From a virus: 61,490 nucleotides of DNA. Every line of letters starts with the position of its first letter. Position 1 is the first letter of the stretch. The position numbers and the translations under genes were made by a program. Location of the stretch: IMG/VR virus record IMGVR_UViG_3300035665_000036, positions 1 through 61,490 of that record; one strand, given 5' to 3'. Below, one piece after another: positions 1 to 61,490 of this stretch. Under the pieces are notes generated by a model, which saw only the letters and a program-made list of their open reading frames with translations, did not search any database and had not been told where the DNA came from.

Positions 1-414
1 CACAATTTCTTTACGAGCCATTTCTACAGCTTTTTCATTTCTGAATTGATAACTTGACAAGGCAGATTGAACATCTCGATCACGAGTGAGTTCTACATTC
101 CGTCTTTCCAACGCTTCTTTCTCAGCTTTGATTTCAGCTAATTGTAACTCATAAGCTTCTTTGTGTTTACCTTCATCTTGTAAACGTTGTAATTCTGCTT
201 CTTTTTCTTTTTGTTTGTAAGTGGCAAGTTCTTTTAACACATCGTCTCTTGCACCGTATGCTTTATCTAACTTACCTTTAATGTCTTTGAGACTTTCCTC
301 CAACCGTTCTTGTACAAGTTTTTCAATTAAATCTTTTTCAGAATCAGTGTTGCCAGTGGTTTTATCATCAACATTTGTATTTTCTGGATCTGTATTATCA
401 GTGTTTGTAGTCAT
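1..414 (-). CDS. Putative scaffold/capsid assembly protein, partial
   Basis: The gene starts with ATG at 414 and runs off the left edge, so only about 138 residues are visible. The N-terminus is Thr/Asn/Asp-rich (MTTNTDNTDPENTN), followed by a long charged helical stretch rich in Glu, Lys and Leu (residues about 30-120) that should form a coiled coil. This composition, and the position right after the portal and MuF genes where head scaffold genes usually lie, suggests an internal scaffold that is removed during head maturation. An AAGGT sequence precedes the start. A promoter-like repeat lies just upstream (513-530). Function is inferred from composition and position, not from a recognised domain. 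Confidence 0.6.
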   Translation of the reverse strand, partial: MTTNTDNTDPENTNVDDKTTGNTDSEKDLIEKLVQERLEESLKDIKGKLDKAYGARDDVLKELATYKQKEKEAELQRLQDEGKHKEAYELQLAEIKAEKEALERRNVELTRDRDVQSALSSYQFRNEKAVEMARKEIV

Positions 415-512
415 TGTTTTACCTTGAGTACGACTCGTTATGAGAAAAATACAATTTTTCTCTTGGAATTCATTTAGTATAATTTTGTATTTAATTACAA
501 CTTCTATTATAC

Positions 513-530
513 GGGTTAATTTAACGGGTT
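513..530 (-). promoter_or_regulatory. Phage promoter-like repeat, copy 1
   Basis: On the minus strand this reads AACCCGTTAAATTAACCC. It is one of five copies in the window, each in a short gap ahead of a minus-strand gene block. It begins 4 bases past the stop of the MuF-RNAP gene and lies upstream of the scaffold-like gene. Size and placement fit a promoter for a single-subunit phage RNA polymerase; the ATTAACCC core also occurs in the T3 promoter. Role is inferred. Confidence 0.6.
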
Positions 531-533
531 TCG

Positions 534-3500
534 TTAACCTACTCCGTACCATCCGTAATCATTTTTGAAATCTGAAGGAACTTCTTTTACAATGTCTTCT
601 TTCAAAAGAATATCAGACTCTTTAAGAACCTTTCCTCCGACAACAGACCTACCTGCAATCGGAATCAAACCGATGTCTATTGCTTCGTTCAGATACTGAT
701 CGTAAAGTTCTTGAGGTAAACCTCTTGCCCTCATCTCATCCAGAGTAGACACTATAACATTTCTGTCCAGTGTTTTTGCATAGATTTTTCTCAAAGCATT
801 TCTGGCATTCAACATATCAGCTGCATTTGCAAAGAAAGCGTCATGAATAGTGCTCGTGGGAATGTTATTTTCCCTTCCCCATAGATGAAAATTTTTAACA
901 ATTGTCGCGTCGTTAGAATGGTTCCCGTTAACTGCAAAGGCAGTACGCGCTCTTGTTGAATCGGCAATATCATTTATTTTACCGTCCTTATTCATCATCT
1001 CTTCCCACCAAGTTACTTCAGTTTTTTGAGGTACTTGCAATATATTGGTGGTCCACTCGCCTTGTTTATTCTTATAAAAAAGCCTTTCTTCAAATTGTTG
1101 TGTGAAATTTTGTTCGATCACTTTACCATCAAAATTAACCCAAGGAACGTTTGTCCATGATTTAGGCATTTTATTGGCACTCAGTAATTCCACTTCAAAC
1201 ACATCTTGCTCTTGAATAAACTTACCTTTTAGTAAATTAGAAGGTGTTGGCAATGCAGGTCTTAAGAAAGACAATTTAAAGTATTTACCACCTGTACGTC
1301 TTGTTTCCGGTGTTGCTGCACCATAAAGAATGTCATGTAGGTTACTATTTGGCTTATAAAAACTTAAGCGTTTCAAAGCTTTCTCACTTAAAGATTCTCC
1401 AGCTTTTAAGCCTAAGATTCTGCTAAGTGTATCTGGCAGAACATACCCTTTCTTTTTACTGCCAAACACTTTTTCTCTCACAATTGCATTCCAATCAAAA
1501 GCAGCTGTGGATGGCTTTGCATTATTCAGATAGTCTTCTGCAAGTCTGCCAAAGAACTTTGTAAAGTCTTTTAAGATAGGTACTTGCTCTCTCAGATGTT
1601 CGCTCATTATTTTTGCAATATCTTTAAAATCACCTGGAGTGACAATCCTTTCATAATTTAGAGAAAGTTTCTCCACAAGATCTTTTGTCTTAGGCTCCAA
1701 GAAATAAAGCTGATCTAAAATCTCATCACCTGGATCTAAACCTTTATTAAAGATGTCTTTAACGTTTTCTCTAAGTGCTCTTAGTTCATCTGCAGTCACT
1801 TGATCAAACTTATCGTACCTTGCAATACGAGCTGATATCTCATTGAGTACAGTTTCACGATCTGAAGCCTTAACAACTAACGTATCCTTATCTTTGCCAA
1901 GGACTTTTGATAATTTACCTTCTACATTAAGTGTGCCAGTCCTTTCACCAGCACCATAGAACGTAACCATATTTTGCGCCTTGGCAGCCTTACGCAAATC
2001 TTTCTCTGTAAGGCCTAGCTTTTCGTTGATTACTTTGAATCGCGGATCGTTGAATGTTGAAGCTGCAATCTCATCATACAATCTTCGCTTTTGATTTGTA
2101 GGTACTACATTTGACAACTCAGCAAGCTGTTTGTTACGGGTGGTCAACGCGATAATTTGGGCACCAGATGATGACGCATCTTGTTCGAGAGCTAAGGATA
2201 TTTTGTAATTACGAAGTTTTTCTAAGTTCTGAGAAGAATATGGATCAACACTTGTGATCTTTTTCCAGTTCCACCCATATAACTCTGCCTCATTGTTTCC
2301 ATAAGTGTATTTAAAAGGTTTTTCAATAGCAGCGCCAACCTGAATTTCACCGAGCAGCTCTACCTCCACAGGCTCCGTTACCCATTTTTCGTTTGTAATA
2401 TCTACATCAGGTACTTGAGTCTTTGTAGGATTTGTGAATTTAGTATCACTAGGTGCTTTATACACGTATAGCTTTTTACCTTTTAAATTCATTGACATTG
2501 CCTTTAATGCTGAATCAATATCACCTGCGAATGAAATTCTTTTTGTTGTATTATCTTCAAATCCTTGCTTAGTTAAAAAGTTAGAAGGTATACGGGGTGT
2601 GAATTTTGTATCTGTAAGTGGTACTGTGCTTATATGAAACAATTCGCCTCTGTCTGGAAAATTGCCTGCAGTCTTTTTGAGATAGTTATCAATCTTAGCT
2701 TGCTCTATGGCAAACCTGAAAAATTTACCCAGTTCTTCACCTTCAATCATATGTGTTATGTCAGCTTCAAGGATCGCTCTGATATCTGCAGGCTTCTTTG
2801 ATAACATCAAATTACCAATTCTGACAATTTCAGGTCTCCACTTTTCAGCAACCTTTTGTCTTCCAGTGATTGTGAGTGAATTATATTTACCTTCAAACTC
2901 ATCACTGAGACCACCTAAGAAAGCACCTATTTGATCTTGGAAATCTTTGAATTCTTCTGGACTGAAATTCTTTGCTTCTGCTGTATTGAGGAACGGTCTA
3001 AACGTCTCTCCAGATTGTGGTCCGATAAGACCTCTGTCATATATCCTTGCTCGATGATCGATAAAAGGATGATTTGAAAAAGAGCGTCCATTAGCTCGTA
3101 ACCACTGCATAGCTTTAAAGCGCTCATAAGCATCACCACGAGATGCGATATACTTTCTGTACTCATTACGCTCATCATAGAACTGAGCTTTTCCTCGATC
3201 ATCTTTGAAGTAGAGTAATTTATCAATGAAATCATAAAAGTCTTCATCCACTTTGTATTTTGTCTTAGATGCCCATGTCAACGCATCCACCATATTCTTG
3301 TCAATAAACTCTTCAGGAAATTCGCTGAAGCTTGAAGATGAAGTGATTGGAATTCTTGTGTCTTCCAAACCCAATATGCCTCTATCCATCCAGTAAGTTT
3401 TATAACCTTCTCTAAATAATAATCGATTATCATCTCTTGTTACGCTTACACGTAAGCCTAAATCTACTTTACGGTTTAGTCGGGAGTACTCTTGTATACG

Positions 3501-5630
3501 TGGATCTGTGACCCTTATATTATACGACATTGTATCATAATATGGACCAAAATAAGCGCCACTCACACGGCTTTTCATTCTGCGTTTTTGAATACCAAAT
3601 GGTTCAACTTCAAAGAATTTATCAACCTTTTTGCTCTCAAGTATTTTCATGCCAAGATCAAACCACTGACGTCTCCAACCATTTAGGTTTGCCATGTTGT
3701 AAAGATCTCTGCCTAACATTACAGCAAATTGATCTCTGTCTGGACTGTCAGCCAAACTTAACCTGTGAGCAAATCTCAAGTAAAATTGATGCAAGTCATC
3801 TTCAGATAATCTGCTTCTGATTTTAATTGGAATTTGAGGATCTAAAAATGTTCTTAATTCATTAGCGATCTTAGGAGCAACTTTATCTTCCCATTGATTT
3901 CTTGCTCTTATATTTTTATAAAAGTTATCGTGCAAATCATCAAGTTGAGTAGCGCCTAAAACAGGATCAATATAATTGTCTTGAAGTAATCGTTTCATCA
4001 CATCTGTATCTTTTCGCAGTTGTGTTTCAATTGCGTCAGAGACGTTCATCACATCAAATTTTATTTGTGACTGAACAACGGCTTTGAAATTACCCCAGAC
4101 TTCTTTATTATCTCGATATCTGCCAAATACAATTCTCAAGTTATCTGCAATTACGGCTCTTTCATTAACACTCATTGTGTCTGATAACTCGTTCACAAAC
4201 TTGGTTATGAATTCCTTATCTCTGTCCAAGAGCTTATCGCTGTCTTTAATTAATTGTAAATTGTTATTGAGTACATAAGTGTTTGGTTGATAAAACCGGA
4301 CGTCTTCATATCTACCTGTGGCAGGATTGAATTTAATCTGGTCTTCTCTCGGTGCAGAGGTTAGCATCCTATTTCTAGTAGCTTTCTTATTGTGAAGGAG
4401 AGTGCCACGATAATTAGTATAAGAGAGTGTTCCTTCAAGCTCTTTAGTTTGTAATATGTAGTAATCAAGTAATGTTTTCCTCAATTTATCATTCTGAATA
4501 AAATCATCCGGTGTGGTTGCCCATAACTGCATTGCATCTAATTTCGCCTTAGCGTTGGCAAACTTAATTGTGTCGCCATTTAACTCATAAGTAGAATCTG
4601 TTGCGGCTCTCAGTTGTTTAACGCCTAGACTCTCGCCCTTATAATTCACAAATTGATCCACAGTCAGTTTACCTGTGTTCAAAAGATCAACTTTTTGATA
4701 ATCACCTAAATGTTTAAATTGAGTATCTCTCGGTTGTCGCATGAGCCAATCATTATAGCTTTCTTTCAGTGGCGTTTGACCATCATAATAGGCAATTTGC
4801 TCTTTTGTTAAACCTTCTAAGTTTCTTCGTCTCACTTGAGCAACACCTTCTAGCTTAGAAATGTCATCCCAGGATTTAAAAACTGGAACTGTTGTGGAGC
4901 GGCAATTAAAGTGCGCAGGAGGCAGATGCTCCGTGTCCCCCATGTCATAGATATGCCCATCGCGGTGCGCACACAGAGGCGTGGTCCTCGCGTCCAGAAC
5001 GGCCACATACTGCCACCCTCTGAGTGCCTTTTCGTTGGCACGGTAAACAGCGTGGTCAACCTGAGCGTGGACACTGGTGATTGCAGTAACCACTAATGAT
5101 CTAGACTGCATTCTGGTTATATTGTGAATGTTGCCTTTACGAATTTCTAAAGCAATTTCATTTGTTGTCTTACCTTCAGAAATACCTTTGCGAATCAAGG
5201 CTTCAATTCTTTTCTTTTCAGAAGTACTCACACCTGACCAACCAGAAGCAAGTGTTCTATTTTCAAACAACGGTTTTTCAAGAACAATCTCTTCTGATAT
5301 ACGTCTTTGCGGTCTTTCTGTGCGCCAGATTTTACCCATCGTTGTTTCGACAGTTTGATACGCGAAAGATGCTTGATCTGCTGCGAAGTCTAGTAAAGAA
5401 CGCTTTGATGTATTATGAGCTTCACGATAAGTACGTAATAGCTCTTTATCCAAAGCGTCTTTGAATTTCTTTGATTTTAAATCGGAGGAACCTACCAACT
5501 TGTCTAACCTAATAACGTGGCCATCAATGATTACTTCAATCTTATCATTGACACCTTTCTCAAATAAGCGTATCATTGCCGCTCTGTCTAGTGCTTTGTC
5601 ATATATTTCAGTATTTACATTAATGGCCAT
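534..5630 (-). CDS. MuF head protein fused to T7/N4-type RNA polymerase
   Basis: The product has 1698 residues. Residues about 130-250 match the MuF/SPP1 gp7 minor head family: an Arg/Thr-rich helix, then W-x4-LD-R-T-x3-C220-x-H-x-DG, and PP-x-H240-FNC243-R. The C-terminal two thirds carry single-subunit RNA polymerase motifs: D858-HRARIYD-x-G with GPQSG (the DxxGR region), motif A EQD1151-ASSSGAQ, motif B R1213-x3-K1217-x3-M-x3-Y1225-G with exactly T7 spacing, and motif C IH-D1597-AFF. All catalytic Asp, Lys and Tyr positions are present, so the polymerase should be active. MuF proteins sit at the portal vertex and some enter the cell with DNA, so I infer a virion RNA polymerase that transcribes early genes, as in N4. 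The A-to-B gap (66 residues) is short and B-to-C (380) long compared with T7. It lies between the portal cluster and a scaffold-like gene. Confidence 0.88.
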   Translation of the reverse strand: MAINVNTEIYDKALDRAAMIRLFEKGVNDKIEVIIDGHVIRLDKLVGSSDLKSKKFKDALDKELLRTYREAHNTSKRSLLDFAADQASFAYQTVETTMGKIWRTERPQRRISEEIVLEKPLFENRTLASGWSGVSTSEKKRIEALIRKGISEGKTTNEIALEIRKGNIHNITRMQSRSLVVTAITSVHAQVDHAVYRANEKALRGWQYVAVLDARTTPLCAHRDGHIYDMGDTEHLPPAHFNCRSTTVPVFKSWDDISKLEGVAQVRRRNLEGLTKEQIAYYDGQTPLKESYNDWLMRQPRDTQFKHLGDYQKVDLLNTGKLTVDQFVNYKGESLGVKQLRAATDSTYELNGDTIKFANAKAKLDAMQLWATTPDDFIQNDKLRKTLLDYYILQTKELEGTLSYTNYRGTLLHNKKATRNRMLTSAPREDQIKFNPATGRYEDVRFYQPNTYVLNNNLQLIKDSDKLLDRDKEFITKFVNELSDTMSVNERAVIADNLRIVFGRYRDNKEVWGNFKAVVQSQIKFDVMNVSDAIETQLRKDTDVMKRLLQDNYIDPVLGATQLDDLHDNFYKNIRARNQWEDKVAPKIANELRTFLDPQIPIKIRSRLSEDDLHQFYLRFAHRLSLADSPDRDQFAVMLGRDLYNMANLNGWRRQWFDLGMKILESKKVDKFFEVEPFGIQKRRMKSRVSGAYFGPYYDTMSYNIRVTDPRIQEYSRLNRKVDLGLRVSVTRDDNRLLFREGYKTYWMDRGILGLEDTRIPITSSSSFSEFPEEFIDKNMVDALTWASKTKYKVDEDFYDFIDKLLYFKDDRGKAQFYDERNEYRKYIASRGDAYERFKAMQWLRANGRSFSNHPFIDHRARIYDRGLIGPQSGETFRPFLNTAEAKNFSPEEFKDFQDQIGAFLGGLSDEFEGKYNSLTITGRQKVAEKWRPEIVRIGNLMLSKKPADIRAILEADITHMIEGEELGKFFRFAIEQAKIDNYLKKTAGNFPDRGELFHISTVPLTDTKFTPRIPSNFLTKQGFEDNTTKRISFAGDIDSALKAMSMNLKGKKLYVYKAPSDTKFTNPTKTQVPDVDITNEKWVTEPVEVELLGEIQVGAAIEKPFKYTYGNNEAELYGWNWKKITSVDPYSSQNLEKLRNYKISLALEQDASSSGAQIIALTTRNKQLAELSNVVPTNQKRRLYDEIAASTFNDPRFKVINEKLGLTEKDLRKAAKAQNMVTFYGAGERTGTLNVEGKLSKVLGKDKDTLVVKASDRETVLNEISARIARYDKFDQVTADELRALRENVKDIFNKGLDPGDEILDQLYFLEPKTKDLVEKLSLNYERIVTPGDFKDIAKIMSEHLREQVPILKDFTKFFGRLAEDYLNNAKPSTAAFDWNAIVREKVFGSKKKGYVLPDTLSRILGLKAGESLSEKALKRLSFYKPNSNLHDILYGAATPETRRTGGKYFKLSFLRPALPTPSNLLKGKFIQEQDVFEVELLSANKMPKSWTNVPWVNFDGKVIEQNFTQQFEERLFYKNKQGEWTTNILQVPQKTEVTWWEEMMNKDGKINDIADSTRARTAFAVNGNHSNDATIVKNFHLWGRENNIPTSTIHDAFFANAADMLNARNALRKIYAKTLDRNVIVSTLDEMRARGLPQELYDQYLNEAIDIGLIPIAGRSVVGGKVLKESDILLKEDIVKEVPSDFKNDYGWYGVG

Positions 5631-5642
5631 TTATTTATCTCT

Positions 5643-5906
5643 TTATTTTAAAAATCCAACAGAACCAATTCTGCGAGTTGCTGTACCTAGTTTATAACCT
5701 GTTTTACCCATTCCAAGTTTTTCATACTTAGCTGTTGCAGTTGCTCTGTGCTCTGGTCTGTGCAAAACACCGGAAATAAAACCACCGGTATTGGCTAACA
5801 TAATTTTTCTTACGCGCTTCCCGCTAGCATTTTTGTTACCTTTTAATGCAGTGGATAATTTTGCATTTTTAATACTTTTACCATGACCTGTGAATCTTGT
5901 GTTCAT
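5643..5906 (-). CDS. Small basic protein between portal and MuF-RNAP
   Basis: This 87-residue protein is rich in Lys, Arg, Gly and Ala, with no membrane segment or Cys. GAGGAAA lies just before the ATG, and its start overlaps the stop of the upstream 47-residue gene (ATGA), so the two are translationally coupled. I do not recognise the family. The position between portal and MuF fusion suggests a small head or DNA-associated component. Confidence 0.6.
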   Translation of the reverse strand: MNTRFTGHGKSIKNAKLSTALKGNKNASGKRVRKIMLANTGGFISGVLHRPEHRATATAKYEKLGMGKTGYKLGTATRRIGSVGFLK

Positions 5907-6046
5907 TTCTTTTTCCTCTTTTGTTTAGTATGTTTAGCCACATCTAACGCAATTGCAATTGCCTGTTTTTGTGGTTTACCTACTTTCATCTCGGTAGAAA
6001 TATTCTCAGAGACAGTTTTCTTTGAATAACCTTTCTTAAGGGGCAT
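5903..6046 (-). CDS. Short basic DUF6496-like protein
   Basis: This short gene encodes 47 residues, MPLKKGYSKKTVSENI followed by a segment containing GKPQKQAIAIAL and a Lys/Arg-rich tail. The MPLxKGxSxKxxSENI...GxPxKQAxAIAL pattern is that of the small DUF6496-type proteins common in tailed phages, whose role is unknown. AGGAG lies 7 bases before the ATG. It overlaps the portal stop by 11 bases and the next gene's start by 4, so it belongs to a tightly coupled portal operon. Confidence 0.75.
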   Translation of the reverse strand: MPLKKGYSKKTVSENISTEMKVGKPQKQAIAIALDVAKHTKQKRKKK

Positions 6047-7610
6047 TATTTGCTCCTATTGCGTTTGCATTTTCTGCATTCTGATCTGTTGGCATCAACA
6101 ATTTATCGGCAGTTATCTCTTGAATAGCTTCCTCATCATTGTAATCAGGTGACACCAAATCATTTTGCTTAAGTAAAACCAACCAAACAGATCTCGGCAA
6201 TAAGCCTTGTTGATACCATTCGGTTGCCAATCGTAACCAATCAGCTCCAATTGGAACAGGGTTGAAATCTGTGGACAATGAAAACTCTATTTCAGAAACT
6301 CTTAATTGCAAGTCATAACGCCAATTCACCATAAACACAATTACTTGTGCCATGATATTACTCACTTTATTATTCAAGGTACCCAACTGCGCTGTCTGAG
6401 CTGCATTTCTGATTTCCAATGCAACGCCTGATTGTTCAGTTTCAGGACTTAACATTCGGATACCCAGTTTAGCCATCTCTTCAATACTGGAAGCAATTGC
6501 TCTGTCCATGTCTTGAAGTGCTGCTGTTGGAGTTTCCAAGACCTTGGCATCATCACCTTGTCTCAAACGCAGCCATGTACCTAAACCACCACTCACAATT
6601 TCATCAAATTCTTCGTCAGTCATGTCTGAAATAATCACTGGTGTATAGGTTGCAGCGCCATAAAGTAAATGATTACGTCTGCTGATTTTGTTGTATAGAC
6701 TCACTTCTTTGTCAATAATGGCGGATAACATTGGTTCGACTAAGTCTATTGAACCATTTAGGGGCCAAGCTGGTATTATATTAATTGGCTCCCCATTTGC
6801 CAAAATATTACTGAAAGTATCAATCAAATCAAATTTAATTGCATTATTTGCAATTTCAACATTTTGCTTAGTTCCTCCGATTACAGGAACACTGGTGGTA
6901 TTCGAAGATCTTTGGAATTTTCTTATCTGATATTTACTTTCAACAAGTTCATGGACGTATACAGTGTCTTTGAATGTTGGATGAAACTCATTCTCATCAT
7001 AAGATTCTTCAAACACTCTGACAATTACCCTGTCCAAAATTGCCTTGCCATACTGATTCTCGCTAACTCTCCAGTTCACAACCTGTTCAGCTTTTCTGAG
7101 CACTGGATATGGTTTAAAGTTTAACAATTCTTCTTTTGTGTATGATTCTGCATTTTCCACAACAGGATAATCCACAAAAACCCATGCCCTAGATGTTTGC
7201 ACTTCTTCCCAAAGAGCTGCATCTAAAAATGCAGCCAAAGGAGAATCATCCTTGCCAAATTCGTTTATGATCCAATCATAAGCTTCTTCAGGAATGCCAT
7301 CAGGTAACTCTAATAAAGGCTTCTTTCTGAGCAATCCACCAATAATCATTTTTGCAAATTGTGCAGTGATACCTGGTAATTCAGCTTCAGCTTTGTAAAA
7401 TTTGTATTGAGCTTGACTCATACTTGGTGAAAACGGTATCAAAAGATTCTTGAATGTTAATACATCAATATTCGCATCAAAGTCTTTTACATACTGTTCA
7501 CCACTGCACACAGCTCTGCATTTTTGCCATAAAGGGCTCAATGACTCATAAGCTGCATTTGGATCTGCGACTGTTTTAACAGCCGATTGTGCTGCATTTG
7601 TTACTGCCAT
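6036..7610 (-). CDS. Portal protein (DUF4055-like)
   Basis: This 524-residue protein would form the dodecameric ring at the head vertex through which DNA enters and leaves. Recognisable portal features include an N-terminal segment with LWQKCRAVCSGEQYVK, a central LLRKKPLLELPDG region, and a C-terminal helical part with SGVALEIRNAAQTAQLG, which in this family forms the crown-side helices. It best matches the DUF4055 portal-like family of siphoviruses. GGAGG lies 4 bases before the ATG. It is followed by the MuF fusion two small genes later, the usual portal-MuF-scaffold order. Confidence 0.85.
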   Translation of the reverse strand: MAVTNAAQSAVKTVADPNAAYESLSPLWQKCRAVCSGEQYVKDFDANIDVLTFKNLLIPFSPSMSQAQYKFYKAEAELPGITAQFAKMIIGGLLRKKPLLELPDGIPEEAYDWIINEFGKDDSPLAAFLDAALWEEVQTSRAWVFVDYPVVENAESYTKEELLNFKPYPVLRKAEQVVNWRVSENQYGKAILDRVIVRVFEESYDENEFHPTFKDTVYVHELVESKYQIRKFQRSSNTTSVPVIGGTKQNVEIANNAIKFDLIDTFSNILANGEPINIIPAWPLNGSIDLVEPMLSAIIDKEVSLYNKISRRNHLLYGAATYTPVIISDMTDEEFDEIVSGGLGTWLRLRQGDDAKVLETPTAALQDMDRAIASSIEEMAKLGIRMLSPETEQSGVALEIRNAAQTAQLGTLNNKVSNIMAQVIVFMVNWRYDLQLRVSEIEFSLSTDFNPVPIGADWLRLATEWYQQGLLPRSVWLVLLKQNDLVSPDYNDEEAIQEITADKLLMPTDQNAENANAIGANNAP

Positions 7611-7633
7611 TAGTCCTCCATTTCATTGCGCAA

Positions 7634-7864
7634 TTAAGCTCTTAATGCAATATTAAAATCTGCAACAGAACCTTCATAAGTTTCACCAGACAAGCTATTA
7701 CGAGCTTCAATAACACCATCTGCATCTGTTGGTTTGATCACCCAGTTTGATGGAACAGTGTCAATAAATTCAATCACAGTTTCTTGCAATTCAATCACAG
7801 GTTCTTGTACCGCAACTGCTTGTCTTACAGGAGCAGGTTTGTTAATTTTTGATTCATCAGCCAT
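7634..7864 (-). CDS. Small acidic hypothetical protein
   Basis: This 76-residue protein is rich in Val, Glu and Pro in its first half (repeated V-x-EPVIELQETVIEF-like strands) and ends in a small folded-looking segment. It overlaps the start of the downstream-coded peptidase gene by 8 bases at its 5' end and is followed by the portal gene. I do not recognise it; its place in the late operon suggests a minor virion component. Confidence 0.55.
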   Translation of the reverse strand: MADESKINKPAPVRQAVAVQEPVIELQETVIEFIDTVPSNWVIKPTDADGVIEARNSLSGETYEGSVADFNIALRA

Positions 7865-8291
7865 AGCGTCTTTTTCCGTTTTTGTTAATTATTAAAGCTT
7901 CCATTCTGCATTTAGCGTCAGGAAAGTTTGGTACTGAGATATGAACCCAACGGTCATATTCTAAGATCAATTGATCATATTTTATATCTGATTCGAATAT
8001 TGCTTGCATAACCACACTGGCTTCAAGACCTTTCACTTTAAAGTCAGCCGCACAACCAAGCGTGTGTTGGCTATTTGGTTGGCCTTTCACTGCTCTATTC
8101 AATACTTCACAACGATAACCTGAAGAGATGATTATGGGCTTACTGACCAATACTCTTACTTCTTCAAGCTTGTGTGATGTTCTTTTTAAATTTTCAATTA
8201 TGAGCTCTGTAGGACTGTTATCAATTGACATCCTGATAGCTTCATCACTTTCTAAAAATTCTCTAAGTGTAAAATGTTCACTCAATTGCAT
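7857..8291 (-). CDS. M15-family peptidoglycan peptidase (endolysin-like)
   Basis: The 144 residues match the Peptidase_M15_3 (D-Ala-D-Ala carboxypeptidase-like) fold: FTLREFLESDEA at the N-terminus, ISSGYRCEVLN, the zinc-ligand segment SQHTLGCAADF (His and Asp) and a C-terminal WVHIS (His). These enzymes cut the peptide stems of cell-wall murein. There is no signal peptide, so release would depend on a holin, and a 3-TM holin lies far away at 50.3 kb. It could instead act from the virion, since it sits among structural genes. Confidence 0.85.
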   Translation of the reverse strand: MQLSEHFTLREFLESDEAIRMSIDNSPTELIIENLKRTSHKLEEVRVLVSKPIIISSGYRCEVLNRAVKGQPNSQHTLGCAADFKVKGLEASVVMQAIFESDIKYDQLILEYDRWVHISVPNFPDAKCRMEALIINKNGKRRYG

Positions 8292-8299
8292 AATTATCC

Positions 8300-10375
8300 T
8301 TACCTGAAAAACATTAAAAAATTACTCACATTTGTGACAAGTGACCACAACCAACCTGTATTGTTACCACTATCCACATTTCCATTTGAAGTAAGTGCTC
8401 TCCACGTTGCTCCACCAGTCACATTGGTATCTTGCAATGTACAATAAGACAATTCAATCACTCCAGAAACCTTTGATATATTTGCTTTTGTTCCTGCTGT
8501 GCTGCTCTTAATGGTTATTTGATTTCCTGAAGTCCCAGCCAAGCCGAATATGCTTGAAATAATTGTGGTTACTGCTGCAGGAAAAATTACAATTGCAGGA
8601 GAGACACTATTGGAGATGCCATAAAAGGTATTGGCACCTGTTATTGTGAGATTACCTAAACCACCCTGATTAAGCAAACAATTGTAGGTTGAATTACCTC
8701 CAACAAATGTTTTAGCAGCCGCACTTGTCAGCGTAATTGTGCCCACTCCAGTCCCTGCCGTTGTTGTAAATCCAGCAGGTACAGCATTATTAAAAGCTGT
8801 TGTACCACTCAAAGCCAATGTTCCGCCATTGAACGTGATATTTTTTGTGCCTGCTGCTGTTGTAAAGGTAGTTCTGCTCATTTGGAAACCTGCCAAATTT
8901 AACGTACCATTGGTCAGAGTTATTGCTGCGTTACTGACACAATTACTGGCCAAAACAATTGTACTTGAAACTGCATTTATGTTAAAAGGTTGTGTCCAAT
9001 TTACTGTTCCAGAATTGATTGTTTGAGTTTTAGAGCGGCCTCCGAATGTAACCGTACTAGTACCTGTCAGCGTATTAGTTGGATTTAATATGACATTACC
9101 ATAGATAGTTGGCGCTGCTAAAAAGTTAAGTGCAAGGGGTCCTGGTAACACTGAGAAATCCAAAGTCCCTATATTATAGCTATAGTTAATCTCAAGGTTT
9201 GAAACATTGCTGGTAGATCGCACATTAATTGTGTCTTGAGCTAACGGAAAACTCTCACGTACAGGTGTAGCACTCGCTGTTGGACACCATGTAAGGCTAC
9301 TGTAGGTTATGCCTGCTGCAGTATTCCATAAATAAACAGTTTTAGCGGCTGGAAATGTTATACCAGTATTACCCCCACAATCACCCAACCTGGTTCCTGT
9401 CCATGCTGTTCCTGTATTATTTATGTTTATAAAATCTGCATCAGTCAGACTAACAGTAACAGCTGTAATTGTGTAAGTAGTGGTTACAGAGTTCGTTTTA
9501 AAAAAGAGTCTAGAAGAACCGAGAGTGGTTGGCGCAGAAGCTGTTAGCGTTCCCGTAATTGTTTGATTGCCTGAGAAGATTATGGAACTTATACCAACAG
9601 CGGCTCTTCCTTTAAAATATAGGTTTACAAATGTATTAACACCTGATATGGTTGCTGTTCCAATTGAGGATGCCATAAAATTAACAGTGCCATATGATTT
9701 TCCACCACCTGCAAAAGTGGGTGACGTACCCGTGAGTGTGAAAGTCGAAGAGCTAGCATTAAGAGTTCCGACCGTTGCACTGGCAGTCCAAGCAGTACCG
9801 CTTAAACCCAATGTAATCACTGATGTACCTAAATCTACAGTTTTTGCTGTGGTTGTTGTGAACTCTGCAGCACCTGCCATTGTTATATTAAAGTTTCCAG
9901 AATTAAAGCTGCCACCCGCTAATGATAAATTACTTGCGGTCAATGCCGAACCCAATGTCCAACCACCAGAAGCACTGTTGAAAACAACGTTTGTGTTTGT
10001 CAGTGTAACACCATTGGTGGTTACAGTATTCCCTGTTGTGGTTGCCAAAAAGCGAATGGTATTACCGCCAAATGAAGATATCGCAAAATTTGTCGAAGGA
10101 TTCACCCAGCTACCGTAAACATCTAAATATGACAGATTAGGCGTACTGAATGTCACTGAAAAGTCCATTGCACTTATTGTGATATTTTTACAACTTACCG
10201 TTGCTGCTAAGAAAGTTACTGTAAATGCTACTCCCGAATCAGAACCACTGTCAAATATAACATCGTCTGCCGAAGTGGGAACGCCTGCGCCTCCTGTGCC
10301 TCCAGATGTCAGTGACCAATGCGTATTTGTGGTATCCCAGTTTCCTGCACCGCCTACCCAATAATAAGTGGCCAT
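8300..10375 (-). CDS. Large repetitive beta-rich virion adhesin or fibre protein
   Basis: This 691-residue protein is almost entirely Ser/Thr/Gly/Asn/Ala with alternating hydrophobic residues, which predicts stacked beta-strands (beta-helix or beta-prism). It begins MATYYWVGGAGNWDTTNTHW, a start seen in phage and bacterial surface proteins, and has many T-x-TG-x-N-T-like repeats. It has almost no charge and no signal peptide. Its start overlaps the stop of a 56-residue gene (TAATG). I take it to be a fibre, appendage or head-decoration protein; the exact location cannot be told from sequence. Confidence 0.65.
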   Translation of the reverse strand: MATYYWVGGAGNWDTTNTHWSLTSGGTGGAGVPTSADDVIFDSGSDSGVAFTVTFLAATVSCKNITISAMDFSVTFSTPNLSYLDVYGSWVNPSTNFAISSFGGNTIRFLATTTGNTVTTNGVTLTNTNVVFNSASGGWTLGSALTASNLSLAGGSFNSGNFNITMAGAAEFTTTTAKTVDLGTSVITLGLSGTAWTASATVGTLNASSSTFTLTGTSPTFAGGGKSYGTVNFMASSIGTATISGVNTFVNLYFKGRAAVGISSIIFSGNQTITGTLTASAPTTLGSSRLFFKTNSVTTTYTITAVTVSLTDADFININNTGTAWTGTRLGDCGGNTGITFPAAKTVYLWNTAAGITYSSLTWCPTASATPVRESFPLAQDTINVRSTSNVSNLEINYSYNIGTLDFSVLPGPLALNFLAAPTIYGNVILNPTNTLTGTSTVTFGGRSKTQTINSGTVNWTQPFNINAVSSTIVLASNCVSNAAITLTNGTLNLAGFQMSRTTFTTAAGTKNITFNGGTLALSGTTAFNNAVPAGFTTTAGTGVGTITLTSAAAKTFVGGNSTYNCLLNQGGLGNLTITGANTFYGISNSVSPAIVIFPAAVTTIISSIFGLAGTSGNQITIKSSTAGTKANISKVSGVIELSYCTLQDTNVTGGATWRALTSNGNVDSGNNTGWLWSLVTNVSNFLMFFR

Positions 10376-10545
10376 TATATCTCCTCATTGGTAGAATTGA
10401 TAAAGCTGAGCCAACTCAAATATCTAGCTTCTTTCATATTCTCTATGTCTGCTTCAGTGTAAGAATGATCTGAAGGTAAAATTATGGCGTCTCTGTAAGT
10501 ATTATCATCTCTGATAATTTCAAAAGAAATTGATATAGTCTCCAT
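10375..10545 (-). CDS. Small hypothetical protein (56 aa)
   Basis: The ATG at 10545 is preceded by AAGGAT at normal distance, giving a 56-residue acidic protein beginning METISISFEI and ending in SLTNEEI-like acidic residues. A longer open frame upstream overlaps the neighbouring fibre gene and has no ribosome site, so the short start is preferred. It sits between two fibre-type genes and may be a fibre accessory or assembly factor. Confidence 0.6.
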   Translation of the reverse strand: METISISFEIIRDDNTYRDAIILPSDHSYTEADIENMKEARYLSWLSFINSTNEEI

Positions 10546-10549
10546 CAGG

Positions 10550-10918
10550 TTATCCTTGTTGTGCAACAGCAACAACATCCCAAAATAGATCCATTGCATT
10601 GTATATACAACCGATATAAAGCGTTTTTCCTGCAACTGTTGTGGTTGGAAGTGTATTACCCACACCTCTATAGCCACCGGAAGCTGTTGTCCAAGTAATT
10701 GCTGCGGCAGTTCCATTATCTTCTAACTTAAGCAATAACTTTTGACCATCAGTGGGTGTACCTGAAGGAGTTGTCAGTGTTATTGCACCACTAATTCCTG
10801 TTAAGTTGAAATGGTCTGTTATTGCTGCGTTTGGTGCAATTGTCCCAGAAGTGGTTCCAGATGTTTCTGGTCTTATTTGTATGCCGTTCTTGGCTAAAAA
10901 TTTCTTCGCGGTGGCCAT
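10550..10918 (-). CDS. Small tail-fibre-like structural protein
   Basis: These 122 residues are Thr/Gly/Ala-rich with the pattern LTGISGAITLTTPSGTPTDGQKL, common in phage fibre and appendage subunits. The N-terminus (MATAKKFLAKNGIQI) resembles that of the next fibre gene (MAQKRFLATNGLD), suggesting a shared attachment peptide. It is probably a structural protein of the same appendage. Confidence 0.6.
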   Translation of the reverse strand: MATAKKFLAKNGIQIRPETSGTTSGTIAPNAAITDHFNLTGISGAITLTTPSGTPTDGQKLLLKLEDNGTAAAITWTTASGGYRGVGNTLPTTTVAGKTLYIGCIYNAMDLFWDVVAVAQQG

Positions 10919-10943
10919 AGTTCTCTATCCCATATGGTTATTG

Positions 10944-12797
10944 TTAAATATCAATTAAGGTTTTGATCAGTTTAAATGTGGTTGTTGCATTTGCAGGACT
11001 TGTTAATAAGCGTAAGTTACCTGCATTAATATCAGCATCAAATGTGGCTAAAGGTGCGCCTGTGTACATTTCACCGTAAGTGGTGATATACGCAGTTGTT
11101 CCATCATGCATAACATCAATTGTCACCATGTGATACGCGGTACCTGATGTGATTTGAACTTTGTAACTTGCCGCACGATATGTGGCAACTGCTTCAGAAC
11201 TTAACACTTGGTTTGCTGTTGTTGCAGAAGTCACTAAAGTTGCAGTGGCTATCTCACCGTGAGTTAACGGAACGTTTGTATTTGTAGCTGTACTCAATGC
11301 ATCTGTAATGCCATATCCAGCCAATGTTGTTGGATTTGTGCCGGATGTCACTAAGCCTTTAGCATTAATTGTGACAGATTTATAAGTACCTGCCGTTGCA
11401 ACAGTTGCTAAGGTTAATGCACTGGAACCAGCGGATGATGTAGCATCACCTGTGAAAGCAGGTAATCTAGCAGCGGCCAATGTTCCGGATCCAATATTTG
11501 TTGCATTAGTTGTATCAGTTGTTGCAGATGCAGCCAGACCGGATACAGCGCTAGAAGCAATCGCAATTGCTGTAGATGCGGCTGCAGTCAATTGACCTTG
11601 AGCATTTACTGTAAATGTGGCCACACTTGAAGCAGAGCCATAAGAAGTAGCAGTCACGGCAGTATTTGTGATACTTAATGTGTTGCCCGATTTGGTCAAC
11701 CCTGTACCAGCTGTAATTTGACCTGCGCCAGAGAATTGAACAAAAGTGATAGCTGTTGTACCTAATGTGCCACCTGCATCTGATGTACATAAAAATCCAT
11801 TGTCTGCTTGTGAGCCCTTTTCAACAAACACATAGGCACTTGGTACTTCTGACCAAACAGACATATCAGTGCTACGAGTCCATGCACCTGCCGCTACCAA
11901 ATAAATACCATTCTCTGCAGGTAATGTTTGGTTTTTGACAAGAACTCTGTCACCTGCAACTACAGCAATAGTATCAATTGTTTGTGGAGCAGATAATGTA
12001 ATATTTGCAGTGGTTGCTGCAACAACAGAGCCTTTAGGATCTAACCCTTGAACCAATGTATCTATTTCAGTCTTGGTATATGCATCTGTGATACCATAAC
12101 CTGAAATGGTTGTTGGATTGGTACCTCCAGTAACTAACCCTTTAGCATTAACTGTGACAGACTTGTAAGTACCTGCAGTAACACCTGAAGCTGCCAAGGT
12201 TGTGGCAACTGCACCCGCAACTGTTGTAATGTCACCTGTTAAAGCTGGCATACGAGCAGCAGGCAATGTGCCTGATGTGATTGCCGTTGCAGCAAGCGCA
12301 ATTGCTGTGTTTGATGCGGCTGTTATACGACCTTTACTGTCCACAGTAAATGTGGCAACAGCTGTGGCAGAACCATAATTACCTGTTGTCACAGCTGTAT
12401 CGGCCAAGGTTGTTGTGATACTTGTGCCGGTATCACCTGTGCCTGATAAATCACCTGACAATGTGACAGTGGTGCTGATTGCTGTATTCGAAGCACTTGT
12501 GATACGACCTTTTGAATCCACGGTCAGCGTTGGAATCTGATTGCCAGAGCCGTAAGTTCCAGCCGTCACGCCACTTAACGCTAAGGTAAGAACTGCAGAA
12601 CCTACTGATGATGATACATCGCCACCTGTAATAGCAGGTAATCTGGCTGCATCAAGTGTACCTGAACTTAAGTTTGTTGCATTTATCGAAAACGCCTTTG
12701 AAACGGCATCTTGAGCATTTACAGGATCTGACACATTCGTGATGGTTTTACTGTTTGCATCAAGACCATTTGTGGCTAAAAATCTTTTTTGTGCCAT
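10944..12797 (-). CDS. Repetitive tail fibre protein
   Basis: This 617-residue protein consists of repeats. TFTVDSKGRITAASNTAI-type units occur four times, TYKSVTVNAKGLVTGGTNPT twice with a following GYGITDA, and GTLxAARLPA four times. Such units are typical of long trimeric phage fibres. The last about 75 residues (from YKVQITSG) resemble the C-terminus of the next protein (12815-13330), including a shared HDG element and a similar end (FKLIKTLIDI versus YKVIRTLITN). The role would be host-surface recognition. Confidence 0.75.
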   Translation of the reverse strand: MAQKRFLATNGLDANSKTITNVSDPVNAQDAVSKAFSINATNLSSGTLDAARLPAITGGDVSSSVGSAVLTLALSGVTAGTYGSGNQIPTLTVDSKGRITSASNTAISTTVTLSGDLSGTGDTGTSITTTLADTAVTTGNYGSATAVATFTVDSKGRITAASNTAIALAATAITSGTLPAARMPALTGDITTVAGAVATTLAASGVTAGTYKSVTVNAKGLVTGGTNPTTISGYGITDAYTKTEIDTLVQGLDPKGSVVAATTANITLSAPQTIDTIAVVAGDRVLVKNQTLPAENGIYLVAAGAWTRSTDMSVWSEVPSAYVFVEKGSQADNGFLCTSDAGGTLGTTAITFVQFSGAGQITAGTGLTKSGNTLSITNTAVTATSYGSASSVATFTVNAQGQLTAAASTAIAIASSAVSGLAASATTDTTNATNIGSGTLAAARLPAFTGDATSSAGSSALTLATVATAGTYKSVTINAKGLVTSGTNPTTLAGYGITDALSTATNTNVPLTHGEIATATLVTSATTANQVLSSEAVATYRAASYKVQITSGTAYHMVTIDVMHDGTTAYITTYGEMYTGAPLATFDADINAGNLRLLTSPANATTTFKLIKTLIDI

Positions 12798-12814
12798 TTA
12801 AATTTCCTTGTAAA

Positions 12815-13330
12815 TTAATTAGTTATCAATGTTCGTATCACTTTATAAGTGATATTTGCAAAAGGACAATCCACAATCAATTTCATTGTATTGTCTTGTA
12901 TTTCAAAATGATACTGACCAAGAGGTTCGTCTGTAGCCATCATAGCGTATTCAGTGCTGTGTATGGTTTCTCCATCGTGCAAAATCAACAACTCACACAC
13001 TTGTCTTCTACCGAAAGATGTTGCGTAAATAATATATTTTGCGACACCAAACTCTGTATGTTGAAATGTGTCTAAGACAGCTTCTCCTGTTGTATTTGAA
13101 GTAAATAATTTTGAAGAGAAGTTGCCATACTCTAACGGTAATTGAGGTTGAGGATACTCAGGATCAAACGCTCTACCTGATGGACCTTGCTTGGCAGAGA
13201 CTATTAAGACAGGCTTTGCTGTCTTAAGTTGTAAAACAACTCTGTCGGATTCTTTTGCAAGTATTGTACTTGTGGTTGTGACGTTTAAGCCACTGGAAGC
13301 TGTTTTTATATTGACATTTAAGATGCTCAT
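12815..13330 (-). CDS. Structural protein sharing a C-terminal module with the fibre
   Basis: The product has 171 residues. The first half is beta-rich with a QGPSGRAFDPEYP segment. The second half (from KYIIYATS) has the same layout as the fibre's end: strand, ILHDGE, TEY, and a terminal ITYKVIRTLITN. The duplicated end suggests a shared capping or receptor-binding module. It shares one base with the following gene. Confidence 0.55.
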   Translation of the reverse strand: MSILNVNIKTASSGLNVTTTSTILAKESDRVVLQLKTAKPVLIVSAKQGPSGRAFDPEYPQPQLPLEYGNFSSKLFTSNTTGEAVLDTFQHTEFGVAKYIIYATSFGRRQVCELLILHDGETIHSTEYAMMATDEPLGQYHFEIQDNTMKLIVDCPFANITYKVIRTLITN

Positions 13331-13701
13331 TAACGCTCCCTAAGTGTCACTGTACCTATTGCCAATGTGTTTACGAAGCCATTAAGTTCAGTTGTGACAA
13401 TACTCAGCTCGAATACACCTGCACCAAGACTTTGTGTCATTGCGCTAGTCACTTCAGACCGTATGTTATATCCATTAGGTATGTCGTGATTCAACTCTAC
13501 GGTTGGTTGCTGTAAGACAACGCCATTCTGTTTAATGGTCACTGCAACACCCCATCCAGCTAGATCATAAGGTATTCCTGTATCTTCATCGCCATAACCA
13601 AGCTCAATCAAAAGTGTATCACCGACAAACTCTTTATAGTGCAACACAGCTGTTTCGCTTTCTAATGTAGCTTCTGTGCTACTCGTTGCGGATCTGGCCA
13701 T
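13330..13701 (-). CDS. Putative baseplate/tail structural protein
   Basis: These 123 residues include GDTLLIELGY and YDLAGWGVAVTIKQNG. The pattern of a beta-sandwich starting GDT...P-DL-x-G, as in N-domains of baseplate-upper and fibre-linked proteins, fits but is not diagnostic. Its ends overlap both neighbours by about one base, placing it in the fibre operon. Confidence 0.5.
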   Translation of the reverse strand: MARSATSSTEATLESETAVLHYKEFVGDTLLIELGYGDEDTGIPYDLAGWGVAVTIKQNGVVLQQPTVELNHDIPNGYNIRSEVTSAMTQSLGAGVFELSIVTTELNGFVNTLAIGTVTLRER

Positions 13702-14057
13702 TAATAACCTTCCTTGTCGGCCTTGCGATCAAGCTTACTTTCTATTGAATCTAGCTTCTTAAAAATAGCTTCACCAAGTTTACCGACATCTTCTTTCTTT
13801 GCGTATTTGTCAACTATTAAAAGTTCAAGATTTTCCAATTTTTCAAGCTTGCTTAAAATAACTTTAAGCACACTCTCCATTTCAGTTTTCTTTACGTAAT
13901 CGCTCGTCATGGTAATCTCCATACTGCTTATTTTAGCGGTTGTTTCTTTGTCCGCTTTTTGAAGATCTTTAAGACTAGCCCATACTTCCTTTAGTAGCCA
14001 ACCCCCGAAAAATGATACTATTCCAAGAAGAATATTTATATATTCTTGTGTGGACAT
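13701..14057 (-). CDS. Membrane-anchored coiled-coil protein
   Basis: These 118 residues have one N-terminal membrane segment (INILLGIVSFFGGWLL) followed by an uninterrupted charged coiled coil to the C-terminus. This architecture occurs in phage holin-like and spanin-like proteins next to terminase and fibre genes. A lysis or membrane role is possible but not proved. Confidence 0.55.
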   Translation of the reverse strand: MSTQEYINILLGIVSFFGGWLLKEVWASLKDLQKADKETTAKISSMEITMTSDYVKKTEMESVLKVILSKLEKLENLELLIVDKYAKKEDVGKLGEAIFKKLDSIESKLDRKADKEGY

Positions 14058-14069
14058 AATATTCCCCTA

Positions 14070-15416
14070 TTAAAAATTAAAACCACGAGAAGTTCTTTTA
14101 CTTCCCGAATTTATTGGAAATAAGTATTCAACACCATACCTTATTCCGTCTGAAAAGTGCTCAATGCCCTCTGATTTATCAATCGTGGCGGTATCTGGAT
14201 TCTTATCAACCCACTTTGTACGTTCTAATGATTGTATCGTTCCTACACATCTAGGATGGATGTATATGTCGATATCTCCAGCGGCTGTCATTAATTTCTT
14301 ATTAACTGCAGCAACACTGTCCACTATCGGTGGAGCTTTAGGGTGAGCCAAACATTTAATACCATATGACTCAAGAATACTGAAATCTGTTCTACCTACA
14401 GCGGCAGAAGTCTTACGAGCCTTTCCTGAAGGATCAGGGTAAGCGAATATTCGGTGCCCTTTATACTTAGTACTTAAGGCTATGGCCAATGTTTCTGTGT
14501 CTGGGTGCCCTTTCATTTCATCTAAGAAATGCATTTGCTTGCCTCTGACAGCAAATATGGATGTGGCCTGTATACCAACGTTAAAGTCGATACACACATG
14601 TACATCCTCTCCTTTTTCTTGTCCTTGTGGTGCCAAAAAGTCTTCAAGATCATTTGTGATATGCTTTCTTCTGTCAAAGCAATAGAACACATTGTTACCT
14701 GAATCTGCAAATGAAGCTAAATACTCGGAAGCAAATTCAATTGGATCGATTGTGTGCTTGATACGCTCAATCTCGGCCACATCTAGATAAGGCGATTGTT
14801 TATAGTCATAGTGATATGACTTCCAATTCTTGTCTGTGGATTCATATGTGTGCATCTCATGAAAGAAGTTATAGCCTTTTGGTGTACTGATTATTAATGC
14901 TCTACCTGGAGCAGGGGCACCGTATGATAAAGCCCTTTCGTTTGACCACCTTGTGATAATACATGGTTGGATAACACCTTGCCATGCTTCTTTTGGGGAT
15001 ATCCCTTTCTTACATGAAGATACTTCATCCCATACAACAAAATACGCACCTTTACCTCTCATCCGTTCAACGGCTTCGTAAGATAGCAACCGGAGTTCCA
15101 CGTTATTCGGAAACACAAATCTACCCAAATCACGAGAAGACTTGATTGCCCAATGTTCAAGCCCCAAATCATAATTGAGTAACGGATAATAAATATCAGT
15201 CACCTGATCATAAGTTGGGGCTATAATATAAACGGTTTTGTTTGGTATATTTGCTCTCAATTGCAGCAGTTCTGCAATGGCAGTCACAGCAACAGTTGCA
15301 GCTAAATAAGACTTACCAAAACCACGAGAGCAACACATCACGGCAAATCTACATACTTGACCATAGAACAAATCTTCATACACTTCTGATTGTCCAGCAT
15401 GTAAATTAATGGCCAT
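14070..15416 (-). CDS. terL: Terminase large subunit
   Basis: This is the packaging motor ATPase and nuclease, 448 residues. Near the N-terminus is a Walker A-type loop CCSRGFGKSY, then Walker B YFVVWDEVSS with the catalytic Glu. The C-terminal RNase H-like nuclease has acidic residues in VCIDFNVG and AYPDPSGK and the family ending HFSDGIRYGVEYLF. The start chosen is the ATG at 15416 because GGAGG lies 9 bases upstream; a TTG 30 bases further has none. It overlaps the end of a 56-residue gene by 11 bases. The putative small subunit is five genes upstream. Confidence 0.93.
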   Translation of the reverse strand: MAINLHAGQSEVYEDLFYGQVCRFAVMCCSRGFGKSYLAATVAVTAIAELLQLRANIPNKTVYIIAPTYDQVTDIYYPLLNYDLGLEHWAIKSSRDLGRFVFPNNVELRLLSYEAVERMRGKGAYFVVWDEVSSCKKGISPKEAWQGVIQPCIITRWSNERALSYGAPAPGRALIISTPKGYNFFHEMHTYESTDKNWKSYHYDYKQSPYLDVAEIERIKHTIDPIEFASEYLASFADSGNNVFYCFDRRKHITNDLEDFLAPQGQEKGEDVHVCIDFNVGIQATSIFAVRGKQMHFLDEMKGHPDTETLAIALSTKYKGHRIFAYPDPSGKARKTSAAVGRTDFSILESYGIKCLAHPKAPPIVDSVAAVNKKLMTAAGDIDIYIHPRCVGTIQSLERTKWVDKNPDTATIDKSEGIEHFSDGIRYGVEYLFPINSGSKRTSRGFNF

Positions 15417-15576
15417 CGAAATGATCCTCCACAAATTCACACTCAAACATTCTTCTATATTCCTTTTGATCTCTGATTAGCGTCTTCGGAGGCTCTGCTT
15501 TTGGAGGCCAAATAATGTCCTTGGGTTTTTCTTTCAGCTCGTTCAATTCATAAAACATAGATTCTCTTCTTGTCAT
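15406..15576 (-). CDS. Small hypothetical protein before terL (56 aa)
   Basis: These 56 residues are charged, with a Pro-rich centre (WPPKAEPPKTL). The ATG overlaps the stop of the upstream gene (ATGA), and the 3' end overlaps the terL start by 11 bases, so translation is coupled. I do not recognise it. Linker-like small proteins in this position may assist packaging. Confidence 0.6.
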   Translation of the reverse strand: MTRRESMFYELNELKEKPKDIIWPPKAEPPKTLIRDQKEYRRMFECEFVEDHFDGH

Positions 15577-15755
15577 TCGATTGTTCCTATGTGATTTGGA
15601 TACTCAAAGAATTTACTTTTTATATGGCCACCGTAGCTTATGTGCAAGACCACACCTTGTGGCGTGTCATAATACACATACACATCATTTACCGATTTTT
15701 CTTTTTTGATTGTGGTCAAAAGATTATCCACAAAAGTTTTCTTTGGATCATGCAT
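15573..15755 (-). CDS. Small hypothetical protein (60 aa)
   Basis: It encodes MHDPKKTFVDNLL followed by a beta-rich segment with VVLHISYGGHI. The ATG at 15755 is chosen because GGAG lies 7 bases before it; an ATG 12 bases upstream lacks such spacing. It overlaps the upstream gene end by 8 bases. No family recognised. Confidence 0.55.
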   Translation of the reverse strand: MHDPKKTFVDNLLTTIKKEKSVNDVYVYYDTPQGVVLHISYGGHIKSKFFEYPNHIGTIE

Positions 15756-15975
15756 CAAAGTCTCCATTAAGTAATCTATGCAGAAATGTGGTCACTTGAT
15801 AACAAATTTGTGCTTTCTCAGCAGATGTGGACCAATACATATCTTTACCATCTTTTGTTTTGGCAACAATCACAATGGACTTAATATTGTCTTGTTGTTT
15901 TACCACATCTTCAAGTATTTCTTTTGTTTCCACCAAAGCTGAAGGTAAATGTCTAATGTTTGAAGTCGTCATCAT
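15748..15975 (-). CDS. Small hypothetical protein (75 aa)
   Basis: Starting at the first of two adjacent ATG codons (15975), the product has 75 residues: NIRHLPSALVETKEIL, then a small alpha/beta segment (SIVIVAKTKDGKDMYWSTS) and a C-terminal helix. The ribosome site is weak (GGTGG). Conserved-looking but of unknown function. Confidence 0.5.
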   Translation of the reverse strand: MMTTSNIRHLPSALVETKEILEDVVKQQDNIKSIVIVAKTKDGKDMYWSTSAEKAQICYQVTTFLHRLLNGDFDA

Positions 15976-16060
15976 TACCACCAAAATAAAAGTAAACACC
16001 TAGGTAAAAACTCAGTGCAAATACAATGTACGATATAAATAGTACATCATCAATTTTCAT
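15953..16060 (-). CDS. Single-pass membrane peptide (35 aa)
   Basis: The short frame encodes MKIDDVLFISYIVFALSFYL followed by GVYFYFGGNDDDFKH: one membrane helix with an acidic C-terminus. It overlaps both neighbours. Tiny helices of this kind can be holin-like, but here it is only a plausible gene. Confidence 0.4.
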   Translation of the reverse strand: MKIDDVLFISYIVFALSFYLGVYFYFGGNDDDFKH

Positions 16061-16499
16061 AAAAATCACCTTCAATTACATCGAATGCATCATCATCTGG
16101 CTGCACTTCATTTACACAATATTGTTCACCTTTCTTTGTCAAATTGACAATCAAAGGCATGGGTGCCTTTTCAGATTGATCAACATTTTCTGGCACTCTG
16201 CCGTATCCATATCTCAATAAGGCTTCACCTATTTTTATTCTTTTATCATAAAGAGCCATATGAGCTTCTGCAACATATGATCTTGCTTTACCTGTCGAGG
16301 TTAACGGCACAATTGTACCATCACGCCAACCTTCATAATACACCAATTCTTCTTCCAATTTACGATATGTGGCAACAAGCTCACCAATAGGGTCAAACCC
16401 AAGGTTCTCCAGTCGTTTAACACTCCTTTTTCCACCCATCATATAATTTGGCTTACCAAGTTTACCACTCTTTGGTTGAGTGATTTGTTTATCAACCAT
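16050..16499 (-). CDS. Putative terminase small subunit
   Basis: These 149 residues begin with a Lys/Gly-rich segment, then GKRSVKRLENLGFDPIGELV and YRKLEEELVYYEGWRDG, a helical arrangement like small terminase DNA-binding subunits of T7/T5-type systems. The C-terminus is acidic (DDDAFDVIEGDFYEN), suited to bind the large subunit. It is the first gene after the terminator-promoter block at 16.85-16.95 kb and lies upstream of terL. The assignment rests mainly on position and composition. Confidence 0.55.
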   Translation of the reverse strand: MVDKQITQPKSGKLGKPNYMMGGKRSVKRLENLGFDPIGELVATYRKLEEELVYYEGWRDGTIVPLTSTGKARSYVAEAHMALYDKRIKIGEALLRYGYGRVPENVDQSEKAPMPLIVNLTKKGEQYCVNEVQPDDDAFDVIEGDFYEN

Positions 16500-16584
16500 A
16501 CAAATGTACCTTTAATTTCATCAACTTAACAAAAAGCACATCCATTAGTACAAAGTGTCCTTCAAGAACACTAACGATTGTAAT

Positions 16585-16725
16585 TCAATCTCTCTTTTGT
16601 TTGTTTTAAACAATTAACACTGATTAAAGTGATTTATCATTAACAAACTCAATCTCTCTTTTGTTTGTTTTAAACAATTAACACTGATTAAAGTGATTTA
16701 TCATCAACAATTAACAAACTCAATC
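16585..16725. repeat. AT-rich tandem repeat, 64-bp period
   Basis: Two almost identical copies (56 bases, starting at 16585 and 16649) contain TCTCTCTTTTGTTTG, TTTTAAAC and CTGATTAAAGTGATTTATCA. A partial third copy (TTAACAAACTCAATC) follows at 16711. The tail CAATCAAAAGAGATT (16721 on) is the reverse complement of part of each copy, so the block is also self-complementary. It lies in the non-coding gap between the late promoter and the small terminase gene. A replication origin or packaging site is possible. Confidence 0.85.
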
Positions 16726-16817
16726 AAAAGAGATTAAAGAATCTGATGTACTAAAAGATATACTCTAACTAATCTGTAACCCAGGCAAAGCCTAAGTATA
16801 CCCTTATTGTTCTATCT

Positions 16818-16849
16818 TTTCTCGGTGTTCCATTTCGGAGAAACACTTT
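16818..16849 (-). promoter_or_regulatory. Leader hairpin after promoter copy 2
   Basis: On the minus strand TTTCTCCG...CGAGAAA forms an imperfect stem just downstream of the promoter repeat. A similar stem-loop follows promoter copy 5 (49662-49685), with the shared lead-in AAGTGTT. It may protect or process the 5' end of the late transcript, as RNase III sites do in T7. Confidence 0.35.
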
Positions 16850-16867
16850 GGGTTAATTTAACGGGTT
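16850..16867 (-). promoter_or_regulatory. Phage promoter-like repeat, copy 2 (late)
   Basis: Minus strand AACCCGTTAAATTAACCC, identical in its 16-base core to the other four copies. It lies 28 bases downstream of a strong terminator and upstream of the terminase and structural genes, so it is well placed to start the late transcript. Confidence 0.7.
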
Positions 16868-16894
16868 TGTCATAACCTGAATTGCCTTTCAGAT

Positions 16895-16950
16895 AAAAAA
16901 AAAAAAAAATCTTCCCTCATGACCACCATAAAGGCAGCCACGAGGGAAGA
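16895..16950 (-). terminator. Strong intrinsic terminator
   Basis: On the minus strand TCTTCCCTC pairs with GAGGGAAGA; the stem extends by about 10 more pairs including G-U pairs around a TTTAT loop, and is followed directly by 15 T. It ends the middle-gene transcript just before the late promoter. Confidence 0.92.
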
Positions 16951-16951
16951 G

Positions 16952-17248
16952 TCAAAGGGTTATGAAATGATTATCAAGATCGACCTTACCAGTGGGTACG
17001 CCTTCAGCAGAGATTCGCCAATCCTCACTGTCACCTTGTCATCCACTTTCAGATCCTCTCATTCAACCAAATCATTGGGCGTTCATCAACATAGCTTCCT
17101 TCAGGAGTCCAACTTTCCATGCACCATTTCTCCTTATCAATCGCTAGAACCGCACCATGTATAGGGTACTCACCACCACCGTCCACACAGTAGATTCTCA
17201 CAGGTTTCCGTCACGTGTTTTGTATGTTTTGTTCAAATCAATGATCAT
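16952..17248 (-). pseudogene. Frameshifted KTRDG-module gene remnant
   Basis: From an ATG at 17248 the frame reads MIIDLNKTYKTRDGN and then stops. A one-base shift restores VRIYCVDGGGEYPIHGAVLA and DKEKWCMESWTPEGSY, another shift gives ERPNDLVE-stop, and a following short frame needs a further shift to read EGVPTGKVDLDNHFITL. The first part clearly matches the modules of the neighbouring gene (17531-18193). Three apparent single-base losses within 270 bases indicate a decaying gene, or clustered sequence errors. It is the last gene before the terminator. Confidence 0.7.
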
Positions 17249-17538
17249 TATCTAATCTCCTCAATTTTGACTTTATTCAGTAACACAAATTTATTTATTC
17301 TTCCAAGAGCACATTTATTAAAATCTTCATTGGAGATTTCGCAGGAGTTTTCCACCTCTGTTGGCCCATGAAACCTATTACCATTATTGAGGCTGATTAA
17401 CGCAATCGAGTCATTGTAAACTCGTGAAAGAATATAAAGCCCCTTCTCATGCCAATCATCTGTGTACTGGTAAATGTTACCAACTTTATGAACACTTTCT
17501 TTTCCCTTTTGTTCCACATTTATGATAATTTCAGTCAT
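17248..17538 (-). CDS. Hypothetical protein (96 aa)
   Basis: The 96-residue frame begins MTEIIINVEQKGKESVHKVG and has a beta-rich middle (YILSRVYNDSIALISLNNG). It overlaps the gene before it by 8 bases and the pseudogene after it by 3. It may be a distant relative of the repeated modules nearby (small beta domain, similar size), but I cannot support that firmly. Confidence 0.6.
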   Translation of the reverse strand: MTEIIINVEQKGKESVHKVGNIYQYTDDWHEKGLYILSRVYNDSIALISLNNGNRFHGPTEVENSCEISNEDFNKCALGRINKFVLLNKVKIEEIR

Positions 17539-18193
17539 TGATGATCTCCACGTCCCAGCTTGTCAAGTCAAAATTTATGGTGCCAAATGCTGACCAACTG
17601 GTTGCACCATCACAAAATACTTTTATTTTATTCTTGTCAGCCACCCCTGCAAAATATCTTTTGGTGCTTGTACGAGGTGATAGGCTAGTGAGCCTCAATT
17701 TGGTGTCCACAGGAACTTTACTCCAATCGATTTCTTCAACTTCAACCTCAACAAGATCAAAAGGCATTTCGTCATTTTTACCGTAATAAAAACCATCGAT
17801 GGTCCAATGTGCCATGATCCAGCTATTGGTGTGGCGTTCTCTTATTGCACCCATGACAGCATAAGATTGATCAGGCAATATTTCGTAAAGTTTTACTTCA
17901 CCACCGTCCTTTGTTTTGTACTTCTTACCAATTTCAATTTGCATTGTTGTGTCCTCCACTAAGTCAAAAGGGTTTTCAACACCGTTGTAGAGATATTTGC
18001 CGTCTTTTGTGCAATAACATTCAATCCAGTCTCCACTATTCGACAGATACTCGAATTTGACAGGATATTTATGCTCACCGCAATCCAGAACCAACAAGTT
18101 TACTTTATGACCATCTCTTGTTTTATACTTTTTACGTATGTTAAGAATCATTGCATTCTGCATCTCTCTTTGCCCCTTATTTACATCAATCAT
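17531..18193 (-). CDS. Two-module KTRDG-repeat protein
   Basis: This 220-residue protein has two related modules: residues about 17-82 (IRKKYKTRDGHKVNLL ... NPFDLVE) and 86-152 (IGKKYKTKDGGEVKLY ... MPFDLVE), then a third divergent segment starting DWSKVPVDTKLRLTS. Each module has a KKYKTxDG opening, a central W and a DG-x-Y-x-(N/D)-PFDLVE end, like a small beta-barrel. The start has AAGGAGGAAAAGAA ahead of it. Relatives lie at 16952, 18624 and 24403. Function unknown. Confidence 0.7.
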   Translation of the reverse strand: MIDVNKGQREMQNAMILNIRKKYKTRDGHKVNLLVLDCGEHKYPVKFEYLSNSGDWIECYCTKDGKYLYNGVENPFDLVEDTTMQIEIGKKYKTKDGGEVKLYEILPDQSYAVMGAIRERHTNSWIMAHWTIDGFYYGKNDEMPFDLVEVEVEEIDWSKVPVDTKLRLTSLSPRTSTKRYFAGVADKNKIKVFCDGATSWSAFGTINFDLTSWDVEIIND

Positions 18194-18627
18194 TTCTTTT
18201 CCTCCTTAGGCTCTTCCAAATATTTATCAAGCTCTTTATTCACGATTTGAATGACCTTACCCGATATGTTGTCTGACTCATCGTAAATCTTGTGAGCCAA
18301 ATCGGTGTCAGATAAACTTTGCACTATGTAAGCGCCTGCCATCATGTACCCAGTTTTCTTTGAAGGTACAAGAAATACCATAAATACGATGGCCAACAAG
18401 ATCAATAAACTACCAAAAATCTTTTTCTTGCACCATTCAATCTTGGCTTTGTGTTTATTAATCACTTCCTCTTTGTTGTATATATCTGTAGCCTCTACAG
18501 CATTATATATCCAGTATCCACACAAAAATAGTATCCAGAATAACACAACACCCGATATATCATGCATCATGTCATGGAATCTCTCTAAAGAATCCAACAA
18601 ATAAATCAATAAAGCTAAACTCATCAT
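18190..18627 (-). CDS. Membrane protein (145 aa)
   Basis: Two clear membrane segments (VVLFWILFLCGYWIYNA and SLLILLAIVFMVFLV) are separated by a short charged loop, followed by a mostly soluble C-terminal region with a charged tail (YLEEPKEEKK). It overlaps the genes on both sides by 4 bases. No family recognised; a role at the inner membrane is all that can be said. Confidence 0.65.
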   Translation of the reverse strand: MMSLALLIYLLDSLERFHDMMHDISGVVLFWILFLCGYWIYNAVEATDIYNKEEVINKHKAKIEWCKKKIFGSLLILLAIVFMVFLVPSKKTGYMMAGAYIVQSLSDTDLAHKIYDESDNISGKVIQIVNKELDKYLEEPKEEKK

Positions 18628-19637
18628 TCACACTCCCAAATATATTTTGTAATATCATCTAAAGAGATCGGATTGGCGAATAACCATTCCTTATCATTTA
18701 TGTCTATGTAGAAAGTGCCATTGAAATGTTTTACCAAAACAACAGATTCAGCTCCAGCCGAATTTTCAACACGACAAAGCACCTTGTCTTTGATTTTAAA
18801 TTCATCCCATTTTGGTGGCTCTTGATATTTCTCATAAGCATTTATGTCAGAAAAGATGTTGATTGTATCCCGTTCGCCACTCCCATCATTGGCTTTAATT
18901 TTACCTTTGTCAAACCAATAAATTATTTTAGTGTCTTTAGAGATGATCTTAAAGCCCTCCACAAGCCATTTCCATATTTCCCATTGAGAGTCAAAGTCTC
19001 TGGCCATATCATCCACATTGACTTCCTCCAAAGGTTCAGGAGCCAATCCAATAATATCCCCTTCACTTTCTTCGTCATAAAACACAAAACCTCTGTAACC
19101 AAGAGTATAGATATAATTATTACTACCCATAAAAGACAACCCGTTATCATTATGATCAAATAGGGTTATTACTGAGCCACTTCTTGTTAAATATTTAACA
19201 CCTACTTCCAGTTTTATACCAGAGTATTTTTCTCCAATATATTCTTCAATCAAGTCAAGCTCCTCTTCTGAACTTGTGACCATCCATATGCCTTCTTCTG
19301 TCCAAGTCCTGGTTATGCCTTCGACTGTGCCTATAAATTTGTAAAGAGTTTCGGTCTCATTGTTAAAAATCAATGGAGTTGTGACAAAACCACTTCTGCT
19401 TTTATAACGTTTGCCAGCTTTTAATTTAAAAGTAGCTTCACTCACGATGTTCCATTTGTGATCTCGTTGATCAGACCAATAATATCCGCTTGGGGTGTAT
19501 ACAGATTTTTGATAATACCCTGTGGCATCCCTGATTGTGCAATTGAATGCATAATGGTCTGCATTCTCTAAGAGAGACTCTACAGTGACGATAGCTCCAT
19601 TAGAGGTGATATATTTTTTACCGATTTCTAACAACAT
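18624..19637 (-). CDS. Multi-module KTRDG-like protein
   Basis: This 337-residue protein opens with LEIGKKYITSNGAIVTVES, repeats the theme at residue about 73 (LKAGKRYKSRSG) and about 142 (LEVGVKYLTRSGSVITL), then has a C-terminal region with WDEFKIKDKVLCRVE. Each module is 65-75 residues and contains the G-(K/V)-(K/R)-Y-x-(T/S)-x-(D/S/N)-G signature shared with neighbouring genes. It appears to have grown by duplication. No function is known to me. Confidence 0.65.
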   Translation of the reverse strand: MLLEIGKKYITSNGAIVTVESLLENADHYAFNCTIRDATGYYQKSVYTPSGYYWSDQRDHKWNIVSEATFKLKAGKRYKSRSGFVTTPLIFNNETETLYKFIGTVEGITRTWTEEGIWMVTSSEEELDLIEEYIGEKYSGIKLEVGVKYLTRSGSVITLFDHNDNGLSFMGSNNYIYTLGYRGFVFYDEESEGDIIGLAPEPLEEVNVDDMARDFDSQWEIWKWLVEGFKIISKDTKIIYWFDKGKIKANDGSGERDTINIFSDINAYEKYQEPPKWDEFKIKDKVLCRVENSAGAESVVLVKHFNGTFYIDINDKEWLFANPISLDDITKYIWECE

Positions 19638-19638
19638 T

Positions 19639-20262
19639 TTATCTCTCCTTTCTATAGTTAAAAAATTGTTTAAGATGTTTCCATCCTAATTTTTCATAAT
19701 ACTCATCAAAGTCTTGAGCATGTCCAAAACTTCTGCCGAGCATTTCCACCTTCTTAAAATAATAATTCAAAATCTCTTTTGAGTCCTTCACAGTAACCAC
19801 ATAACGAGTCTCTCCAAATTGCAATATGAAACGTTTCTTTTTGTAATCATTCAAATCCAATTCCAGGGGATTGTCCGATTGAACAAAGGCAGCTGTTTTT
19901 AATGAAGTCACCTTCGTCGTCAACGCCTGACAGAAAGCAACTTGCAATAAAGATTGTTGCAAATACCACTTTGGTGAATCTTCCTTGGCAATCTTGTATT
20001 CAATGATTTCTAATGATTTACCCTTGACTCTTATTTCATCAAACGTAAAATAAAGAGCCTTATCACATCTGCCCTGAAGCTTGCCTTGCATTTCATAGTA
20101 TTCAGATGTTGTCATTCTGTCTGCAAAGTCTTGCCCTTTTTGCATCCATTCAGACACTTCTTTCTTTGGAGAAAAATTTGATTTACCACCATTCTGCACG
20201 AAGTTATATCGATTGTGCTTGGCCGTCAATTTAACCAACAGAGCTGCGGAATAGATTGTCAT
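19639..20262 (-). CDS. PD-(D/E)XK (RecB/Cas4-like) nuclease
   Basis: These 207 residues carry a nuclease signature: GRCD67-KALYF, then SLEIIE88-Y-K90, then the Q-rich helix LQQ-x-LLQVAFCQAL. This GxxD / (D/E)-x-K / Qx3Y-like order is that of RecB- and Cas4-type nucleases, which trim or process DNA ends. There is no iron-sulphur Cys cluster, so it is not a full Cas4. A role in host DNA breakdown, replication or recombination is likely. It overlaps the upstream gene by 4 bases. Confidence 0.7.
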   Translation of the reverse strand: MTIYSAALLVKLTAKHNRYNFVQNGGKSNFSPKKEVSEWMQKGQDFADRMTTSEYYEMQGKLQGRCDKALYFTFDEIRVKGKSLEIIEYKIAKEDSPKWYLQQSLLQVAFCQALTTKVTSLKTAAFVQSDNPLELDLNDYKKKRFILQFGETRYVVTVKDSKEILNYYFKKVEMLGRSFGHAQDFDEYYEKLGWKHLKQFFNYRKER

Positions 20263-20672
20263 TGGTCATCCTTAAAGTATAAAGCACAAAAGTCTTTTAA
20301 TTTCGACAAAAATCTCGGTGAATTGGACATCAATACATGTTTCGCATTCCCACGCACTATTGTGATCAGCTTGGCTTCACTGAAGACTTTGTGATCTTCC
20401 AATTGGACGACCAAATCGTTGAAATTCCAGAATAAAAGTGTGTGGAATGCATTGGAATCTTTTGCAAGATATATACCATCAACTATATCTCCCTTTTTTG
20501 CAGTCGTCTCCCACTTTGGTTTACCCACAATGGTCAATTCACCCGTGGCCAAGTTGACCGCAAACTTATCACCTCGATTGATGACTTCATGCACCATTGT
20601 GCTCTTGGACAAAGCCTTGGTGGGTGTGACCACCCAAAAGAACTTACCCTCTTTTTCTAAGATTTCTTTCAT
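20259..20672 (-). CDS. Hypothetical protein (137 aa)
   Basis: The 137-residue frame has a beta-rich N-terminal half (FFWVVTPTKALSKS ... VDGIYLAKDSNAFH) and a C-terminal helix. GGGAGAATTAGC precedes the ATG, and both ends overlap neighbours by 4 bases. It may work with the downstream nuclease. I do not recognise the family. Confidence 0.6.
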   Translation of the reverse strand: MKEILEKEGKFFWVVTPTKALSKSTMVHEVINRGDKFAVNLATGELTIVGKPKWETTAKKGDIVDGIYLAKDSNAFHTLLFWNFNDLVVQLEDHKVFSEAKLITIVRGNAKHVLMSNSPRFLSKLKDFCALYFKDDQ

Positions 20673-20885
20673 GCTAATTCTCCCATTTTAACTCTTTTAT
20701 CGTTGGCATCTTGATCAGTCACTTTGAATTCAGAATAGTTTCTTGCATATTCAAGAAGTGTCTCAAGGTCTTGGTATATAACAATTGGATCTTTATCCTG
20801 GCCATTGTTGGCATTTCTCACCACATTCAAGACTTTGTAAAAGCCACCTGTTTTGATATTTCAATCCTGCGTATATAACTTTCAT
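20669..20885 (-). pseudogene. Frameshifted DUF1653-like small gene
   Basis: An ATG at 20885 starts MKVIYAGLKY, but the conserved part, KTGGFYKVLNVVRNANNG then DPIVIYQDLETLLEYARNY and SEFKVTDQ, lies in another frame closed by a stop upstream. The conserved part looks like DUF1653-type phage proteins. Either one base is lost near 20845-20870 or translation starts at an alternative codon. The 3' end overlaps the next gene (ATGA) as an intact gene would. Confidence 0.55.
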
Positions 20886-20886
20886 A

Positions 20887-21180
20887 TTAATGCACCTTTG
20901 TTTCACTTATTTCAAGCTTAATGATATTACCCAGAGATTCTAACATCAACTGAGCCAATTGACACTCCGTAGAGTAATACTGCATATTGTGTTTTCTATT
21001 TTTCCAAACAGTTTCTAATGCCAGTGCAGTGTCTGTCGCTAAATTGTGATGTGTTATGATAGAGTCAAAAACTTGTTCCATTACCTGAGGCTTTTTGTTG
21101 TGCAACCTCTCCCACATTGTTTGAGGTTTTTCGAACACAAATTTAGACCTCACCACCAGCATCAGTGTGTATTTTGGCAT
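20887..21180 (-). CDS. Hypothetical protein (97 aa)
   Basis: A very strong site (GAGGAGAAGGAGAA) precedes the ATG. The protein is alpha-helical with VMEQVFDSIITHHN and YYSTECQLAQLMLESLG. The order of helices and the short N-terminal strand vaguely resemble ClpS adaptor proteins, but key ClpS residues are not clear. It overlaps the upstream gene by 38 bases. Confidence 0.6.
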   Translation of the reverse strand: MPKYTLMLVVRSKFVFEKPQTMWERLHNKKPQVMEQVFDSIITHHNLATDTALALETVWKNRKHNMQYYSTECQLAQLMLESLGNIIKLEISETKVH

Positions 21181-21343
21181 TTCTCCTTCTCCTCTTTAAA
21201 ATCTTGTTTAAGTAATCTGCGGACGCAGCATAATGAGCTGATTGCTTTCTGAATTTATCCACCGCAAGTTGCAACTCTTTGTCAGATAATGCACTGGCTC
21301 TCAGATCAAAATACTCTTTCTCTTTATTTGTGAGTAAACACAT
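21143..21343 (-). CDS. Small helical protein (66 aa)
   Basis: These 66 residues are highly charged, with a KILKRRRRNAK cluster near the end. GAGGT precedes the ATG. It is the first gene after a terminator hairpin at 21361-21392. Function unknown. Confidence 0.5.
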   Translation of the reverse strand: MCLLTNKEKEYFDLRASALSDKELQLAVDKFRKQSAHYAASADYLNKILKRRRRNAKIHTDAGGEV

Positions 21344-21351
21344 ATTAACCT

Positions 21352-21392
21352 CAAAATAAAACCGGACACAACCCTTTAAGGTAATGTCCGGT
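21352..21392 (-). terminator. Terminator hairpin with TTTTATTTT tail
   Basis: Minus strand ACCGGACA pairs with TGTCCGGT, followed by TTTTATTTTG and then the next gene's ribosome site. It is one of several hairpins in the window with the same tail and placement. Confidence 0.8.
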
Positions 21393-21399
21393 ATTTTAC

Positions 21400-21612
21400 T
21401 TATGCCAAGCGGCTTGCTGTGTTATATCCACTTGGATATTCTTTCTTAGTACCTTTGTGAGCATAGTTTCTGCCGATTACACTTGGGCCTTTCTTTTTAG
21501 GTGGCTTGGCGCCCTTCATGATGTTGTTGATCATGTGAGCCAACATTTGGTGGCCTGGATAATCTTTCATCAATTGCTCACTTTGTCTACACGCTGCGTC
21601 ATATGAAATCAT
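21400..21612 (-). CDS. Small basic protein (70 aa)
   Basis: An N-terminal helix (MISYDAACRQSEQLMKDY) is followed by a Lys/Pro-rich tail (KPPKKKGPSVIGRNYAHKG). It ends just before a terminator. It could bind nucleic acid; no family recognised. Confidence 0.55.
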   Translation of the reverse strand: MISYDAACRQSEQLMKDYPGHQMLAHMINNIMKGAKPPKKKGPSVIGRNYAHKGTKKEYPSGYNTASRLA

Positions 21613-21614
21613 TG

Positions 21615-21797
21615 TTACATCTCCTTTTCTAAAATATCTAAAATTGCCAATGCTTCTTCGTATTCTTTATTCTCAAGGTCATCCAGGTAACCATTTTCAA
21701 TTGCAAAGTTTATCAAGCCCCATAAAAGATTCAAATCTGTGGTCAAATCGACCATCCCATTGTTGCTTGTTATGATTACTTCTTTAACATTATCCAT
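21615..21797 (-). CDS. Small acidic protein (60 aa)
   Basis: An acidic helical protein ending LENKEYEEALAILDILEKEM. It overlaps the upstream gene by 8 bases and is 2 bases from the next. Small acidic phage proteins often inhibit host factors, but nothing specific is visible. Confidence 0.5.
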   Translation of the reverse strand: MDNVKEVIITSNNGMVDLTTDLNLLWGLINFAIENGYLDDLENKEYEEALAILDILEKEM

Positions 21798-21951
21798 TAA
21801 TTTCCACCAATTTATTTCTGATTAGACCAATTTTTTGTTTTCCTTTATACTCGATGATATCCTCTCTCACATTGAAATCTTTTGCGAAATCTTTACCGTC
21901 AAATGAAGAGTAGAAACTATTGTTTATTACACTTCTCACAACTGTGGCCAT
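21790..21951 (-). CDS. Small hypothetical protein (53 aa)
   Basis: The ATG at 21951 (MATVVRSVINNSFYSSF) follows an AGAGGG sequence and comes right after the stop of the upstream membrane protein. A longer frame would run through that gene, so the short start is preferred. Function unknown. Confidence 0.5.
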   Translation of the reverse strand: MATVVRSVINNSFYSSFDGKDFAKDFNVREDIIEYKGKQKIGLIRNKLVEING

Positions 21952-21955
21952 TGAA

Positions 21956-22147
21956 CTATGGCACCCTCTTGTCAACAGGAAGATCAAACTTGCTCTTTGT
22001 TGGTTGTTCAACGGAAGTCTGTTGTTGATTAACACTTGTAAGTTCATAATGTGCCTTTTCAGCGATGTCGTGACCAAATTGAATGCCGACGATAGCCACC
22101 AGCAATATACATAACGAAATACTCAATACTCTTAAAAATAATAACAT
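21956..22147 (-). CDS. Small membrane-anchored protein (63 aa)
   Basis: The N-terminus MLLFLRVLSISLCILLVAIV is a signal anchor or uncleaved membrane helix, followed by about 40 polar residues likely in the periplasm. The start follows the terminator at 22168-22198. It has the shape of a small spanin or inner-membrane peptide but lacks a firm match. Confidence 0.5.
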   Translation of the reverse strand: MLLFLRVLSISLCILLVAIVGIQFGHDIAEKAHYELTSVNQQQTSVEQPTKSKFDLPVDKRVP

Positions 22148-22167
22148 ACTCTTAGTTTTGAAGGTTG

Positions 22168-22198
22168 AAAAAAGCCCCACGAAATAAATCCGTGGGGG
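22168..22198 (-). terminator. Intrinsic terminator
   Basis: Minus strand CCCCACG pairs with CGTGGGG around GATTTATTT and is followed by CTTTTTTC. It ends the transcript of the 22339-22914 gene. The 22214-22338 stretch beside it holds no gene I can support. Confidence 0.85.
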
Positions 22199-22338
22199 AA
22201 AAACAAATAGCATTGCATGCTACGTAAAGGAGGAACGTTTAGGTGCAAGGATTGTTTTATGAGGAGAGCAGTTTTCATGTCATGCTCAGGACGTTCTTTT
22301 GATTAAGAATGACACACAACCGTGGTCATAAGTGGTTC

Positions 22339-22914
22339 TTAATCTTCTTCAACTTCACTGTCGTCTTCACCAGCTTCTTTAGCAGCTTTTTCAGCCGCTT
22401 TCTTAGCACGATAAGCTGCCAAGCCTTCAGAAGCCGCAGGATTGACTTGACGTTTTTCAACACCAGCTTCGTATGCTTCTAAGATAGCATCTTTGACTGT
22501 GATGATCCAAACTGCCAATTCTTCACTACCGCCTTCAAGAGCCTGTAGAGTATTGCGGATAGCCAATTCTCTTTCAGAATCAACCATACGTTTTACAGGC
22601 TTGTACTTTACATCTATTTCTGGCCAGATTTCCAACAGGAACTCTGTACCTTTGATTTTTGCCTCTTTGATTGCTTCAATTGCTTTTGCAATTTTAGCCG
22701 CATCAGATTTTGTGATACGTCTCATGGCACCGGTATCGAAAGCATTTTTGATCGCTTTTGAATTTTCGATCAACCATTCAGACAATGATGCATCTTTTGT
22801 AAAAGCATTCAAAGCGGCTTCAATCTTTGGCTTACGCATATAGCTCAAAGCTTCTGCTTTAGTGTCAAAAGTTGTGCCGTCAGCCGCTTGAAATACTTGC
22901 TTTAATTGTGTCAT
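22339..22914 (-). CDS. Acidic-tailed hypothetical protein (191 aa)
   Basis: An alpha-helical protein with a strongly acidic C-terminus (AGEDDSEVEED) after a Lys/Ala helix. It is the first gene behind promoter-like repeat copy 3 and is closed by its own terminator, so it seems to be made in quantity on its own transcript. Acidic tails occur in phage DNA-binding or replication accessory proteins. Family not recognised. Confidence 0.65.
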   Translation of the reverse strand: MTQLKQVFQAADGTTFDTKAEALSYMRKPKIEAALNAFTKDASLSEWLIENSKAIKNAFDTGAMRRITKSDAAKIAKAIEAIKEAKIKGTEFLLEIWPEIDVKYKPVKRMVDSERELAIRNTLQALEGGSEELAVWIITVKDAILEAYEAGVEKRQVNPAASEGLAAYRAKKAAEKAAKEAGEDDSEVEED

Positions 22915-22967
22915 TTGATTTTCCTTTTGATAAAAAATAGTGGCGATATTGCCAATTTATGAAATGT

Positions 22968-22987
22968 CGATATAACCATCGACGTGG
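22968..22987 (-). promoter_or_regulatory. Leader hairpin after promoter copy 3
   Basis: GTCGAT and ATCGAC form a 6-bp stem around ATAACC between the promoter repeat and the 191-residue gene. It may shape the transcript 5' end. Confidence 0.35.
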
Positions 22988-23023
22988 TTTGAAACTCGAA
23001 CACTACGATCATTTTTCGTAATA

Positions 23024-23041
23024 GGGTTAATTTAACGGGCT
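23024..23041 (-). promoter_or_regulatory. Phage promoter-like repeat, copy 3
   Basis: Minus strand AGCCCGTTAAATTAACCC. Its CGTTAA supplies the last codon and stop of the upstream zinc-finger gene, so gene end and promoter are interlocked. It precedes the 22339-22914 gene. Confidence 0.65.
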
Positions 23042-23388
23042 TGGAGCCGCTTCAACAACTCTGTGAGTTCGAGCAGTTTTTCCTGCACTTTAGCCGTTTC
23101 TGCAGCCGCTGGGCATGCGTCTCGACGTTTTTTGGGGCAGGTAAAGTCACAGCCATGCCGTGCGTCGCCCGTGACAAAATCCAAAGGCTTTAATTTGCCC
23201 TCTTGAATATTGTGCTGGACTATTGAAGAGTTGCCCTTCTCGATGCACAATCTACATATCCATACTCGCCTCCCAGGTTTTGTTTTAAACTCCAAATATG
23301 CACCACTTTGACACAAAGTCGAACTGCATAATCTGCAAATCTTTTCGTGATGTTCAAAGCTTATATTTCTTACATTTGGGTGTCTCAT
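23032..23388 (-). CDS. Cys-rich zinc-binding protein
   Basis: These 118 residues contain CRLCSSTLC, ICRLC and a further C-DFTC-x6-DAC set, so at least two zinc sites, followed by a C-terminal coiled-coil helix (EKLLELTELLKRLQAR). It overlaps the DHH phosphoesterase gene by 4 bases, suggesting a shared role in nucleic-acid handling. No named family recognised. Confidence 0.65.
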   Translation of the reverse strand: MRHPNVRNISFEHHEKICRLCSSTLCQSGAYLEFKTKPGRRVWICRLCIEKGNSSIVQHNIQEGKLKPLDFVTGDARHGCDFTCPKKRRDACPAAAETAKVQEKLLELTELLKRLQAR

Positions 23389-24239
23389 ATCTTTGCCAAT
23401 GGATGATCTCTCGAAACCCTAAATCCTGCTGCGTGTTCATGACCGCCACCTCCGTAATTGGCTGCGATTTTTGCCACGTTCAGACCATCTTTCGTAGATC
23501 TTAAGCTGAAGTTACGATGTGTTTCCGTGTCGTAATATGTACCTCCGACACCATGTATTTTTTGCTTTGCAAGTAGATTGCCGACGTCAGAAGAATACAT
23601 GTGATTTGCATTTGCCATTTGCACAAGCAACCTTTGACCTTCATCCAAACTAACCTCGTTATCTAACACAAACGGTCTGGCACAAGTTGCAACTATCCGT
23701 TCCACATTTGCGTCATGGTCTTTGATCAAGGCACTTCCAATCAACTTCAAGCGAGATAATGTCAAATCTGTTAAGTTTTTGTATGTGGGTTGTCCCGAAT
23801 ACAAAGCTGCACAAATTTCTCTTGTGCCTTCCATTTCAAATTTCCATAAGTCTCTGTCTTCGATGTGACGATAAAGTTGTGAAGGTCTGACTCCGAATTG
23901 ATACTCCCAAGCAATTATGCAACCGGATTTTGTTGTTGTACAGTGGCTCATGTTCAAATTGCCATACTCGATAGGTATCTTGTGTAACTCATTTATTGCA
24001 GACTCATGGTGATCCAAGACATTCACCACAGAGGCTTGTTTCAAAATCTCAATCATCTCAGGCATTTTATAACTGAAATCCAACATGTACACAACACGGT
24101 CTTTCACGTCTGGTATAGGCTCTCCGTATACACCTTCAAAGTATTCGTAATAATCGCCTGCGGCATCATAAAATGCGGCTGCAGCCGCAATACCATCCAA
24201 ACAACCTTTGTGATAAATTACTAACGGTTTATTGTTCAT
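23385..24239 (-). CDS. DHH-family phosphoesterase
   Basis: This 284-residue protein has the DHH superfamily motifs: D15-GIAAAAAF, LDFSY (D54), DHHES (D76-H-H), and near the C-terminus GGGGHEHAAGF, the DHHA1-type substrate-binding signature. Relatives (RecJ, NrnA) hydrolyse single-stranded DNA, short RNAs or cyclic dinucleotides; lack of extra domains suggests an oligonucleotide or dinucleotide enzyme. The ATG at 24239 has AAGGAG before it; the frame is open further upstream but without support. Cyclic-dinucleotide cleavage as anti-defence is possible. Confidence 0.85.
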   Translation of the reverse strand: MNNKPLVIYHKGCLDGIAAAAAFYDAAGDYYEYFEGVYGEPIPDVKDRVVYMLDFSYKMPEMIEILKQASVVNVLDHHESAINELHKIPIEYGNLNMSHCTTTKSGCIIAWEYQFGVRPSQLYRHIEDRDLWKFEMEGTREICAALYSGQPTYKNLTDLTLSRLKLIGSALIKDHDANVERIVATCARPFVLDNEVSLDEGQRLLVQMANANHMYSSDVGNLLAKQKIHGVGGTYYDTETHRNFSLRSTKDGLNVAKIAANYGGGGHEHAAGFRVSRDHPLAKI

Positions 24240-24249
24240 TTGTTTCTCC

Positions 24250-24309
24250 TTATTTAGTGTGTCTAGCCAATACTTCAGCAATCAATGCGACCAACTCATT
24301 TTGCCCCAT
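24250..24309 (-). CDS. Short peptide (19 aa)
   Basis: ATG at 24309 encodes MGQNELVALIAEVLARHTK, an amphipathic helix. It overlaps the preceding 19-residue frame and ends just before the DHH gene's ribosome site. It is a plausible small gene or leader peptide only. Confidence 0.35.
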   Translation of the reverse strand: MGQNELVALIAEVLARHTK

Positions 24310-24355
24310 GTATTTTCTTTTTTATTTCTTCAAGCAATTCTTGTATAACAGTCAT
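24296..24355 (-). CDS. Short peptide (19 aa)
   Basis: AAAGGAG stands before the ATG at 24355, encoding MTVIQELLEEIKKKIHGAK, a charged helix. It follows a terminator hairpin. The good ribosome site supports translation, but the size makes the call uncertain. Confidence 0.4.
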   Translation of the reverse strand: MTVIQELLEEIKKKIHGAK

Positions 24356-24366
24356 ATAGTCTCCTT

Positions 24367-24394
24367 TAAAATAAAAGCCCTCCGTTAAGAGGGC
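24367..24394 (-). terminator. Terminator hairpin with TTTTATTTT tail
   Basis: Minus strand GCCCTC pairs with GAGGGC (loop TTAACG) followed by TTTTATTTTAAAGGAG, where the last bases are the next ribosome site. Confidence 0.8.
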
Positions 24395-24402
24395 AAGTTG
24401 TG

Positions 24403-24603
24403 TCAATTTGTTTTTGAAATTAAGTCATATGGATGAGGAAACTTAGGTCCATTTATCAAACCTTCTTTCGTGTAAGCCACAAGAACTTTCTTGTCATTCA
24501 TACCAACAACAGGTTTTTCGCCTTCGTAGGTATTGATGATTGTGATTCTGGAGCCTGATCTATCCAACCAAGTTTCACCGATTTTTGGATTCATTGTTTT
24601 CAT
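24403..24603 (-). CDS. Single-module KTRDG-like protein (66 aa)
   Basis: IGETWLDRSGSRITIINTY near the start and FPHPYDLI near the end match the opening and closing of the modules in 17531-19637, so this is a one-module family member. It overlaps the nucleotidyltransferase gene by 4 bases. A second Met at residue 4 could be the real start. Function unknown. Confidence 0.6.
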   Translation of the reverse strand: MKTMNPKIGETWLDRSGSRITIINTYEGEKPVVGMNDKKVLVAYTKEGLINGPKFPHPYDLISKTN

Positions 24604-25514
24604 TCAAATATTGTGTCAATTAATTTAGCTAAGTAAAGTTGGTCAATTCTGTCTGACTTATTCTTGTCCAACTCGTGAAGTAAAGTGCCCATAAATACGC
24701 TGTCAACGCCTATGAGCTGCTCTTTCAATACAGCAGGATCATGAAGGTCTATATCATGTGCCTGCCATATCATTTTCAGCATTTGTCCCGCTGTAATTCT
24801 CCATCCTCTCGAGATGAATTTTCGTGTTCTGAAAATTGAAGCGAGAGGATACAAACTACCCTGATAGATTAATGTTTTGGAAAGCATTGCTTCCAAGGCA
24901 TCTTGAGGTAACACAAGGTTTCTTGCGTTGTAGTCATAATAACACTTACAATGAGCGAAATCATAATTTTCATGTATTTCGCTTGGTTCACCAAAGAACC
25001 TTATCACGATCTGAACTCTATCTTTTAGAGTGATTGCATTGTCTGTGAGGAAAACAGGTCTATATTTGTCTTTCTTATCCCTGGCGACATTGACGAGTTC
25101 TTCAGCTTCTTCCAGTGTGTCAGACTCTTCAAATTCTGTGAGAAGTACGTTTTCAATATCTCCGGCCACACCTTCACTTTTGACGATGATTTTTATGCGA
25201 TCCTCGTCAATCCCTTTGATGTTTGTTATCACTGCTTTTTCGACTTGAATATGCTTTTTAGTAGTCTCCGACTCCATGTTGCTTTTATATTTCTCGACAT
25301 AATATTCTGTGGCCGACAATGCGGTTTCATAGTTACGAAAATAGATGTCGTAGTCATTGACTTTTTCACCCAATAACATTGACGTGATACAACCACCGCT
25401 TACGATGATGTTTTGTCTCATTAATTCAACGAGCTCTGGATTATCAATTGTCTTCAATAAAGCATCCACTTTGTTTCTGATGACCATTTCAATCGTAGAC
25501 TTTTTCATACCCAT
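24600..25514 (-). CDS. Nucleotidyltransferase-fold protein
   Basis: The 304 residues have a polymerase-beta-type signature IIVSGGCITSMLLGEKVNDYD followed by Ile-Tyr-Phe: a GG helix and a D-Y-D acidic pair. Such phage proteins are annotated as nucleotidyltransferases and may modify tRNA ends, antibiotics or proteins; the substrate here is unknown. The C-terminal half is helical, with WRITAGQMLKMIWQAHD. It lies one base after the DNA ligase gene, within the nucleic-acid operon. Confidence 0.7.
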   Translation of the reverse strand: MGMKKSTIEMVIRNKVDALLKTIDNPELVELMRQNIIVSGGCITSMLLGEKVNDYDIYFRNYETALSATEYYVEKYKSNMESETTKKHIQVEKAVITNIKGIDEDRIKIIVKSEGVAGDIENVLLTEFEESDTLEEAEELVNVARDKKDKYRPVFLTDNAITLKDRVQIVIRFFGEPSEIHENYDFAHCKCYYDYNARNLVLPQDALEAMLSKTLIYQGSLYPLASIFRTRKFISRGWRITAGQMLKMIWQAHDIDLHDPAVLKEQLIGVDSVFMGTLLHELDKNKSDRIDQLYLAKLIDTIFE

Positions 25515-25515
25515 T

Positions 25516-26838
25516 TTAAATCTCCTTTACAATTTGTTGAATTCTTTCTAATGTGTCTGCTGTATTTTTGTCAAAACGCTCTTCTTCGAACCTTGGACTA
25601 AACAAAGACCAACCCAGTTTTCTATCATTGATTACTTCATTGAATTTGACTGATATAATCGAATCTCTCCATTTTTCTCTGTTTAGGTGAATTTCCAATC
25701 TCTTTGCATCCGTAAATCCAGACACCGCAGCAGACAATTCTCCACATTCAGACACACACAGTAATGAACCAAACGTATCATAGTTTTTACCTGTACCTGG
25801 AAGAAAATCGAGCACTCTCAGCTCACACACAGATTCGTTCTTTAACTTAACTTGATCTTTTGATGTGTGTGATTTCCAAATACCTTCAAGAGTCTTTGCC
25901 ACCGCACCTTCTTTTCCAAGCTTACGCGCTTCTTTGTAAAATTCAATTGCTTCACGATAACTTGTGACTAAGCGTGTTTCAATCAAAGAAATATCTTTAC
26001 AGTAAGATACAGGGTCTCTTAAGCGTGCAAGTCTTGAATAATAAGGGGTGACGGATTGTTTGGCTATATACTCCGTTGTATCCACTATGTCCCAAAGCTT
26101 TAAGATTGGTTTTTCATTATTATCAAACTCACCTCCCTTCATCACATGATTAATTACTCCATTACCTTCTTTACGAGACAAGACTACACCATCTCTCATC
26201 ACCAATACTTCCCCCATTGAAACTGTATTATTTGGAAATTCTTTGAAATACTCATCTTGAATGGTCTTGAAAGGCTTGTCGGGAAATTGTTGACCATTTC
26301 TGGTTTGCATTACAGTGGTTGCCGTGAATTTCATCATATTGCAAAACAGACCATCGGCTTTTTCTTGCACAATAATACCACCTTTCCAATCCCAACGTTC
26401 AAGATTCACTTCGCTTGGTAATGAACATCGCATATATGGAAATTCAGGTATTGTGCCCTTTCTTGCCTTGTTGATGGATTTTACGTCAAAACCTGCTCTC
26501 AAATCCTTATTCAATATGTTCAGCAGCAAGAGACGAGACATATACGAGAGCCTCTCAAGCTCTTTTGATACAGCATCTCTTGCAGCATTCCCTGTCAGTT
26601 CTCTCTTTTGCAAAGCTCTCAGCAGAGAATTGGTTCCAAAATTGAATTGACCTTCTCCTCTTTCAAAGGTCAACTCGATATTTTTGACACCAAATGTGAT
26701 GAATGGATCATAAGCTTTTCTGATGACGTCCAGAAAAAATTCATCTTTCATTAGCTCCTTGAGATATTCAATCTTGGAATTCTTGCTCGGTTCTTCGGCC
26801 AATTGTGACAGAGCCAAAAATACTTCATCACTTCCCAT
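25516..26838 (-). CDS. ATP-dependent DNA ligase
   Basis: This 440-residue enzyme seals nicks during phage replication. The adenylated lysine lies in VQEKADGLF (K about 160), followed by MGEVLV (motif III-like), GKEGAVAKTLEGIWK (motif IV) and DQVKLKN (motif V). The N-terminal part is a helical DNA-binding domain, the C-terminus an OB fold. The ATG at 26838 is chosen because GGGAGTGAAG stands before it; a TTG 12 bases upstream is weaker. Confidence 0.92.
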   Translation of the reverse strand: MGSDEVFLALSQLAEEPSKNSKIEYLKELMKDEFFLDVIRKAYDPFITFGVKNIELTFERGEGQFNFGTNSLLRALQKRELTGNAARDAVSKELERLSYMSRLLLLNILNKDLRAGFDVKSINKARKGTIPEFPYMRCSLPSEVNLERWDWKGGIIVQEKADGLFCNMMKFTATTVMQTRNGQQFPDKPFKTIQDEYFKEFPNNTVSMGEVLVMRDGVVLSRKEGNGVINHVMKGGEFDNNEKPILKLWDIVDTTEYIAKQSVTPYYSRLARLRDPVSYCKDISLIETRLVTSYREAIEFYKEARKLGKEGAVAKTLEGIWKSHTSKDQVKLKNESVCELRVLDFLPGTGKNYDTFGSLLCVSECGELSAAVSGFTDAKRLEIHLNREKWRDSIISVKFNEVINDRKLGWSLFSPRFEEERFDKNTADTLERIQQIVKEI

Positions 26839-26840
26839 CT

Positions 26841-27050
26841 TCACTCCCAATTAGGTTCAACATATGCGTAAAAATCACCGTTCTCAAAAGCTTTGCTCAG
26901 CTCTTCTTGGACTCTCATTGTTTCGAGCATTTTCAAATGATGCAAAATACTGTCTGCAATGACAAAAGAAGTGCCGTTCAGCACTTTATCAATCTCATAT
27001 TTTTTTACGAGTTCATCCAGATCTTTTATTAATGCAGGATCGTTGATCAT
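26841..27050 (-). CDS. Small acidic protein (69 aa)
   Basis: A helical, acidic protein (MINDPALIKDLDELVKKYEI). It overlaps the upstream Cys-rich gene by 4 bases and ends just before the ligase start. No family recognised. Confidence 0.55.
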   Translation of the reverse strand: MINDPALIKDLDELVKKYEIDKVLNGTSFVIADSILHHLKMLETMRVQEELSKAFENGDFYAYVEPNWE

Positions 27051-27730
27051 AGTGTTTTGAACTCCACCTTAGGCTCTTCCGCCTTATACTCCCCGATCAC
27101 TGTGTAAATAAACACAGACTTGCCAGGATTGATCATTGCCAATCTTCTGGCCTCTGTGTCTGCAGCTGATCTTGACTTGTGAACCTTTGTCGGAAGCCCC
27201 CTTCCAATGACCTCTAATAAGTATCTGTGATTATCAATTTCAACTGGCATTTCTTTTTCCTTATAAATGAATTTGCAACTTGTATAATCAGGCGCAAAAG
27301 GGCAACTTTCTGTCAATTCACAACCATCACATGAGCGTGTTAATTCTTCTTTCACTGGTATATATAATTTACCATTCACCATGATTTCATTTTCTAGCAT
27401 TTTCTTCTCCTTTTTCTCTTTCAATTTAAATATAAGTGAACTGCAGCCGCCAGTGTTTGCGGATGATATACAGGCCTCTGCAAGATTATCATCTTCGAAT
27501 TCACAGCCATCGCAACCACTTCTACTTTTCTCCGCAATATACTCCACACCCTCGTATAAAAAGACATCGCCACTTTCTCTCGCCCTCATTTTATAAATAA
27601 ATTTACAAGTTCCTTCACGCTCATCATAAGGACATTTTCCTTGAAGTTCACACCCATCACATGCGCCTTCGATTTGCTCTCGTCTTGCCACATAAGTCTT
27701 ATTTTCTATGACAATTTCACTGCCCAGCAT
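27047..27730 (-). CDS. Repeated CDGCE zinc-ribbon-like protein
   Basis: The 227-residue product has three modules. Two contain CDGCEL-x3-CPF/Y-x8-CKFIYK (module 1 near residue 24, module 3 near residue 125) and the middle one reads GCDGCEFEDDN with later Cys residues. Each module starts with a short beta segment such as VIENKTYV. Four Cys per module suggest zinc sites. Two tiny genes at 47327 and 47493 carry the same CxGC theme. The start is placed after the terminator hairpin, where AAAGGAGAGGAGC precedes ATG; a C-terminal extension is free of Cys. Function unknown. Confidence 0.65.
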   Translation of the reverse strand: MLGSEIVIENKTYVARREQIEGACDGCELQGKCPYDEREGTCKFIYKMRARESGDVFLYEGVEYIAEKSRSGCDGCEFEDDNLAEACISSANTGGCSSLIFKLKEKKEKKMLENEIMVNGKLYIPVKEELTRSCDGCELTESCPFAPDYTSCKFIYKEKEMPVEIDNHRYLLEVIGRGLPTKVHKSRSAADTEARRLAMINPGKSVFIYTVIGEYKAEEPKVEFKTL

Positions 27731-27746
27731 GCTCCTCTCCTTTTTC

Positions 27747-27777
27747 AAAATAAAAGGGATACACCGAAATGTATCCC
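27747..27777 (-). terminator. Terminator hairpin with TTTTATTTT tail
   Basis: Minus strand GGGATACA pairs with TGTATCCC around TTTCGG and is followed by TTTTATTTTG and then the next gene's AAAAAGGAG. Confidence 0.85.
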
Positions 27778-27785
27778 ATATTGTA

Positions 27786-28184
27786 TTACTGAGGTTTTTC
27801 CACAAATCCCAAGATGCCTGTTGCTCTCCGAGCCAAGTCGAAGAAATTATTTCTCACAAAATCACTGCAGTTGGTCACATCGGTGCCGCTTGCAACATTC
27901 GCAATTGCGACCAAACCATCCATGACTGCTTTGTTAGATCCAATATCTACCTGCAAGAAGGCAATATCTGCGTTCAAAGACTCCTTCACGGCTTCCGACT
28001 GTAAAAAGCTCTGTTGCACCGCAGTCAACATGAACAACAATGGTTCGCCTATATTATCTTGGATGACTGTGTTGATATATTCCAAGTCAGCTCTCGCCTC
28101 ATCATTGTCAAAACGATTTTCAACTGATGCTTCTTGGATTTCAACCGTATTTTCTTCGACCAATACTTCTTGATTATTTTCCAT
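27786..28184 (-). CDS. Hypothetical protein (132 aa)
   Basis: AAAGGAAT precedes the ATG at 28184. The protein starts with a Glu/Val-rich stretch (NNQEVLVEENTVEIQEASVE) and is helical afterwards. It lies between the reductase gene and a terminator. No family recognised. Confidence 0.55.
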   Translation of the reverse strand: MENNQEVLVEENTVEIQEASVENRFDNDEARADLEYINTVIQDNIGEPLLFMLTAVQQSFLQSEAVKESLNADIAFLQVDIGSNKAVMDGLVAIANVASGTDVTNCSDFVRNNFFDLARRATGILGFVEKPQ

Positions 28185-28194
28185 TTTTATTCCT

Positions 28195-29081
28195 TTATTT
28201 AATTGGGCAAATGCCGCTTGCACACTCATCATTTGACTCGTAATCAATGTTACCGGTCAGTGATGAGATGATTTTTGTTTTACCGACAAGATCATTGAAT
28301 TGTTCTTTTGTTATCGTTTCGAAAGGCGCTTGAGCAAACCCATGATCAGAATGTAATAAGAACGACAATGATTTGTGATTATGCTTGTAGTTTTCTCTTA
28401 GATATTGTTTGATATCTTCAATCTCTTCCTTGCGATAATACACGGTGCAACTTACACTGTTATCAGACCAAATTGATTGCAGCTTTTTGATCATCTTTAA
28501 CTGATCAATTGCTGTCATTTCTTTAGCCAATACAGTACCTTCTGGATAACTGAAAGGAAATGTCACCACCACTGTGTTGTAATCTTCAGAACCATCAAAG
28601 TTCTTCACGAATTCCACAGGGTAACCATTTTCTTTACATACACCGACTAAAGAATGCGAAGCCGCGATGCGTATTCTTCTGTACATATACTGTGCATATG
28701 CAGGATGAATACCTGGAGTCACACCTGGTAACAGTGATAATGTTCCAGAAGGTTTTACGGTTGTCAACTTGATTGAACGGTTCATGTTGTTTTCTTCTGA
28801 ATATTCTTCATCAAATATTCTTAAGAATTCATAACATTCATCCAACCAATCGATTTGTTCTTCAGTTGCTTGGAGAATACCAGTGACACCGATACCCATT
28901 CGCATGTTCTTGTGAACAATATGTTCTGTTTCTCTATTATGAGAAGGTAAGAGCAATGAATGTTTGTTTATGCGATACAGCAATTGAGCTACGTCAAATA
29001 ACTCTTCTTTCGATTCAATATTTGGCAAGAAAATTTCTGCCAAACAGCATGTCTCAAAATTTGCCAATGATTGTTCAGCAC
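28195..29081 (-). CDS. nrdJ: Class II ribonucleotide reductase, exon 2
   Basis: This is the second coding piece of the adenosylcobalamin-dependent reductase. Joined to exon 1 it begins in the middle of a Cys codon and reads CAEQSLANFETCCLAEIF, giving C348 and C359. Their spacing of 11 equals that of Lactobacillus leichmannii C408 (thiyl radical) and C419. The C-terminus DECASGICPIK holds the mobile redox pair C634/C639 typical of monomeric class II enzymes. Total length after splicing is 642 residues. This enzyme makes deoxynucleotides for replication without oxygen dependence. Confidence 0.88.
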
Positions 29082-29895
29082 CTCTATTGTTACCTGCATT
29101 TGCAGGGATTAGTCATTTCTGCTAATCTCTATGTGTCGCCACATAGAACAGACTATATCACCACCCTTTTCAGGGGTTTATCATCCGAGCTTGTATTGAA
29201 ATGATGGAAGAACATACTCAGAAACTATTTCTTCAAACAATTCTGAGTGTGCATTTGGTACAGCTAAATCATATTTATTACCCTTTTTTCTGGTATTTAT
29301 TTCCAGACCAAAGGTATCTTTCAATGATCTTTTAATTAACATTAAATCACCATAAGATAAATTATTTAAATGCAATCGATAAGAAGGTTTTGAATTAGCC
29401 CATCTTTTATCTTGGTAACGGCTCCCATCTGCCATGAATGCTATTGCTAGCATTTCTTCATCCATCATTGTTAACATATGGGGATCAATTACCTTCCTAC
29501 CATCTAAATAAATTCTTTCTGCTATCTTTGTTAATTTAGGATGATTTTTAGATTGCAACCTTAACTGTTGCTCTCTGTTAAAGCCATCTGCTGTGTAAAT
29601 TTTAGGTTCCGTTAATTTATAACCTAACGGAATCTCTTCCAGTGTTAATATTACTTTTTCTAGATAATCTCTATGTTTTTCTAACATATTAATTACCAAA
29701 CATGCATTAATTGATTCTCCAAAATACTGAAGACATCCATCAAACATTGCATAAGAATACAAACGTTTATTCAAATCTTTACTCATAGTCGTTGCTCCTC
29801 CCATATCGGGTTGGATCAGGATTGTCTATAAAGACTTCCCCTGAATTTAGATAAATTAATTCAAAATAGATTACTCTATTAGGCCGCTAGCTTTA
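29082..29895 (-). ncRNA. Group I intron in nrdJ
   Basis: The 814-base intron has the group I core: P AAATTCAGGGGAAG (29835-29848), Q GACAATCCTGATCC (29813-29826), R GCAACGACTATG (29784-29795) and S GTGATATAGTCTG (29149-29162), with GACTA of R pairing TAGTC of S. The 5' exon ends in U (CCG-T) and the intron ends in G (AATAGAG), as the family demands. Splicing here joins NP to CAEQ in frame, which no other position tested does. The ORF lies between R and S, in the P8 loop. Confidence 0.9.
29181..29786 (-). CDS. LAGLIDADG homing endonuclease in nrdJ intron
   Basis: This 201-residue protein has two degenerate LAGLIDADG motifs (LYSYAMFDGC near the start and LAIAFMADGS near residue 130), separated by a charged DNA-binding segment (RLQSKNHPKLTKIAERIY), like the LAGLIDADG_2 family. 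It would cut intron-free nrdJ alleles and spread the intron. The ATG at 29786 has GGAGGAG 8 bases ahead; that site and the start codon overlap the intron's R element, so folding of the intron may limit its translation. Confidence 0.82.
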   Translation of the reverse strand: MSKDLNKRLYSYAMFDGCLQYFGESINACLVINMLEKHRDYLEKVILTLEEIPLGYKLTEPKIYTADGFNREQQLRLQSKNHPKLTKIAERIYLDGRKVIDPHMLTMMDEEMLAIAFMADGSRYQDKRWANSKPSYRLHLNNLSYGDLMLIKRSLKDTFGLEINTRKKGNKYDLAVPNAHSELFEEIVSEYVLPSFQYKLG

Positions 29896-30937
29896 ACGGA
29901 TTATAACCTTCTACGTCTGGGTCTGGATACTCAAATTCTCCAAGTCTACCTATTTTACGTGAAAGATCTAGATTAATAAGGCCATAGGGCTCAGAGCCTC
30001 CTTCATAGCCTCTCCAGAAATACTCATGCAAATCATTGATATCATTACATATTACACTGTTATTGCTCATTGCACGATATGATGGTATATTCCCCATGCT
30101 CCAGTTTTTTGCCAATAGATACTCAACGTCATCGGGATCACCAATTGCAATTTGAGCACTTCTACGGACATTACCGGCCACAATAATTGCACCGATAACA
30201 TTCATAATATCCAATGCATCTACAGGTCTGATCTTCTTTCCTTTCTTGTTTTCGAGTATTTTGGATATTTCACCGATACCCCAGCAGAGATCTTCTGGAC
30301 CGCTTGCAACTCCGCCAAAACCTTTAATTGGAGTTCCCTTACCACGGATGGCTTGTGTGGAATACGTAAAAGTGCCATTGTCTGCTGTCTCACTTAAAAA
30401 TGCAGACTTAAGAACTTTACCCAAGAATTTAACCCAACCTTCTCTTGAGTCCGGAATGATGTAATCTGCACCACCATTGTCAACTCTTGTCGGTGCTCTG
30501 AACCAATCTTTGACCGCAGGCAGCTTTTCCACATTCTTTTTCTGAATGTTAAAACCCACACCACTGCCTAAAGCCAGCATGTCCATCGCCCATGTGAATG
30601 GTCTGACAGGGCTATCGATTGTTGTGAAGGCACAATTTTGCAATGAAGCCAACCCATATCTACCAACTGTTGCTGTACCAGCTTGCCACCAATAGCGACC
30701 TGCCACAGAGCCTTTTAAACCCAATAAATGTAAAGCCAATCGGTATTCTTCATCTTTTGTGAAGCCACAACCAAATTGTTCGTCACATGCATTGATTACA
30801 CGTAACACAGTGTCAGGAAATTCCTCTGTCTCATCTGACACTTCGTTCAGCTTTCTTGCATAGGTTCTTTTGTAAGTTAAATAACCCACAGTTGACCAAG
30901 GAGTTTCGATCTTCGGTAATTCTTCTTTTGTTAGCAT
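29896..30937 (-). CDS. nrdJ: Class II ribonucleotide reductase, exon 1
   Basis: This is the first 347 codons plus one base of the B12-dependent ribonucleotide reductase. It contains AGRYWWQAGTATVGRYG, LQNCAF (C102, partner of the redox pair) and LGSGVGFNIQ, hallmarks of the RTPR/NrdJ family, and NNSVICNDINDLHEYFW toward the end. The reading frame then runs into intron sequence and stops after LKLAA. It lies 14 bases after the primase-helicase gene. Confidence 0.9.
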
Positions 30938-30951
30938 TTTTATTCCTTTGT

Positions 30952-32571
30952 TTAAATAGAAGTGAACTCGTCATCGTGTGGAGCCTCAATCATTCTTCCA
31001 GTTTCATGTACGTAAAACAAGTCCCCACATGGGCCAGTTTGACCTGTTGTACGCGCCTTAAGTACAGAAGTATGTACTGTGTTTCTTTCATTCTCAGTTT
31101 CGGCTGCCATATTTCTTGCAAAGGCTATAATGTCATAACTGATTTGCTTAATGGAGCCTGAACCTTTGATATCATCCAATGATGGTAATCTACCCTCCTC
31201 AAATGACTTACCACCACTTGGAGCTTTTCTCAAGTGAGATACTAAGCCAATCCACACAGGATGCTTCTGAACAATTCTTGATAAATCATTCATCATCTTG
31301 TCTTGTGCTTCATTGCCTGTTAAATCTGCAACACCTTCAGAGACCAAGATTGTGATGTGATCTATGAATACATATCTGCATCCAATTAAACACATATAAA
31401 CAATCTTGTCCAGAATTGAACCATCCGTGAAGTTGCCTTCATGGTTCAGAAGTACAACTCTGTTATCACCGAAGACTTTATCAAAACCTTCTCTCAGCTC
31501 TTCCAGTGGTATTTCCTCATTTGCAGGGTTTCTACTGATTGCCATACCAGAAAGCTTAGAGCCTGTTTCAGCCGGTGTTTCTTCCAATGATATAATGCCA
31601 ATTTTATCTTCTGTTATGGCTAAGTTATTTAACATTATCTCTCTTAGCAGTGTTGATTTGCCCGATCCTGTACCGGATATAAATAAAGTTATCTCATTGA
31701 GTCTTTGACCTTTGAGCTTCTTATTTATTCGAGACATACAGTCAGGGTATGGTGTTGCAGGTATTTTGTCACGTTCTTCAATTGCTTTCCATATTTCATC
31801 TGGAGTTATGATTCCAGACGGTACATAAGGAGCTGCATCAAATATGACTTGCAATAACTTATTTCCACCCAATTCAAGAAGAATCTTGTTTGGATCTTTG
31901 AGCGGCAATTTAGCTATTTTGACCTTATCAATGCCAATGATCTTGATTGCTTCTTCAGTGGCTTTTTGACCAGCCTCATCAGAATCAAGACACAACACAA
32001 CTTCATTGAAAGACCTGATCCAATCACGATGTTCAATCAGAGATTTCACCATACTTGCAGACGACATACCTACCACGGGATAAATCTTTTTGTATTTATC
32101 CAGGGAAGCTTGTGCAACAGACATTGCATCAATCTCACCTTCCGTAATTATGAGTCTTCGACCTGCACCGTTGAACTTGTCTCTACCAAATAGCTCATCA
32201 GATTTGTTTACCCAGCTGAATGTCTTTGGAAGCTTACGTATTTTGTAAGCTTTGTCTTTGTCGTACGGATAATAGTGAGTGTCAATTTCACCGTTTTCTC
32301 CGTATGCGACTCTGACTCCAAAGAATTCAGTGACATCTTTTGAAATATCACGCTCAGCAAAGCCTCTGCACGGAAGCTCTTTTATGTCATCAACTGTCAA
32401 CTTCTTTGAATATTCTTTCTTATGTTCCACATAATCCTCATGGTCTTGTTTTGGAAAGAATGATTGGCAAGAGAAGCAGAAAGAAGTGCCGTCTTCATAT
32501 ATCTGACGAGCATCTGACGATCCACAACTCTTACTCAAACAAGGCTGATCTTTTACGACAACCTTACCCAT
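30952..32571 (-). CDS. Primase-helicase (T7 gp4-like)
   Basis: The 539-residue protein joins primase and replicative helicase. It has an N-terminal zinc ribbon (C11, C16, C32, C35), a TOPRIM domain with ITEGEIDAMS and CLDSDEAG, and a RecA-like helicase core with GTGSGKST (Walker A), CRYVFIDHI (Walker B) and a C-terminal GSGSIKQISYDI segment. It makes primers and unwinds DNA for the T7-type polymerase encoded nearby. The ATG at 32571 follows GAGGCG. Confidence 0.93.
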   Translation of the reverse strand: MGKVVVKDQPCLSKSCGSSDARQIYEDGTSFCFSCQSFFPKQDHEDYVEHKKEYSKKLTVDDIKELPCRGFAERDISKDVTEFFGVRVAYGENGEIDTHYYPYDKDKAYKIRKLPKTFSWVNKSDELFGRDKFNGAGRRLIITEGEIDAMSVAQASLDKYKKIYPVVGMSSASMVKSLIEHRDWIRSFNEVVLCLDSDEAGQKATEEAIKIIGIDKVKIAKLPLKDPNKILLELGGNKLLQVIFDAAPYVPSGIITPDEIWKAIEERDKIPATPYPDCMSRINKKLKGQRLNEITLFISGTGSGKSTLLREIMLNNLAITEDKIGIISLEETPAETGSKLSGMAISRNPANEEIPLEELREGFDKVFGDNRVVLLNHEGNFTDGSILDKIVYMCLIGCRYVFIDHITILVSEGVADLTGNEAQDKMMNDLSRIVQKHPVWIGLVSHLRKAPSGGKSFEEGRLPSLDDIKGSGSIKQISYDIIAFARNMAAETENERNTVHTSVLKARTTGQTGPCGDLFYVHETGRMIEAPHDDEFTSI

Positions 32572-32574
32572 CAA

Positions 32575-32772
32575 TTACGCCTCATCTTTATTTAACAATT
32601 TTGAAATGGCTCTTATTGCAAAAATACAAAGAAGCATTACTGCCAAATAATCCTGTGAAGCAAATTCAGATAAGTCATGTAGATGAAGTGCCAATTTAAA
32701 ACCTGTATAGAAAAATTCTACAGCAAGACCCAGTAAAACAAAAGCTCCAATTACACGTGCAATAATTTTCAT
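32575..32772 (-). CDS. Two-TM membrane protein (65 aa)
   Basis: Two membrane helices (VIGAFVLLGLAVEFFYTGF and YLAVMLLCIFAIRAI) separated by a short polar loop. It sits between replication genes, one base from each neighbour's reading frame limits. Function unknown. Confidence 0.6.
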   Translation of the reverse strand: MKIIARVIGAFVLLGLAVEFFYTGFKLALHLHDLSEFASQDYLAVMLLCIFAIRAISKLLNKDEA

Positions 32773-32773
32773 T

Positions 32774-33244
32774 TTATATTTCTCCTTTGAAATCGCCCCA
32801 AGACAGGGCTTTGTTTAAACGTTCTTTATGTCTTTCGGTTATATTTTCACTCACATTCCAAGAAATCTTTTCGATACGTTTGTTGTACCATTCCTTCTTG
32901 GTCGGTGCTTCCACGTGGCACAAAGACCATGTTTCTGCGTATGAAAGTGCTCCTTTGGCTTTGTATTGCTCTATGCAAATGAACTCAAAATCAGTCTTTG
33001 GTCTTTCGGCCAACATTTCTGAAATTGAATTACTTGAAGAGCAATATGTTTTCCAATTTGATTCTTGACCTTTATTTAACTTACCTGAGCCTTTGAAAAG
33101 TTTCTTTCCAAGATAGAAGCGTTTCATAAAGGGATCTCGAATCACATATATGAAACCCGAATAAGCATCTTTGTCCATCGGTTCTTCAAAATGCCAATGT
33201 CCATTTTTACTCAACGGTTTCACGATTACTTTAGGAATCACCAT
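32774..33244 (-). CDS. GIY-YIG-like nuclease-fold protein
   Basis: The sequence GFIYVIRDPFMKRFYLGKK resembles the GIY-x10-YIG core (here Y-I-R ... Y-L-G). It is followed by WKTYCSSS (as YYGSG in the family), a conserved E in YAETWSL and EWYNKRI (YN end). The 156 residues thus fit a GIY-YIG nuclease or resolvase such as those in phage recombination. The match is by pattern only. It overlaps the exonuclease gene by 14 bases. Confidence 0.6.
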   Translation of the reverse strand: MVIPKVIVKPLSKNGHWHFEEPMDKDAYSGFIYVIRDPFMKRFYLGKKLFKGSGKLNKGQESNWKTYCSSSNSISEMLAERPKTDFEFICIEQYKAKGALSYAETWSLCHVEAPTKKEWYNKRIEKISWNVSENITERHKERLNKALSWGDFKGEI

Positions 33245-34088
33245 TTATGCTCCTAATAATATCCCAATGTGAACAACAGAAGTAGTCATTCATGTCTTTT
33301 TGTAAATACAACATCTTACCGTTTGCCAGCAAATATTCAAGCCATTCGTCTCCGTAAGCTCTCATATATTCTTCCACGACCACATACTGAAACTCATCTT
33401 CAATCGAAACATCAGCAAGTAGCTTTTTAGCCTTTACATCACCGACACGAGGTATGCCAGGAATATTGTCAGTCGGATCACCTTTCAAAAGTTGTTCATA
33501 GAATAACCTATGCGCATCTTCTTCAGAAACCTCTGTCAACTCCTGTTTCTTCATGTTGTAATGCTTACCTGGAATACAACGAAGATCCTTGTCTATGGAG
33601 CAGATGATGAAGTCTATGCCTTTTGAGCGTGCTTCTTCAGCCCAGATCCTCATGAGATCATCGGCTTCTCTACCATGTGCTTCCACAGCAAGTTCTTCGT
33701 GTACCAAAAGCTTTCTAAGCACAGGGACAAAACTATTTTGTTTATTCGGGTCTTTATGACGATTCATTTTATAACCCTCGTACATCAGGTTCCTAAAATT
33801 GTCTTCGCCTTTGACACCCATTAAAGCATCTGTTGCGTAGAACCTGTCACAAAGCTCTTGAAAGTCTTTTTTAACGTTGTCCAAACACTCTCTCAAATAT
33901 TTTGCGTCTTCCTCCTTAGTATATTCAAGAGCCTTTCTTTTACCATCTTCATCAAGCTCAATTATCGGTACTTCTTGTTCTTCACCGTCCAATGACGTGA
34001 CTGTTTGATATTGAACTTTTGTTTGCCACCTTGCTTTACAGGCTTGGTAGCAAAGAACATCACCATCAATTATTAGAAGGACGCTCAT
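33231..34088 (-). CDS. 5'-3' exonuclease (FEN/T7 gp6-like)
   Basis: These 285 residues have flap-nuclease features: LLIIDGDVLCYQA (first Asp), EAHGREADDLM, FIICSIDKDLRCIPG (two Asp), and the helix-hairpin region LLKGDPTDNIPGIPRVGDVKAKKLL. It removes primers and degrades 5' ends during replication and recombination. The start at 34088 is chosen for GGGAG 6 bases upstream. The 5' end overlaps the MazG-like gene by 23 bases. Confidence 0.9.
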   Translation of the reverse strand: MSVLLIIDGDVLCYQACKARWQTKVQYQTVTSLDGEEQEVPIIELDEDGKRKALEYTKEEDAKYLRECLDNVKKDFQELCDRFYATDALMGVKGEDNFRNLMYEGYKMNRHKDPNKQNSFVPVLRKLLVHEELAVEAHGREADDLMRIWAEEARSKGIDFIICSIDKDLRCIPGKHYNMKKQELTEVSEEDAHRLFYEQLLKGDPTDNIPGIPRVGDVKAKKLLADVSIEDEFQYVVVEEYMRAYGDEWLEYLLANGKMLYLQKDMNDYFCCSHWDIIRSINGDS

Positions 34089-34371
34089 CCAATGCTCCCA
34101 ATTCAACTGAGGTTTCCATGTAACGTAAGGTTCTGTCTATCTTTTCTGCCATTCGATCTGGATAAGGCTCCACATCCAAACCACAAACGGCTTTCAGCAG
34201 AGCCGTTATTGCAAACACATCAGACAATTCCATTTTCAACTCTTCAAAGTTGGTTCTTGGATAACCTGGTGCAGTGTGATGCGGTGTGAACCTTTGGCAT
34301 TTGGAAACACATTGTTGCACTTCTGCAAGCTCTTCTGACAAACAAGCCAGTAAATATTCTTGAACGTTCAT
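34066..34371 (-). CDS. MazG-like nucleotide pyrophosphohydrolase
   Basis: 101 residues with SEELAEVQQCVSKC and ELSDVFAITALL: the EE-x2-E ... ELSDV metal-binding layout of all-alpha NTP pyrophosphatases. Phage MazG proteins hydrolyse (d)NTPs or alarmones, shaping the nucleotide pool. It overlaps the exonuclease gene. Confidence 0.8.
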   Translation of the reverse strand: MNVQEYLLACLSEELAEVQQCVSKCQRFTPHHTAPGYPRTNFEELKMELSDVFAITALLKAVCGLDVEPYPDRMAEKIDRTLRYMETSVELGALDERPSNN

Positions 34372-34380
34372 TTAATCTCC

Positions 34381-34920
34381 TTAATCAAAAAATGAAACTA
34401 ACACAACTCTGCGATTTTTGCAGTGAAACGGATATCTTCCATGAAACAGGTTTGCTTTGTATAGAAAAATTGAATTTTCAATGGCTGGATTGAAATGCCA
34501 TACTTCAAAATCCTCCATACTATTGAATATCTTGTCTTTAGTCAGTGCCCTGTCCCCATGGGTATTAGACGTGAATAAAGCAGTTCCGCTTTCATTGTCA
34601 GTTTCCAAATACAGCACAGAAGCCCATTTGGGTCTCCTGCCGAATATATTTCCATCAGAATGTATACGAATGCTTGTATCTTTTGTCTCATCGTTCAACC
34701 TTGCGAAAGATGCAATTGTTCTTTGCTGCCTTCCAAGTTCTTTTGACACAGCCAACTCTATACACGACTTTACTCTAAAGCTCAGGTCAGAATAATACAA
34801 GTCAGTACCGCCTATATCAATTGGCGTAAATAAATTATTAGAATACCTATCTTTTACTTGCTCCAGTTCATTGTTAGATAATACATTCTTTATCACCCTA
34901 TAATCATCAATGGATATCAT
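34381..34920 (-). CDS. 2OG-Fe(II) oxygenase-like protein
   Basis: The 179-residue protein has the double-stranded beta-helix signature IRIHSDGNIFG (H-x-D), ANLFHGRYPF (distal His), NRRVVLVSFF (Arg binding 2-oxoglutarate), with WASVLYLETDNESGTALF between. Such enzymes hydroxylate proteins, nucleotides or small molecules using iron and 2-oxoglutarate; the substrate here is unknown. The start at 34920 has GGAG 9-10 bases upstream, inside the end of the DNA polymerase gene, so the two are coupled. Confidence 0.78.
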   Translation of the reverse strand: MISIDDYRVIKNVLSNNELEQVKDRYSNNLFTPIDIGGTDLYYSDLSFRVKSCIELAVSKELGRQQRTIASFARLNDETKDTSIRIHSDGNIFGRRPKWASVLYLETDNESGTALFTSNTHGDRALTKDKIFNSMEDFEVWHFNPAIENSIFLYKANLFHGRYPFHCKNRRVVLVSFFD

Positions 34921-36772
34921 ACCACGAGTCTCCAATTTTACCATCACCGTCCATAATATTAACTCCGAATAGTTTTGGCCCCTCTCTGAAGGCGTTTACT
35001 CCAATTTCTCGTGCTCTTTCTGCATGTTCTTCAGGTACCATGAAGTCTATTTCATCGTGCATGAATATAAGTGGAATATATGGAATATTTTCTTTTTCCA
35101 AGTTTTCCATCGCAAGCATAACCGCTGCACTGCAAGTGATTTTCTCACAAGACTGCAAAAGATATACAAGCAACTTATGAAAGGAATCAACGTAAATGCG
35201 ATTACCAGCGATAGAAGGTATGTAGCCCTCTCCATTTTTACTTGTGCTCCCGTAAATTTTCTCAAGTTTTTCAGTTAACATCTTGAACCCTGGAACAGCC
35301 TTCACAAAGCCTTCCTTAAGTTTCTTGCCTTTTTTATCGTCAAAATATCCAAAGATATAACTCCAAAGTTTTGATCCACTTGCTCCAAACAAGAAAGCAT
35401 ATAGAATACGCTTTGCGACAGATCTTGGCACAACATGGTTAATTCCCATATCAGCAAGTACCCCTGTCAGCGTATCTGCGTTAAACTGATGAATATCTCC
35501 GTGTAGTAGTGTATCAATAAAAGTCTGATCTCCCAAGTAGTGCGCCAAACCTCTGGCTTGATTACCTGCAGAGTCACAACCAACAAGCTTCCAACCAGGA
35601 AGACAGCTGAACAAGCTTCTCATTTCTTTGCCCCACTTGCTGTCAGCAGACGGAACGTTCACGATGATGGAATGTCTGGCTCTCATACTGGGTGTCCCAA
35701 TTGTCATGCAGTCTCCATGAAGTCTGCCATTAGAATCTGTGTTTTCGATCCAACCTTTCAACACAGCCAATCTGGAACTTGCAGTCAAGAAATCAACGTA
35801 AAGTTTACCGTCACCTCCAAGGAATTCTAAACTGTCTTCCGTAATCTTTGGAGACATTTGGATTTTCTTGAATGTAATTGGATCTGTTTTGTAGTTGTAT
35901 TCTGTGGGAACCCAACCATTTCTGAACAGGAAAAGCTTTACGTCGGTGATTGAATCGAGGCTCAATTCTTTGAATTCCACTCTGGAGTATGGTCCAAGAA
36001 TCATTCTTTCTTCACCTTCAAAACCGCTATAAGGATCAATTTCAAACCAGTTTGCAGTGTGAGAATTGTAACAACCTTGCTTAGTCCATTTTGGTTCTTT
36101 CCACTCAACTTTGCCCAACTTCTTATCCTTGGCGACACACTTGATTCCAAGTCTAAAAGACAGTGCAGCATATGCCTTGTCTTTCTCAGCTTCAAGTCTC
36201 TTGACCATCTCAAGAGCATAGTCAAGATCAAATGGCCAACCCTCAAGAGAAGCCACGGCACACCACATAGACACTGCATGTTCGGCCTTGAGATACAATA
36301 CAATTTGAGGTGCTTTTTGCATTAATACAGTCAGCTCATCCACAAGGACATCATAGATCATCAAATTCAGATCCACGTCTCGTTCACCATATTCAAGCAT
36401 TTCTTGACTGAATTGTGTCCAATCATGGAAATCAATTTTTGGAAAACCAAGAGCTTGACCCCACACATCCAAACTATGACCTGCGTTGCCGAATCGCTTA
36501 TAATCTAAAACTTGTGACATTACCAAAGTGTCGTGAATACTGCAGTCTCTTGGCAGTCTCACATTAAATAACTTACGAAGTACCATTAAGTCATAACCAA
36601 TGATGTTATGACCTATCACCAAGGTAGCTTTTTCAAATATTGATTTCCAGCGAAGATCGTCCTCTAAGAAGTATTGTTTATCGCCTGTGTCAATGTCAAT
36701 GATCCACATGAGATGCATCTCCGTGACATCTCTCAGCAGATTATCTGTCTCGATGTCAAAGAGTATTCTCAT
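34907..36772 (-). CDS. DNA polymerase I family (T7 gp5-like)
   Basis: A 621-residue replicative polymerase with 3'-5' exonuclease (MRILFDIETDN, catalytic D7 and E9) and a polymerase domain: motif A VGCDSAGNQARGLAHY, motif B RSVAKRILYAFLFGASGSKL, motif C FMHDEIDFM. It is shorter than T7 gp5 (704). The start at 36772 is preferred over an ATG 6 bases upstream because GGAG is then 8 bases away. Confidence 0.95.
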   Translation of the reverse strand: MRILFDIETDNLLRDVTEMHLMWIIDIDTGDKQYFLEDDLRWKSIFEKATLVIGHNIIGYDLMVLRKLFNVRLPRDCSIHDTLVMSQVLDYKRFGNAGHSLDVWGQALGFPKIDFHDWTQFSQEMLEYGERDVDLNLMIYDVLVDELTVLMQKAPQIVLYLKAEHAVSMWCAVASLEGWPFDLDYALEMVKRLEAEKDKAYAALSFRLGIKCVAKDKKLGKVEWKEPKWTKQGCYNSHTANWFEIDPYSGFEGEERMILGPYSRVEFKELSLDSITDVKLFLFRNGWVPTEYNYKTDPITFKKIQMSPKITEDSLEFLGGDGKLYVDFLTASSRLAVLKGWIENTDSNGRLHGDCMTIGTPSMRARHSIIVNVPSADSKWGKEMRSLFSCLPGWKLVGCDSAGNQARGLAHYLGDQTFIDTLLHGDIHQFNADTLTGVLADMGINHVVPRSVAKRILYAFLFGASGSKLWSYIFGYFDDKKGKKLKEGFVKAVPGFKMLTEKLEKIYGSTSKNGEGYIPSIAGNRIYVDSFHKLLVYLLQSCEKITCSAAVMLAMENLEKENIPYIPLIFMHDEIDFMVPEEHAERAREIGVNAFREGPKLFGVNIMDGDGKIGDSWYDIH

Positions 36773-36971
36773 CGTCATATCTCCATAATACTATTTCTTC
36801 ACCTCTGAGTTCTACCACAATACCAACTGAAATAATACCTAAAAGAGGGAGTAAAATAAAATGAAATATAAAATCTTTCAGTGTAAATTTATACCATACG
36901 TTACATTTATATTCAATGAAGGATGCAATTACACCTAGAATAACCCATATTATCAACAAAGTAGTTAGCAT
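36756..36971 (-). CDS. Two-TM membrane protein (71 aa)
   Basis: Two hydrophobic helices (LLIIWVILGVIASFIEY and FHFILLPLLGIISVGIVVEL) and an acidic tail. It overlaps the DNA polymerase start by 17 bases. Function unknown. Confidence 0.55.
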   Translation of the reverse strand: MLTTLLIIWVILGVIASFIEYKCNVWYKFTLKDFIFHFILLPLLGIISVGIVVELRGEEIVLWRYDDENTL

Positions 36972-37477
36972 CTCTCATCTCCAAAGATTTTTTGAACATC
37001 TTTCGCCAGAATGGGTTGATTATCATTTTCAATGTACATGATCAAGTACTGAAGATAAAATCTCGCCTTTTTGAGTTCTTGCAGCGGTGCATCTTTTTTA
37101 CCATTCCTGTCAAGATATTTCCTGATTTGAAGTTCCAAGGCTGTTTGAAAACTTTTTGGATCTTTCATTGTGGGCAACCTAGACATTGCATCAATCCATT
37201 GATAATCATCAATGTAATTTTGATAATGACTCGGAGTGACTGCATGCACGAATTTTTGACTCCATGCAAAATTCTTTTCAAGCTTGGAACGCCACTCTTC
37301 ATATTCAGCCACCGAATATAATGATCCAACATAATCATCTCCGTTATGTTGTTTTCTGAATACTTGCGTATACCCTGTCTTAATTAAATCTTCGTACGGA
37401 ATTGCATCAAAATTGGTGGTTTTGAGATGAATCTCGCCAGTCTCACTATTTATAAAAACATACTCATAATTGTTCAT
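36965..37477 (-). CDS. DUF3310 / T7 gp1.7-like protein
   Basis: The 170 residues end in VTPSHYQNYIDDYQWIDAMS ... LQIRKYLDRNGKKDAPLQELKKARFYLQYLI, the HY-x-E/D ... KYx-R-x-GKKD ... KA-x-YL pattern of DUF3310 (SaV-like; T7 gp1.7 nucleotide kinase group). This suggests a role in nucleotide metabolism. The start at 37477 follows a terminator hairpin and CAAAGGAGGAA. Confidence 0.75.
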   Translation of the reverse strand: MNNYEYVFINSETGEIHLKTTNFDAIPYEDLIKTGYTQVFRKQHNGDDYVGSLYSVAEYEEWRSKLEKNFAWSQKFVHAVTPSHYQNYIDDYQWIDAMSRLPTMKDPKSFQTALELQIRKYLDRNGKKDAPLQELKKARFYLQYLIMYIENDNQPILAKDVQKIFGDERC

Positions 37478-37491
37478 TTTTCCTCCTTTGG

Positions 37492-37521
37492 AAATAAAAG
37501 GACTACCCGTCAAGGTAGTCC
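37492..37521 (-). terminator. Terminator hairpin with TTTTATTT tail
   Basis: Minus strand GGACTACC pairs with GGTAGTCC around TTGACG, followed by TTTTATTTCC and the next gene's AAAGGAGG. It ends the strong SSB transcript from promoter copy 4. Confidence 0.88.
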
Positions 37522-37534
37522 ATATTTGTGTCAA

Positions 37535-38056
37535 TTAGAATGCTGCAGCAGGTCTTCTTGAAGGTGGTGTTGGAGTTGCCGATGATGTTTCTTCTGAGAA
37601 ACTTTCTTCTTCCTCAGCATCATCGTAAGTTTCGAATCCATCAGAGTTCTGAGACTCATACTTCACGAGTTTCAAGATTTGAACGCCCAGTAGGATTTTG
37701 GCCTTGCTATCTTTTGGAGCCATGAAGCGAATATTGCCCAAAGAGCCGTTACCAATAGACCTTGGATCCACAGGTTGCATTTTACGATCCACAACTTCCA
37801 CAGGCTGATTTTCATTACCATCTTTGGAGTGTGTGTTCTTCTGAATGTTTGCTCTGTAATATAAACCACCGTTGACTTCGTCTTCCTCGGTTGTCACTTT
37901 AAAGCCGTAACCTTCCAATTCTTTCTTGGTGTCTTTGTTACTGGTTCTCATTTGTAATTCCCAGCGAGGATTCACTGTCTGCCCAGCCACTTTTGTGTTA
38001 GGGTGCTTAGGAGATAATTTTGACCACCAGATTTCCACTTCTTTAATAATTGGCAT
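37535..38056 (-). CDS. Single-stranded DNA-binding protein (T7 gp2.5-like)
   Basis: The 173-residue protein has a beta-rich OB-type body with RSIGNGSLGNIRFMA and a long acidic region (DDAEEEESFSEE) ending in Phe, as in gp2.5, where the acidic tail and terminal aromatic contact the polymerase and helicase. It coats single strands during replication. It has a dedicated promoter-like repeat (38088-38105) and terminator (37492-37521), fitting high expression. Confidence 0.82.
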   Translation of the reverse strand: MPIIKEVEIWWSKLSPKHPNTKVAGQTVNPRWELQMRTSNKDTKKELEGYGFKVTTEEDEVNGGLYYRANIQKNTHSKDGNENQPVEVVDRKMQPVDPRSIGNGSLGNIRFMAPKDSKAKILLGVQILKLVKYESQNSDGFETYDDAEEEESFSEETSSATPTPPSRRPAAAF

Positions 38057-38087
38057 AATTCTTTACTCTTTTATAAAATTCACATGA

Positions 38088-38105
38088 GGGTTAATTTAAC
38101 GGGCT
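38088..38105 (-). promoter_or_regulatory. Phage promoter-like repeat, copy 4
   Basis: Minus strand AGCCCGTTAAATTAACCC followed by TCA. ATTAACCCTCA is also the start of the T3 RNA polymerase promoter. It lies 32 bases before the SSB start. Confidence 0.65.
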
Positions 38106-38111
38106 GCCTGA

Positions 38112-38306
38112 TTAAGCATCAAACATTTCATCCCATTCTTCATCTATGATGCCCGACTTTATGAATTCCCGTTGAGCATCAGTTAGATTTGGCATTGCCT
38201 TTTGAATCAATTCACCATTGTACCAGCTATCAAGTTGTTCTTGAGTTACAGGCATTTCAAGTGTTCTTGTTTCTCCAGATATTTTAGAGGTTCTTGTTAT
38301 TAACAT
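38112..38306 (-). CDS. Small conserved phage protein (64 aa)
   Basis: Residues include SGETRTLEMPVTQEQLDSWY and REFIKSGIIDEEWDEMFD, a pattern I have seen in many small phage proteins of unknown role: SG-x-T...WxxG...REFIxxGIxxxEWDxxF. It is the last gene before promoter copy 4. Confidence 0.65.
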   Translation of the reverse strand: MLITRTSKISGETRTLEMPVTQEQLDSWYNGELIQKAMPNLTDAQREFIKSGIIDEEWDEMFDA

Positions 38307-38314
38307 ATTGAACC

Positions 38315-38743
38315 TTAATCTATGGAGTATTGGGCAATTTCTCCGTCATTGGAGAGTCTAATACTTTTTTCAATATTCAAACATGTGTTTGCAATTACGC
38401 GAGGAATGTACCAAATAGGTCCTCCTGCGTTATTTGTGATCATGCAGAATACTGCAAAATTTCCAGAAGCTGTGTACCGCGCTTCGTCAAATGTAGAAGC
38501 TACTTCTGTGATATCTAACCATTTGCTATTGGCTTCATCTTCCACCATTGTGAAAATTTGTTTCAGATCCTCTTCAGTTTCAACCAAAAAGAAATCACCA
38601 CCGTAAAGGCTTATGAAAGATTCGTCTGAAAGGTTCACTCCATCATCTTCGGTGGAATGTACCAAGTTATCGGCTTCCATCAACATTTCTTTTGGACAAC
38701 TTTCGTCCATTCTTATTTGCATTAAGTTTTTATACTGCTTCAT
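38315..38743 (-). CDS. Hypothetical protein (142 aa)
   Basis: AAGGAGAAAGAAA precedes the ATG at 38743. The protein is alpha/beta with LYGGDFFLVETEEDLKQIF and GGPIWYIPRVIANTC. The longer open frame upstream belongs to the overlapping 51-residue gene. Function unknown. Confidence 0.6.
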   Translation of the reverse strand: MKQYKNLMQIRMDESCPKEMLMEADNLVHSTEDDGVNLSDESFISLYGGDFFLVETEEDLKQIFTMVEDEANSKWLDITEVASTFDEARYTASGNFAVFCMITNNAGGPIWYIPRVIANTCLNIEKSIRLSNDGEIAQYSID

Positions 38744-38885
38744 TTTCTTTCTCCTTGAATTCATTTGCCAAACGCACTGTTGTATAACCATCGCGTGAAA
38801 GCTCATTTTCAATTAGCTCGTATTTTCCGATCTCTTTTAGATATTCAACTGCTTTCTCATAACCTTCGGGAGTATACTCAAACAT
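38730..38885 (-). CDS. Small hypothetical protein (51 aa)
   Basis: ATG at 38885 with GGAG 10 bases before gives MFEYTPEGYEKAVEYLKEIG and a further 31 residues. It overlaps the genes on both sides (8 and 14 bases). The arrangement is tight enough to support a real gene. Confidence 0.55.
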   Translation of the reverse strand: MFEYTPEGYEKAVEYLKEIGKYELIENELSRDGYTTVRLANEFKEKENEAV

Positions 38886-39114
38886 CTTTGTGTTTCTCCT
38901 TTCTCATTGTTGTCAAATCATAATAAGCATTTTTCAATGTTACACCTTCAGGCACAAGCTCTTCACCGCCAACTTGCACCACCTTTGCCAGATTGAAACC
39001 AAACCTGTCGGGTATTTCCACGACGACAAGTTGATTTTTAACAGGTGTTTCTCCAAAGTATCTGTATGCGTATGCTCTAGCCCTTCCGGGTTCAAATACT
39101 ACTTTTACTATCAT
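38878..39114 (-). CDS. Small beta-barrel-like protein (78 aa)
   Basis: MIVKVVFEPGRARAYAYRYF and KNQLVVVEIPDRFGFNLAKV suggest a small KOW/SH3-like barrel, a type often seen in phages. It overlaps its neighbours on both sides. Function unknown. Confidence 0.55.
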   Translation of the reverse strand: MIVKVVFEPGRARAYAYRYFGETPVKNQLVVVEIPDRFGFNLAKVVQVGGEELVPEGVTLKNAYYDLTTMRKEKHKDV

Positions 39115-39608
39115 CTGTATTGACCTATAAAATCGCTCATACCCTCTTTTGATGGTATCGGCTCAAACATGTTTAAAGACCATGTTGTGTATTTGCCATC
39201 AGGAAATACAACAAAGCCATGTGTTGAGACTCTTTGGTGCCCTCCATCTTCTTTCGGAAAGATGCAGTCAATAGATCTTCTAACACTCAAGTTTTTACAA
39301 TCTCTTGCTGAATATGAAAATTGATAAAGGATACCGACTGTTTTATGTTTTTTATGTCTCACAAAACAACATTTATCCATAAGCTTATTGGTGAACTTTT
39401 TCAGAGTTGCCTCTGTACCCTTCATAGCTTCCTCACTGAAGCCTCTGTTATGTGCCCACTTCCTGTTGAAAGTTTTGAATCGAAGCTTGGCCATATACCT
39501 TTCAAGTGCAATTATATTCCCTTCATTTGCCAATTCAGCAATTGCACGACTTCTCTTAGTGGATTGCGCTGTTGTACTTGAAATTTTGTTCAAAGGTGTA
39601 TTCTTCAT
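39111..39608 (-). CDS. Basic hypothetical protein (165 aa)
   Basis: Starting at the ATG at 39608 (GGAGATATAAA before it), the protein has a Lys/Arg-rich N-terminal half and a C-terminal half with GGHQRVSTHGFVVFPDGKYTT. Charge suggests nucleic-acid contact. No family recognised. Confidence 0.55.
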   Translation of the reverse strand: MKNTPLNKISSTTAQSTKRSRAIAELANEGNIIALERYMAKLRFKTFNRKWAHNRGFSEEAMKGTEATLKKFTNKLMDKCCFVRHKKHKTVGILYQFSYSARDCKNLSVRRSIDCIFPKEDGGHQRVSTHGFVVFPDGKYTTWSLNMFEPIPSKEGMSDFIGQYR

Positions 39609-39622
39609 TTTATATCTCCTGT

Positions 39623-39991
39623 TTAACAAATTGGACCTCTTTCTTTGAAAGAGTAATTATCTACATCTCTAAACGCTTCTTCCCATGTTATAAATTTTGC
39701 ATCTCCATTTTCAAACAATGTTTTCAAACTGGGGTTACGTCCTTTTATATCATAATGCACTCCACCATACTCAACCCATACATGAGATATTTCGCAACTA
39801 CTTACAAGTCTGCTACCAGCGAATGCATACCATAGCACCAATGCAAAATTGGCGCAATTACCTTTTGAAAATATTTCAGCTGTAATTTGACTAGTACCTC
39901 CTTCTTCACTGCCTCTTATAAGACGTATCATTTTGTCGATTGTGACTAACCTGTGCCATTCGTCTTCTGTACATTTACTTGCGGGTTTCAT
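39623..39991 (-). CDS. Putative papain/transglutaminase-fold protein
   Basis: The order GNCANFALVLWYAF (Cys), ISHVWVEYGG (His), VHYDIKGRN (Asp) suggests a papain-like or transglutaminase-like Cys-His-Asp triad. The 122 residues are small for a protease, so it may be a deamidase, hydrolase or inactive relative. TAGGAG precedes the ATG. It is the first gene after the RNA polymerase. Confidence 0.55.
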   Translation of the reverse strand: MKPASKCTEDEWHRLVTIDKMIRLIRGSEEGGTSQITAEIFSKGNCANFALVLWYAFAGSRLVSSCEISHVWVEYGGVHYDIKGRNPSLKTLFENGDAKFITWEEAFRDVDNYSFKERGPIC

Positions 39992-40000
39992 TATTAACTC

Positions 40001-41071
40001 CTATGCAAAACAATATTCTGAGTCTAAAATTAAATTTAAGTCGAGCGTACCTATTTCTACATTACTAATATCTCCTTGTATATCATCCATAAGACTATTG
40101 AGAGGATCATTTGCATATAACTCCACAAATGTCTCTCTCACCAATTTAAACAGCTTCGGCATATCAGCTAACAAACATCCAAATGAATCATGTATGGTTG
40201 TCATTGGAAAATCAGCTCTGTATACCGTCAATGCCAAGTGTGCTGCATCCAAGCTGTGAATACAATTTGGACTCGCCCCTTGAGCTTGCTTACCTTTTGA
40301 TGGCACATGATCTTCAATGAAACACACTGCCAGTTGAAGCGTATTTTCAAAGTAACCTGAGCTGTTTCTTAAACCCAATGGCGGTCCATATTGCACCCAG
40401 ATTTTCTTCACTTTTCCCTCTGTATAGTGTTGTACCACAGGAAAATTGGTTATTGGAACAGTCCAAGAAAGAAATCTTTCTTCTGCTTCCGCCTTTTTGC
40501 CTGCTTCTTCAAATACAGTTAAGAGCTGCATAGGGCGTTCCAAGGCCGCTTTGCAAGTCTCCAGCACCATTCTGCCCATATAAGAACCCCACTTATGTTC
40601 CATAAATAGTAGAAGATCTATACCATGTTTTCTTGCATCATCAATTTGTTGTTGACCAAGCCCATATGCAGTTCCGCCATACGGCAACGTCATTACATTT
40701 CTTTTGACAACTTTTCTACGTTGTTTTACGTCTTTAACTCTGCACCAATATATAGGTGCAATTTTAGGTATTATATCTATGTTTTTGTCTCTAAATTCAC
40801 GAATACGCTCTAAAAGTTCTTTTCTTTGTTCACTTTTAAATTCAGCATTGTAAATATCCTTTTTCAATTGTATTAATGTATCTATTACAGTTTCGGCTTC
40901 TCCAATTTCTTTTTTGGTGAATTTTGATTTTTCAATTTCCAGCTTATCCCACACATAATCTGCAACATATTTATATAGATCTCCAGGCAACTCAAGAGGT
41001 ACTAAATTAACGTGCGGTGCAGTTATTTCATCTTTTGTAAGTGCAGATAAATGTTGACTACCGTTGTTCGA
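40001..41071 (-). CDS. T7-type RNA polymerase, exon 3
   Basis: This exon encodes residues 394-749 of the spliced polymerase. It starts SNNGSQHLSAL, the second half of motif A, and contains motif B R-KVVK516-RNVMTLPY524-G (T7 R-x3-K-x3-M-x3-YG exactly) and motif C TIH-D688-SFG. The TTG that opens the frame as an ORF (41072-41074) is the intron's last three bases, not a start. The enzyme transcribes phage genes from its own promoters. Confidence 0.93.
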   Translation of the reverse strand, partial: SNNGSQHLSALTKDEITAPHVNLVPLELPGDLYKYVADYVWDKLEIEKSKFTKKEIGEAETVIDTLIQLKKDIYNAEFKSEQRKELLERIREFRDKNIDIIPKIAPIYWCRVKDVKQRRKVVKRNVMTLPYGGTAYGLGQQQIDDARKHGIDLLLFMEHKWGSYMGRMVLETCKAALERPMQLLTVFEEAGKKAEAEERFLSWTVPITNFPVVQHYTEGKVKKIWVQYGPPLGLRNSSGYFENTLQLAVCFIEDHVPSKGKQAQGASPNCIHSLDAAHLALTVYRADFPMTTIHDSFGCLLADMPKLFKLVRETFVELYANDPLNSLMDDIQGDISNVEIGTLDLNLILDSEYCFA

Positions 41072-41828
41072 CAATATCTTCGATAGTGGTCGTTATGCAC
41101 TATCCGCTTGGCGGCTAAATATGTGTCCAACTCTTGCCTACTCGTATTGAGTAAATACAACCACAAGAAACTCCAAAAAGCTTGCCTATTTCAGTATTTG
41201 AATAGCCATTTTTTATGAGTTTTTTTATTTCAATTACATCATCATTGGTCAGTTTTACAGCCTTTCCTGCCTTTCTGTTTTCACCGATACTGTGTAAACC
41301 TGTTTTAAAAGCATGCCTGTGATTGTCACCAACCGACATCCATTCTAAATTAGAAACCTCGTTGTTGGTTTTTATACCGTCAATATGATTAACTGTCTCT
41401 AATTTATCGGGATTTTCTAAAAATGCTTCCGCAACAAGTCTGTGTACTTTTCTTGTCAGTGCCTTACCTTTTACGTGAAGTGTCACCAACTCATAGCCAT
41501 AGCGATCAAGCCTTGTTCTCATTATCAAATTTCTTTTATTGCTTATAACTATTCCATCATAAGTGATAGAATACTCTCCGTTTGTATTTTCTATTTCTTT
41601 TATCATTTTAATTACCTTGTTTAAATAAAAATCAGCCGCCAAGCTGCTGCAAATTACTCTGCAGATGAGACTATATCTTGCATAATAAATATGCCCCTGT
41701 GTTTCGAGCCACTCGGCCCTACATAATAGTCGTTACACCTAAGAACGTCTGAGGACGTTATTTTGGCTCGGTATTGTCCTTTGCAGGAGTTTCACCGAAT
41801 TTACAGGATTTAACGACGGCTCTTACAA
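41072..41828 (-). ncRNA. Group I intron 2 of the RNA polymerase gene
   Basis: The 757-base intron is inserted between the Gly and Ser of motif A (DG|SNNG). Core elements: P AAATTCGGTGAAAC (41789-41802), Q GACAATACCGAGCC (41765-41778), R GTAACGACTATT (41725-41736), S CAAGATATAGTCTC (41667-41680). The 5' exon ends in U (GACGGT) and the intron in G (GATATTG). Splicing restores CFVDGSNNGSQH, the complete catalytic motif. The endonuclease ORF lies after S, in a P9-type extension. Confidence 0.92.
41115..41606 (-). CDS. HNH homing endonuclease in RNAP intron 2
   Basis: 163 residues with a small N-terminal beta domain (YSITYDGIVISNKRN), an HNH core (KVHRLVAEAF, VNHIDGIKTNNEVSNLEWM) and a C-terminal helix-turn-helix for target binding (YSNTEIGKLFGVSCGCIYSI). 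It would cut intronless RNAP genes. ATG at 41606 has AAGGTAATTAAA before it. Confidence 0.9.
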   Translation of the reverse strand: MIKEIENTNGEYSITYDGIVISNKRNLIMRTRLDRYGYELVTLHVKGKALTRKVHRLVAEAFLENPDKLETVNHIDGIKTNNEVSNLEWMSVGDNHRHAFKTGLHSIGENRKAGKAVKLTNDDVIEIKKLIKNGYSNTEIGKLFGVSCGCIYSIRVGKSWTHI

Positions 41829-42263
41829 ACCGTCAACAAAGCACTCTAAACTTGAAGAATACCCAAAATCATTGAATGGATCTAGATGGAATCCATGCTT
41901 TATTTGCCACTCTCTCAATTTTTTAAGCTCATTACATGCCGCAAGGAATTGCCAAGGTTTATCTGCTTTCATCCAGCCTTGATTCACCTTGGGTTGCATT
42001 GCGTAATCAAGTAATATGTCTTCATTATCTGTGGACCATAAATACCTGTCCTTGAGTGGAATCTTATCCGTTTTTGCCCCGTCTTCTCTTCCAGATGCTC
42101 CTGCCCAATTTGAAGCAATACTGACCATAAGCCAAAAGAAACCCTCCTTTCCAATCTCCTTTTTGTCTTCTCTCAGCAAAAGACCTTTTGCTAAGTCAGT
42201 ACCTTGTTCATGAAAATAAGCTGTTGCTGGATATCTTCTACCACGGAAGTCATAATAATAACG
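41829..42263 (-). CDS. T7-type RNA polymerase, exon 2
   Basis: This 145-codon exon starts RYYYDFRGRRYP, the DxRGR element that contacts the DNA-RNA hybrid, and HEQGTDLAKGLL, close to T7 NPQGNDMTKGLL. It ends at the catalytic Asp of motif A (FVD392-G). The frame is open upstream into intron 1, but those residues are intron. Confidence 0.93.
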
Positions 42264-43051
42264 CATTTGTTCAGAAAATTTCGCTAATATTTTCTCGTTA
42301 ATTAACATGTGACCAATTTCTTCCTGTTCGTATACAGTTAATTGTGCCAGGATGCACACCGAATAATAATGCAATTTCTTTATTGGAAAAACCTGCAGAG
42401 AACATTGCTTTTATATCTCTCACGGACTCTTCATTTAATTTAGAATTTATTGCCGTGGTACCCTTCACCATCAATCCCAGATCTTTTGCATGTCTGACAT
42501 TTTCTAGTTGTGTGCACCATTCTAAATTATCAATATTATTATTCTTTTTGTTTGCATCTAAGTGATTTACTTTTGGCAATTTAAGCGGATTTGGTATAAA
42601 AACTAATGCCACTAATCTGTGAACCATTTCTTTCTTACTTTTACCGTTATAACTCAGTGGCACTTGTAAATAACCTAGACCATTGTCATTTTGTTTCAAG
42701 ATACGTCCGGCTTTTATATATTCCCCGCCAAAAGTACTTTTGACAATCCTATCTTTACTCTTTACATTGCCATAAGAAGAAACTTCATAATACTCATCAA
42801 AATCTTTCCAGATTTCCATAATAATCTCCGACTATTTTAAGTTAATTAACAGCTGTATATTACTATACAGTTCAGACTATATCATCTTGGCATCCGCCAA
42901 GCTCCGCGCTTCCACTAAGCTATTAGTGTACTCTACTAAGATTAACAAACATCCGTCTGTTCTTTTCGATAGTCGTTGCACCTTTTGAAGGCTCAGGATT
43001 GTCCTAAGGATGTTTCCTGAATTCACGGAGTTTACTACCACCGAAATATTA
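42264..43051 (-). ncRNA. Group I intron 1 of the RNA polymerase gene
   Basis: The 788-base intron has P GAATTCAGGAAAC (43012-43024), Q GACAATCCTGAGCC (42990-43003), R TGCAACGACTAT (42969-42980) and S AAGATGATATAGTCTG (42873-42887). The 5' exon ends in U (TACCAT) and the intron ends in G (CAAATG). Joining gives KTFYH-RYYYDFRGR, which aligns without gaps to other single-subunit polymerases. Its P, Q and R elements resemble those of the other two introns. Confidence 0.9.
42298..42819 (-). CDS. HNH homing endonuclease in RNAP intron 1
   Basis: 173 residues: NUMOD4-type start EIWKDFDEYYEVSSYGNVKS, HNH core MVHRLVALVF and VNHLDANKKNNNIDNLEW, and a C-terminal helix-turn-helix (FSNKEIALLFGVHPGTINCI). 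It is clearly related to the other HNH ORF, so the two introns share an origin or exchanged endonucleases. Confidence 0.92.
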   Translation of the reverse strand: MEIWKDFDEYYEVSSYGNVKSKDRIVKSTFGGEYIKAGRILKQNDNGLGYLQVPLSYNGKSKKEMVHRLVALVFIPNPLKLPKVNHLDANKKNNNIDNLEWCTQLENVRHAKDLGLMVKGTTAINSKLNEESVRDIKAMFSAGFSNKEIALLFGVHPGTINCIRTGRNWSHVN

Positions 43052-43795
43052 ATGGTAGAAAGTTTTCCCAATGAACCTTTTCGCAATATTTCCGATGGCT
43101 TTTGCTTCTCTCAGCTTAGTGGCTTTTGCTTCAGGATTTTGAGAATCCCATATATCAGAAAATGCTTCTGTTTTATTTCGAAGCGCCCAACTGTACATGT
43201 GAAACACGTCATTGTTAACACGCCAACCCATTGCTTGAGATCTATTTATGCACTCAAATATGATCGGGTGTGTTTCTGGAGTGACTTTTGACATCACTTC
43301 CTTGCTACCTGTCTTAATCATAACAACACCGGATTCATGCCTCAAATTTGTCCAAGGCGCATACGGTGTTAATGACGGTAATTTTTCCACGGCATTTACT
43401 TCGACTTTCTCCCACAATTCGCATATGATTTCATCATTTAGCACTTGAATGATGTACGCTGCATGTTTGCCATTTGACTTGCCCAAGAGTACTGTGAGCA
43501 CTTCAAGCTCTTCAAATGAGTAAAGTAAGAATGCCCCTGTCTTTGCAGCCAAGGAAGAGTCTTTTTTCATCTTGTATTTGCTTCTGACTCCATGTCCAAT
43601 TGCAGAAATAACTTCGGTTAGATAAATGGTGTTCTTTTTTGAACCCTTTTTTGACCTTGTATATAGATAGACGATTGATACAAGAACATCGAAGTAGTCT
43701 TCCACTTCAAGCTCCTTCAAGTATTTCAAAGGATTTTGATTTGATATTTCATTTGCCAATCTGGATTTCAATGATGATATTAATATTTGTCTCAT
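43052..43795 (-). CDS. T7-type RNA polymerase, exon 1
   Basis: The first 248 codons of a spliced 749-residue polymerase. It contains the N-terminal domain and ends IAKRFIGKTFYH. LTPYAPWTNLRHESGVVMI resembles the segment before the palm in T7 RNAP. At 749 residues the enzyme is shorter than T7's 883, mainly at the N-terminus. Its start overlaps the upstream membrane gene (ATGA). Confidence 0.88.
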
Positions 43796-43929
43796 AATGA
43801 ACTAACCATTTTCAGTATTATTAATAAACATGCAAAAATTACAAATATCGCCAGAAATTTTATCATAATTGCAAGCATTGCAATTAATAAAATCATCTTA
43901 GTAATTGCGATATTGTTTCTTTTTGTCAT
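43792..43929 (-). CDS. Small membrane protein before RNAP (45 aa)
   Basis: MTKRNNIAITKMILLIAMLA continues into a second hydrophobic stretch (FLAIFVIFACLLIIL). GAGGC precedes the ATG and its stop overlaps the polymerase start, so it is coupled to RNAP translation. Function unknown. Confidence 0.55.
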   Translation of the reverse strand: MTKRNNIAITKMILLIAMLAIMIKFLAIFVIFACLLIILKMVSSL

Positions 43930-43950
43930 GTCAGCCTCTTTGGTTTTAAA

Positions 43951-43978
43951 TTAAATTCTCATATAGTATAATTCCCGT
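43951..43978 (-). promoter_or_regulatory. Possible degenerate early promoter
   Basis: Minus strand ACGGGAATTATACTATATGA resembles the early elements at 45.1, 47.3 and 49.6 kb in its GCGGAAA...TATATGA parts, but lacks the GTATC block. It follows the terminator and precedes the RNA polymerase gene, where a promoter would be useful. Weak evidence. Confidence 0.3.
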
Positions 43979-44036
43979 ATTTTTAGTTTGTTTGATTTTA
44001 AATCTCAACGGATCAAGGTAGTTTGCACAGAGCAGT

Positions 44037-44090
44037 AAAAAAAAAAAAAAAAAAAAAAAAAAGTAAGCGCATGGGGCCCCGAAGGGCCCC
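44037..44090 (-). terminator. UUCG hairpin with 26-T tract
   Basis: On the minus strand a perfect GGGGCCC-TTCG-GGGCCCC hairpin (C-UUCG-G tetraloop) is followed after ATGCGCTTAC by 26 T. The tetraloop is the stable form only on the minus strand, agreeing with leftward transcription. The spacer before the T run is unusual for an intrinsic terminator. It separates the early genes from the RNA polymerase gene. Confidence 0.75.
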
Positions 44091-44096
44091 AAAAAT

Positions 44097-44285
44097 TTAA
44101 TTTTCTCTCTTATAAAACACAATATTAACAACAAAACTAAATACAAAAAGTATTTTAATTATTATTACATATTCTGCAAATATAACTATAGTACTCCCTA
44201 GCCTTGGAAAGAGCATTACCATCAAGCCTATTACGCAGCCACATACAATTAGACTTTTTGCCAATGCATCAGCAATACGATTCAT
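44097..44285 (-). CDS. Two-TM membrane protein (62 aa)
   Basis: Hydrophobic helices (SLIVCGCVIGLMVMLF and IKILFVFSFVVNIVFY) with a short basic end. It overlaps the gene before it by 4 bases, in a run of four small membrane genes. Confidence 0.55.
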   Translation of the reverse strand: MNRIADALAKSLIVCGCVIGLMVMLFPRLGSTIVIFAEYVIIIKILFVFSFVVNIVFYKREN

Positions 44286-44536
44286 TGCTCTTCTCCCGAT
44301 AGTCTACTGTTAATTAATTCTTTTTCAAGAAAATCAATATAGTCTAAATATTGAGAATTCTCCTTTTCAACTGCTTTAATTTTCTTTTTATTCTTGACGT
44401 GAATTGCATACGCTGCTCCGATAACACCGCCAAGAATCATACCAGCACCGCCAGGTGTTGCCGCAAAAAGAAGTGCTTTTGTCATCCCAGCACCAAGTGC
44501 GGATGATTTCAAACCTTCTACTATAACTGTACTCAT
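44282..44536 (-). CDS. Small membrane protein with coiled-coil tail (84 aa)
   Basis: A Gly/Ala-rich hydrophobic N-terminal region (ATPGGAGMILGGVIGAAYAI) followed by a charged coiled coil (KKKIKAVEKENSQYLDYIDF). It overlaps the genes on both sides by 4 bases. Similar in its TPGG/TPAG turn to the preceding 58-residue protein. Confidence 0.55.
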   Translation of the reverse strand: MSTVIVEGLKSSALGAGMTKALLFAATPGGAGMILGGVIGAAYAIHVKNKKKIKAVEKENSQYLDYIDFLEKELINSRLSGEEQ

Positions 44537-44709
44537 TTCTCACCTCCATTTGCTTTGTCTCGCTCTTTTTGATAAAAAGCCCAACCTACGCTAACCAGGC
44601 TCACTACTACAAGAACTACACCAGCTGGTGTAGTTGCCATTAATACAGCTCTTGTTGCTATGACCGCTATTGCTGATGACGTCAACATATCTTTGTGCAT
44701 TTGTTTCAT
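44533..44709 (-). CDS. Small membrane protein (58 aa)
   Basis: MKQMHKDMLTSSAIAVIATR is followed by VLMATTPAGVVLVVVSLVSV and a charged tail. It shares the ALLFA/VLMA-TTP-(G/A)-G layout with the next gene, so they may be an ancient duplication. The stop overlaps the next start. Confidence 0.5.
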   Translation of the reverse strand: MKQMHKDMLTSSAIAVIATRAVLMATTPAGVVLVVVSLVSVGWAFYQKERDKANGGEK

Positions 44710-44713
44710 TGTA

Positions 44714-44923
44714 TTAACCCCAAATTGTTTCGATCGTAAATAAAATAATTACGAACCACTGAATTGCAATTGTGATTCTTTGTGTTTTGATGATTTCCAA
44801 AGGTCTGTTTTCAACCTCAAGCTTTTCTTCAACCATTCTTCGAAATGCATTGTCGCGCATTTCTCTTTCTTTTGCAAGTCTTTTTTGCTGAAAACTTTTT
44901 ACGTCATTCATAACTGCGCTCAT
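44714..44923 (-). CDS. Small protein with C-terminal TM (69 aa)
   Basis: ATG at 44923, with AAGGAG before it, gives MSAVMNDVKSFQQKRLAKER, a charged helix, then a C-terminal membrane segment (IAIQWFVIILFTIETIWG). Tail-anchored layout. Function unknown. Confidence 0.55.
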   Translation of the reverse strand: MSAVMNDVKSFQQKRLAKEREMRDNAFRRMVEEKLEVENRPLEIIKTQRITIAIQWFVIILFTIETIWG

Positions 44924-44933
44924 GTCAATCTCC

Positions 44934-45092
44934 TTAAGCAAACAATTCAAGTTCAACAATTTTGACGCTGTCAAATGTCCAACCCATTTTAGCCAAAATT
45001 TCTGACTGCATAATTTCTTCCTGTTCACTCATTGCGATCACTTCCATAGTTTCGCCATTTTGATTTTTGTAAATGTGATAATATTGTTTCAT
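44934..45092 (-). CDS. Small hypothetical protein (52 aa)
   Basis: AGAGGAAAGAAA precedes ATG at 45092. The protein begins MKQYYHIYKNQNGETMEVIA and is followed by an acidic helix. It is the first gene behind early element C. Confidence 0.55.
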   Translation of the reverse strand: MKQYYHIYKNQNGETMEVIAMSEQEEIMQSEILAKMGWTFDSVKIVELELFA

Positions 45093-45126
45093 TTTCTTTC
45101 CTCTAAAAAATTATAGTTATTGATGT

Positions 45127-45153
45127 TATCATATAAGATACCATATTTTCCGC
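45127..45153 (-). promoter_or_regulatory. Early promoter-like element C
   Basis: Plus-strand TATCATATAAGATAC then 12 bases ending TTTTCCGC. It is one of three copies of a 27-bp element, each starting in the gap after a gene. No -35 box lies at the right distance, arguing against a host sigma-70 promoter. Confidence 0.6.
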
Positions 45154-45154
45154 A

Positions 45155-45457
45155 TCAAATTCCACGTGAATCTATGATGACTTGCTGTTTTCTTTTACGT
45201 ATTTTGCGTGTGTATGTCACTGTGTTTGCTCCAGGGACATTTTCAGTGACTAAATGTACAGGTTCGACAGATCTGTTTACATACCCATTTTCCATTTGCA
45301 TTTTATTTGCAACCAACTCAGTTTGAATACTTTTCAATCTATTACTTATAACGCCGTTTGCTGCCACTACATTTTTTCTATCCATACTACCATCTAAAAG
45401 ACCTTGTAAAAGTGCTTCTAAAACTGCATCTATATCTTTTGTTGTTTTTAAACTCAT
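45155..45457 (-). CDS. Hypothetical protein (100 aa)
   Basis: The N-terminal half is helical (DIDAVLEALLQGLLDGSMD), typical of small phage regulators or adaptor proteins; the C-terminal end is basic (RKIRKRKQQ). Its stop codon touches early element C. Confidence 0.55.
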   Translation of the reverse strand: MSLKTTKDIDAVLEALLQGLLDGSMDRKNVVAANGVISNRLKSIQTELVANKMQMENGYVNRSVEPVHLVTENVPGANTVTYTRKIRKRKQQVIIDSRGI

Positions 45458-45468
45458 TATACTTCTCC

Positions 45469-46164
45469 TTATTTAACTTCTCTTAATGCTCTTTGTAATC
45501 TCAAATTAGTGCGGTACATATTTATCCAATCTTTTGTAATACTTTTTCTTCTTAATCCTATTCTCTTAAATAGACGCAATTCTACAATTCTCTTACTCAC
45601 ATATTCGTCTGTTAATGTATCTCTTGCTTTTTCATAATGATTTTTACTATTTTTTGCTTGCCTCTCCATATCTTTTTCTTTGAAATCAATATTACTGGCT
45701 CGTTTATTTTTTCTAGCTTGCCAAGCATTTCTTGCATGTGCTTTTACTTTTTCAGGGTTATTGAGACGCCATTCTTTTTGGCATGATTTACAAATATTTG
45801 AAATATTAAACGACATACCAGGTGCTTTTGAAAAACATTTTATAGGTAATTCTTCATTACACTTTATACATGTCATCATTTTGGGAAGTTCTGAATATTC
45901 CACTTGTTTGCGTCGTTCATATCTCTCCTTTAAATATACTTTCATTTTTTCTTTATATTCAGGAGTCTCTCTTACATCATAATATTTTTTAGCATTTTCT
46001 CTTTTTTGCTGTTTCTTTTCTTCAGTGAGTGTTTGATAGCCATATCTTTCCTTACGGCATATTTTGCACATATAGTCAAACCCATCTTTACTTCGTTTGT
46101 TTTTTGTAAAATAAACTACTTCTTTCTCTTTATTACATGTACTGCATATTTTTGTTTCACACAT
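45469..46164 (-). CDS. Double zinc-ribbon protein (231 aa)
   Basis: Two Cys4 sets: CSTCNKEK...YMCKIC at the N-terminus and CIKCNEEL...NICKSC near residue 100, separated by a Lys/Glu helix. This ribbon is common at the start of HNH-type endonucleases, and the rest is Lys/Arg-rich, but no HNH core is visible. It may be a relative that lost the nuclease, or a DNA-binding regulator. Confidence 0.65.
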   Translation of the reverse strand: MCETKICSTCNKEKEVVYFTKNKRSKDGFDYMCKICRKERYGYQTLTEEKKQQKRENAKKYYDVRETPEYKEKMKVYLKERYERRKQVEYSELPKMMTCIKCNEELPIKCFSKAPGMSFNISNICKSCQKEWRLNNPEKVKAHARNAWQARKNKRASNIDFKEKDMERQAKNSKNHYEKARDTLTDEYVSKRIVELRLFKRIGLRRKSITKDWINMYRTNLRLQRALREVK

Positions 46165-46224
46165 AATCTTTTCCTTTCAATTATAGTTATATTGAGCAGT
46201 TTAAAGACATACTCAGGTCTATTA

Positions 46225-46344
46225 CTATCTTTGTGGCCAATTGTTTGGATACACAGTCCACCCTCTTTTGTGCATCTCTGTTGCAACAAAAGGTGAGTTG
46301 GTGTATGTGACCAAATTGGCCTTTCTTAATCTATACTTGCTCAT
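46225..46344 (-). CDS. Small hypothetical protein (39 aa)
   Basis: GAGGGGTAAAGTAA precedes the ATG at 46344, giving MSKYRLRKANLVTYTNSPFV and 19 more residues ending YPNNWPQR. It overlaps the end of the upstream gene. The 46165-46224 stretch after it contains nothing I can support. Confidence 0.5.
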   Translation of the reverse strand: MSKYRLRKANLVTYTNSPFVATEMHKRGWTVYPNNWPQR

Positions 46345-46591
46345 TTACTTTACCCCTCAATTTTGCCAATTTTGCCATCCTTTCATTATACTTTTCAGTC
46401 AATCTTCTCTCCTCACGAACAATTAACTCAAGATTACGTTGTTTTGCCAAGGCCAGTAACTCCTCTTTATTGTTGGATATTTCACAGCAAAACATATTAG
46501 TTGTTTGAAGGTAGTACGGATGATCAAGACCTTGGCGGTAACCATCATCACATAGGTCATAAAGAAAATCTTCCAAGTCATCTTCCATCAT
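46331..46591 (-). CDS. Small hypothetical protein (86 aa)
   Basis: An acidic start (MMEDDLEDFLYDLCDDGY) and a charged helical C-terminal half. No family recognised; overlaps the next small gene by 14 bases. Confidence 0.5.
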   Translation of the reverse strand: MMEDDLEDFLYDLCDDGYRQGLDHPYYLQTTNMFCCEISNNKEELLALAKQRNLELIVREERRLTEKYNERMAKLAKLRGKVNEQV

Positions 46592-46627
46592 TTCAAAACC
46601 CTCCTTTAATTACGATTGCAGGTTTAC

Positions 46628-46996
46628 TCATTTGATCACCCTTGCGTGATATTTGAAATACTTATCTATCATGCAATCTTTTCCAAAAAGTTCCCTAAAA
46701 AGCACTGCTTCAGGACATTCGCAATGATGTGAAGAATTCATCGGAATAGTGAACTTAAATCCGATTACATCTTTGTAATCGTACCAAGCAGCTTTTATAG
46801 AGAACTTACCCTTGACACTTTTGCGACAACGCCTTTCTGAAATAATCATTACCTTTTGCGTATTAGCGAAATCAACAAAACCTCTAATTCTTTCGACAAT
46901 ATGTACAAGAATCAAGGCTTCCGCAGGATTTTTATTTATATTACCAAGAAGCTGTGTAGCTTCTTCTGTAAGTTCAATTGTGTATTCTATTTTCAT
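46628..46996 (-). CDS. Hypothetical protein (122 aa)
   Basis: Alpha/beta protein with MIISERRCRKSVKGKFSIKA and a C-terminal CECPEAVLFRELFGKDC. It overlaps the exported-protein gene upstream by 4 bases. No family recognised. Confidence 0.55.
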   Translation of the reverse strand: MKIEYTIELTEEATQLLGNINKNPAEALILVHIVERIRGFVDFANTQKVMIISERRCRKSVKGKFSIKAAWYDYKDVIGFKFTIPMNSSHHCECPEAVLFRELFGKDCMIDKYFKYHARVIK

Positions 46997-47229
46997 TTTA
47001 AAAGTCCTCCTTTAATTGTCAATGCAGGTTTATGGTATTGAATATTCCCGAACTTATCCGCTTGGTATGTCTTACCGTGTTTAATCACTAGGTGTGGTTT
47101 ATTGTATTCCACATTACCAAACTTATCTGTCTGGTAAAGTTTCATTGTTGGTTGTTGCGCTTTGGCCTCCGGATTGAAAGCCACGATTGCTGAAACAACG
47201 GTTAAGGTTATTAAGATTTTTTTGAACAT
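46993..47229 (-). CDS. Exported YQxDKxGNxxYxKP repeat protein
   Basis: 78 residues with a Sec signal peptide (MFKKILITLTVVSAIVAFNP, cut after AKA) and two copies of a short repeat, LYQTDKFGNVEYNKPHLVIK and TYQADKFGNIQYHKPALTIK. A lipoprotein with the same repeat lies at 47923. The mature protein would sit in the periplasm. Function unknown; a surface or envelope effect such as superinfection exclusion is possible. Confidence 0.7.
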   Translation of the reverse strand: MFKKILITLTVVSAIVAFNPEAKAQQPTMKLYQTDKFGNVEYNKPHLVIKHGKTYQADKFGNIQYHKPALTIKGGLLK

Positions 47230-47311
47230 TTTACTTCTCCTTTTTGATTTCTTGACATCTGCATAATATTATGAACGTGTCGCACAGTTCACATTTAGTT
47301 ATTTTCTCTTT

Positions 47312-47338
47312 TATCATATAAGATACTCAATTTTCCGC
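47312..47338 (-). promoter_or_regulatory. Early promoter-like element B
   Basis: Plus-strand TATCATATAAGATAC then TCAATTTTCCGC, matching elements A and C at 23-24 of 27 positions by eye. It overlaps the stop codon of the upstream Cys-rich gene and lies 83 bases before the exported repeat protein. Confidence 0.6.
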
Positions 47339-47500
47339 GTTTTCCTTCACCACAAACATTACATTCTCGTTATCATGACGCTCATACTCTTTACACAATA
47401 CACGTTCACAAATTTGAAATGATTTAATAAAGACACACCCAGTACAGGAACCATCAGAATTCCCGGCAACCTCTATGATCTCCCATGTGATATCATTCAT
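47327..47500 (-). CDS. CxGC Cys-rich small protein (57 aa)
   Basis: MNDITWEIIEVAGNSDGSCT continues to GCVFIKSFQICERVLCKEY and MFVVKENAEN. The layout C-x-GC-x-F-x5-C-x3-C matches the neighbouring gene and the modules at 27047. It probably binds zinc. It overlaps the upstream homologue by 8 bases, a tandem duplication. Confidence 0.6.
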   Translation of the reverse strand: MNDITWEIIEVAGNSDGSCTGCVFIKSFQICERVLCKEYERHDNENVMFVVKENAEN

Positions 47501-47660
47501 TTTCTTCGACCTCTCTGTATTTGTATATGACGTTTCTACCGTCGGTTCTTTCATCATCTGTGCATTTCATGATCCTGCACATCACTGGTTGGTTCAGAAA
47601 TATACAACCATCACAGCCAAGTTTATCAGTTTCAACTTCGATTATTTCTCTTTCACACAT
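47493..47660 (-). CDS. CDGC Cys-rich small protein (55 aa)
   Basis: GGAGATTGAAA precedes ATG at 47660. The product reads MCEREIIEVETDKLGCDGCI, then FLNQPVMCRIMKC and NVIYKYREVEENE. It is a homologue of the next gene (same Cys spacing) and of the modules in the 27047-27730 protein. Probable zinc site. Confidence 0.6.
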   Translation of the reverse strand: MCEREIIEVETDKLGCDGCIFLNQPVMCRIMKCTDDERTDGRNVIYKYREVEENE

Positions 47661-47910
47661 TTTCAATCTCCATTAAAGATTCTTTCCAATCTCCATTAAA
47701 CACACAATCGCCTAGATACTCCATGCAAGGTGTTGCTGATTGCCAGCATCCGTCAGATATCCAGGGTTCGTCTTGATAAACATACACACTACCGTCTTCG
47801 TCAGTCGCAATATACTGATTGGTTGACAATACCTGAAGAGATGTCCCGAAATACTCAATGGTATTGAGTACTAAATCACTTAGATTGAACTTGGTTATTT
47901 CGAATGTCAT
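47653..47910 (-). CDS. IATDEDG-family small protein (85 aa)
   Basis: MTFEITKFNLSDLVLNTIEY then FG, YIATDEDGSVYVYQDEPWI and GDWKESLMEIENV. Two relatives are at 48143 (frameshifted) and 48815. The conserved IATDEDG-x-VY and GDWKESLM ends mark the family. Function unknown. Confidence 0.6.
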   Translation of the reverse strand: MTFEITKFNLSDLVLNTIEYFGTSLQVLSTNQYIATDEDGSVYVYQDEPWISDGCWQSATPCMEYLGDCVFNGDWKESLMEIENV

Positions 47911-47922
47911 GATTGGCCTCTG

Positions 47923-48153
47923 TTATCTGCGCTTGATGGAATAATGCGGTCTGTGGTATAAGATGTTGCCATATTTATCTGCTTGATACACTCTGTCACC
48001 TCTTAATTTTAAACTCGGTTTGTGGTACAAAATATTCCCATATTTATCCCTTTGGTATACTGTGTTGGGATCATCAGGCATTCTGTGATGCTTATAACCA
48101 CAACCTTGCAACAACAACAATACTGCAATGAAAAATAACGTATTAACTTTCAT
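47923..48153 (-). CDS. Lipoprotein with YQxDKYGNIxYHxP repeats
   Basis: 76 residues with a lipoprotein signal (MKVNTLFFIAVLLLLQGC; lipobox LLQGC), then VYQRDKYGNILYHKPSLKL and VYQADKYGNILYHRPHYSI. After cleavage at Cys it would be anchored to a membrane. It is a paralogue of the 46993 protein. Phage lipoproteins can block later infection, but that is only a possibility here. Confidence 0.72.
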   Translation of the reverse strand: MKVNTLFFIAVLLLLQGCGYKHHRMPDDPNTVYQRDKYGNILYHKPSLKLRGDRVYQADKYGNILYHRPHYSIKRR

Positions 48154-48410
48154 TTTTAATCTCCATCAAAGACTCTTTCCAGTCACCATCAAAAGTGGCA
48201 TTTCCCAAACAATTGACATCAGGTTCAACACAACCCCGCCCCCCAATCCGTGACACCTAACCAGGGCTTATATGAGTAGGCATAGACATAACCATCTTCG
48301 TCTGTTGCAATCCAGTGGTGTTCACCCGATATTTGTAGAATTATCCCAAAATAATTGACAGATCGGAAAAGTTGTTGCTCTGCATCAAAATTGATTATCT
48401 TAAAGGTCAT
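48143..48410 (-). pseudogene. Frameshifted IATDEDG-family gene
   Basis: From ATG 48410 the frame reads MTFKIINFDAEQQLFRSVNY ... WIATDEDGYVYAYSYKPW and then, in a G-rich run (TTGGGGGGCGGGG near 48240), goes out of frame and stops at LC. The expected end CLGNATFDGDWKESLMEI is present in another frame down to a stop at 48143. One base added or lost in the G run explains this: real decay, a phase-variable tract or a read error. Confidence 0.65.
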
Positions 48411-48812
48411 TTATTTCTCCTTTGTGAAACTTAATAAAGCGGCTCTGTGTTCTAACATAGCCTCTTTTGTTAAATGTATTAACCCATTACCTAAGAAACG
48501 ACAATCCATACTGCTGCCGTTCCATATATACGAGAAAACACCTTCTACAGGATTAACGAGATCCACAAAATAGTATCGCTCTCCGATTGATAAAGTTTCT
48601 TTCACTGGAACTGGTACATCATGCCCATTTATTTGGATGAATTCTGATTTTAATACCCAGAAATTGCCATGCAGAGGTCCGTTGTAATTATATATATCAC
48701 CATCCATATCTTTACATTGTAGCGTACCGTTCTTCAAGCTTAACTCTCCACGATTACCCATGATAAATGTACGTCCAGCCAATAAAGCTTCCATCACTTC
48801 TTTTTGGTTCAT
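48411..48812 (-). CDS. Hypothetical protein (133 aa)
   Basis: GGAGGACTAAAA precedes ATG at 48812. The N-terminus MNQKEVMEALLAGRTFI and strands such as GTLQCKDMDGDIYNYNG resemble small phage proteins with a mixed alpha/beta start (a DUF of the KEVMEALLxGxxi type). Function unknown. Confidence 0.55.
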   Translation of the reverse strand: MNQKEVMEALLAGRTFIMGNRGELSLKNGTLQCKDMDGDIYNYNGPLHGNFWVLKSEFIQINGHDVPVPVKETLSIGERYYFVDLVNPVEGVFSYIWNGSSMDCRFLGNGLIHLTKEAMLEHRAALLSFTKEK

Positions 48813-48814
48813 TT

Positions 48815-49069
48815 TTAGTCCTCCAATATCATTAGTGAGTCTCTCCAATCACCTTTATACTCACAACAGCCGATATGCTCACATGTGTCCAGCTCTGAAG
48901 CACCTTCTGTCCAATAATCAAATTGTAAGTCTAAATCTGGTTGAGTTTTAAAGGTGTATATCATTCCATTTCTATCAACTGCGATGAATGCTGCCTCCAT
49001 TTCCACTAAAATTTTTTTACCGCAATACTCAATAAGCTTACGATCTAGTTCAACTATTTCAAATGACAT
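48815..49069 (-). CDS. IATDEDG-family small protein (84 aa)
   Basis: MSFEIVELDRKLIEYCGKKI, then FIAVDRNGMIYTFKTQ and a C-terminal CEYKGDWRDSLMILED. It shares the layout of the 47653 protein. The ATG at 49069 follows AAAGGAG and a terminator hairpin. Confidence 0.58.
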   Translation of the reverse strand: MSFEIVELDRKLIEYCGKKILVEMEAAFIAVDRNGMIYTFKTQPDLDLQFDYWTEGASELDTCEHIGCCEYKGDWRDSLMILED

Positions 49070-49086
49070 ATCATTTCTCCTTTTTG

Positions 49087-49115
49087 CAAAATAAAAGGCT
49101 ACCATTTAGGTAGCC
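49087..49115 (-). terminator. Terminator hairpin with TTTTATTTT tail
   Basis: Minus strand GGCTACC pairs with GGTAGCC around TAAAT, then TTTTATTTTG. The stem's 5' arm is the end of the hydrolase gene, and its loop holds the stop codon. Confidence 0.85.
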
Positions 49116-49528
49116 GTATAGAACTTGTGGTGCTTGTAAACACCTAAATACACCAATTTCTTGGTCCACTTAGGTTTCACTTTTAAATTATGAAAATGAG
49201 TTGCTGTCTTAAACTTGGGTGGTATTTTAAATTTACCCTTGTATAAGTCCATCACAGACACTTTCAAAATTTCATTTAGATCTTTAGGTATCTTAGTAGA
49301 TACATTATAAGCAAACTGTTCAGGTTTACTCACAACTTTGCAGATCGTTTTCTCTTCGTGAGATCTATTAATTACCACGTTTGCAATTAACATCATCCCC
49401 AAAAGGTCTTCTCCTTTTGCTTCATTAAATGATGTTGTTGTCAAACATAATAAATCCCTCTTATTAATGTTAGCTTTTGTTGAAAAACTTATCAACAACA
49501 AACTGACCAATAATAATACTCTTATCAT
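49106..49528 (-). CDS. Exported SleB-type cell wall hydrolase
   Basis: 140 residues with a Sec signal peptide (MIRVLLLVSLLLISFSTKA), then LCLTTTSFNEAKGEDLLGMM with the catalytic Glu, NVVINRSHEE, EQFAY and HFHN...PKW, the Hydrolase_2/SleB pattern of muramidase or lytic transglycosylase. The signal suggests export without holin help, or a signal-anchor-release type. It is the first gene behind early element A and promoter copy 5, so it may act early or at lysis. Confidence 0.82.
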   Translation of the reverse strand: MIRVLLLVSLLLISFSTKANINKRDLLCLTTTSFNEAKGEDLLGMMLIANVVINRSHEEKTICKVVSKPEQFAYNVSTKIPKDLNEILKVSVMDLYKGKFKIPPKFKTATHFHNLKVKPKWTKKLVYLGVYKHHKFYTAT

Positions 49529-49559
49529 AGTTTGCCTCCGTAAGATATCTTTTATCTGA

Positions 49560-49586
49560 TATCATATAAGATACCCAAATTTACGC
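49560..49586 (-). promoter_or_regulatory. Early promoter-like element A
   Basis: Plus-strand TATCATATAAGATAC then CCAAATTTACGC. It is 31 bases before the hydrolase gene and 104 bases from promoter copy 5, so the block has two different promoter-like elements in series. Confidence 0.6.
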
Positions 49587-49605
49587 ACTTTGAGTATCCT
49601 TTAAT

Positions 49606-49636
49606 TGGTTCTAGATTTCGTGATAAATAAAGAACC
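49606..49636 (-). promoter_or_regulatory. Stem-loop between the two promoter classes
   Basis: GGTTCT and AGAACC (with inner ATTT/AAAT) can pair across about 30 bases. It lies between promoter copy 5 and early element A and could be a weak terminator or processing site. Confidence 0.35.
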
Positions 49637-49689
49637 AACTAAAATAATTTTAATCTTCAGTTTCCTTCAGTGCACTGGAAGAACACTTA

Positions 49690-49707
49690 GGGTTAATTTA
49701 ACGGGCT
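49690..49707 (-). promoter_or_regulatory. Phage promoter-like repeat, copy 5
   Basis: Minus strand AGCCCGTTAAATTAACCC. It lies in the 250-base gap after the GNAT-like gene and before the early region, with a stem-loop (CTTCCAGTGCACTGAAGG) just downstream. Confidence 0.65.
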
Positions 49708-49777
49708 TGGGTAATAAATGGGTGTACAAATGATTATGGTGTAAATCTCAATGAGAGCGCAAACTCAGAGGCTCGTC

Positions 49778-50227
49778 TCAAGAATCCACCCACTTTGTGG
49801 CAAGGTAGCCGCGTCTCGACCAACCAGCTCGTTCCAGCAGTTTTGCAAACACAAAATTTTCGTCCATGTGTGAGCCTGTGGAAATCAATCTTTTTAGTCC
49901 CATTTCTTTTGCCACAATCTCCATTTCATTGTGAAGTAAATGGACAGCCTTGGCAGCCTTAAGTCCTTTCACACTTGCGGCATAATACAGCTGTTGCATA
50001 CAAGATTCCGACAAATGCTCTTGTCTTGTTTTCTTGAAAAGTATCCATGCAATTATCACCCCGTCATCTTCCAGTACTCTCAATTTTGCACCTGCGCCTA
50101 AATGTTCTTTCATCCCTTTCATTGATGATTTCCTGCAGGCAGGCATGAATGTCTCATCATTCAATGACAAGTATAAATCAACACAAAATTCCAATTCCTT
50201 TAAATTTTCAATATTTCTAACTTTCAT
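49778..50227 (-). CDS. GNAT-like acetyltransferase
   Basis: 149 residues from the ATG at 50227 (GGAGATCTC before it): KLRVLEDDGVIIAWILFKKT, then YYAASVKGLKAAKAVHLLHN and a C-terminal AKLLERAGWSRRGY. The strand-helix order and GW end fit a GNAT fold, as in phage proteins that acetylate or bind virion or host factors. It lies at the end of the tail-lysis block, after the holin. Confidence 0.62.
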   Translation of the reverse strand: MKVRNIENLKELEFCVDLYLSLNDETFMPACRKSSMKGMKEHLGAGAKLRVLEDDGVIIAWILFKKTRQEHLSESCMQQLYYAASVKGLKAAKAVHLLHNEMEIVAKEMGLKRLISTGSHMDENFVFAKLLERAGWSRRGYLATKWVDS

Positions 50228-50237
50228 GAGATCTCCA

Positions 50238-50264
50238 AAATAAACCCTCACCATGAGATGAGGG
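50238..50264 (-). terminator. Terminator hairpin
   Basis: Minus strand CCCTCA pairs with TGAGGG, then TTTATTTTGGAG, where the last bases serve the next gene's ribosome site. Confidence 0.72.
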
Positions 50265-50270
50265 TATTTG

Positions 50271-50684
50271 TTACTTAGTTCTTTTTGTGTCCACTTGTTT
50301 CAATTTCTCAGCAGTTCGGTAAGCGCCTAACCCAAGTAATCCGTACAGGATGTTCTCTTGAGCAACTGTGTCAACAATTGGTAATGGAGGTAAGTTGAAA
50401 CATAAGGCCAACCAACTCAAAAATGAGACCAAAACGCCTGAGTAGGCAAGTGTAAATACACCGACCCACATCGCTGCAGGTCTTGCACCCGCAACAAATA
50501 TGCTCGGATGCTTGGCTTCTTCGTTGTTGACCATTATTTGCTGTAGTTGCAACTGATAAGTATTATCAATTTCTCTTGCAGCCGCTTCAAGTTTCCCTTT
50601 CAATTCAGTGTCAGCATCTGGAAAGAACTTATCCAGACCTGTTTTTATCAAATCAAAACCGGCTGTCATTGGGTCAAAGCTCAT
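50271..50684 (-). CDS. 3-TM holin family protein
   Basis: 137 residues from ATG 50684. After an amphipathic N-terminal half comes HPSIFVAGARPAAMWVGVFT, then hydrophobic helices (YSGVLVSFLSWLALCF, ENILYGLLGLGAYR) and a basic tail. This matches the holin family first known from gene transfer agents (Holin_3TM type). It would form holes that release the M15 endolysin encoded far away at 7.9 kb. It is followed by a terminator. Confidence 0.8.
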   Translation of the reverse strand: MSFDPMTAGFDLIKTGLDKFFPDADTELKGKLEAAAREIDNTYQLQLQQIMVNNEEAKHPSIFVAGARPAAMWVGVFTLAYSGVLVSFLSWLALCFNLPPLPIVDTVAQENILYGLLGLGAYRTAEKLKQVDTKRTK

Positions 50685-50750
50685 TTTAATACTCCTATAT
50701 CTTTGCAAGCAAAAAAGCATTCATTTAAATAGTCTAAATCAAATGACATA

Positions 50751-51014
50751 CTATTGACCTGTTTGAGCTGCGTACATCAATGTATCTTTCTCATCTGCTT
50801 TTGCTTTGCCGATTTTCTTGCCTTCTTTGAAAGCCTTATGCACAATGTTATTCAGTTGGATTTCAAAGTCGGCTTTCGCGGCCAACAATGCTTCTGCTTG
50901 AGATGTTGTGTCTGGATACACTGCAATTGCTGTGTCAACTAAAGTGTGATACAACTTATCTGCAGCCTCTTCTTTCACATATGCGGCATGTTTAATCTTA
51001 ATTGGACTGGCCAT
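50751..51014 (-). CDS. Hypothetical tail-region protein (87 aa)
   Basis: A helical, charged protein (MASPIKIKHAAYVKEEAADK). AGGAGC precedes the ATG. A 22-codon frame (MSFDLDYLNECF) in the gap after it, 50688-50756, is possible but lacks a good ribosome site. Confidence 0.5.
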   Translation of the reverse strand: MASPIKIKHAAYVKEEAADKLYHTLVDTAIAVYPDTTSQAEALLAAKADFEIQLNNIVHKAFKEGKKIGKAKADEKDTLMYAAQTGQ

Positions 51015-51375
51015 TAAAGCTCCTAAAATATTTCATGAAAGAACCAATCATGTCACGACCTTCTTTTGATTGTAAAAAGTCAGAAGCGACACGATCAATT
51101 TTATCTACGTTTCTTGCGAGTAAGTCTTTATCATCTTGTGATAAACATTCACTGAGAGCTTGCATCAACGGAATCTCTCTCGGTTTAGAAAGGCCCTCCA
51201 ATGAAGACAACTTCTTTTCAACTGCCTCATTGATCATGTCTTCAATACTTTTTTGAGGCACAATATTGCCTGTCGGTATTGACTCAATTACTGGCGGTGT
51301 CAAAGGAGGGGCTATAGGTATATTTCTAATTCTATCCAATTCTCTTTGTAAATCTTCCACAGAAGGGCTTGACAT
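50998..51375 (-). CDS. Hypothetical tail-region protein (125 aa)
   Basis: N-terminal helix (SVEDLQRELDRIRN), a Pro-rich linker (PIAPPLTPPVIE), then helices. GGAGATAAT precedes the ATG. Unknown; possibly a tail or lysis accessory. Confidence 0.5.
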   Translation of the reverse strand: MSSPSVEDLQRELDRIRNIPIAPPLTPPVIESIPTGNIVPQKSIEDMINEAVEKKLSSLEGLSKPREIPLMQALSECLSQDDKDLLARNVDKIDRVASDFLQSKEGRDMIGSFMKYFRSFNGQSN

Positions 51376-51386
51376 ATTATCTCCGA

Positions 51387-51515
51387 TTAATCTTCTTTGT
51401 TTTCATTATTAGTATTGCCACTTTCTTCTTGCTCTTTTTCTTTTTCAGGCTCAGAACAAGATGCATTGGCATCTTCGTTATAAATGACCACGGTGTCCGC
51501 ATGGATGCAAATCAT
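51387..51515 (-). CDS. Small acidic protein (42 aa)
   Basis: GAGAGG precedes ATG at 51515. MICIHADTVVIYNEDANASC is followed by a Glu/Lys/Asn tail. The low-complexity acidic end is typical of small phage peptides. Function unknown. Confidence 0.45.
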   Translation of the reverse strand: MICIHADTVVIYNEDANASCSEPEKEKEQEESGNTNNENKED

Positions 51516-51527
51516 CAGATCATCCTC

Positions 51528-52286
51528 TCATGCAACACGTGTATTTGCTGCAGTTTGGCTGTTACCAGAAACTGTACCTGAACCAATGTTCAAAACACCT
51601 TGGGTCACACGTTGATCAGCTGACAACTGATGCACCAAACCGATCAAACCATTGATTTGTTGCTGCTGTTGTTGCTGCGTTTGCATTTGGTTCACGGTGG
51701 TTGTGACTTCAACATTGCCTGAGCGAATCGCACCAAACAATTCATTTTGTCTGTTGTTTGCTTGCGCGACACCCAATTGACGTTCCAAATCCAACTCTCT
51801 TGCAGATGGAATGCGATCAGCCAATGCTGCGATTGCGGCTCTGGTTTTGTCACCGTCATTCATCAAAGCAGTTGTACTTGCATTCAACTGTTGCATCAGA
51901 GTGATGGTGTTTTGAGTTGCACTGTCTTTTGCCATGGTGACGGTGTTTGTCAAAGCAGCTGCGACACCGGATAATTGATTAGATAGCTGACCAGTTTGTG
52001 CAGCATTATTTGCAACCATTGCTTCTGCGGCAACTGCCACAGCTTGTTTTACGTCACCGATGCCTGACATAATTGACATATTTGCTTGTGGTTGAGAAGC
52101 CACTGCAGCACCGTCAGCATTGTTGCCGAAGAGACCTCCACGGCTTTAAGCCAAGCCTAAGACCAAGCCCAAAGGCATTCCTGCTGAGTCGTTTCCAAAC
52201 AAATTTGACATAGTACCACCTTGTAATGCTGAGTTAAGTAATTGATTAAGGTCCATTCCTGAACCAGTTGTTGCATCAACAGCCAT
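51528..52286 (-). CDS. Hypothetical virion protein with an in-frame TAA
   Basis: From ATG 52286 (GGAGGTTTT before it) the frame runs MAVDATTGSGMDLNQLLNSA ... PLGLVLGLA, meets TAA at codon 47 (52146-52148), and continues in the same frame as SRGGLFGNNADGAAVAS and 190 further residues (Ala/Gln-rich coiled coil, QTQQQQQQQIN). No good start lies after the stop in this frame. Either a nonsense mutation (TTA to TAA) or readthrough. The intact protein would have about 250 residues, resembling low-complexity tail-associated phage proteins. Confidence 0.65.
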
Positions 52287-52333
52287 AAAACCTCCAGACT
52301 ATTGTAGTTGCCCAGTTAACGCTGGGCGTCGTT

Positions 52334-52876
52334 TTAGGCAATGTCGCCTAATTCTTTTTCAAAATTCTTCACCACAAGATCCATTTCAGATTCCAATGAC
52401 AAAGTCTCAAGTTGCGCTTTTGCCAAATTAGCCTTGGCTCTTATATCATCTATCCATGTTCGCATCGTTATCACTTCAGCAGAATCTTGCCCAAAGTCAT
52501 AAGGAGCATTCAGTTGATAATAATAAGGATATCTATACAAAATCTTGATATTTGAAGAGTTATTGATAAGCTCTTTTTTGACACTTTGCAATAATGCAAT
52601 TTTATTTGGAATATCTTGCCATTGTAAATTTTTAACAGACCACTCTTGATAATCATCCTTTTTCGGTAAATGCTGCTCAACTTCAAAACCATTGATGTGA
52701 TAGGTTTCAAAAATAGTTGAATTACTATCGACGGTATCCAAAATCCGGATAATGTCACCTGTAGGCAATACCTGCTTATCTTCATAAAGGCTATTAGCAG
52801 GATCTGTGACCTCACTGATTGTTGTCGGTAATCTTAAATCACCTTTAAATAATATTACTTTTTTCATATCATGCAT
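52334..52876 (-). CDS. Hypothetical tail-associated protein (180 aa)
   Basis: It starts MHDMKKVILFKGDLRLPTTI and has a C-terminal helical region (RTWIDDIRAKANLAKAQLET) like tail fibre assembly or appendage proteins. The second Met (residue 4) may be the real start. It overlaps the upstream gene by 8 bases. No firm family. Confidence 0.52.
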   Translation of the reverse strand: MHDMKKVILFKGDLRLPTTISEVTDPANSLYEDKQVLPTGDIIRILDTVDSNSTIFETYHINGFEVEQHLPKKDDYQEWSVKNLQWQDIPNKIALLQSVKKELINNSSNIKILYRYPYYYQLNAPYDFGQDSAEVITMRTWIDDIRAKANLAKAQLETLSLESEMDLVVKNFEKELGDIA

Positions 52877-53468
52877 TTAAAATTAAAATTCTATTAGGTT
52901 GTGGTTCAGTGTAGTTTCCAGATCCACCTGGTCCTAAGATTATTTGCGTTTGATCCATATTAAATATATTCTCAGAGAAAGATGCAACAATTACAAATGC
53001 ATTTGTATTTCCATTTAGTGTTCTGTTATATGTAGCTATTTTCAAAGAGTTACTATCAATATAATAGTTGCTACCAGGTCTTTTTTGAATCATAGTGTCA
53101 GTATATCTACCCCAATCGTTGTGCTGGAGAACATCCTTATTCAATGCGATTGCAGGATATTTTCTACTACTCTCAAATACAGTCAGATTATTTCCGTTAC
53201 GTATTTTTAATCCAAAACCAGATGTGACGTCTACTTCTTCACTTGTTGGGGTCATCCTTATAAATTCGAAAACACCACCATCAGTTGTGTATATCAAATT
53301 ATTAAGAGGGTTTTTATAAATCCCCGCTGCACTGTTCGATGCTCTCACAAAAATTGGACCAGAAGGCAATGTACCAGAAGAGGATGTACCTGAATAAATA
53401 TTCAGCATTGAATTTTCGGACACTTGTAAAATACCCATATCATTTCTTATATTTGCACCGAAACTCAT
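52869..53468 (-). CDS. Tail protein, DUF6453-like (199 aa)
   Basis: MSFGANIRNDMGILQVSENS is the start seen in proteins encoded after J-type tail tips (G-x-x-I/L-x-N/D-D-x-G-x-L). The rest is beta-rich with FGLKIRNGNNLTVFESS. It has the same type of N-terminus as the next gene, so the two are paralogous minor tail proteins. Confidence 0.6.
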   Translation of the reverse strand: MSFGANIRNDMGILQVSENSMLNIYSGTSSSGTLPSGPIFVRASNSAAGIYKNPLNNLIYTTDGGVFEFIRMTPTSEEVDVTSGFGLKIRNGNNLTVFESSRKYPAIALNKDVLQHNDWGRYTDTMIQKRPGSNYYIDSNSLKIATYNRTLNGNTNAFVIVASFSENIFNMDQTQIILGPGGSGNYTEPQPNRILILNA

Positions 53469-53469
53469 G

Positions 53470-53949
53470 TTAATACTCGTATAGTGTTAATTTAAATGTA
53501 AGTAAGTCAGTTCCAGCACCTCTGTCAGTTTCTAAATAAGGACCGCCACCAACATATATTCTCAGCGTATTACCTACTTGTTCAGTAAAGCCTTGAAAAG
53601 TGTAGCTAGTTTTCCAGATAGGGTGCCCATATACACTAGAAGCTACTCTTATTGTAATTTCAGAAATAAAACCAACTATACTAGAGGCTTGTGAAATATA
53701 ATTTGATATATCTAGATCAAATCTGTTATAAGCAATTGTACTAGAATTTTTCGAAGTATCTACCACTGAAGTTAAACCGCCAATTTGCCAAGTAGATACT
53801 TGAGTTACTGCATTGCCTCCTGCAGGAACCCATGTTACACCAAATGTATTTGTAGAATAAACAGTATTAGTCAAATACTTTAATACACGGTCACTTGTGT
53901 CTAGTCGTAATTGACCTTGATCATTCCACAATTTTAGTCCTGAACTCAT
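53470..53949 (-). CDS. Tail protein, DUF6453-like (159 aa)
   Basis: MSSGLKLWNDQGQLRLDTSD and RVLKY match the DUF6453-type start of proteins next to tail tip genes; the remainder is beta-rich. It overlaps the J-like gene end by 4 bases. Confidence 0.62.
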   Translation of the reverse strand: MSSGLKLWNDQGQLRLDTSDRVLKYLTNTVYSTNTFGVTWVPAGGNAVTQVSTWQIGGLTSVVDTSKNSSTIAYNRFDLDISNYISQASSIVGFISEITIRVASSVYGHPIWKTSYTFQGFTEQVGNTLRIYVGGGPYLETDRGAGTDLLTFKLTLYEY

Positions 53950-56900
53950 GTTGAAAGATCTCCCAATTGTACACGAAGAATGCCGCTCGCATCATATATC
54001 TTGATTGCTTTTTCATTCATTTCCATCCTGGCTCCTGCATCAGACGACTTGACGCTAAATTTATCTGCACCAACCAATGACAAAGACCCTATCATGGCGG
54101 CCTTGATTGCTGCATTATCTATATAAGTACTTGCATTGTCTGCCGTGATTTTGTTCACGTTGGCAAAAGCACCAGCAGCAGGGCCAGCGACATATGCGCT
54201 TGCCGTGGTTTGACTTGGGGCAGCTTCACCGAAATAAGGCTGTGTTATCCACATCCAACTGCTAACTTGACCAGCTTGGGTATTACCTTTTCTGAAACAG
54301 GGTTGTACATAAGCTGCGGTTGGGTCTGATACAAAGAAGACTGAGTATTGTGTATAATTACTCAAGTCCGGTCCACCTGATCCTGGTACATACCAAGAAC
54401 CATAAGGTAGTGACCAAGTACTTATATTATCCCCGTTTGAATTATATACAGCTACAAGCATTTCAATGCCGATACAGTTATGTGCAGCAATTCTAGCTGA
54501 AAATTCATATTTGGTATTAGGCTTAACTGCTATGCGTTGGTCATTAGTGCCCCAAATACCACCATTATAGATATCAATTGCTATATCGTTTGAACCTATA
54601 CCAGCTTGTTCTATAGCAAGAGCATTGCTGCCTTTCGGGCGCCAATACGCATCAACCCCCCAAATAGTAGTAGAATCATTGAACTGGACTATATTTGCAC
54701 CACCTGGATTCCAGCCATGAAACCAACCTGTAATGCCTTTGAAATCAGTATTGACTAATCTATTAGCACCCAATCCAGGTAAATTTGTTATGTCTGACCC
54801 ATAACTCACACTTGATTTGGTTGCCAATGCACCTTGATTCTTAATACTAGCAGCATCAATCAATGCATCTGCATAATCCTGTGTTACATTCTGTGGTGCA
54901 GAAGTAACAATATCAATCGCCCAACCTGTTTCCCACTGACTTCGTGCAAAGTTTAAATACCCAGCAATAAAGTCTTTAACCATTACTTTTGGATAACTCC
55001 AAGAGCTGGTAGGTTCACCGATATAAATACAACATTTACCCAGTGTGGAGTCATAACCAAATCTAACTCTGTTATCCGCAGCTGTTGAACCCAGTAAATT
55101 GGCTTCTGTGTTGTACCAAGTTCCTGAGTTATAGTGGTTATAACCTGCCAAGTTCAGACTAAAAGATTTATCAGAATTAAAGGTATAGACATTCACCGTG
55201 AATTTCATCATCGTATAGGTGAAACCTTGCGGTAATATAATTCTAATCATACCTGTAACAGCACTTTGATTATTGTTAAAACTGGCGCCTACAGGACGAG
55301 AAACTAATAAGGTATTATTTTCTTCAATAACATTTGAAACTCTTGCATCACTATAGTTAGTTACATCAGCATAATCAGCAGGTTTTCCAGTTCCACTTAC
55401 ATCAGACCACTTTTGTTGTGCATTTAATAATGCAGCATAGCCTAGGTTATCAAATAACTTACTCTCTGTACCATCTACTATTTCAACTGTTGGATAACCA
55501 AATACTTGTGTCTCTCCTGCGTTAGCACAGTAGTACTGGTAAGCACGTGTGCCTGTATATTCAACATCACTTGCCCAACAATAATTCCATCTTTCAGAAA
55601 CTAATTCACCAGTGGTCAAATCAAATATACCTGAACCAGCATTGGTATTTCCTGTACTTCCTGCGGGAAACACATAACCAACCAATAAATACCAACGGTT
55701 TGCCACAAGACCGCTTCTTCCCCCATACACAAAATATGGATTACTATTTTTATTACTTGTGTTTAAATCACAAACTGTAGTTTCACCAATACCCCAGAAG
55801 TAACTACCAGTACTTCCTCCGGTTATTTTGACCGGAACTGCAAATCTATATGGTTTATTTTTATCAACCTTGAACCAATTTTTACCAAAAGAAGGGTCTC
55901 CTTCATTTTTATACCAACCACCTGCTTCATTACCGTCAGCATTGGCTATGCATTTCCATACAGGAACTTTTACACCATTGACATCGGTATCATAATCAAT
56001 TGCATTTTCTGCGCTAGTCCCGTTAAGACCCCAAGGCGGTGTTTGGCCAACAACCCAAGCGCCAGTTTGTAGATTATTAAGAATTAAATCATTACTGGGT
56101 TGTCCTGAGATGTTAGTACCCCAAGTGGCACCGACAGTTGCATTTGCTGCAGGTAGGTTTGTACCACCTTCTGCCAACACGTTTGTCCAATTAAAACCTT
56201 CTCCAGATTTGAAAACCAAATTACCGTTGTTGCCTCTGATTTCAATATTCTTGAATGCTGCATAACCAGACTTGTCTATTCGCCAGCCCTCATACATCCC
56301 AACATTTGGGCCACTGGCGTGCGGCCATCCAAAAACAGATGATTCAATCACATTTCCGATCTGAGCCTTGTTTGTTATCAGAGTATCCGAAGCTAATTGA
56401 TTTGCACCAACTGTGCCCGCAAGCAATTGATCACCTGAAATGAATGCTTTGCCTTCATCAGCAGTCAATTCCGTACCACCTTTGTAAGTGGCCAAGATAC
56501 GACCTGTTACGGCAGTGGCCAATGACTCCGTGGCCAATACAGTGTTTGTTGACGTATTTAAATACAAATAAAACAACTTTCCAGATGTCCATGCAGTTGG
56601 CATTGTGCCGGATGACACGGTGACCAGAGCTGCCCCGTTTTTGGAGTATTGAAAAGAACTCCAAGAGACCTTGTTTGTCACTGCATCTGGGGTGAATTGC
56701 AATCCCGTGTAGGTGTATGTGTCTGCTTCCACTGAAGCAGCTATGACCTCAACTGAAGAACTTTCATCACCTGCACCGAATGCATCACAGAGAGTCACTG
56801 TGTATTTGAAAGTGGTTCCCGCAGTTGCTTCAAAATCAATGAAGCTGGATGTGGTTTCCACGCTCTTTTGTAAAACCGTACCTGCAGAATTATATTGCTT

Positions 56901-59900
56901 AAACACATACTTCAGTACATCTATGTCAGACACGACAGGAACTTTCAAATACGCTGCATTAAATACAGAAGTGAAATCCAAAGTCACAGCAGATGGTTTT
57001 GCATTGTCAAAAGTTGCATCCAAAGATGTCGATGACAAGTAGCCTGCGCTGTCCAACGCAAACAATTTTATTTTGAATTTACGAGTGGCAGTGCCGAATA
57101 TTGAAGCGTTCTTCTCAAAGCTCATTGAATATTGACCATCCAACTTGTTGTCGGGGGTTATCACTTCTGTGGCTTTCAAAGTGTTTGTGTCGTATGTATA
57201 GAATTGTAAAACATATTTATCCAACGTGACACTCTTTGCTTTGTTCGGTAGTGCATTCGACCAGGCAAACACTATATCTTTTGTATTGAAAGGGATTGTC
57301 AAAACTCCATTGGAGGTGATTGGCGCATCTTTTCCTTCCAAATGTAAATTTGTCGGAGGAAACAACTCAGAATTTTGCATCGTGTAAGCAATGCCACCAC
57401 TGTAAGTTCCGAGAATTTTGTTATTCTTCAAATCAGGCAGTAATGTCGTGGATCTCACTGTATACTGATTTGCGTCCGTTGATTTTATGTCAAAATACAA
57501 ATACAGAACACCTGTTGTCCATAATGCATCTCCTGCTGCAACCGTTTTCAGAAACACCCCATCTTTGTAAACATTGAATGCATTCCAAGCGATTCTGTTG
57601 GTACTTGAAGTCGGAGTCAACACAAGACCTTCGAATTTATACACAGTATCAATGAAAAATTCTGCTTCTTCTGTACTGCTATAAGTGAAGTTGGATAACT
57701 TTCCTGCTCTTGAGATTGTTCTGACTGCAAAGAAAGCACTTGGAGTGCTAAGCTTAGGCAATACAAAACTGGTATCTACTGCTCTACCTATTTCATTAAA
57801 TATTGGCAAGTTACCCGAAGTTCTTGGACCACCAGCTTCATACATATACAGCACATAACCAGCAAATTCAGAAAAACTCACAGGAGCCCAGGTCAGTGTA
57901 CCTGAAGAATTTGTCAGAGCATTATTACTAGGTTCGTACACAATCCATGCGGGTGCAGGTATTGACATTGAATAGATATTGTTTGGTTTTTGATATTCAT
58001 CATCTTTTTGATACCACGCTAAATGTGTATGATCAAACATTTGAGCTTGAACTTCGCAAGAATTTTCTTCAGTAATTTTTACACTATTAATTCTGAAATA
58101 TTCGTTGTAAAGCCCTAGTGTCTCACTTGTTAATGTGATAAAATCACCAGGCTCTAAATACTTTTCGTTTATTATGTATTTAAATTTAATACTGTAAGAT
58201 GTTCTACTTGTTCTAACAAGTTCTTCAGCTTTTGCCAAGGCATGGTATCTATCTGTTGCACCTTCAAAGAATTGCTCCATTTCCAAGGGTGTATTACTGT
58301 CTTCAAATAACATTGTTTGGTAAACAGTGTTATCCTTTATCACTGTTATTACTGAGCTATATGCAATCTCTCTGGTTGTCCAAATTACCTTTGAACCTTT
58401 TGTTAACTTTGCACCAATAGCCTTATCACCACCTGAATTACTGCCTGTAATAACAATTTTATAAACTTTGTCAGCACTGGCATTTCCAAGTGTGACTGTC
58501 TGAGAGCCAAGCGTTGTCCAATCACTTTTAGAATAAGTGTATAACTCAGTATTGCTGTCGTTGTAAATCTTGATTGTCATCGAGTCATCTGCAGTATACT
58601 CTAACACCATATCGCCAATGTCAACTTTTCTGATAATTATGTTGTAAGTTAATGTAGCGCTATTTGTGGCTGTTGACCATACACCGTAATTATTCAAAAA
58701 TCTGCCACCAACGTTTCCTTCATCATAGCTGTAATCTGCAAGTGGATAACGAGTACCGCCAATACCAACAAGAGAAGTCCCTGAATATTTTGGAGGCCAT
58801 GACACAGAATCTTCTTTAAAATTTTCTGTTTCATTACTGAATCTGACTATACAGTGATTCAGCCGTTCACTGGCAGTTGGCCAGGCCATTTCAATATCTT
58901 GGTCCATTATCAAATTATCTTCTGTCAATGCTGCGGCAAGAATGATATTTGAATTGGATTGGCCTGGATATTGTAGACTCAATTTATATTTACCACCTGA
59001 CCATACAAGCCTTGCATCTCCCATTGTTGCCAAGATTGCTTCAACATTCTCTCTGACAGGCTTCTTTGTATCAATCATGATGTTACATTCATACAGTGGT
59101 AAGCCTCTTGTAGATACATTTTTCTTACCATCGGTGGATTTCCAGATCTTACCACCCACTGTAACATTTGATTGAACCACTGTCTCAGCAATAGGTGCAG
59201 AAAATTCAAATGTAGTTAAGGCAATCTCAGTTACATCTACAGAACCACCTGATGTTGTGTCCATCAAATAGTCTAACAAGCACCATACAGGATTATTACT
59301 ATACTCCCATACTGTGTTCAAAACCCCATTGGTAACTTTGCGAATTAATTTACCTTCCACCAAAAACTGAAGACCTGGAACACCACTGAACTGAGGATCA
59401 TCTCTATCTATTCTGACAACTGCAGAGATATACGCCATTCCTGTGAAAGTGGCATTACTTCTATCAGGAAAGTTTTGTGAGATAATTGCATCAGATTTAT
59501 TCAGACCTGCTTCTGTATAGTGTGCGTCAATGCGCATTGCAGAGCGAGGTTTACTTGAGTCATTCCATTTAGTTTTTGAAGGATCTTCATCAGCTGTATA
59601 AGAATTACCTGCAGGTACAGAACCATAAGTACCCAGCGCAGGGTCATCCAAGTATCTGGATTCATCTATTATGACATCAATCACATCATTGATTGGGCCT
59701 ATACAAAGTGCTTGTTGGAAATATAAAAATTCATTTCTAGAGCCATTTGTGTAAGATCGATCAAGCATTGTGCTTGTACCGTACGCATAGTTGTGTGACA
59801 CAATAGCCGACTCGCCCGTGACTGAATTTGTCTCCAACATTGTGTAAGAGCCAGATTGCACCACAGCCGGTGTCAAGCTTTCTCCAAAACTTTTGTCAGC

Positions 59901-60176
59901 ATTTGAAGTCACAAAATTAAAATCACTTGAAGTGTTGTGATAAACCCTGATTCCGCCAACCTTTGCTCTACCATACACCAAGGCTAAGTGTCCTGGTTCT
60001 CCTTCAACAACAGTTTCAAAGCCTTTTCTAACTTCAGCTGCTTCATTATTCTGTGCAGGAGTTTTCTTTTTAGACTGTACCAGTTGGTAAATCATGGATG
60101 CAATCGTTAAAACAATTGCAACTGCTTGTAACCAGGCTCCCATTGCGGCCATGGCCATCCCTGTAGCATAACTCAT
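53946..60176 (-). CDS. Tail tip attachment protein (lambda J-like)
   Basis: A 2076-residue protein. It has an N-terminal hydrophobic segment (AWLQAVAIVLTIASMIYQL), then EGEPGHLALVYGRAKVGG (the J-type VYGxxRVGG region). A large hub region contains SLQYPGQSNSNIILAAALTE, followed by fibronectin-like segments (VLTPTSSTNRIAWNAF, repeated as LQFTPDAVTNKVSWSSF) and a long carbohydrate-binding-like part. The C-terminus ends KFSVKSSDAGARMEMN...GILRVQLGDL, as in DUF1983-type tip fibres. It forms the central tail tip and host-recognition fibre. The ATG at 60176 has GGGGGAAAA before it; a Met 5 codons upstream is less likely. Confidence 0.86.
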   Translation of the reverse strand: MSYATGMAMAAMGAWLQAVAIVLTIASMIYQLVQSKKKTPAQNNEAAEVRKGFETVVEGEPGHLALVYGRAKVGGIRVYHNTSSDFNFVTSNADKSFGESLTPAVVQSGSYTMLETNSVTGESAIVSHNYAYGTSTMLDRSYTNGSRNEFLYFQQALCIGPINDVIDVIIDESRYLDDPALGTYGSVPAGNSYTADEDPSKTKWNDSSKPRSAMRIDAHYTEAGLNKSDAIISQNFPDRSNATFTGMAYISAVVRIDRDDPQFSGVPGLQFLVEGKLIRKVTNGVLNTVWEYSNNPVWCLLDYLMDTTSGGSVDVTEIALTTFEFSAPIAETVVQSNVTVGGKIWKSTDGKKNVSTRGLPLYECNIMIDTKKPVRENVEAILATMGDARLVWSGGKYKLSLQYPGQSNSNIILAAALTEDNLIMDQDIEMAWPTASERLNHCIVRFSNETENFKEDSVSWPPKYSGTSLVGIGGTRYPLADYSYDEGNVGGRFLNNYGVWSTATNSATLTYNIIIRKVDIGDMVLEYTADDSMTIKIYNDSNTELYTYSKSDWTTLGSQTVTLGNASADKVYKIVITGSNSGGDKAIGAKLTKGSKVIWTTREIAYSSVITVIKDNTVYQTMLFEDSNTPLEMEQFFEGATDRYHALAKAEELVRTSRTSYSIKFKYIINEKYLEPGDFITLTSETLGLYNEYFRINSVKITEENSCEVQAQMFDHTHLAWYQKDDEYQKPNNIYSMSIPAPAWIVYEPSNNALTNSSGTLTWAPVSFSEFAGYVLYMYEAGGPRTSGNLPIFNEIGRAVDTSFVLPKLSTPSAFFAVRTISRAGKLSNFTYSSTEEAEFFIDTVYKFEGLVLTPTSSTNRIAWNAFNVYKDGVFLKTVAAGDALWTTGVLYLYFDIKSTDANQYTVRSTTLLPDLKNNKILGTYSGGIAYTMQNSELFPPTNLHLEGKDAPITSNGVLTIPFNTKDIVFAWSNALPNKAKSVTLDKYVLQFYTYDTNTLKATEVITPDNKLDGQYSMSFEKNASIFGTATRKFKIKLFALDSAGYLSSTSLDATFDNAKPSAVTLDFTSVFNAAYLKVPVVSDIDVLKYVFKQYNSAGTVLQKSVETTSSFIDFEATAGTTFKYTVTLCDAFGAGDESSSVEVIAASVEADTYTYTGLQFTPDAVTNKVSWSSFQYSKNGAALVTVSSGTMPTAWTSGKLFYLYLNTSTNTVLATESLATAVTGRILATYKGGTELTADEGKAFISGDQLLAGTVGANQLASDTLITNKAQIGNVIESSVFGWPHASGPNVGMYEGWRIDKSGYAAFKNIEIRGNNGNLVFKSGEGFNWTNVLAEGGTNLPAANATVGATWGTNISGQPSNDLILNNLQTGAWVVGQTPPWGLNGTSAENAIDYDTDVNGVKVPVWKCIANADGNEAGGWYKNEGDPSFGKNWFKVDKNKPYRFAVPVKITGGSTGSYFWGIGETTVCDLNTSNKNSNPYFVYGGRSGLVANRWYLLVGYVFPAGSTGNTNAGSGIFDLTTGELVSERWNYCWASDVEYTGTRAYQYYCANAGETQVFGYPTVEIVDGTESKLFDNLGYAALLNAQQKWSDVSGTGKPADYADVTNYSDARVSNVIEENNTLLVSRPVGASFNNNQSAVTGMIRIILPQGFTYTMMKFTVNVYTFNSDKSFSLNLAGYNHYNSGTWYNTEANLLGSTAADNRVRFGYDSTLGKCCIYIGEPTSSWSYPKVMVKDFIAGYLNFARSQWETGWAIDIVTSAPQNVTQDYADALIDAASIKNQGALATKSSVSYGSDITNLPGLGANRLVNTDFKGITGWFHGWNPGGANIVQFNDSTTIWGVDAYWRPKGSNALAIEQAGIGSNDIAIDIYNGGIWGTNDQRIAVKPNTKYEFSARIAAHNCIGIEMLVAVYNSNGDNISTWSLPYGSWYVPGSGGPDLSNYTQYSVFFVSDPTAAYVQPCFRKGNTQAGQVSSWMWITQPYFGEAAPSQTTASAYVAGPAAGAFANVNKITADNASTYIDNAAIKAAMIGSLSLVGADKFSVKSSDAGARMEMNEKAIKIYDASGILRVQLGDLST

Positions 60177-60781
60177 TAGATTTTCCCCCATTTTAGTGTT
60201 ATTGCGCCAGAACCTTCATATATTTGGTCACAACTAGAATCATTTACATTTTTTTCGCGAATAGAATCTCTGCTTAAAAATAAAGATTTCTTCAAATCTA
60301 AGTTTCTCATTGGGCTTGAGCCTGTTATTTGCAATAAATTTTCTCCAATTTCACTTGTTTTTATTAAATATGAAATACCATCTATTCGCCCTTTATAAAC
60401 AATTGGGCAGTCGGCAATTTCCAAATAGGGCAAACCCGTTACAAGATTGATAAACCCAAGTCTACCCTCCAGAGTTTTTCCAACTAAATTATTGCGAACA
60501 GCAGCCAGTTTAGAAAGTGTTGGATCTGCCAGGGTGATTTTATATTGTTCTCTGTCCACATTTGTGTTCATTTGTGGAGGGTCTACAGTTATCAGTGTGG
60601 CATCTGATGGATAAGAATAATTGACTAAGTCAACTCCATTATTTTTTAACTGAATATCTGCAAAGTGATTTGTTGTGCTGTGCATTATGCTGCTGTCGTA
60701 ATTCAAGATTCTCACCATGTAAAACGCTTCAATCGTCTCTTGTGATAATGCATTAAGAACATTTGCGCTGAAACTTATCAT
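60176..60781 (-). CDS. Tail assembly/baseplate protein (DUF2163-like)
   Basis: 201 residues, MISFSANVLNALSQETIEAF, with VRILNYDSSIMHSTTNHFAD and CDQIYEGSGAITLKWGK at the end. Size, beta-rich body and the place directly before J match the distal-tail proteins (DUF2163/DUF1833-type) of siphoviruses. Stop and next start overlap (TAATG). Confidence 0.65.
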   Translation of the reverse strand: MISFSANVLNALSQETIEAFYMVRILNYDSSIMHSTTNHFADIQLKNNGVDLVNYSYPSDATLITVDPPQMNTNVDREQYKITLADPTLSKLAAVRNNLVGKTLEGRLGFINLVTGLPYLEIADCPIVYKGRIDGISYLIKTSEIGENLLQITGSSPMRNLDLKKSLFLSRDSIREKNVNDSSCDQIYEGSGAITLKWGKI

Positions 60782-61410
60782 TAAATTGCCTCCACCAATT
60801 TGACCGTACCGTTGTCCATCAATATGCCGTCTTCATAGACCATACCTATCACCGTATCTGTGTCATATTTACAATTCATTATCACATCATCTTGATACTT
60901 TATTGTCGTTCCTGCTGGAACCGCTGAACGCAATGCTGGATAGATATTCAGTGCAACTGTATTCAAAGTGTCTGACAGGATGGCATCAGTTGTAATCATG
61001 TATATTTTCGCATGATTACTGAATCTTATGAAAGTACCTTTAGGTATTTTCTTAGCATTGTTTGCGGCATTTGCACTTATAAGTAATTGAGAAGAGCTTG
61101 CAGCCACAGTATTAAATATTGTCACTGTACCTGTTGCTGTTTTTGCCTGTTTTGCACCATAGTTTTGGGGCATGTGAATCTGTAATGTTTCTGAGAAGCC
61201 TTTCGTAATAAAATTTACCATCAAATCTTGCGCAGAAGTGGAAAGTGGAAACAGTCTTGCTTCCACCTCCCATCTTTGAGTTGCTCTTCTAAAGGTATTT
61301 CTTTTTAATGAAAGGGTATCTGAAACAGTCACAGGTTGATTACTGCGAACTGTGAGGGGTGTCACAAATTCTGCAATAACTGTTGTTCCTTCTAAGATAC
61401 CGTATGGCAT
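60781..61410 (-). CDS. Tail structural protein (209 aa)
   Basis: MPYGILEGTTVIAEFVTPLT, LSLKRNTFRRATQRWEVEAR and a long beta-rich remainder, a layout found in tail proteins between the tape measure and tip genes. It overlaps its upstream gene by TAATG. Function inferred from order. Confidence 0.62.
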   Translation of the reverse strand: MPYGILEGTTVIAEFVTPLTVRSNQPVTVSDTLSLKRNTFRRATQRWEVEARLFPLSTSAQDLMVNFITKGFSETLQIHMPQNYGAKQAKTATGTVTIFNTVAASSSQLLISANAANNAKKIPKGTFIRFSNHAKIYMITTDAILSDTLNTVALNIYPALRSAVPAGTTIKYQDDVIMNCKYDTDTVIGMVYEDGILMDNGTVKLVEAI

Positions 61411-61490
61411 TATCTTCTATGACCTCTTTCTTTGTTATGATTATTTACACCTTCCGCGATATTGGGAAGCATTCTGTATATTTCTGCCTT
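61410..61490 (-). CDS. 3' end of an upstream tail gene, partial
   Basis: The last 26 codons read KAEIYRMLPNIAEGVNNHNK and ERGHRR before TAA, which overlaps the next ATG. In this gene order it may be the end of the tape measure or another tail gene. Too short to classify. Confidence 0.55.
   Translation of the reverse strand, partial: KAEIYRMLPNIAEGVNNHNKERGHRR

Follow-up and report, generated by a model that had tools for sequence, protein, structure and literature searches.

Can a phage head protein also be the RNA polymerase that first transcribes the phage genome? This question is raised by a single gene in a 61,490-base viral sequence (IMG/VR record IMGVR_UViG_3300035665_000036), here called the window, which is the whole of that record and in which no end repeats were found. 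The original prediction was that positions 534-5630 encode a MuF head protein fused to a complete single-subunit RNA polymerase (RNAP), a likely virion RNAP. The coordinates are right, but the gene is on the minus strand, as are nearly all genes of the window. Our analysis confirms the fusion and supports the prediction, although the virion RNAP reading remains an inference.

A minor head domain and a polymerase in one polypeptide

The region 534-5630 (minus strand) is one open reading frame of 1698 amino acids. Residues 141-247 (4890-5210, minus strand) form a MuF (Mu F/SPP1 gp7) domain, with matches to PF04233 (E 1.1e-13) and TIGR01641 SPP1 gp7 (E 3e-17), and residues 1-576 match the head morphogenesis family phrog_241 (E 5e-61). 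PF04233 was found in all six relatives scanned. Residues 577-1698 (537-3902, minus strand) form the single-subunit RNAP region, which matches PF00940 (E 9e-11) and phrog_414 RNA polymerase (E 6e-18). No other Pfam family passed the cut-offs. The gene position agrees with a head function. The portal gene lies upstream at 6036-7610 (minus strand; phrog_145 E 2.5e-55), and a probable head scaffolding gene follows at 1-552 (minus strand), which is cut by the contig end and has only a weak phrog_2303 match. In the relative L034 (L and G numbers denote the records and contigs compared here) the order is portal, MuF-RNAP, scaffold (E 5e-12), major head protein (E 4e-22), head-tail adaptor and major tail protein. 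The terminase large subunit of the window is at 14070-15446 (minus strand; phrog_2 E 5e-31).

The catalytic elements are well conserved. Motif A (EQDASSSGAQ, D1151; 2157-2186, minus strand), motif B (residues 1213-1226, RKAAKAQNMVTFYG; 1953-1994, minus strand) and motif C (IHDA, D1597; 837-848, minus strand) are where the original prediction placed them. In addition, a DxRxR element (D858-R862, corresponding to T7 D421-R425; 3045-3059, minus strand) and a T7-H784-like element (VNGNHSNDA, H1571; 906-932, minus strand) are present. In 64 full-length relatives, D858, R862, D1151, K1217, Y1225, G1226, H1571, H1596 and D1597 are invariant wherever the sequence extends that far; D1597 is present in 61 of 61. 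One correction is needed, since R1213 (T7 R627) is kept in 60 of 64 relatives but is alanine in the DSS3 phages, and so is not universal. Relatives that failed a strict pattern keep the motif B and C core residues when read by eye, but in two of them (L161 and L170) the H784-like HS.D pattern was not found. The spacing is as predicted, with a short A-B distance (63-65 amino acids) and a long B-C distance (253-598 amino acids). The fusion is not a product of chance: 118 retrieved contigs carry it as one uninterrupted frame of at least 1400 amino acids, and dN/dS in the RNAP part is about 0.04-0.09 where dS is not saturated, indicating purifying selection.

The predicted fold agrees with the motifs. 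A sequence search of the PDB with the full protein gave no hit. An AlphaFold2 model of residues 500-1698, built with 37 sequences, has a pLDDT of 75.6 and a pTM of 0.72. Foldseek against the PDB returned T7 RNAP (E 7e-13, probability 1.00) and mitochondrial RNAPs as top hits; against viral models, it returned the DSS3_VP1 homologue, free phage RNAPs and several N4-like virion RNAPs. The TM-scores are modest (0.3-0.4 by query length, about 0.5 by T7 length), as expected with large extra domains. A model of the MuF part matched no solved structure significantly, so delivery rests on sequence family and gene order. Profile alignment joins the family to T7 RNAP over the DxxGR and motif A region (E 2.5e-6; D1151 aligned to T7 D537), while N4 mini-vRNAP gives no significant match (E 0.2) and phrog_2166 only E 0.036. 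The suggestion in the original prediction that this polymerase may be a separate branch is therefore plausible, though it does not rest on a tree.

Distribution, introns and inserted domains

The family includes at least 556 IMG/VR contigs, the EBPR siphovirus ESV1 and the cultured Naomviridae roseophages DSS3_VP1 and DSS3_PM1, the former grown on Ruegeria pomeroyi DSS-3. In 50,697 phage records the RNAP part hits only ESV1, DSS3_VP1 and DSS3_PM1, where the protein is annotated as 'head protein' or 'minor head protein-like protein'. Of 84,980 prokaryote genomes, only one MAG gave contigs with the gene (JAOUJT010000001 and JAOUJT010000313). These GTDB 'Gammaproteobacteria MAG' contigs look like phage, and the 74,179-base one has the same length and match as the IMG/VR record L095.

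Group I introns (or, in ESV1, an HNH-bearing interruption between two halves) lie inside the MuF-RNAP gene of L006, L010, L011, L014 and L017; Rfam group I matches were obtained for L006, L010, L011 and L014. The interruptions fall inside motif B (after residue 1218 or 1222), after residue 1569 at the H784-like site, or before motif A. The site just before motif A is also a hot spot of in-frame domain insertion. The window carries an optional domain there at residues about 985-1128 (2247-2678, minus strand), which is absent from relatives that are 98% identical elsewhere (L003 and L010). It has no Pfam or NCBIfam family and no tblastn hit in phages, and resembles only phrog_5043, a family of unknown function. 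L002 and L028 carry a phrog_5043-like domain as well, L024/L031 and L032 carry unrelated sequences, and most relatives carry none. Between the window and L002 the insert is 92-100% identical in DNA while the flanks are about 65-80%, which indicates recent transfer. A different in-frame insertion of 230 amino acids, after residue 1107 of the L034 protein, makes the MuF-RNAPs of L061, L049, L057 and L062-L064 about 1775 amino acids long.

A second polymerase and two promoter-like motifs

The genomes also encode a second, free T7-like RNAP (RNAP2). In the window it lies at 43795-40004 (minus strand) in three coding pieces, identified by tblastn with the RNAP2 of G007: 43019-43795 (61%), 41829-42260 (64%; PF00940) and 40004-41071 (74%; PF00940 E 4e-44). 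The first interruption contains an HNH/NUMOD4 endonuclease frame (42298-42819, minus strand; PF07463, PF13392) and the second an HNH endonuclease frame (41115-41642, minus strand; PF13392). Neither gave an Rfam group I match at E < 0.5. Fifteen other MuF-RNAP contigs of at least 49 kb have RNAP2, as do DSS3_VP1 and DSS3_PM1; the examined contigs under 46 kb show only one RNAP. Twenty further contigs of at least 60 kb, chosen only by the motif M2 described below, all carry both polymerases. In total, all 36 related IMG/VR contigs of at least 49 kb that we examined, including the window, encode two RNAPs. G041 seemed to lack MuF-RNAP, but the gene is cut by the contig end. ESV1 lacks RNAP2; however, its record also lacks DNA polymerase, helicase, ligase and RNR and is titled partial. 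Since the original paper lists ESV1 as complete, discounting this exception is a matter of judgement.

An unbiased search of intergenic DNA identified two promoter-like motifs, M1 (AACCCCGTTAAATTAACCC) and M2 (TGCGGAAAAnnnGGTATCTTATATGA). In the window M2 occurs three times against 0.00 expected from shuffles, at 45129-45153 (0 mismatches, about 1.3 kb upstream of RNAP2), 47314-47338 (1 mismatch) and 49562-49586 (2 mismatches), and M1 occurs five times against 0.06 expected, all on the minus strand. The M1 sites are at 513-529 (0 mismatches, just after MuF-RNAP and before the head genes), 16850-16866, 23024-23040, 38088-38104 (downstream of RNAP2) and 49690-49706 (about 100 nt upstream of the first M2 site). 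The real start of the scaffolding gene is probably downstream of the M1 site at 513-529. In nine genomes of 36-63% GC, the M2 core occurs 26 times on the sense strand and never antisense, and 21 of 26 sites lie within 8 kb upstream of the RNAP2 start, against 11% expected (binomial 3e-16, overstated because the genomes are related). The M1 core occurs 41 times sense and never antisense, with 6 of 41 sites in that interval. M2 is rigid, with GCG 14 nt upstream of the core in 22 of 26 of these sites. A 109-site matrix, most of whose sites were selected by a pattern with that block, shows no -35 box and no conserved complementary arms (C at +13 in only 2 of 109 sites), so neither a sigma70 promoter nor an N4 hairpin is indicated. 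DSS3-clade phages have M2 homologues in the same register (TGAGAAAA...GGCATCTATAATGA; the TGAGAAAA...ATCTATAATGA sites in DSS3_VP1) right after the tail genes and upstream of RNAP2, and an M1-like motif (AATAGGKTRCGTTAAAGA).

A probable virion polymerase and its alternatives

We consider it likely that the protein is a minor head protein carrying an active T7-type RNAP. From its family and gene position, the MuF half is inferred to place it at the portal inside the capsid, from which it would leave with the DNA at infection. The polymerase would then transcribe the early region from M2, which lies 1-6 kb upstream of the RNAP2 gene, and the newly made RNAP2 would read M1 for middle and late genes, including the head operon. 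The positions of the motifs are established, but their recognition by either polymerase is inferred. The inference rests on order: RNAP2 is downstream of M2, so something already present must read M2, and a head-protein-borne RNAP fits. N4 provides a precedent, as its vRNAP transcribes the genes of RNAPII (PMC12633501). First transcription would thus be independent of host RNAP, and, more speculatively, the polymerase may also help pull in the genome. There are no virion proteomics or transcription data, nothing directly links M2 to MuF-RNAP rather than to RNAP2 or a host holoenzyme, and M1 also sits upstream of the first M2 in most genomes.

Two alternatives appear unlikely but deserve attention. 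Host RNAP could transcribe the early genes from M2 or from ordinary host promoters, with MuF-RNAP packaged mainly as a motor that pulls the genome in. The DSS3-clade M2 contains TATAAT, T7 RNAP appears able to pull in DNA, and the N4 authors propose that vRNAP transcription pulls in the genome (PMC12633501). However, M2 is a rigid 25-nt block with a conserved GCGgAAA starting 14 nt upstream of the core and no -35 box, the same in genomes of 36-63% GC, and all 20 long M2 contigs checked carry MuF-RNAP. Alternatively, the promoter roles could be swapped or shared, RNAP2 reading M2 and MuF-RNAP reading M1 or both. Both motifs are private to the group as far as seen, and no lineage with only one RNAP was found that would separate them; a scan for M1 returned contigs overlapping with the known group and did not discriminate. 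Against this, RNAP2 lies downstream of M2 and could not start its own synthesis, and the head genes behind M1 need a polymerase made in quantity during infection, although this too is inference.

That the RNAP domain is a catalytically dead scaffold or a DNA-binding plug of the portal is very improbable. The loss of the R627 equivalent in the DSS3 clade could be read that way and no activity has been shown, but the catalytic aspartates, K1217, Y1225, G1226, the motif C histidine and DxRxR are invariant where present, and dN/dS is low. An assembly or gene-calling artefact is refuted by the 118 closed frames from many metagenomes and by the cultured DSS3 phages.

Comparison with known systems

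The system shares with the N4-type virion RNAP (Schitoviridae gp50, phrog_2206) a single-subunit T7-superfamily RNAP in a large virion-module protein, in a phage that also encodes a second RNAP behind early promoters, if M2 is a promoter. It differs in size (about 1450-1780 amino acids instead of 3500), in the MuF N-terminus beside the portal, in the long-tailed phage genes, and in the lack of a detected gp50-type metallopeptidase or C-terminal domain and of a conserved hairpin in M2. MuF domains with a C-terminal enzyme thought to be injected were described in a 2017 survey (PMC5512222), whose cargoes include RNases, RelA/SpoT, PRTase, 2H and a zeta-like kinase. We found no RNAP there, and the survey states that N4-like virion RNAP modules occur only in N4-like phages. 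With T7-like (Autographiviridae) RNAP the protein shares the predicted fold, the catalytic motifs and a rigid promoter-like motif of similar length, but here the RNAP is fused to a head protein and has short A-B and long B-C spacing and optional inserted domains. The crAss-like and phiKZ-like/PBS2-like enzymes, which appear to be packaged early RNAPs, are double-psi beta-barrel (multisubunit-type) enzymes, while the fold and motifs here are T7-type.

Literature searches found no description of a MuF-RNAP fusion, although prior notice in the original DSS3_VP1 paper cannot be excluded. Established carriers of virion RNAPs appear to be limited to N4-like, crAss-like and phiKZ/PBS2-like ones. A MuF-borne enzyme would extend this strategy to a large group of long-tailed phages, give MuF proteins a new cargo, and supply a compact RNAP-promoter pair that needs no DNA hairpin. 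It is fairly probable that these proteins are a distinct class of virion RNAP with its own duplex promoter class, M2, and that, through the insertion hot spot in the palm, the same injected protein may deliver additional effectors.

The DSS3 phages have dU-DNA (PMC12697855), but this is not a general reason for a virion RNAP. A dCMP deaminase (PF00383) was found in 4 of 17 MuF-RNAP records (L018, L019, G010 and G017, two of them the known dU-DNA roseophages) and not in the window, and no PF22769 dCTP deaminase was found in 15. Other genes of the window, all on the minus strand, include a ribonucleotide reductase (28195-30937) split around a LAGLIDADG endonuclease frame (29181-29804), a free-standing SegE-like GIY-YIG endonuclease (32774-33244) between helicase and 5'-3' exonuclease genes, and a DHH/DHHA1-family phosphoesterase (23385-24281), possibly an oligonucleotide-degrading enzyme.
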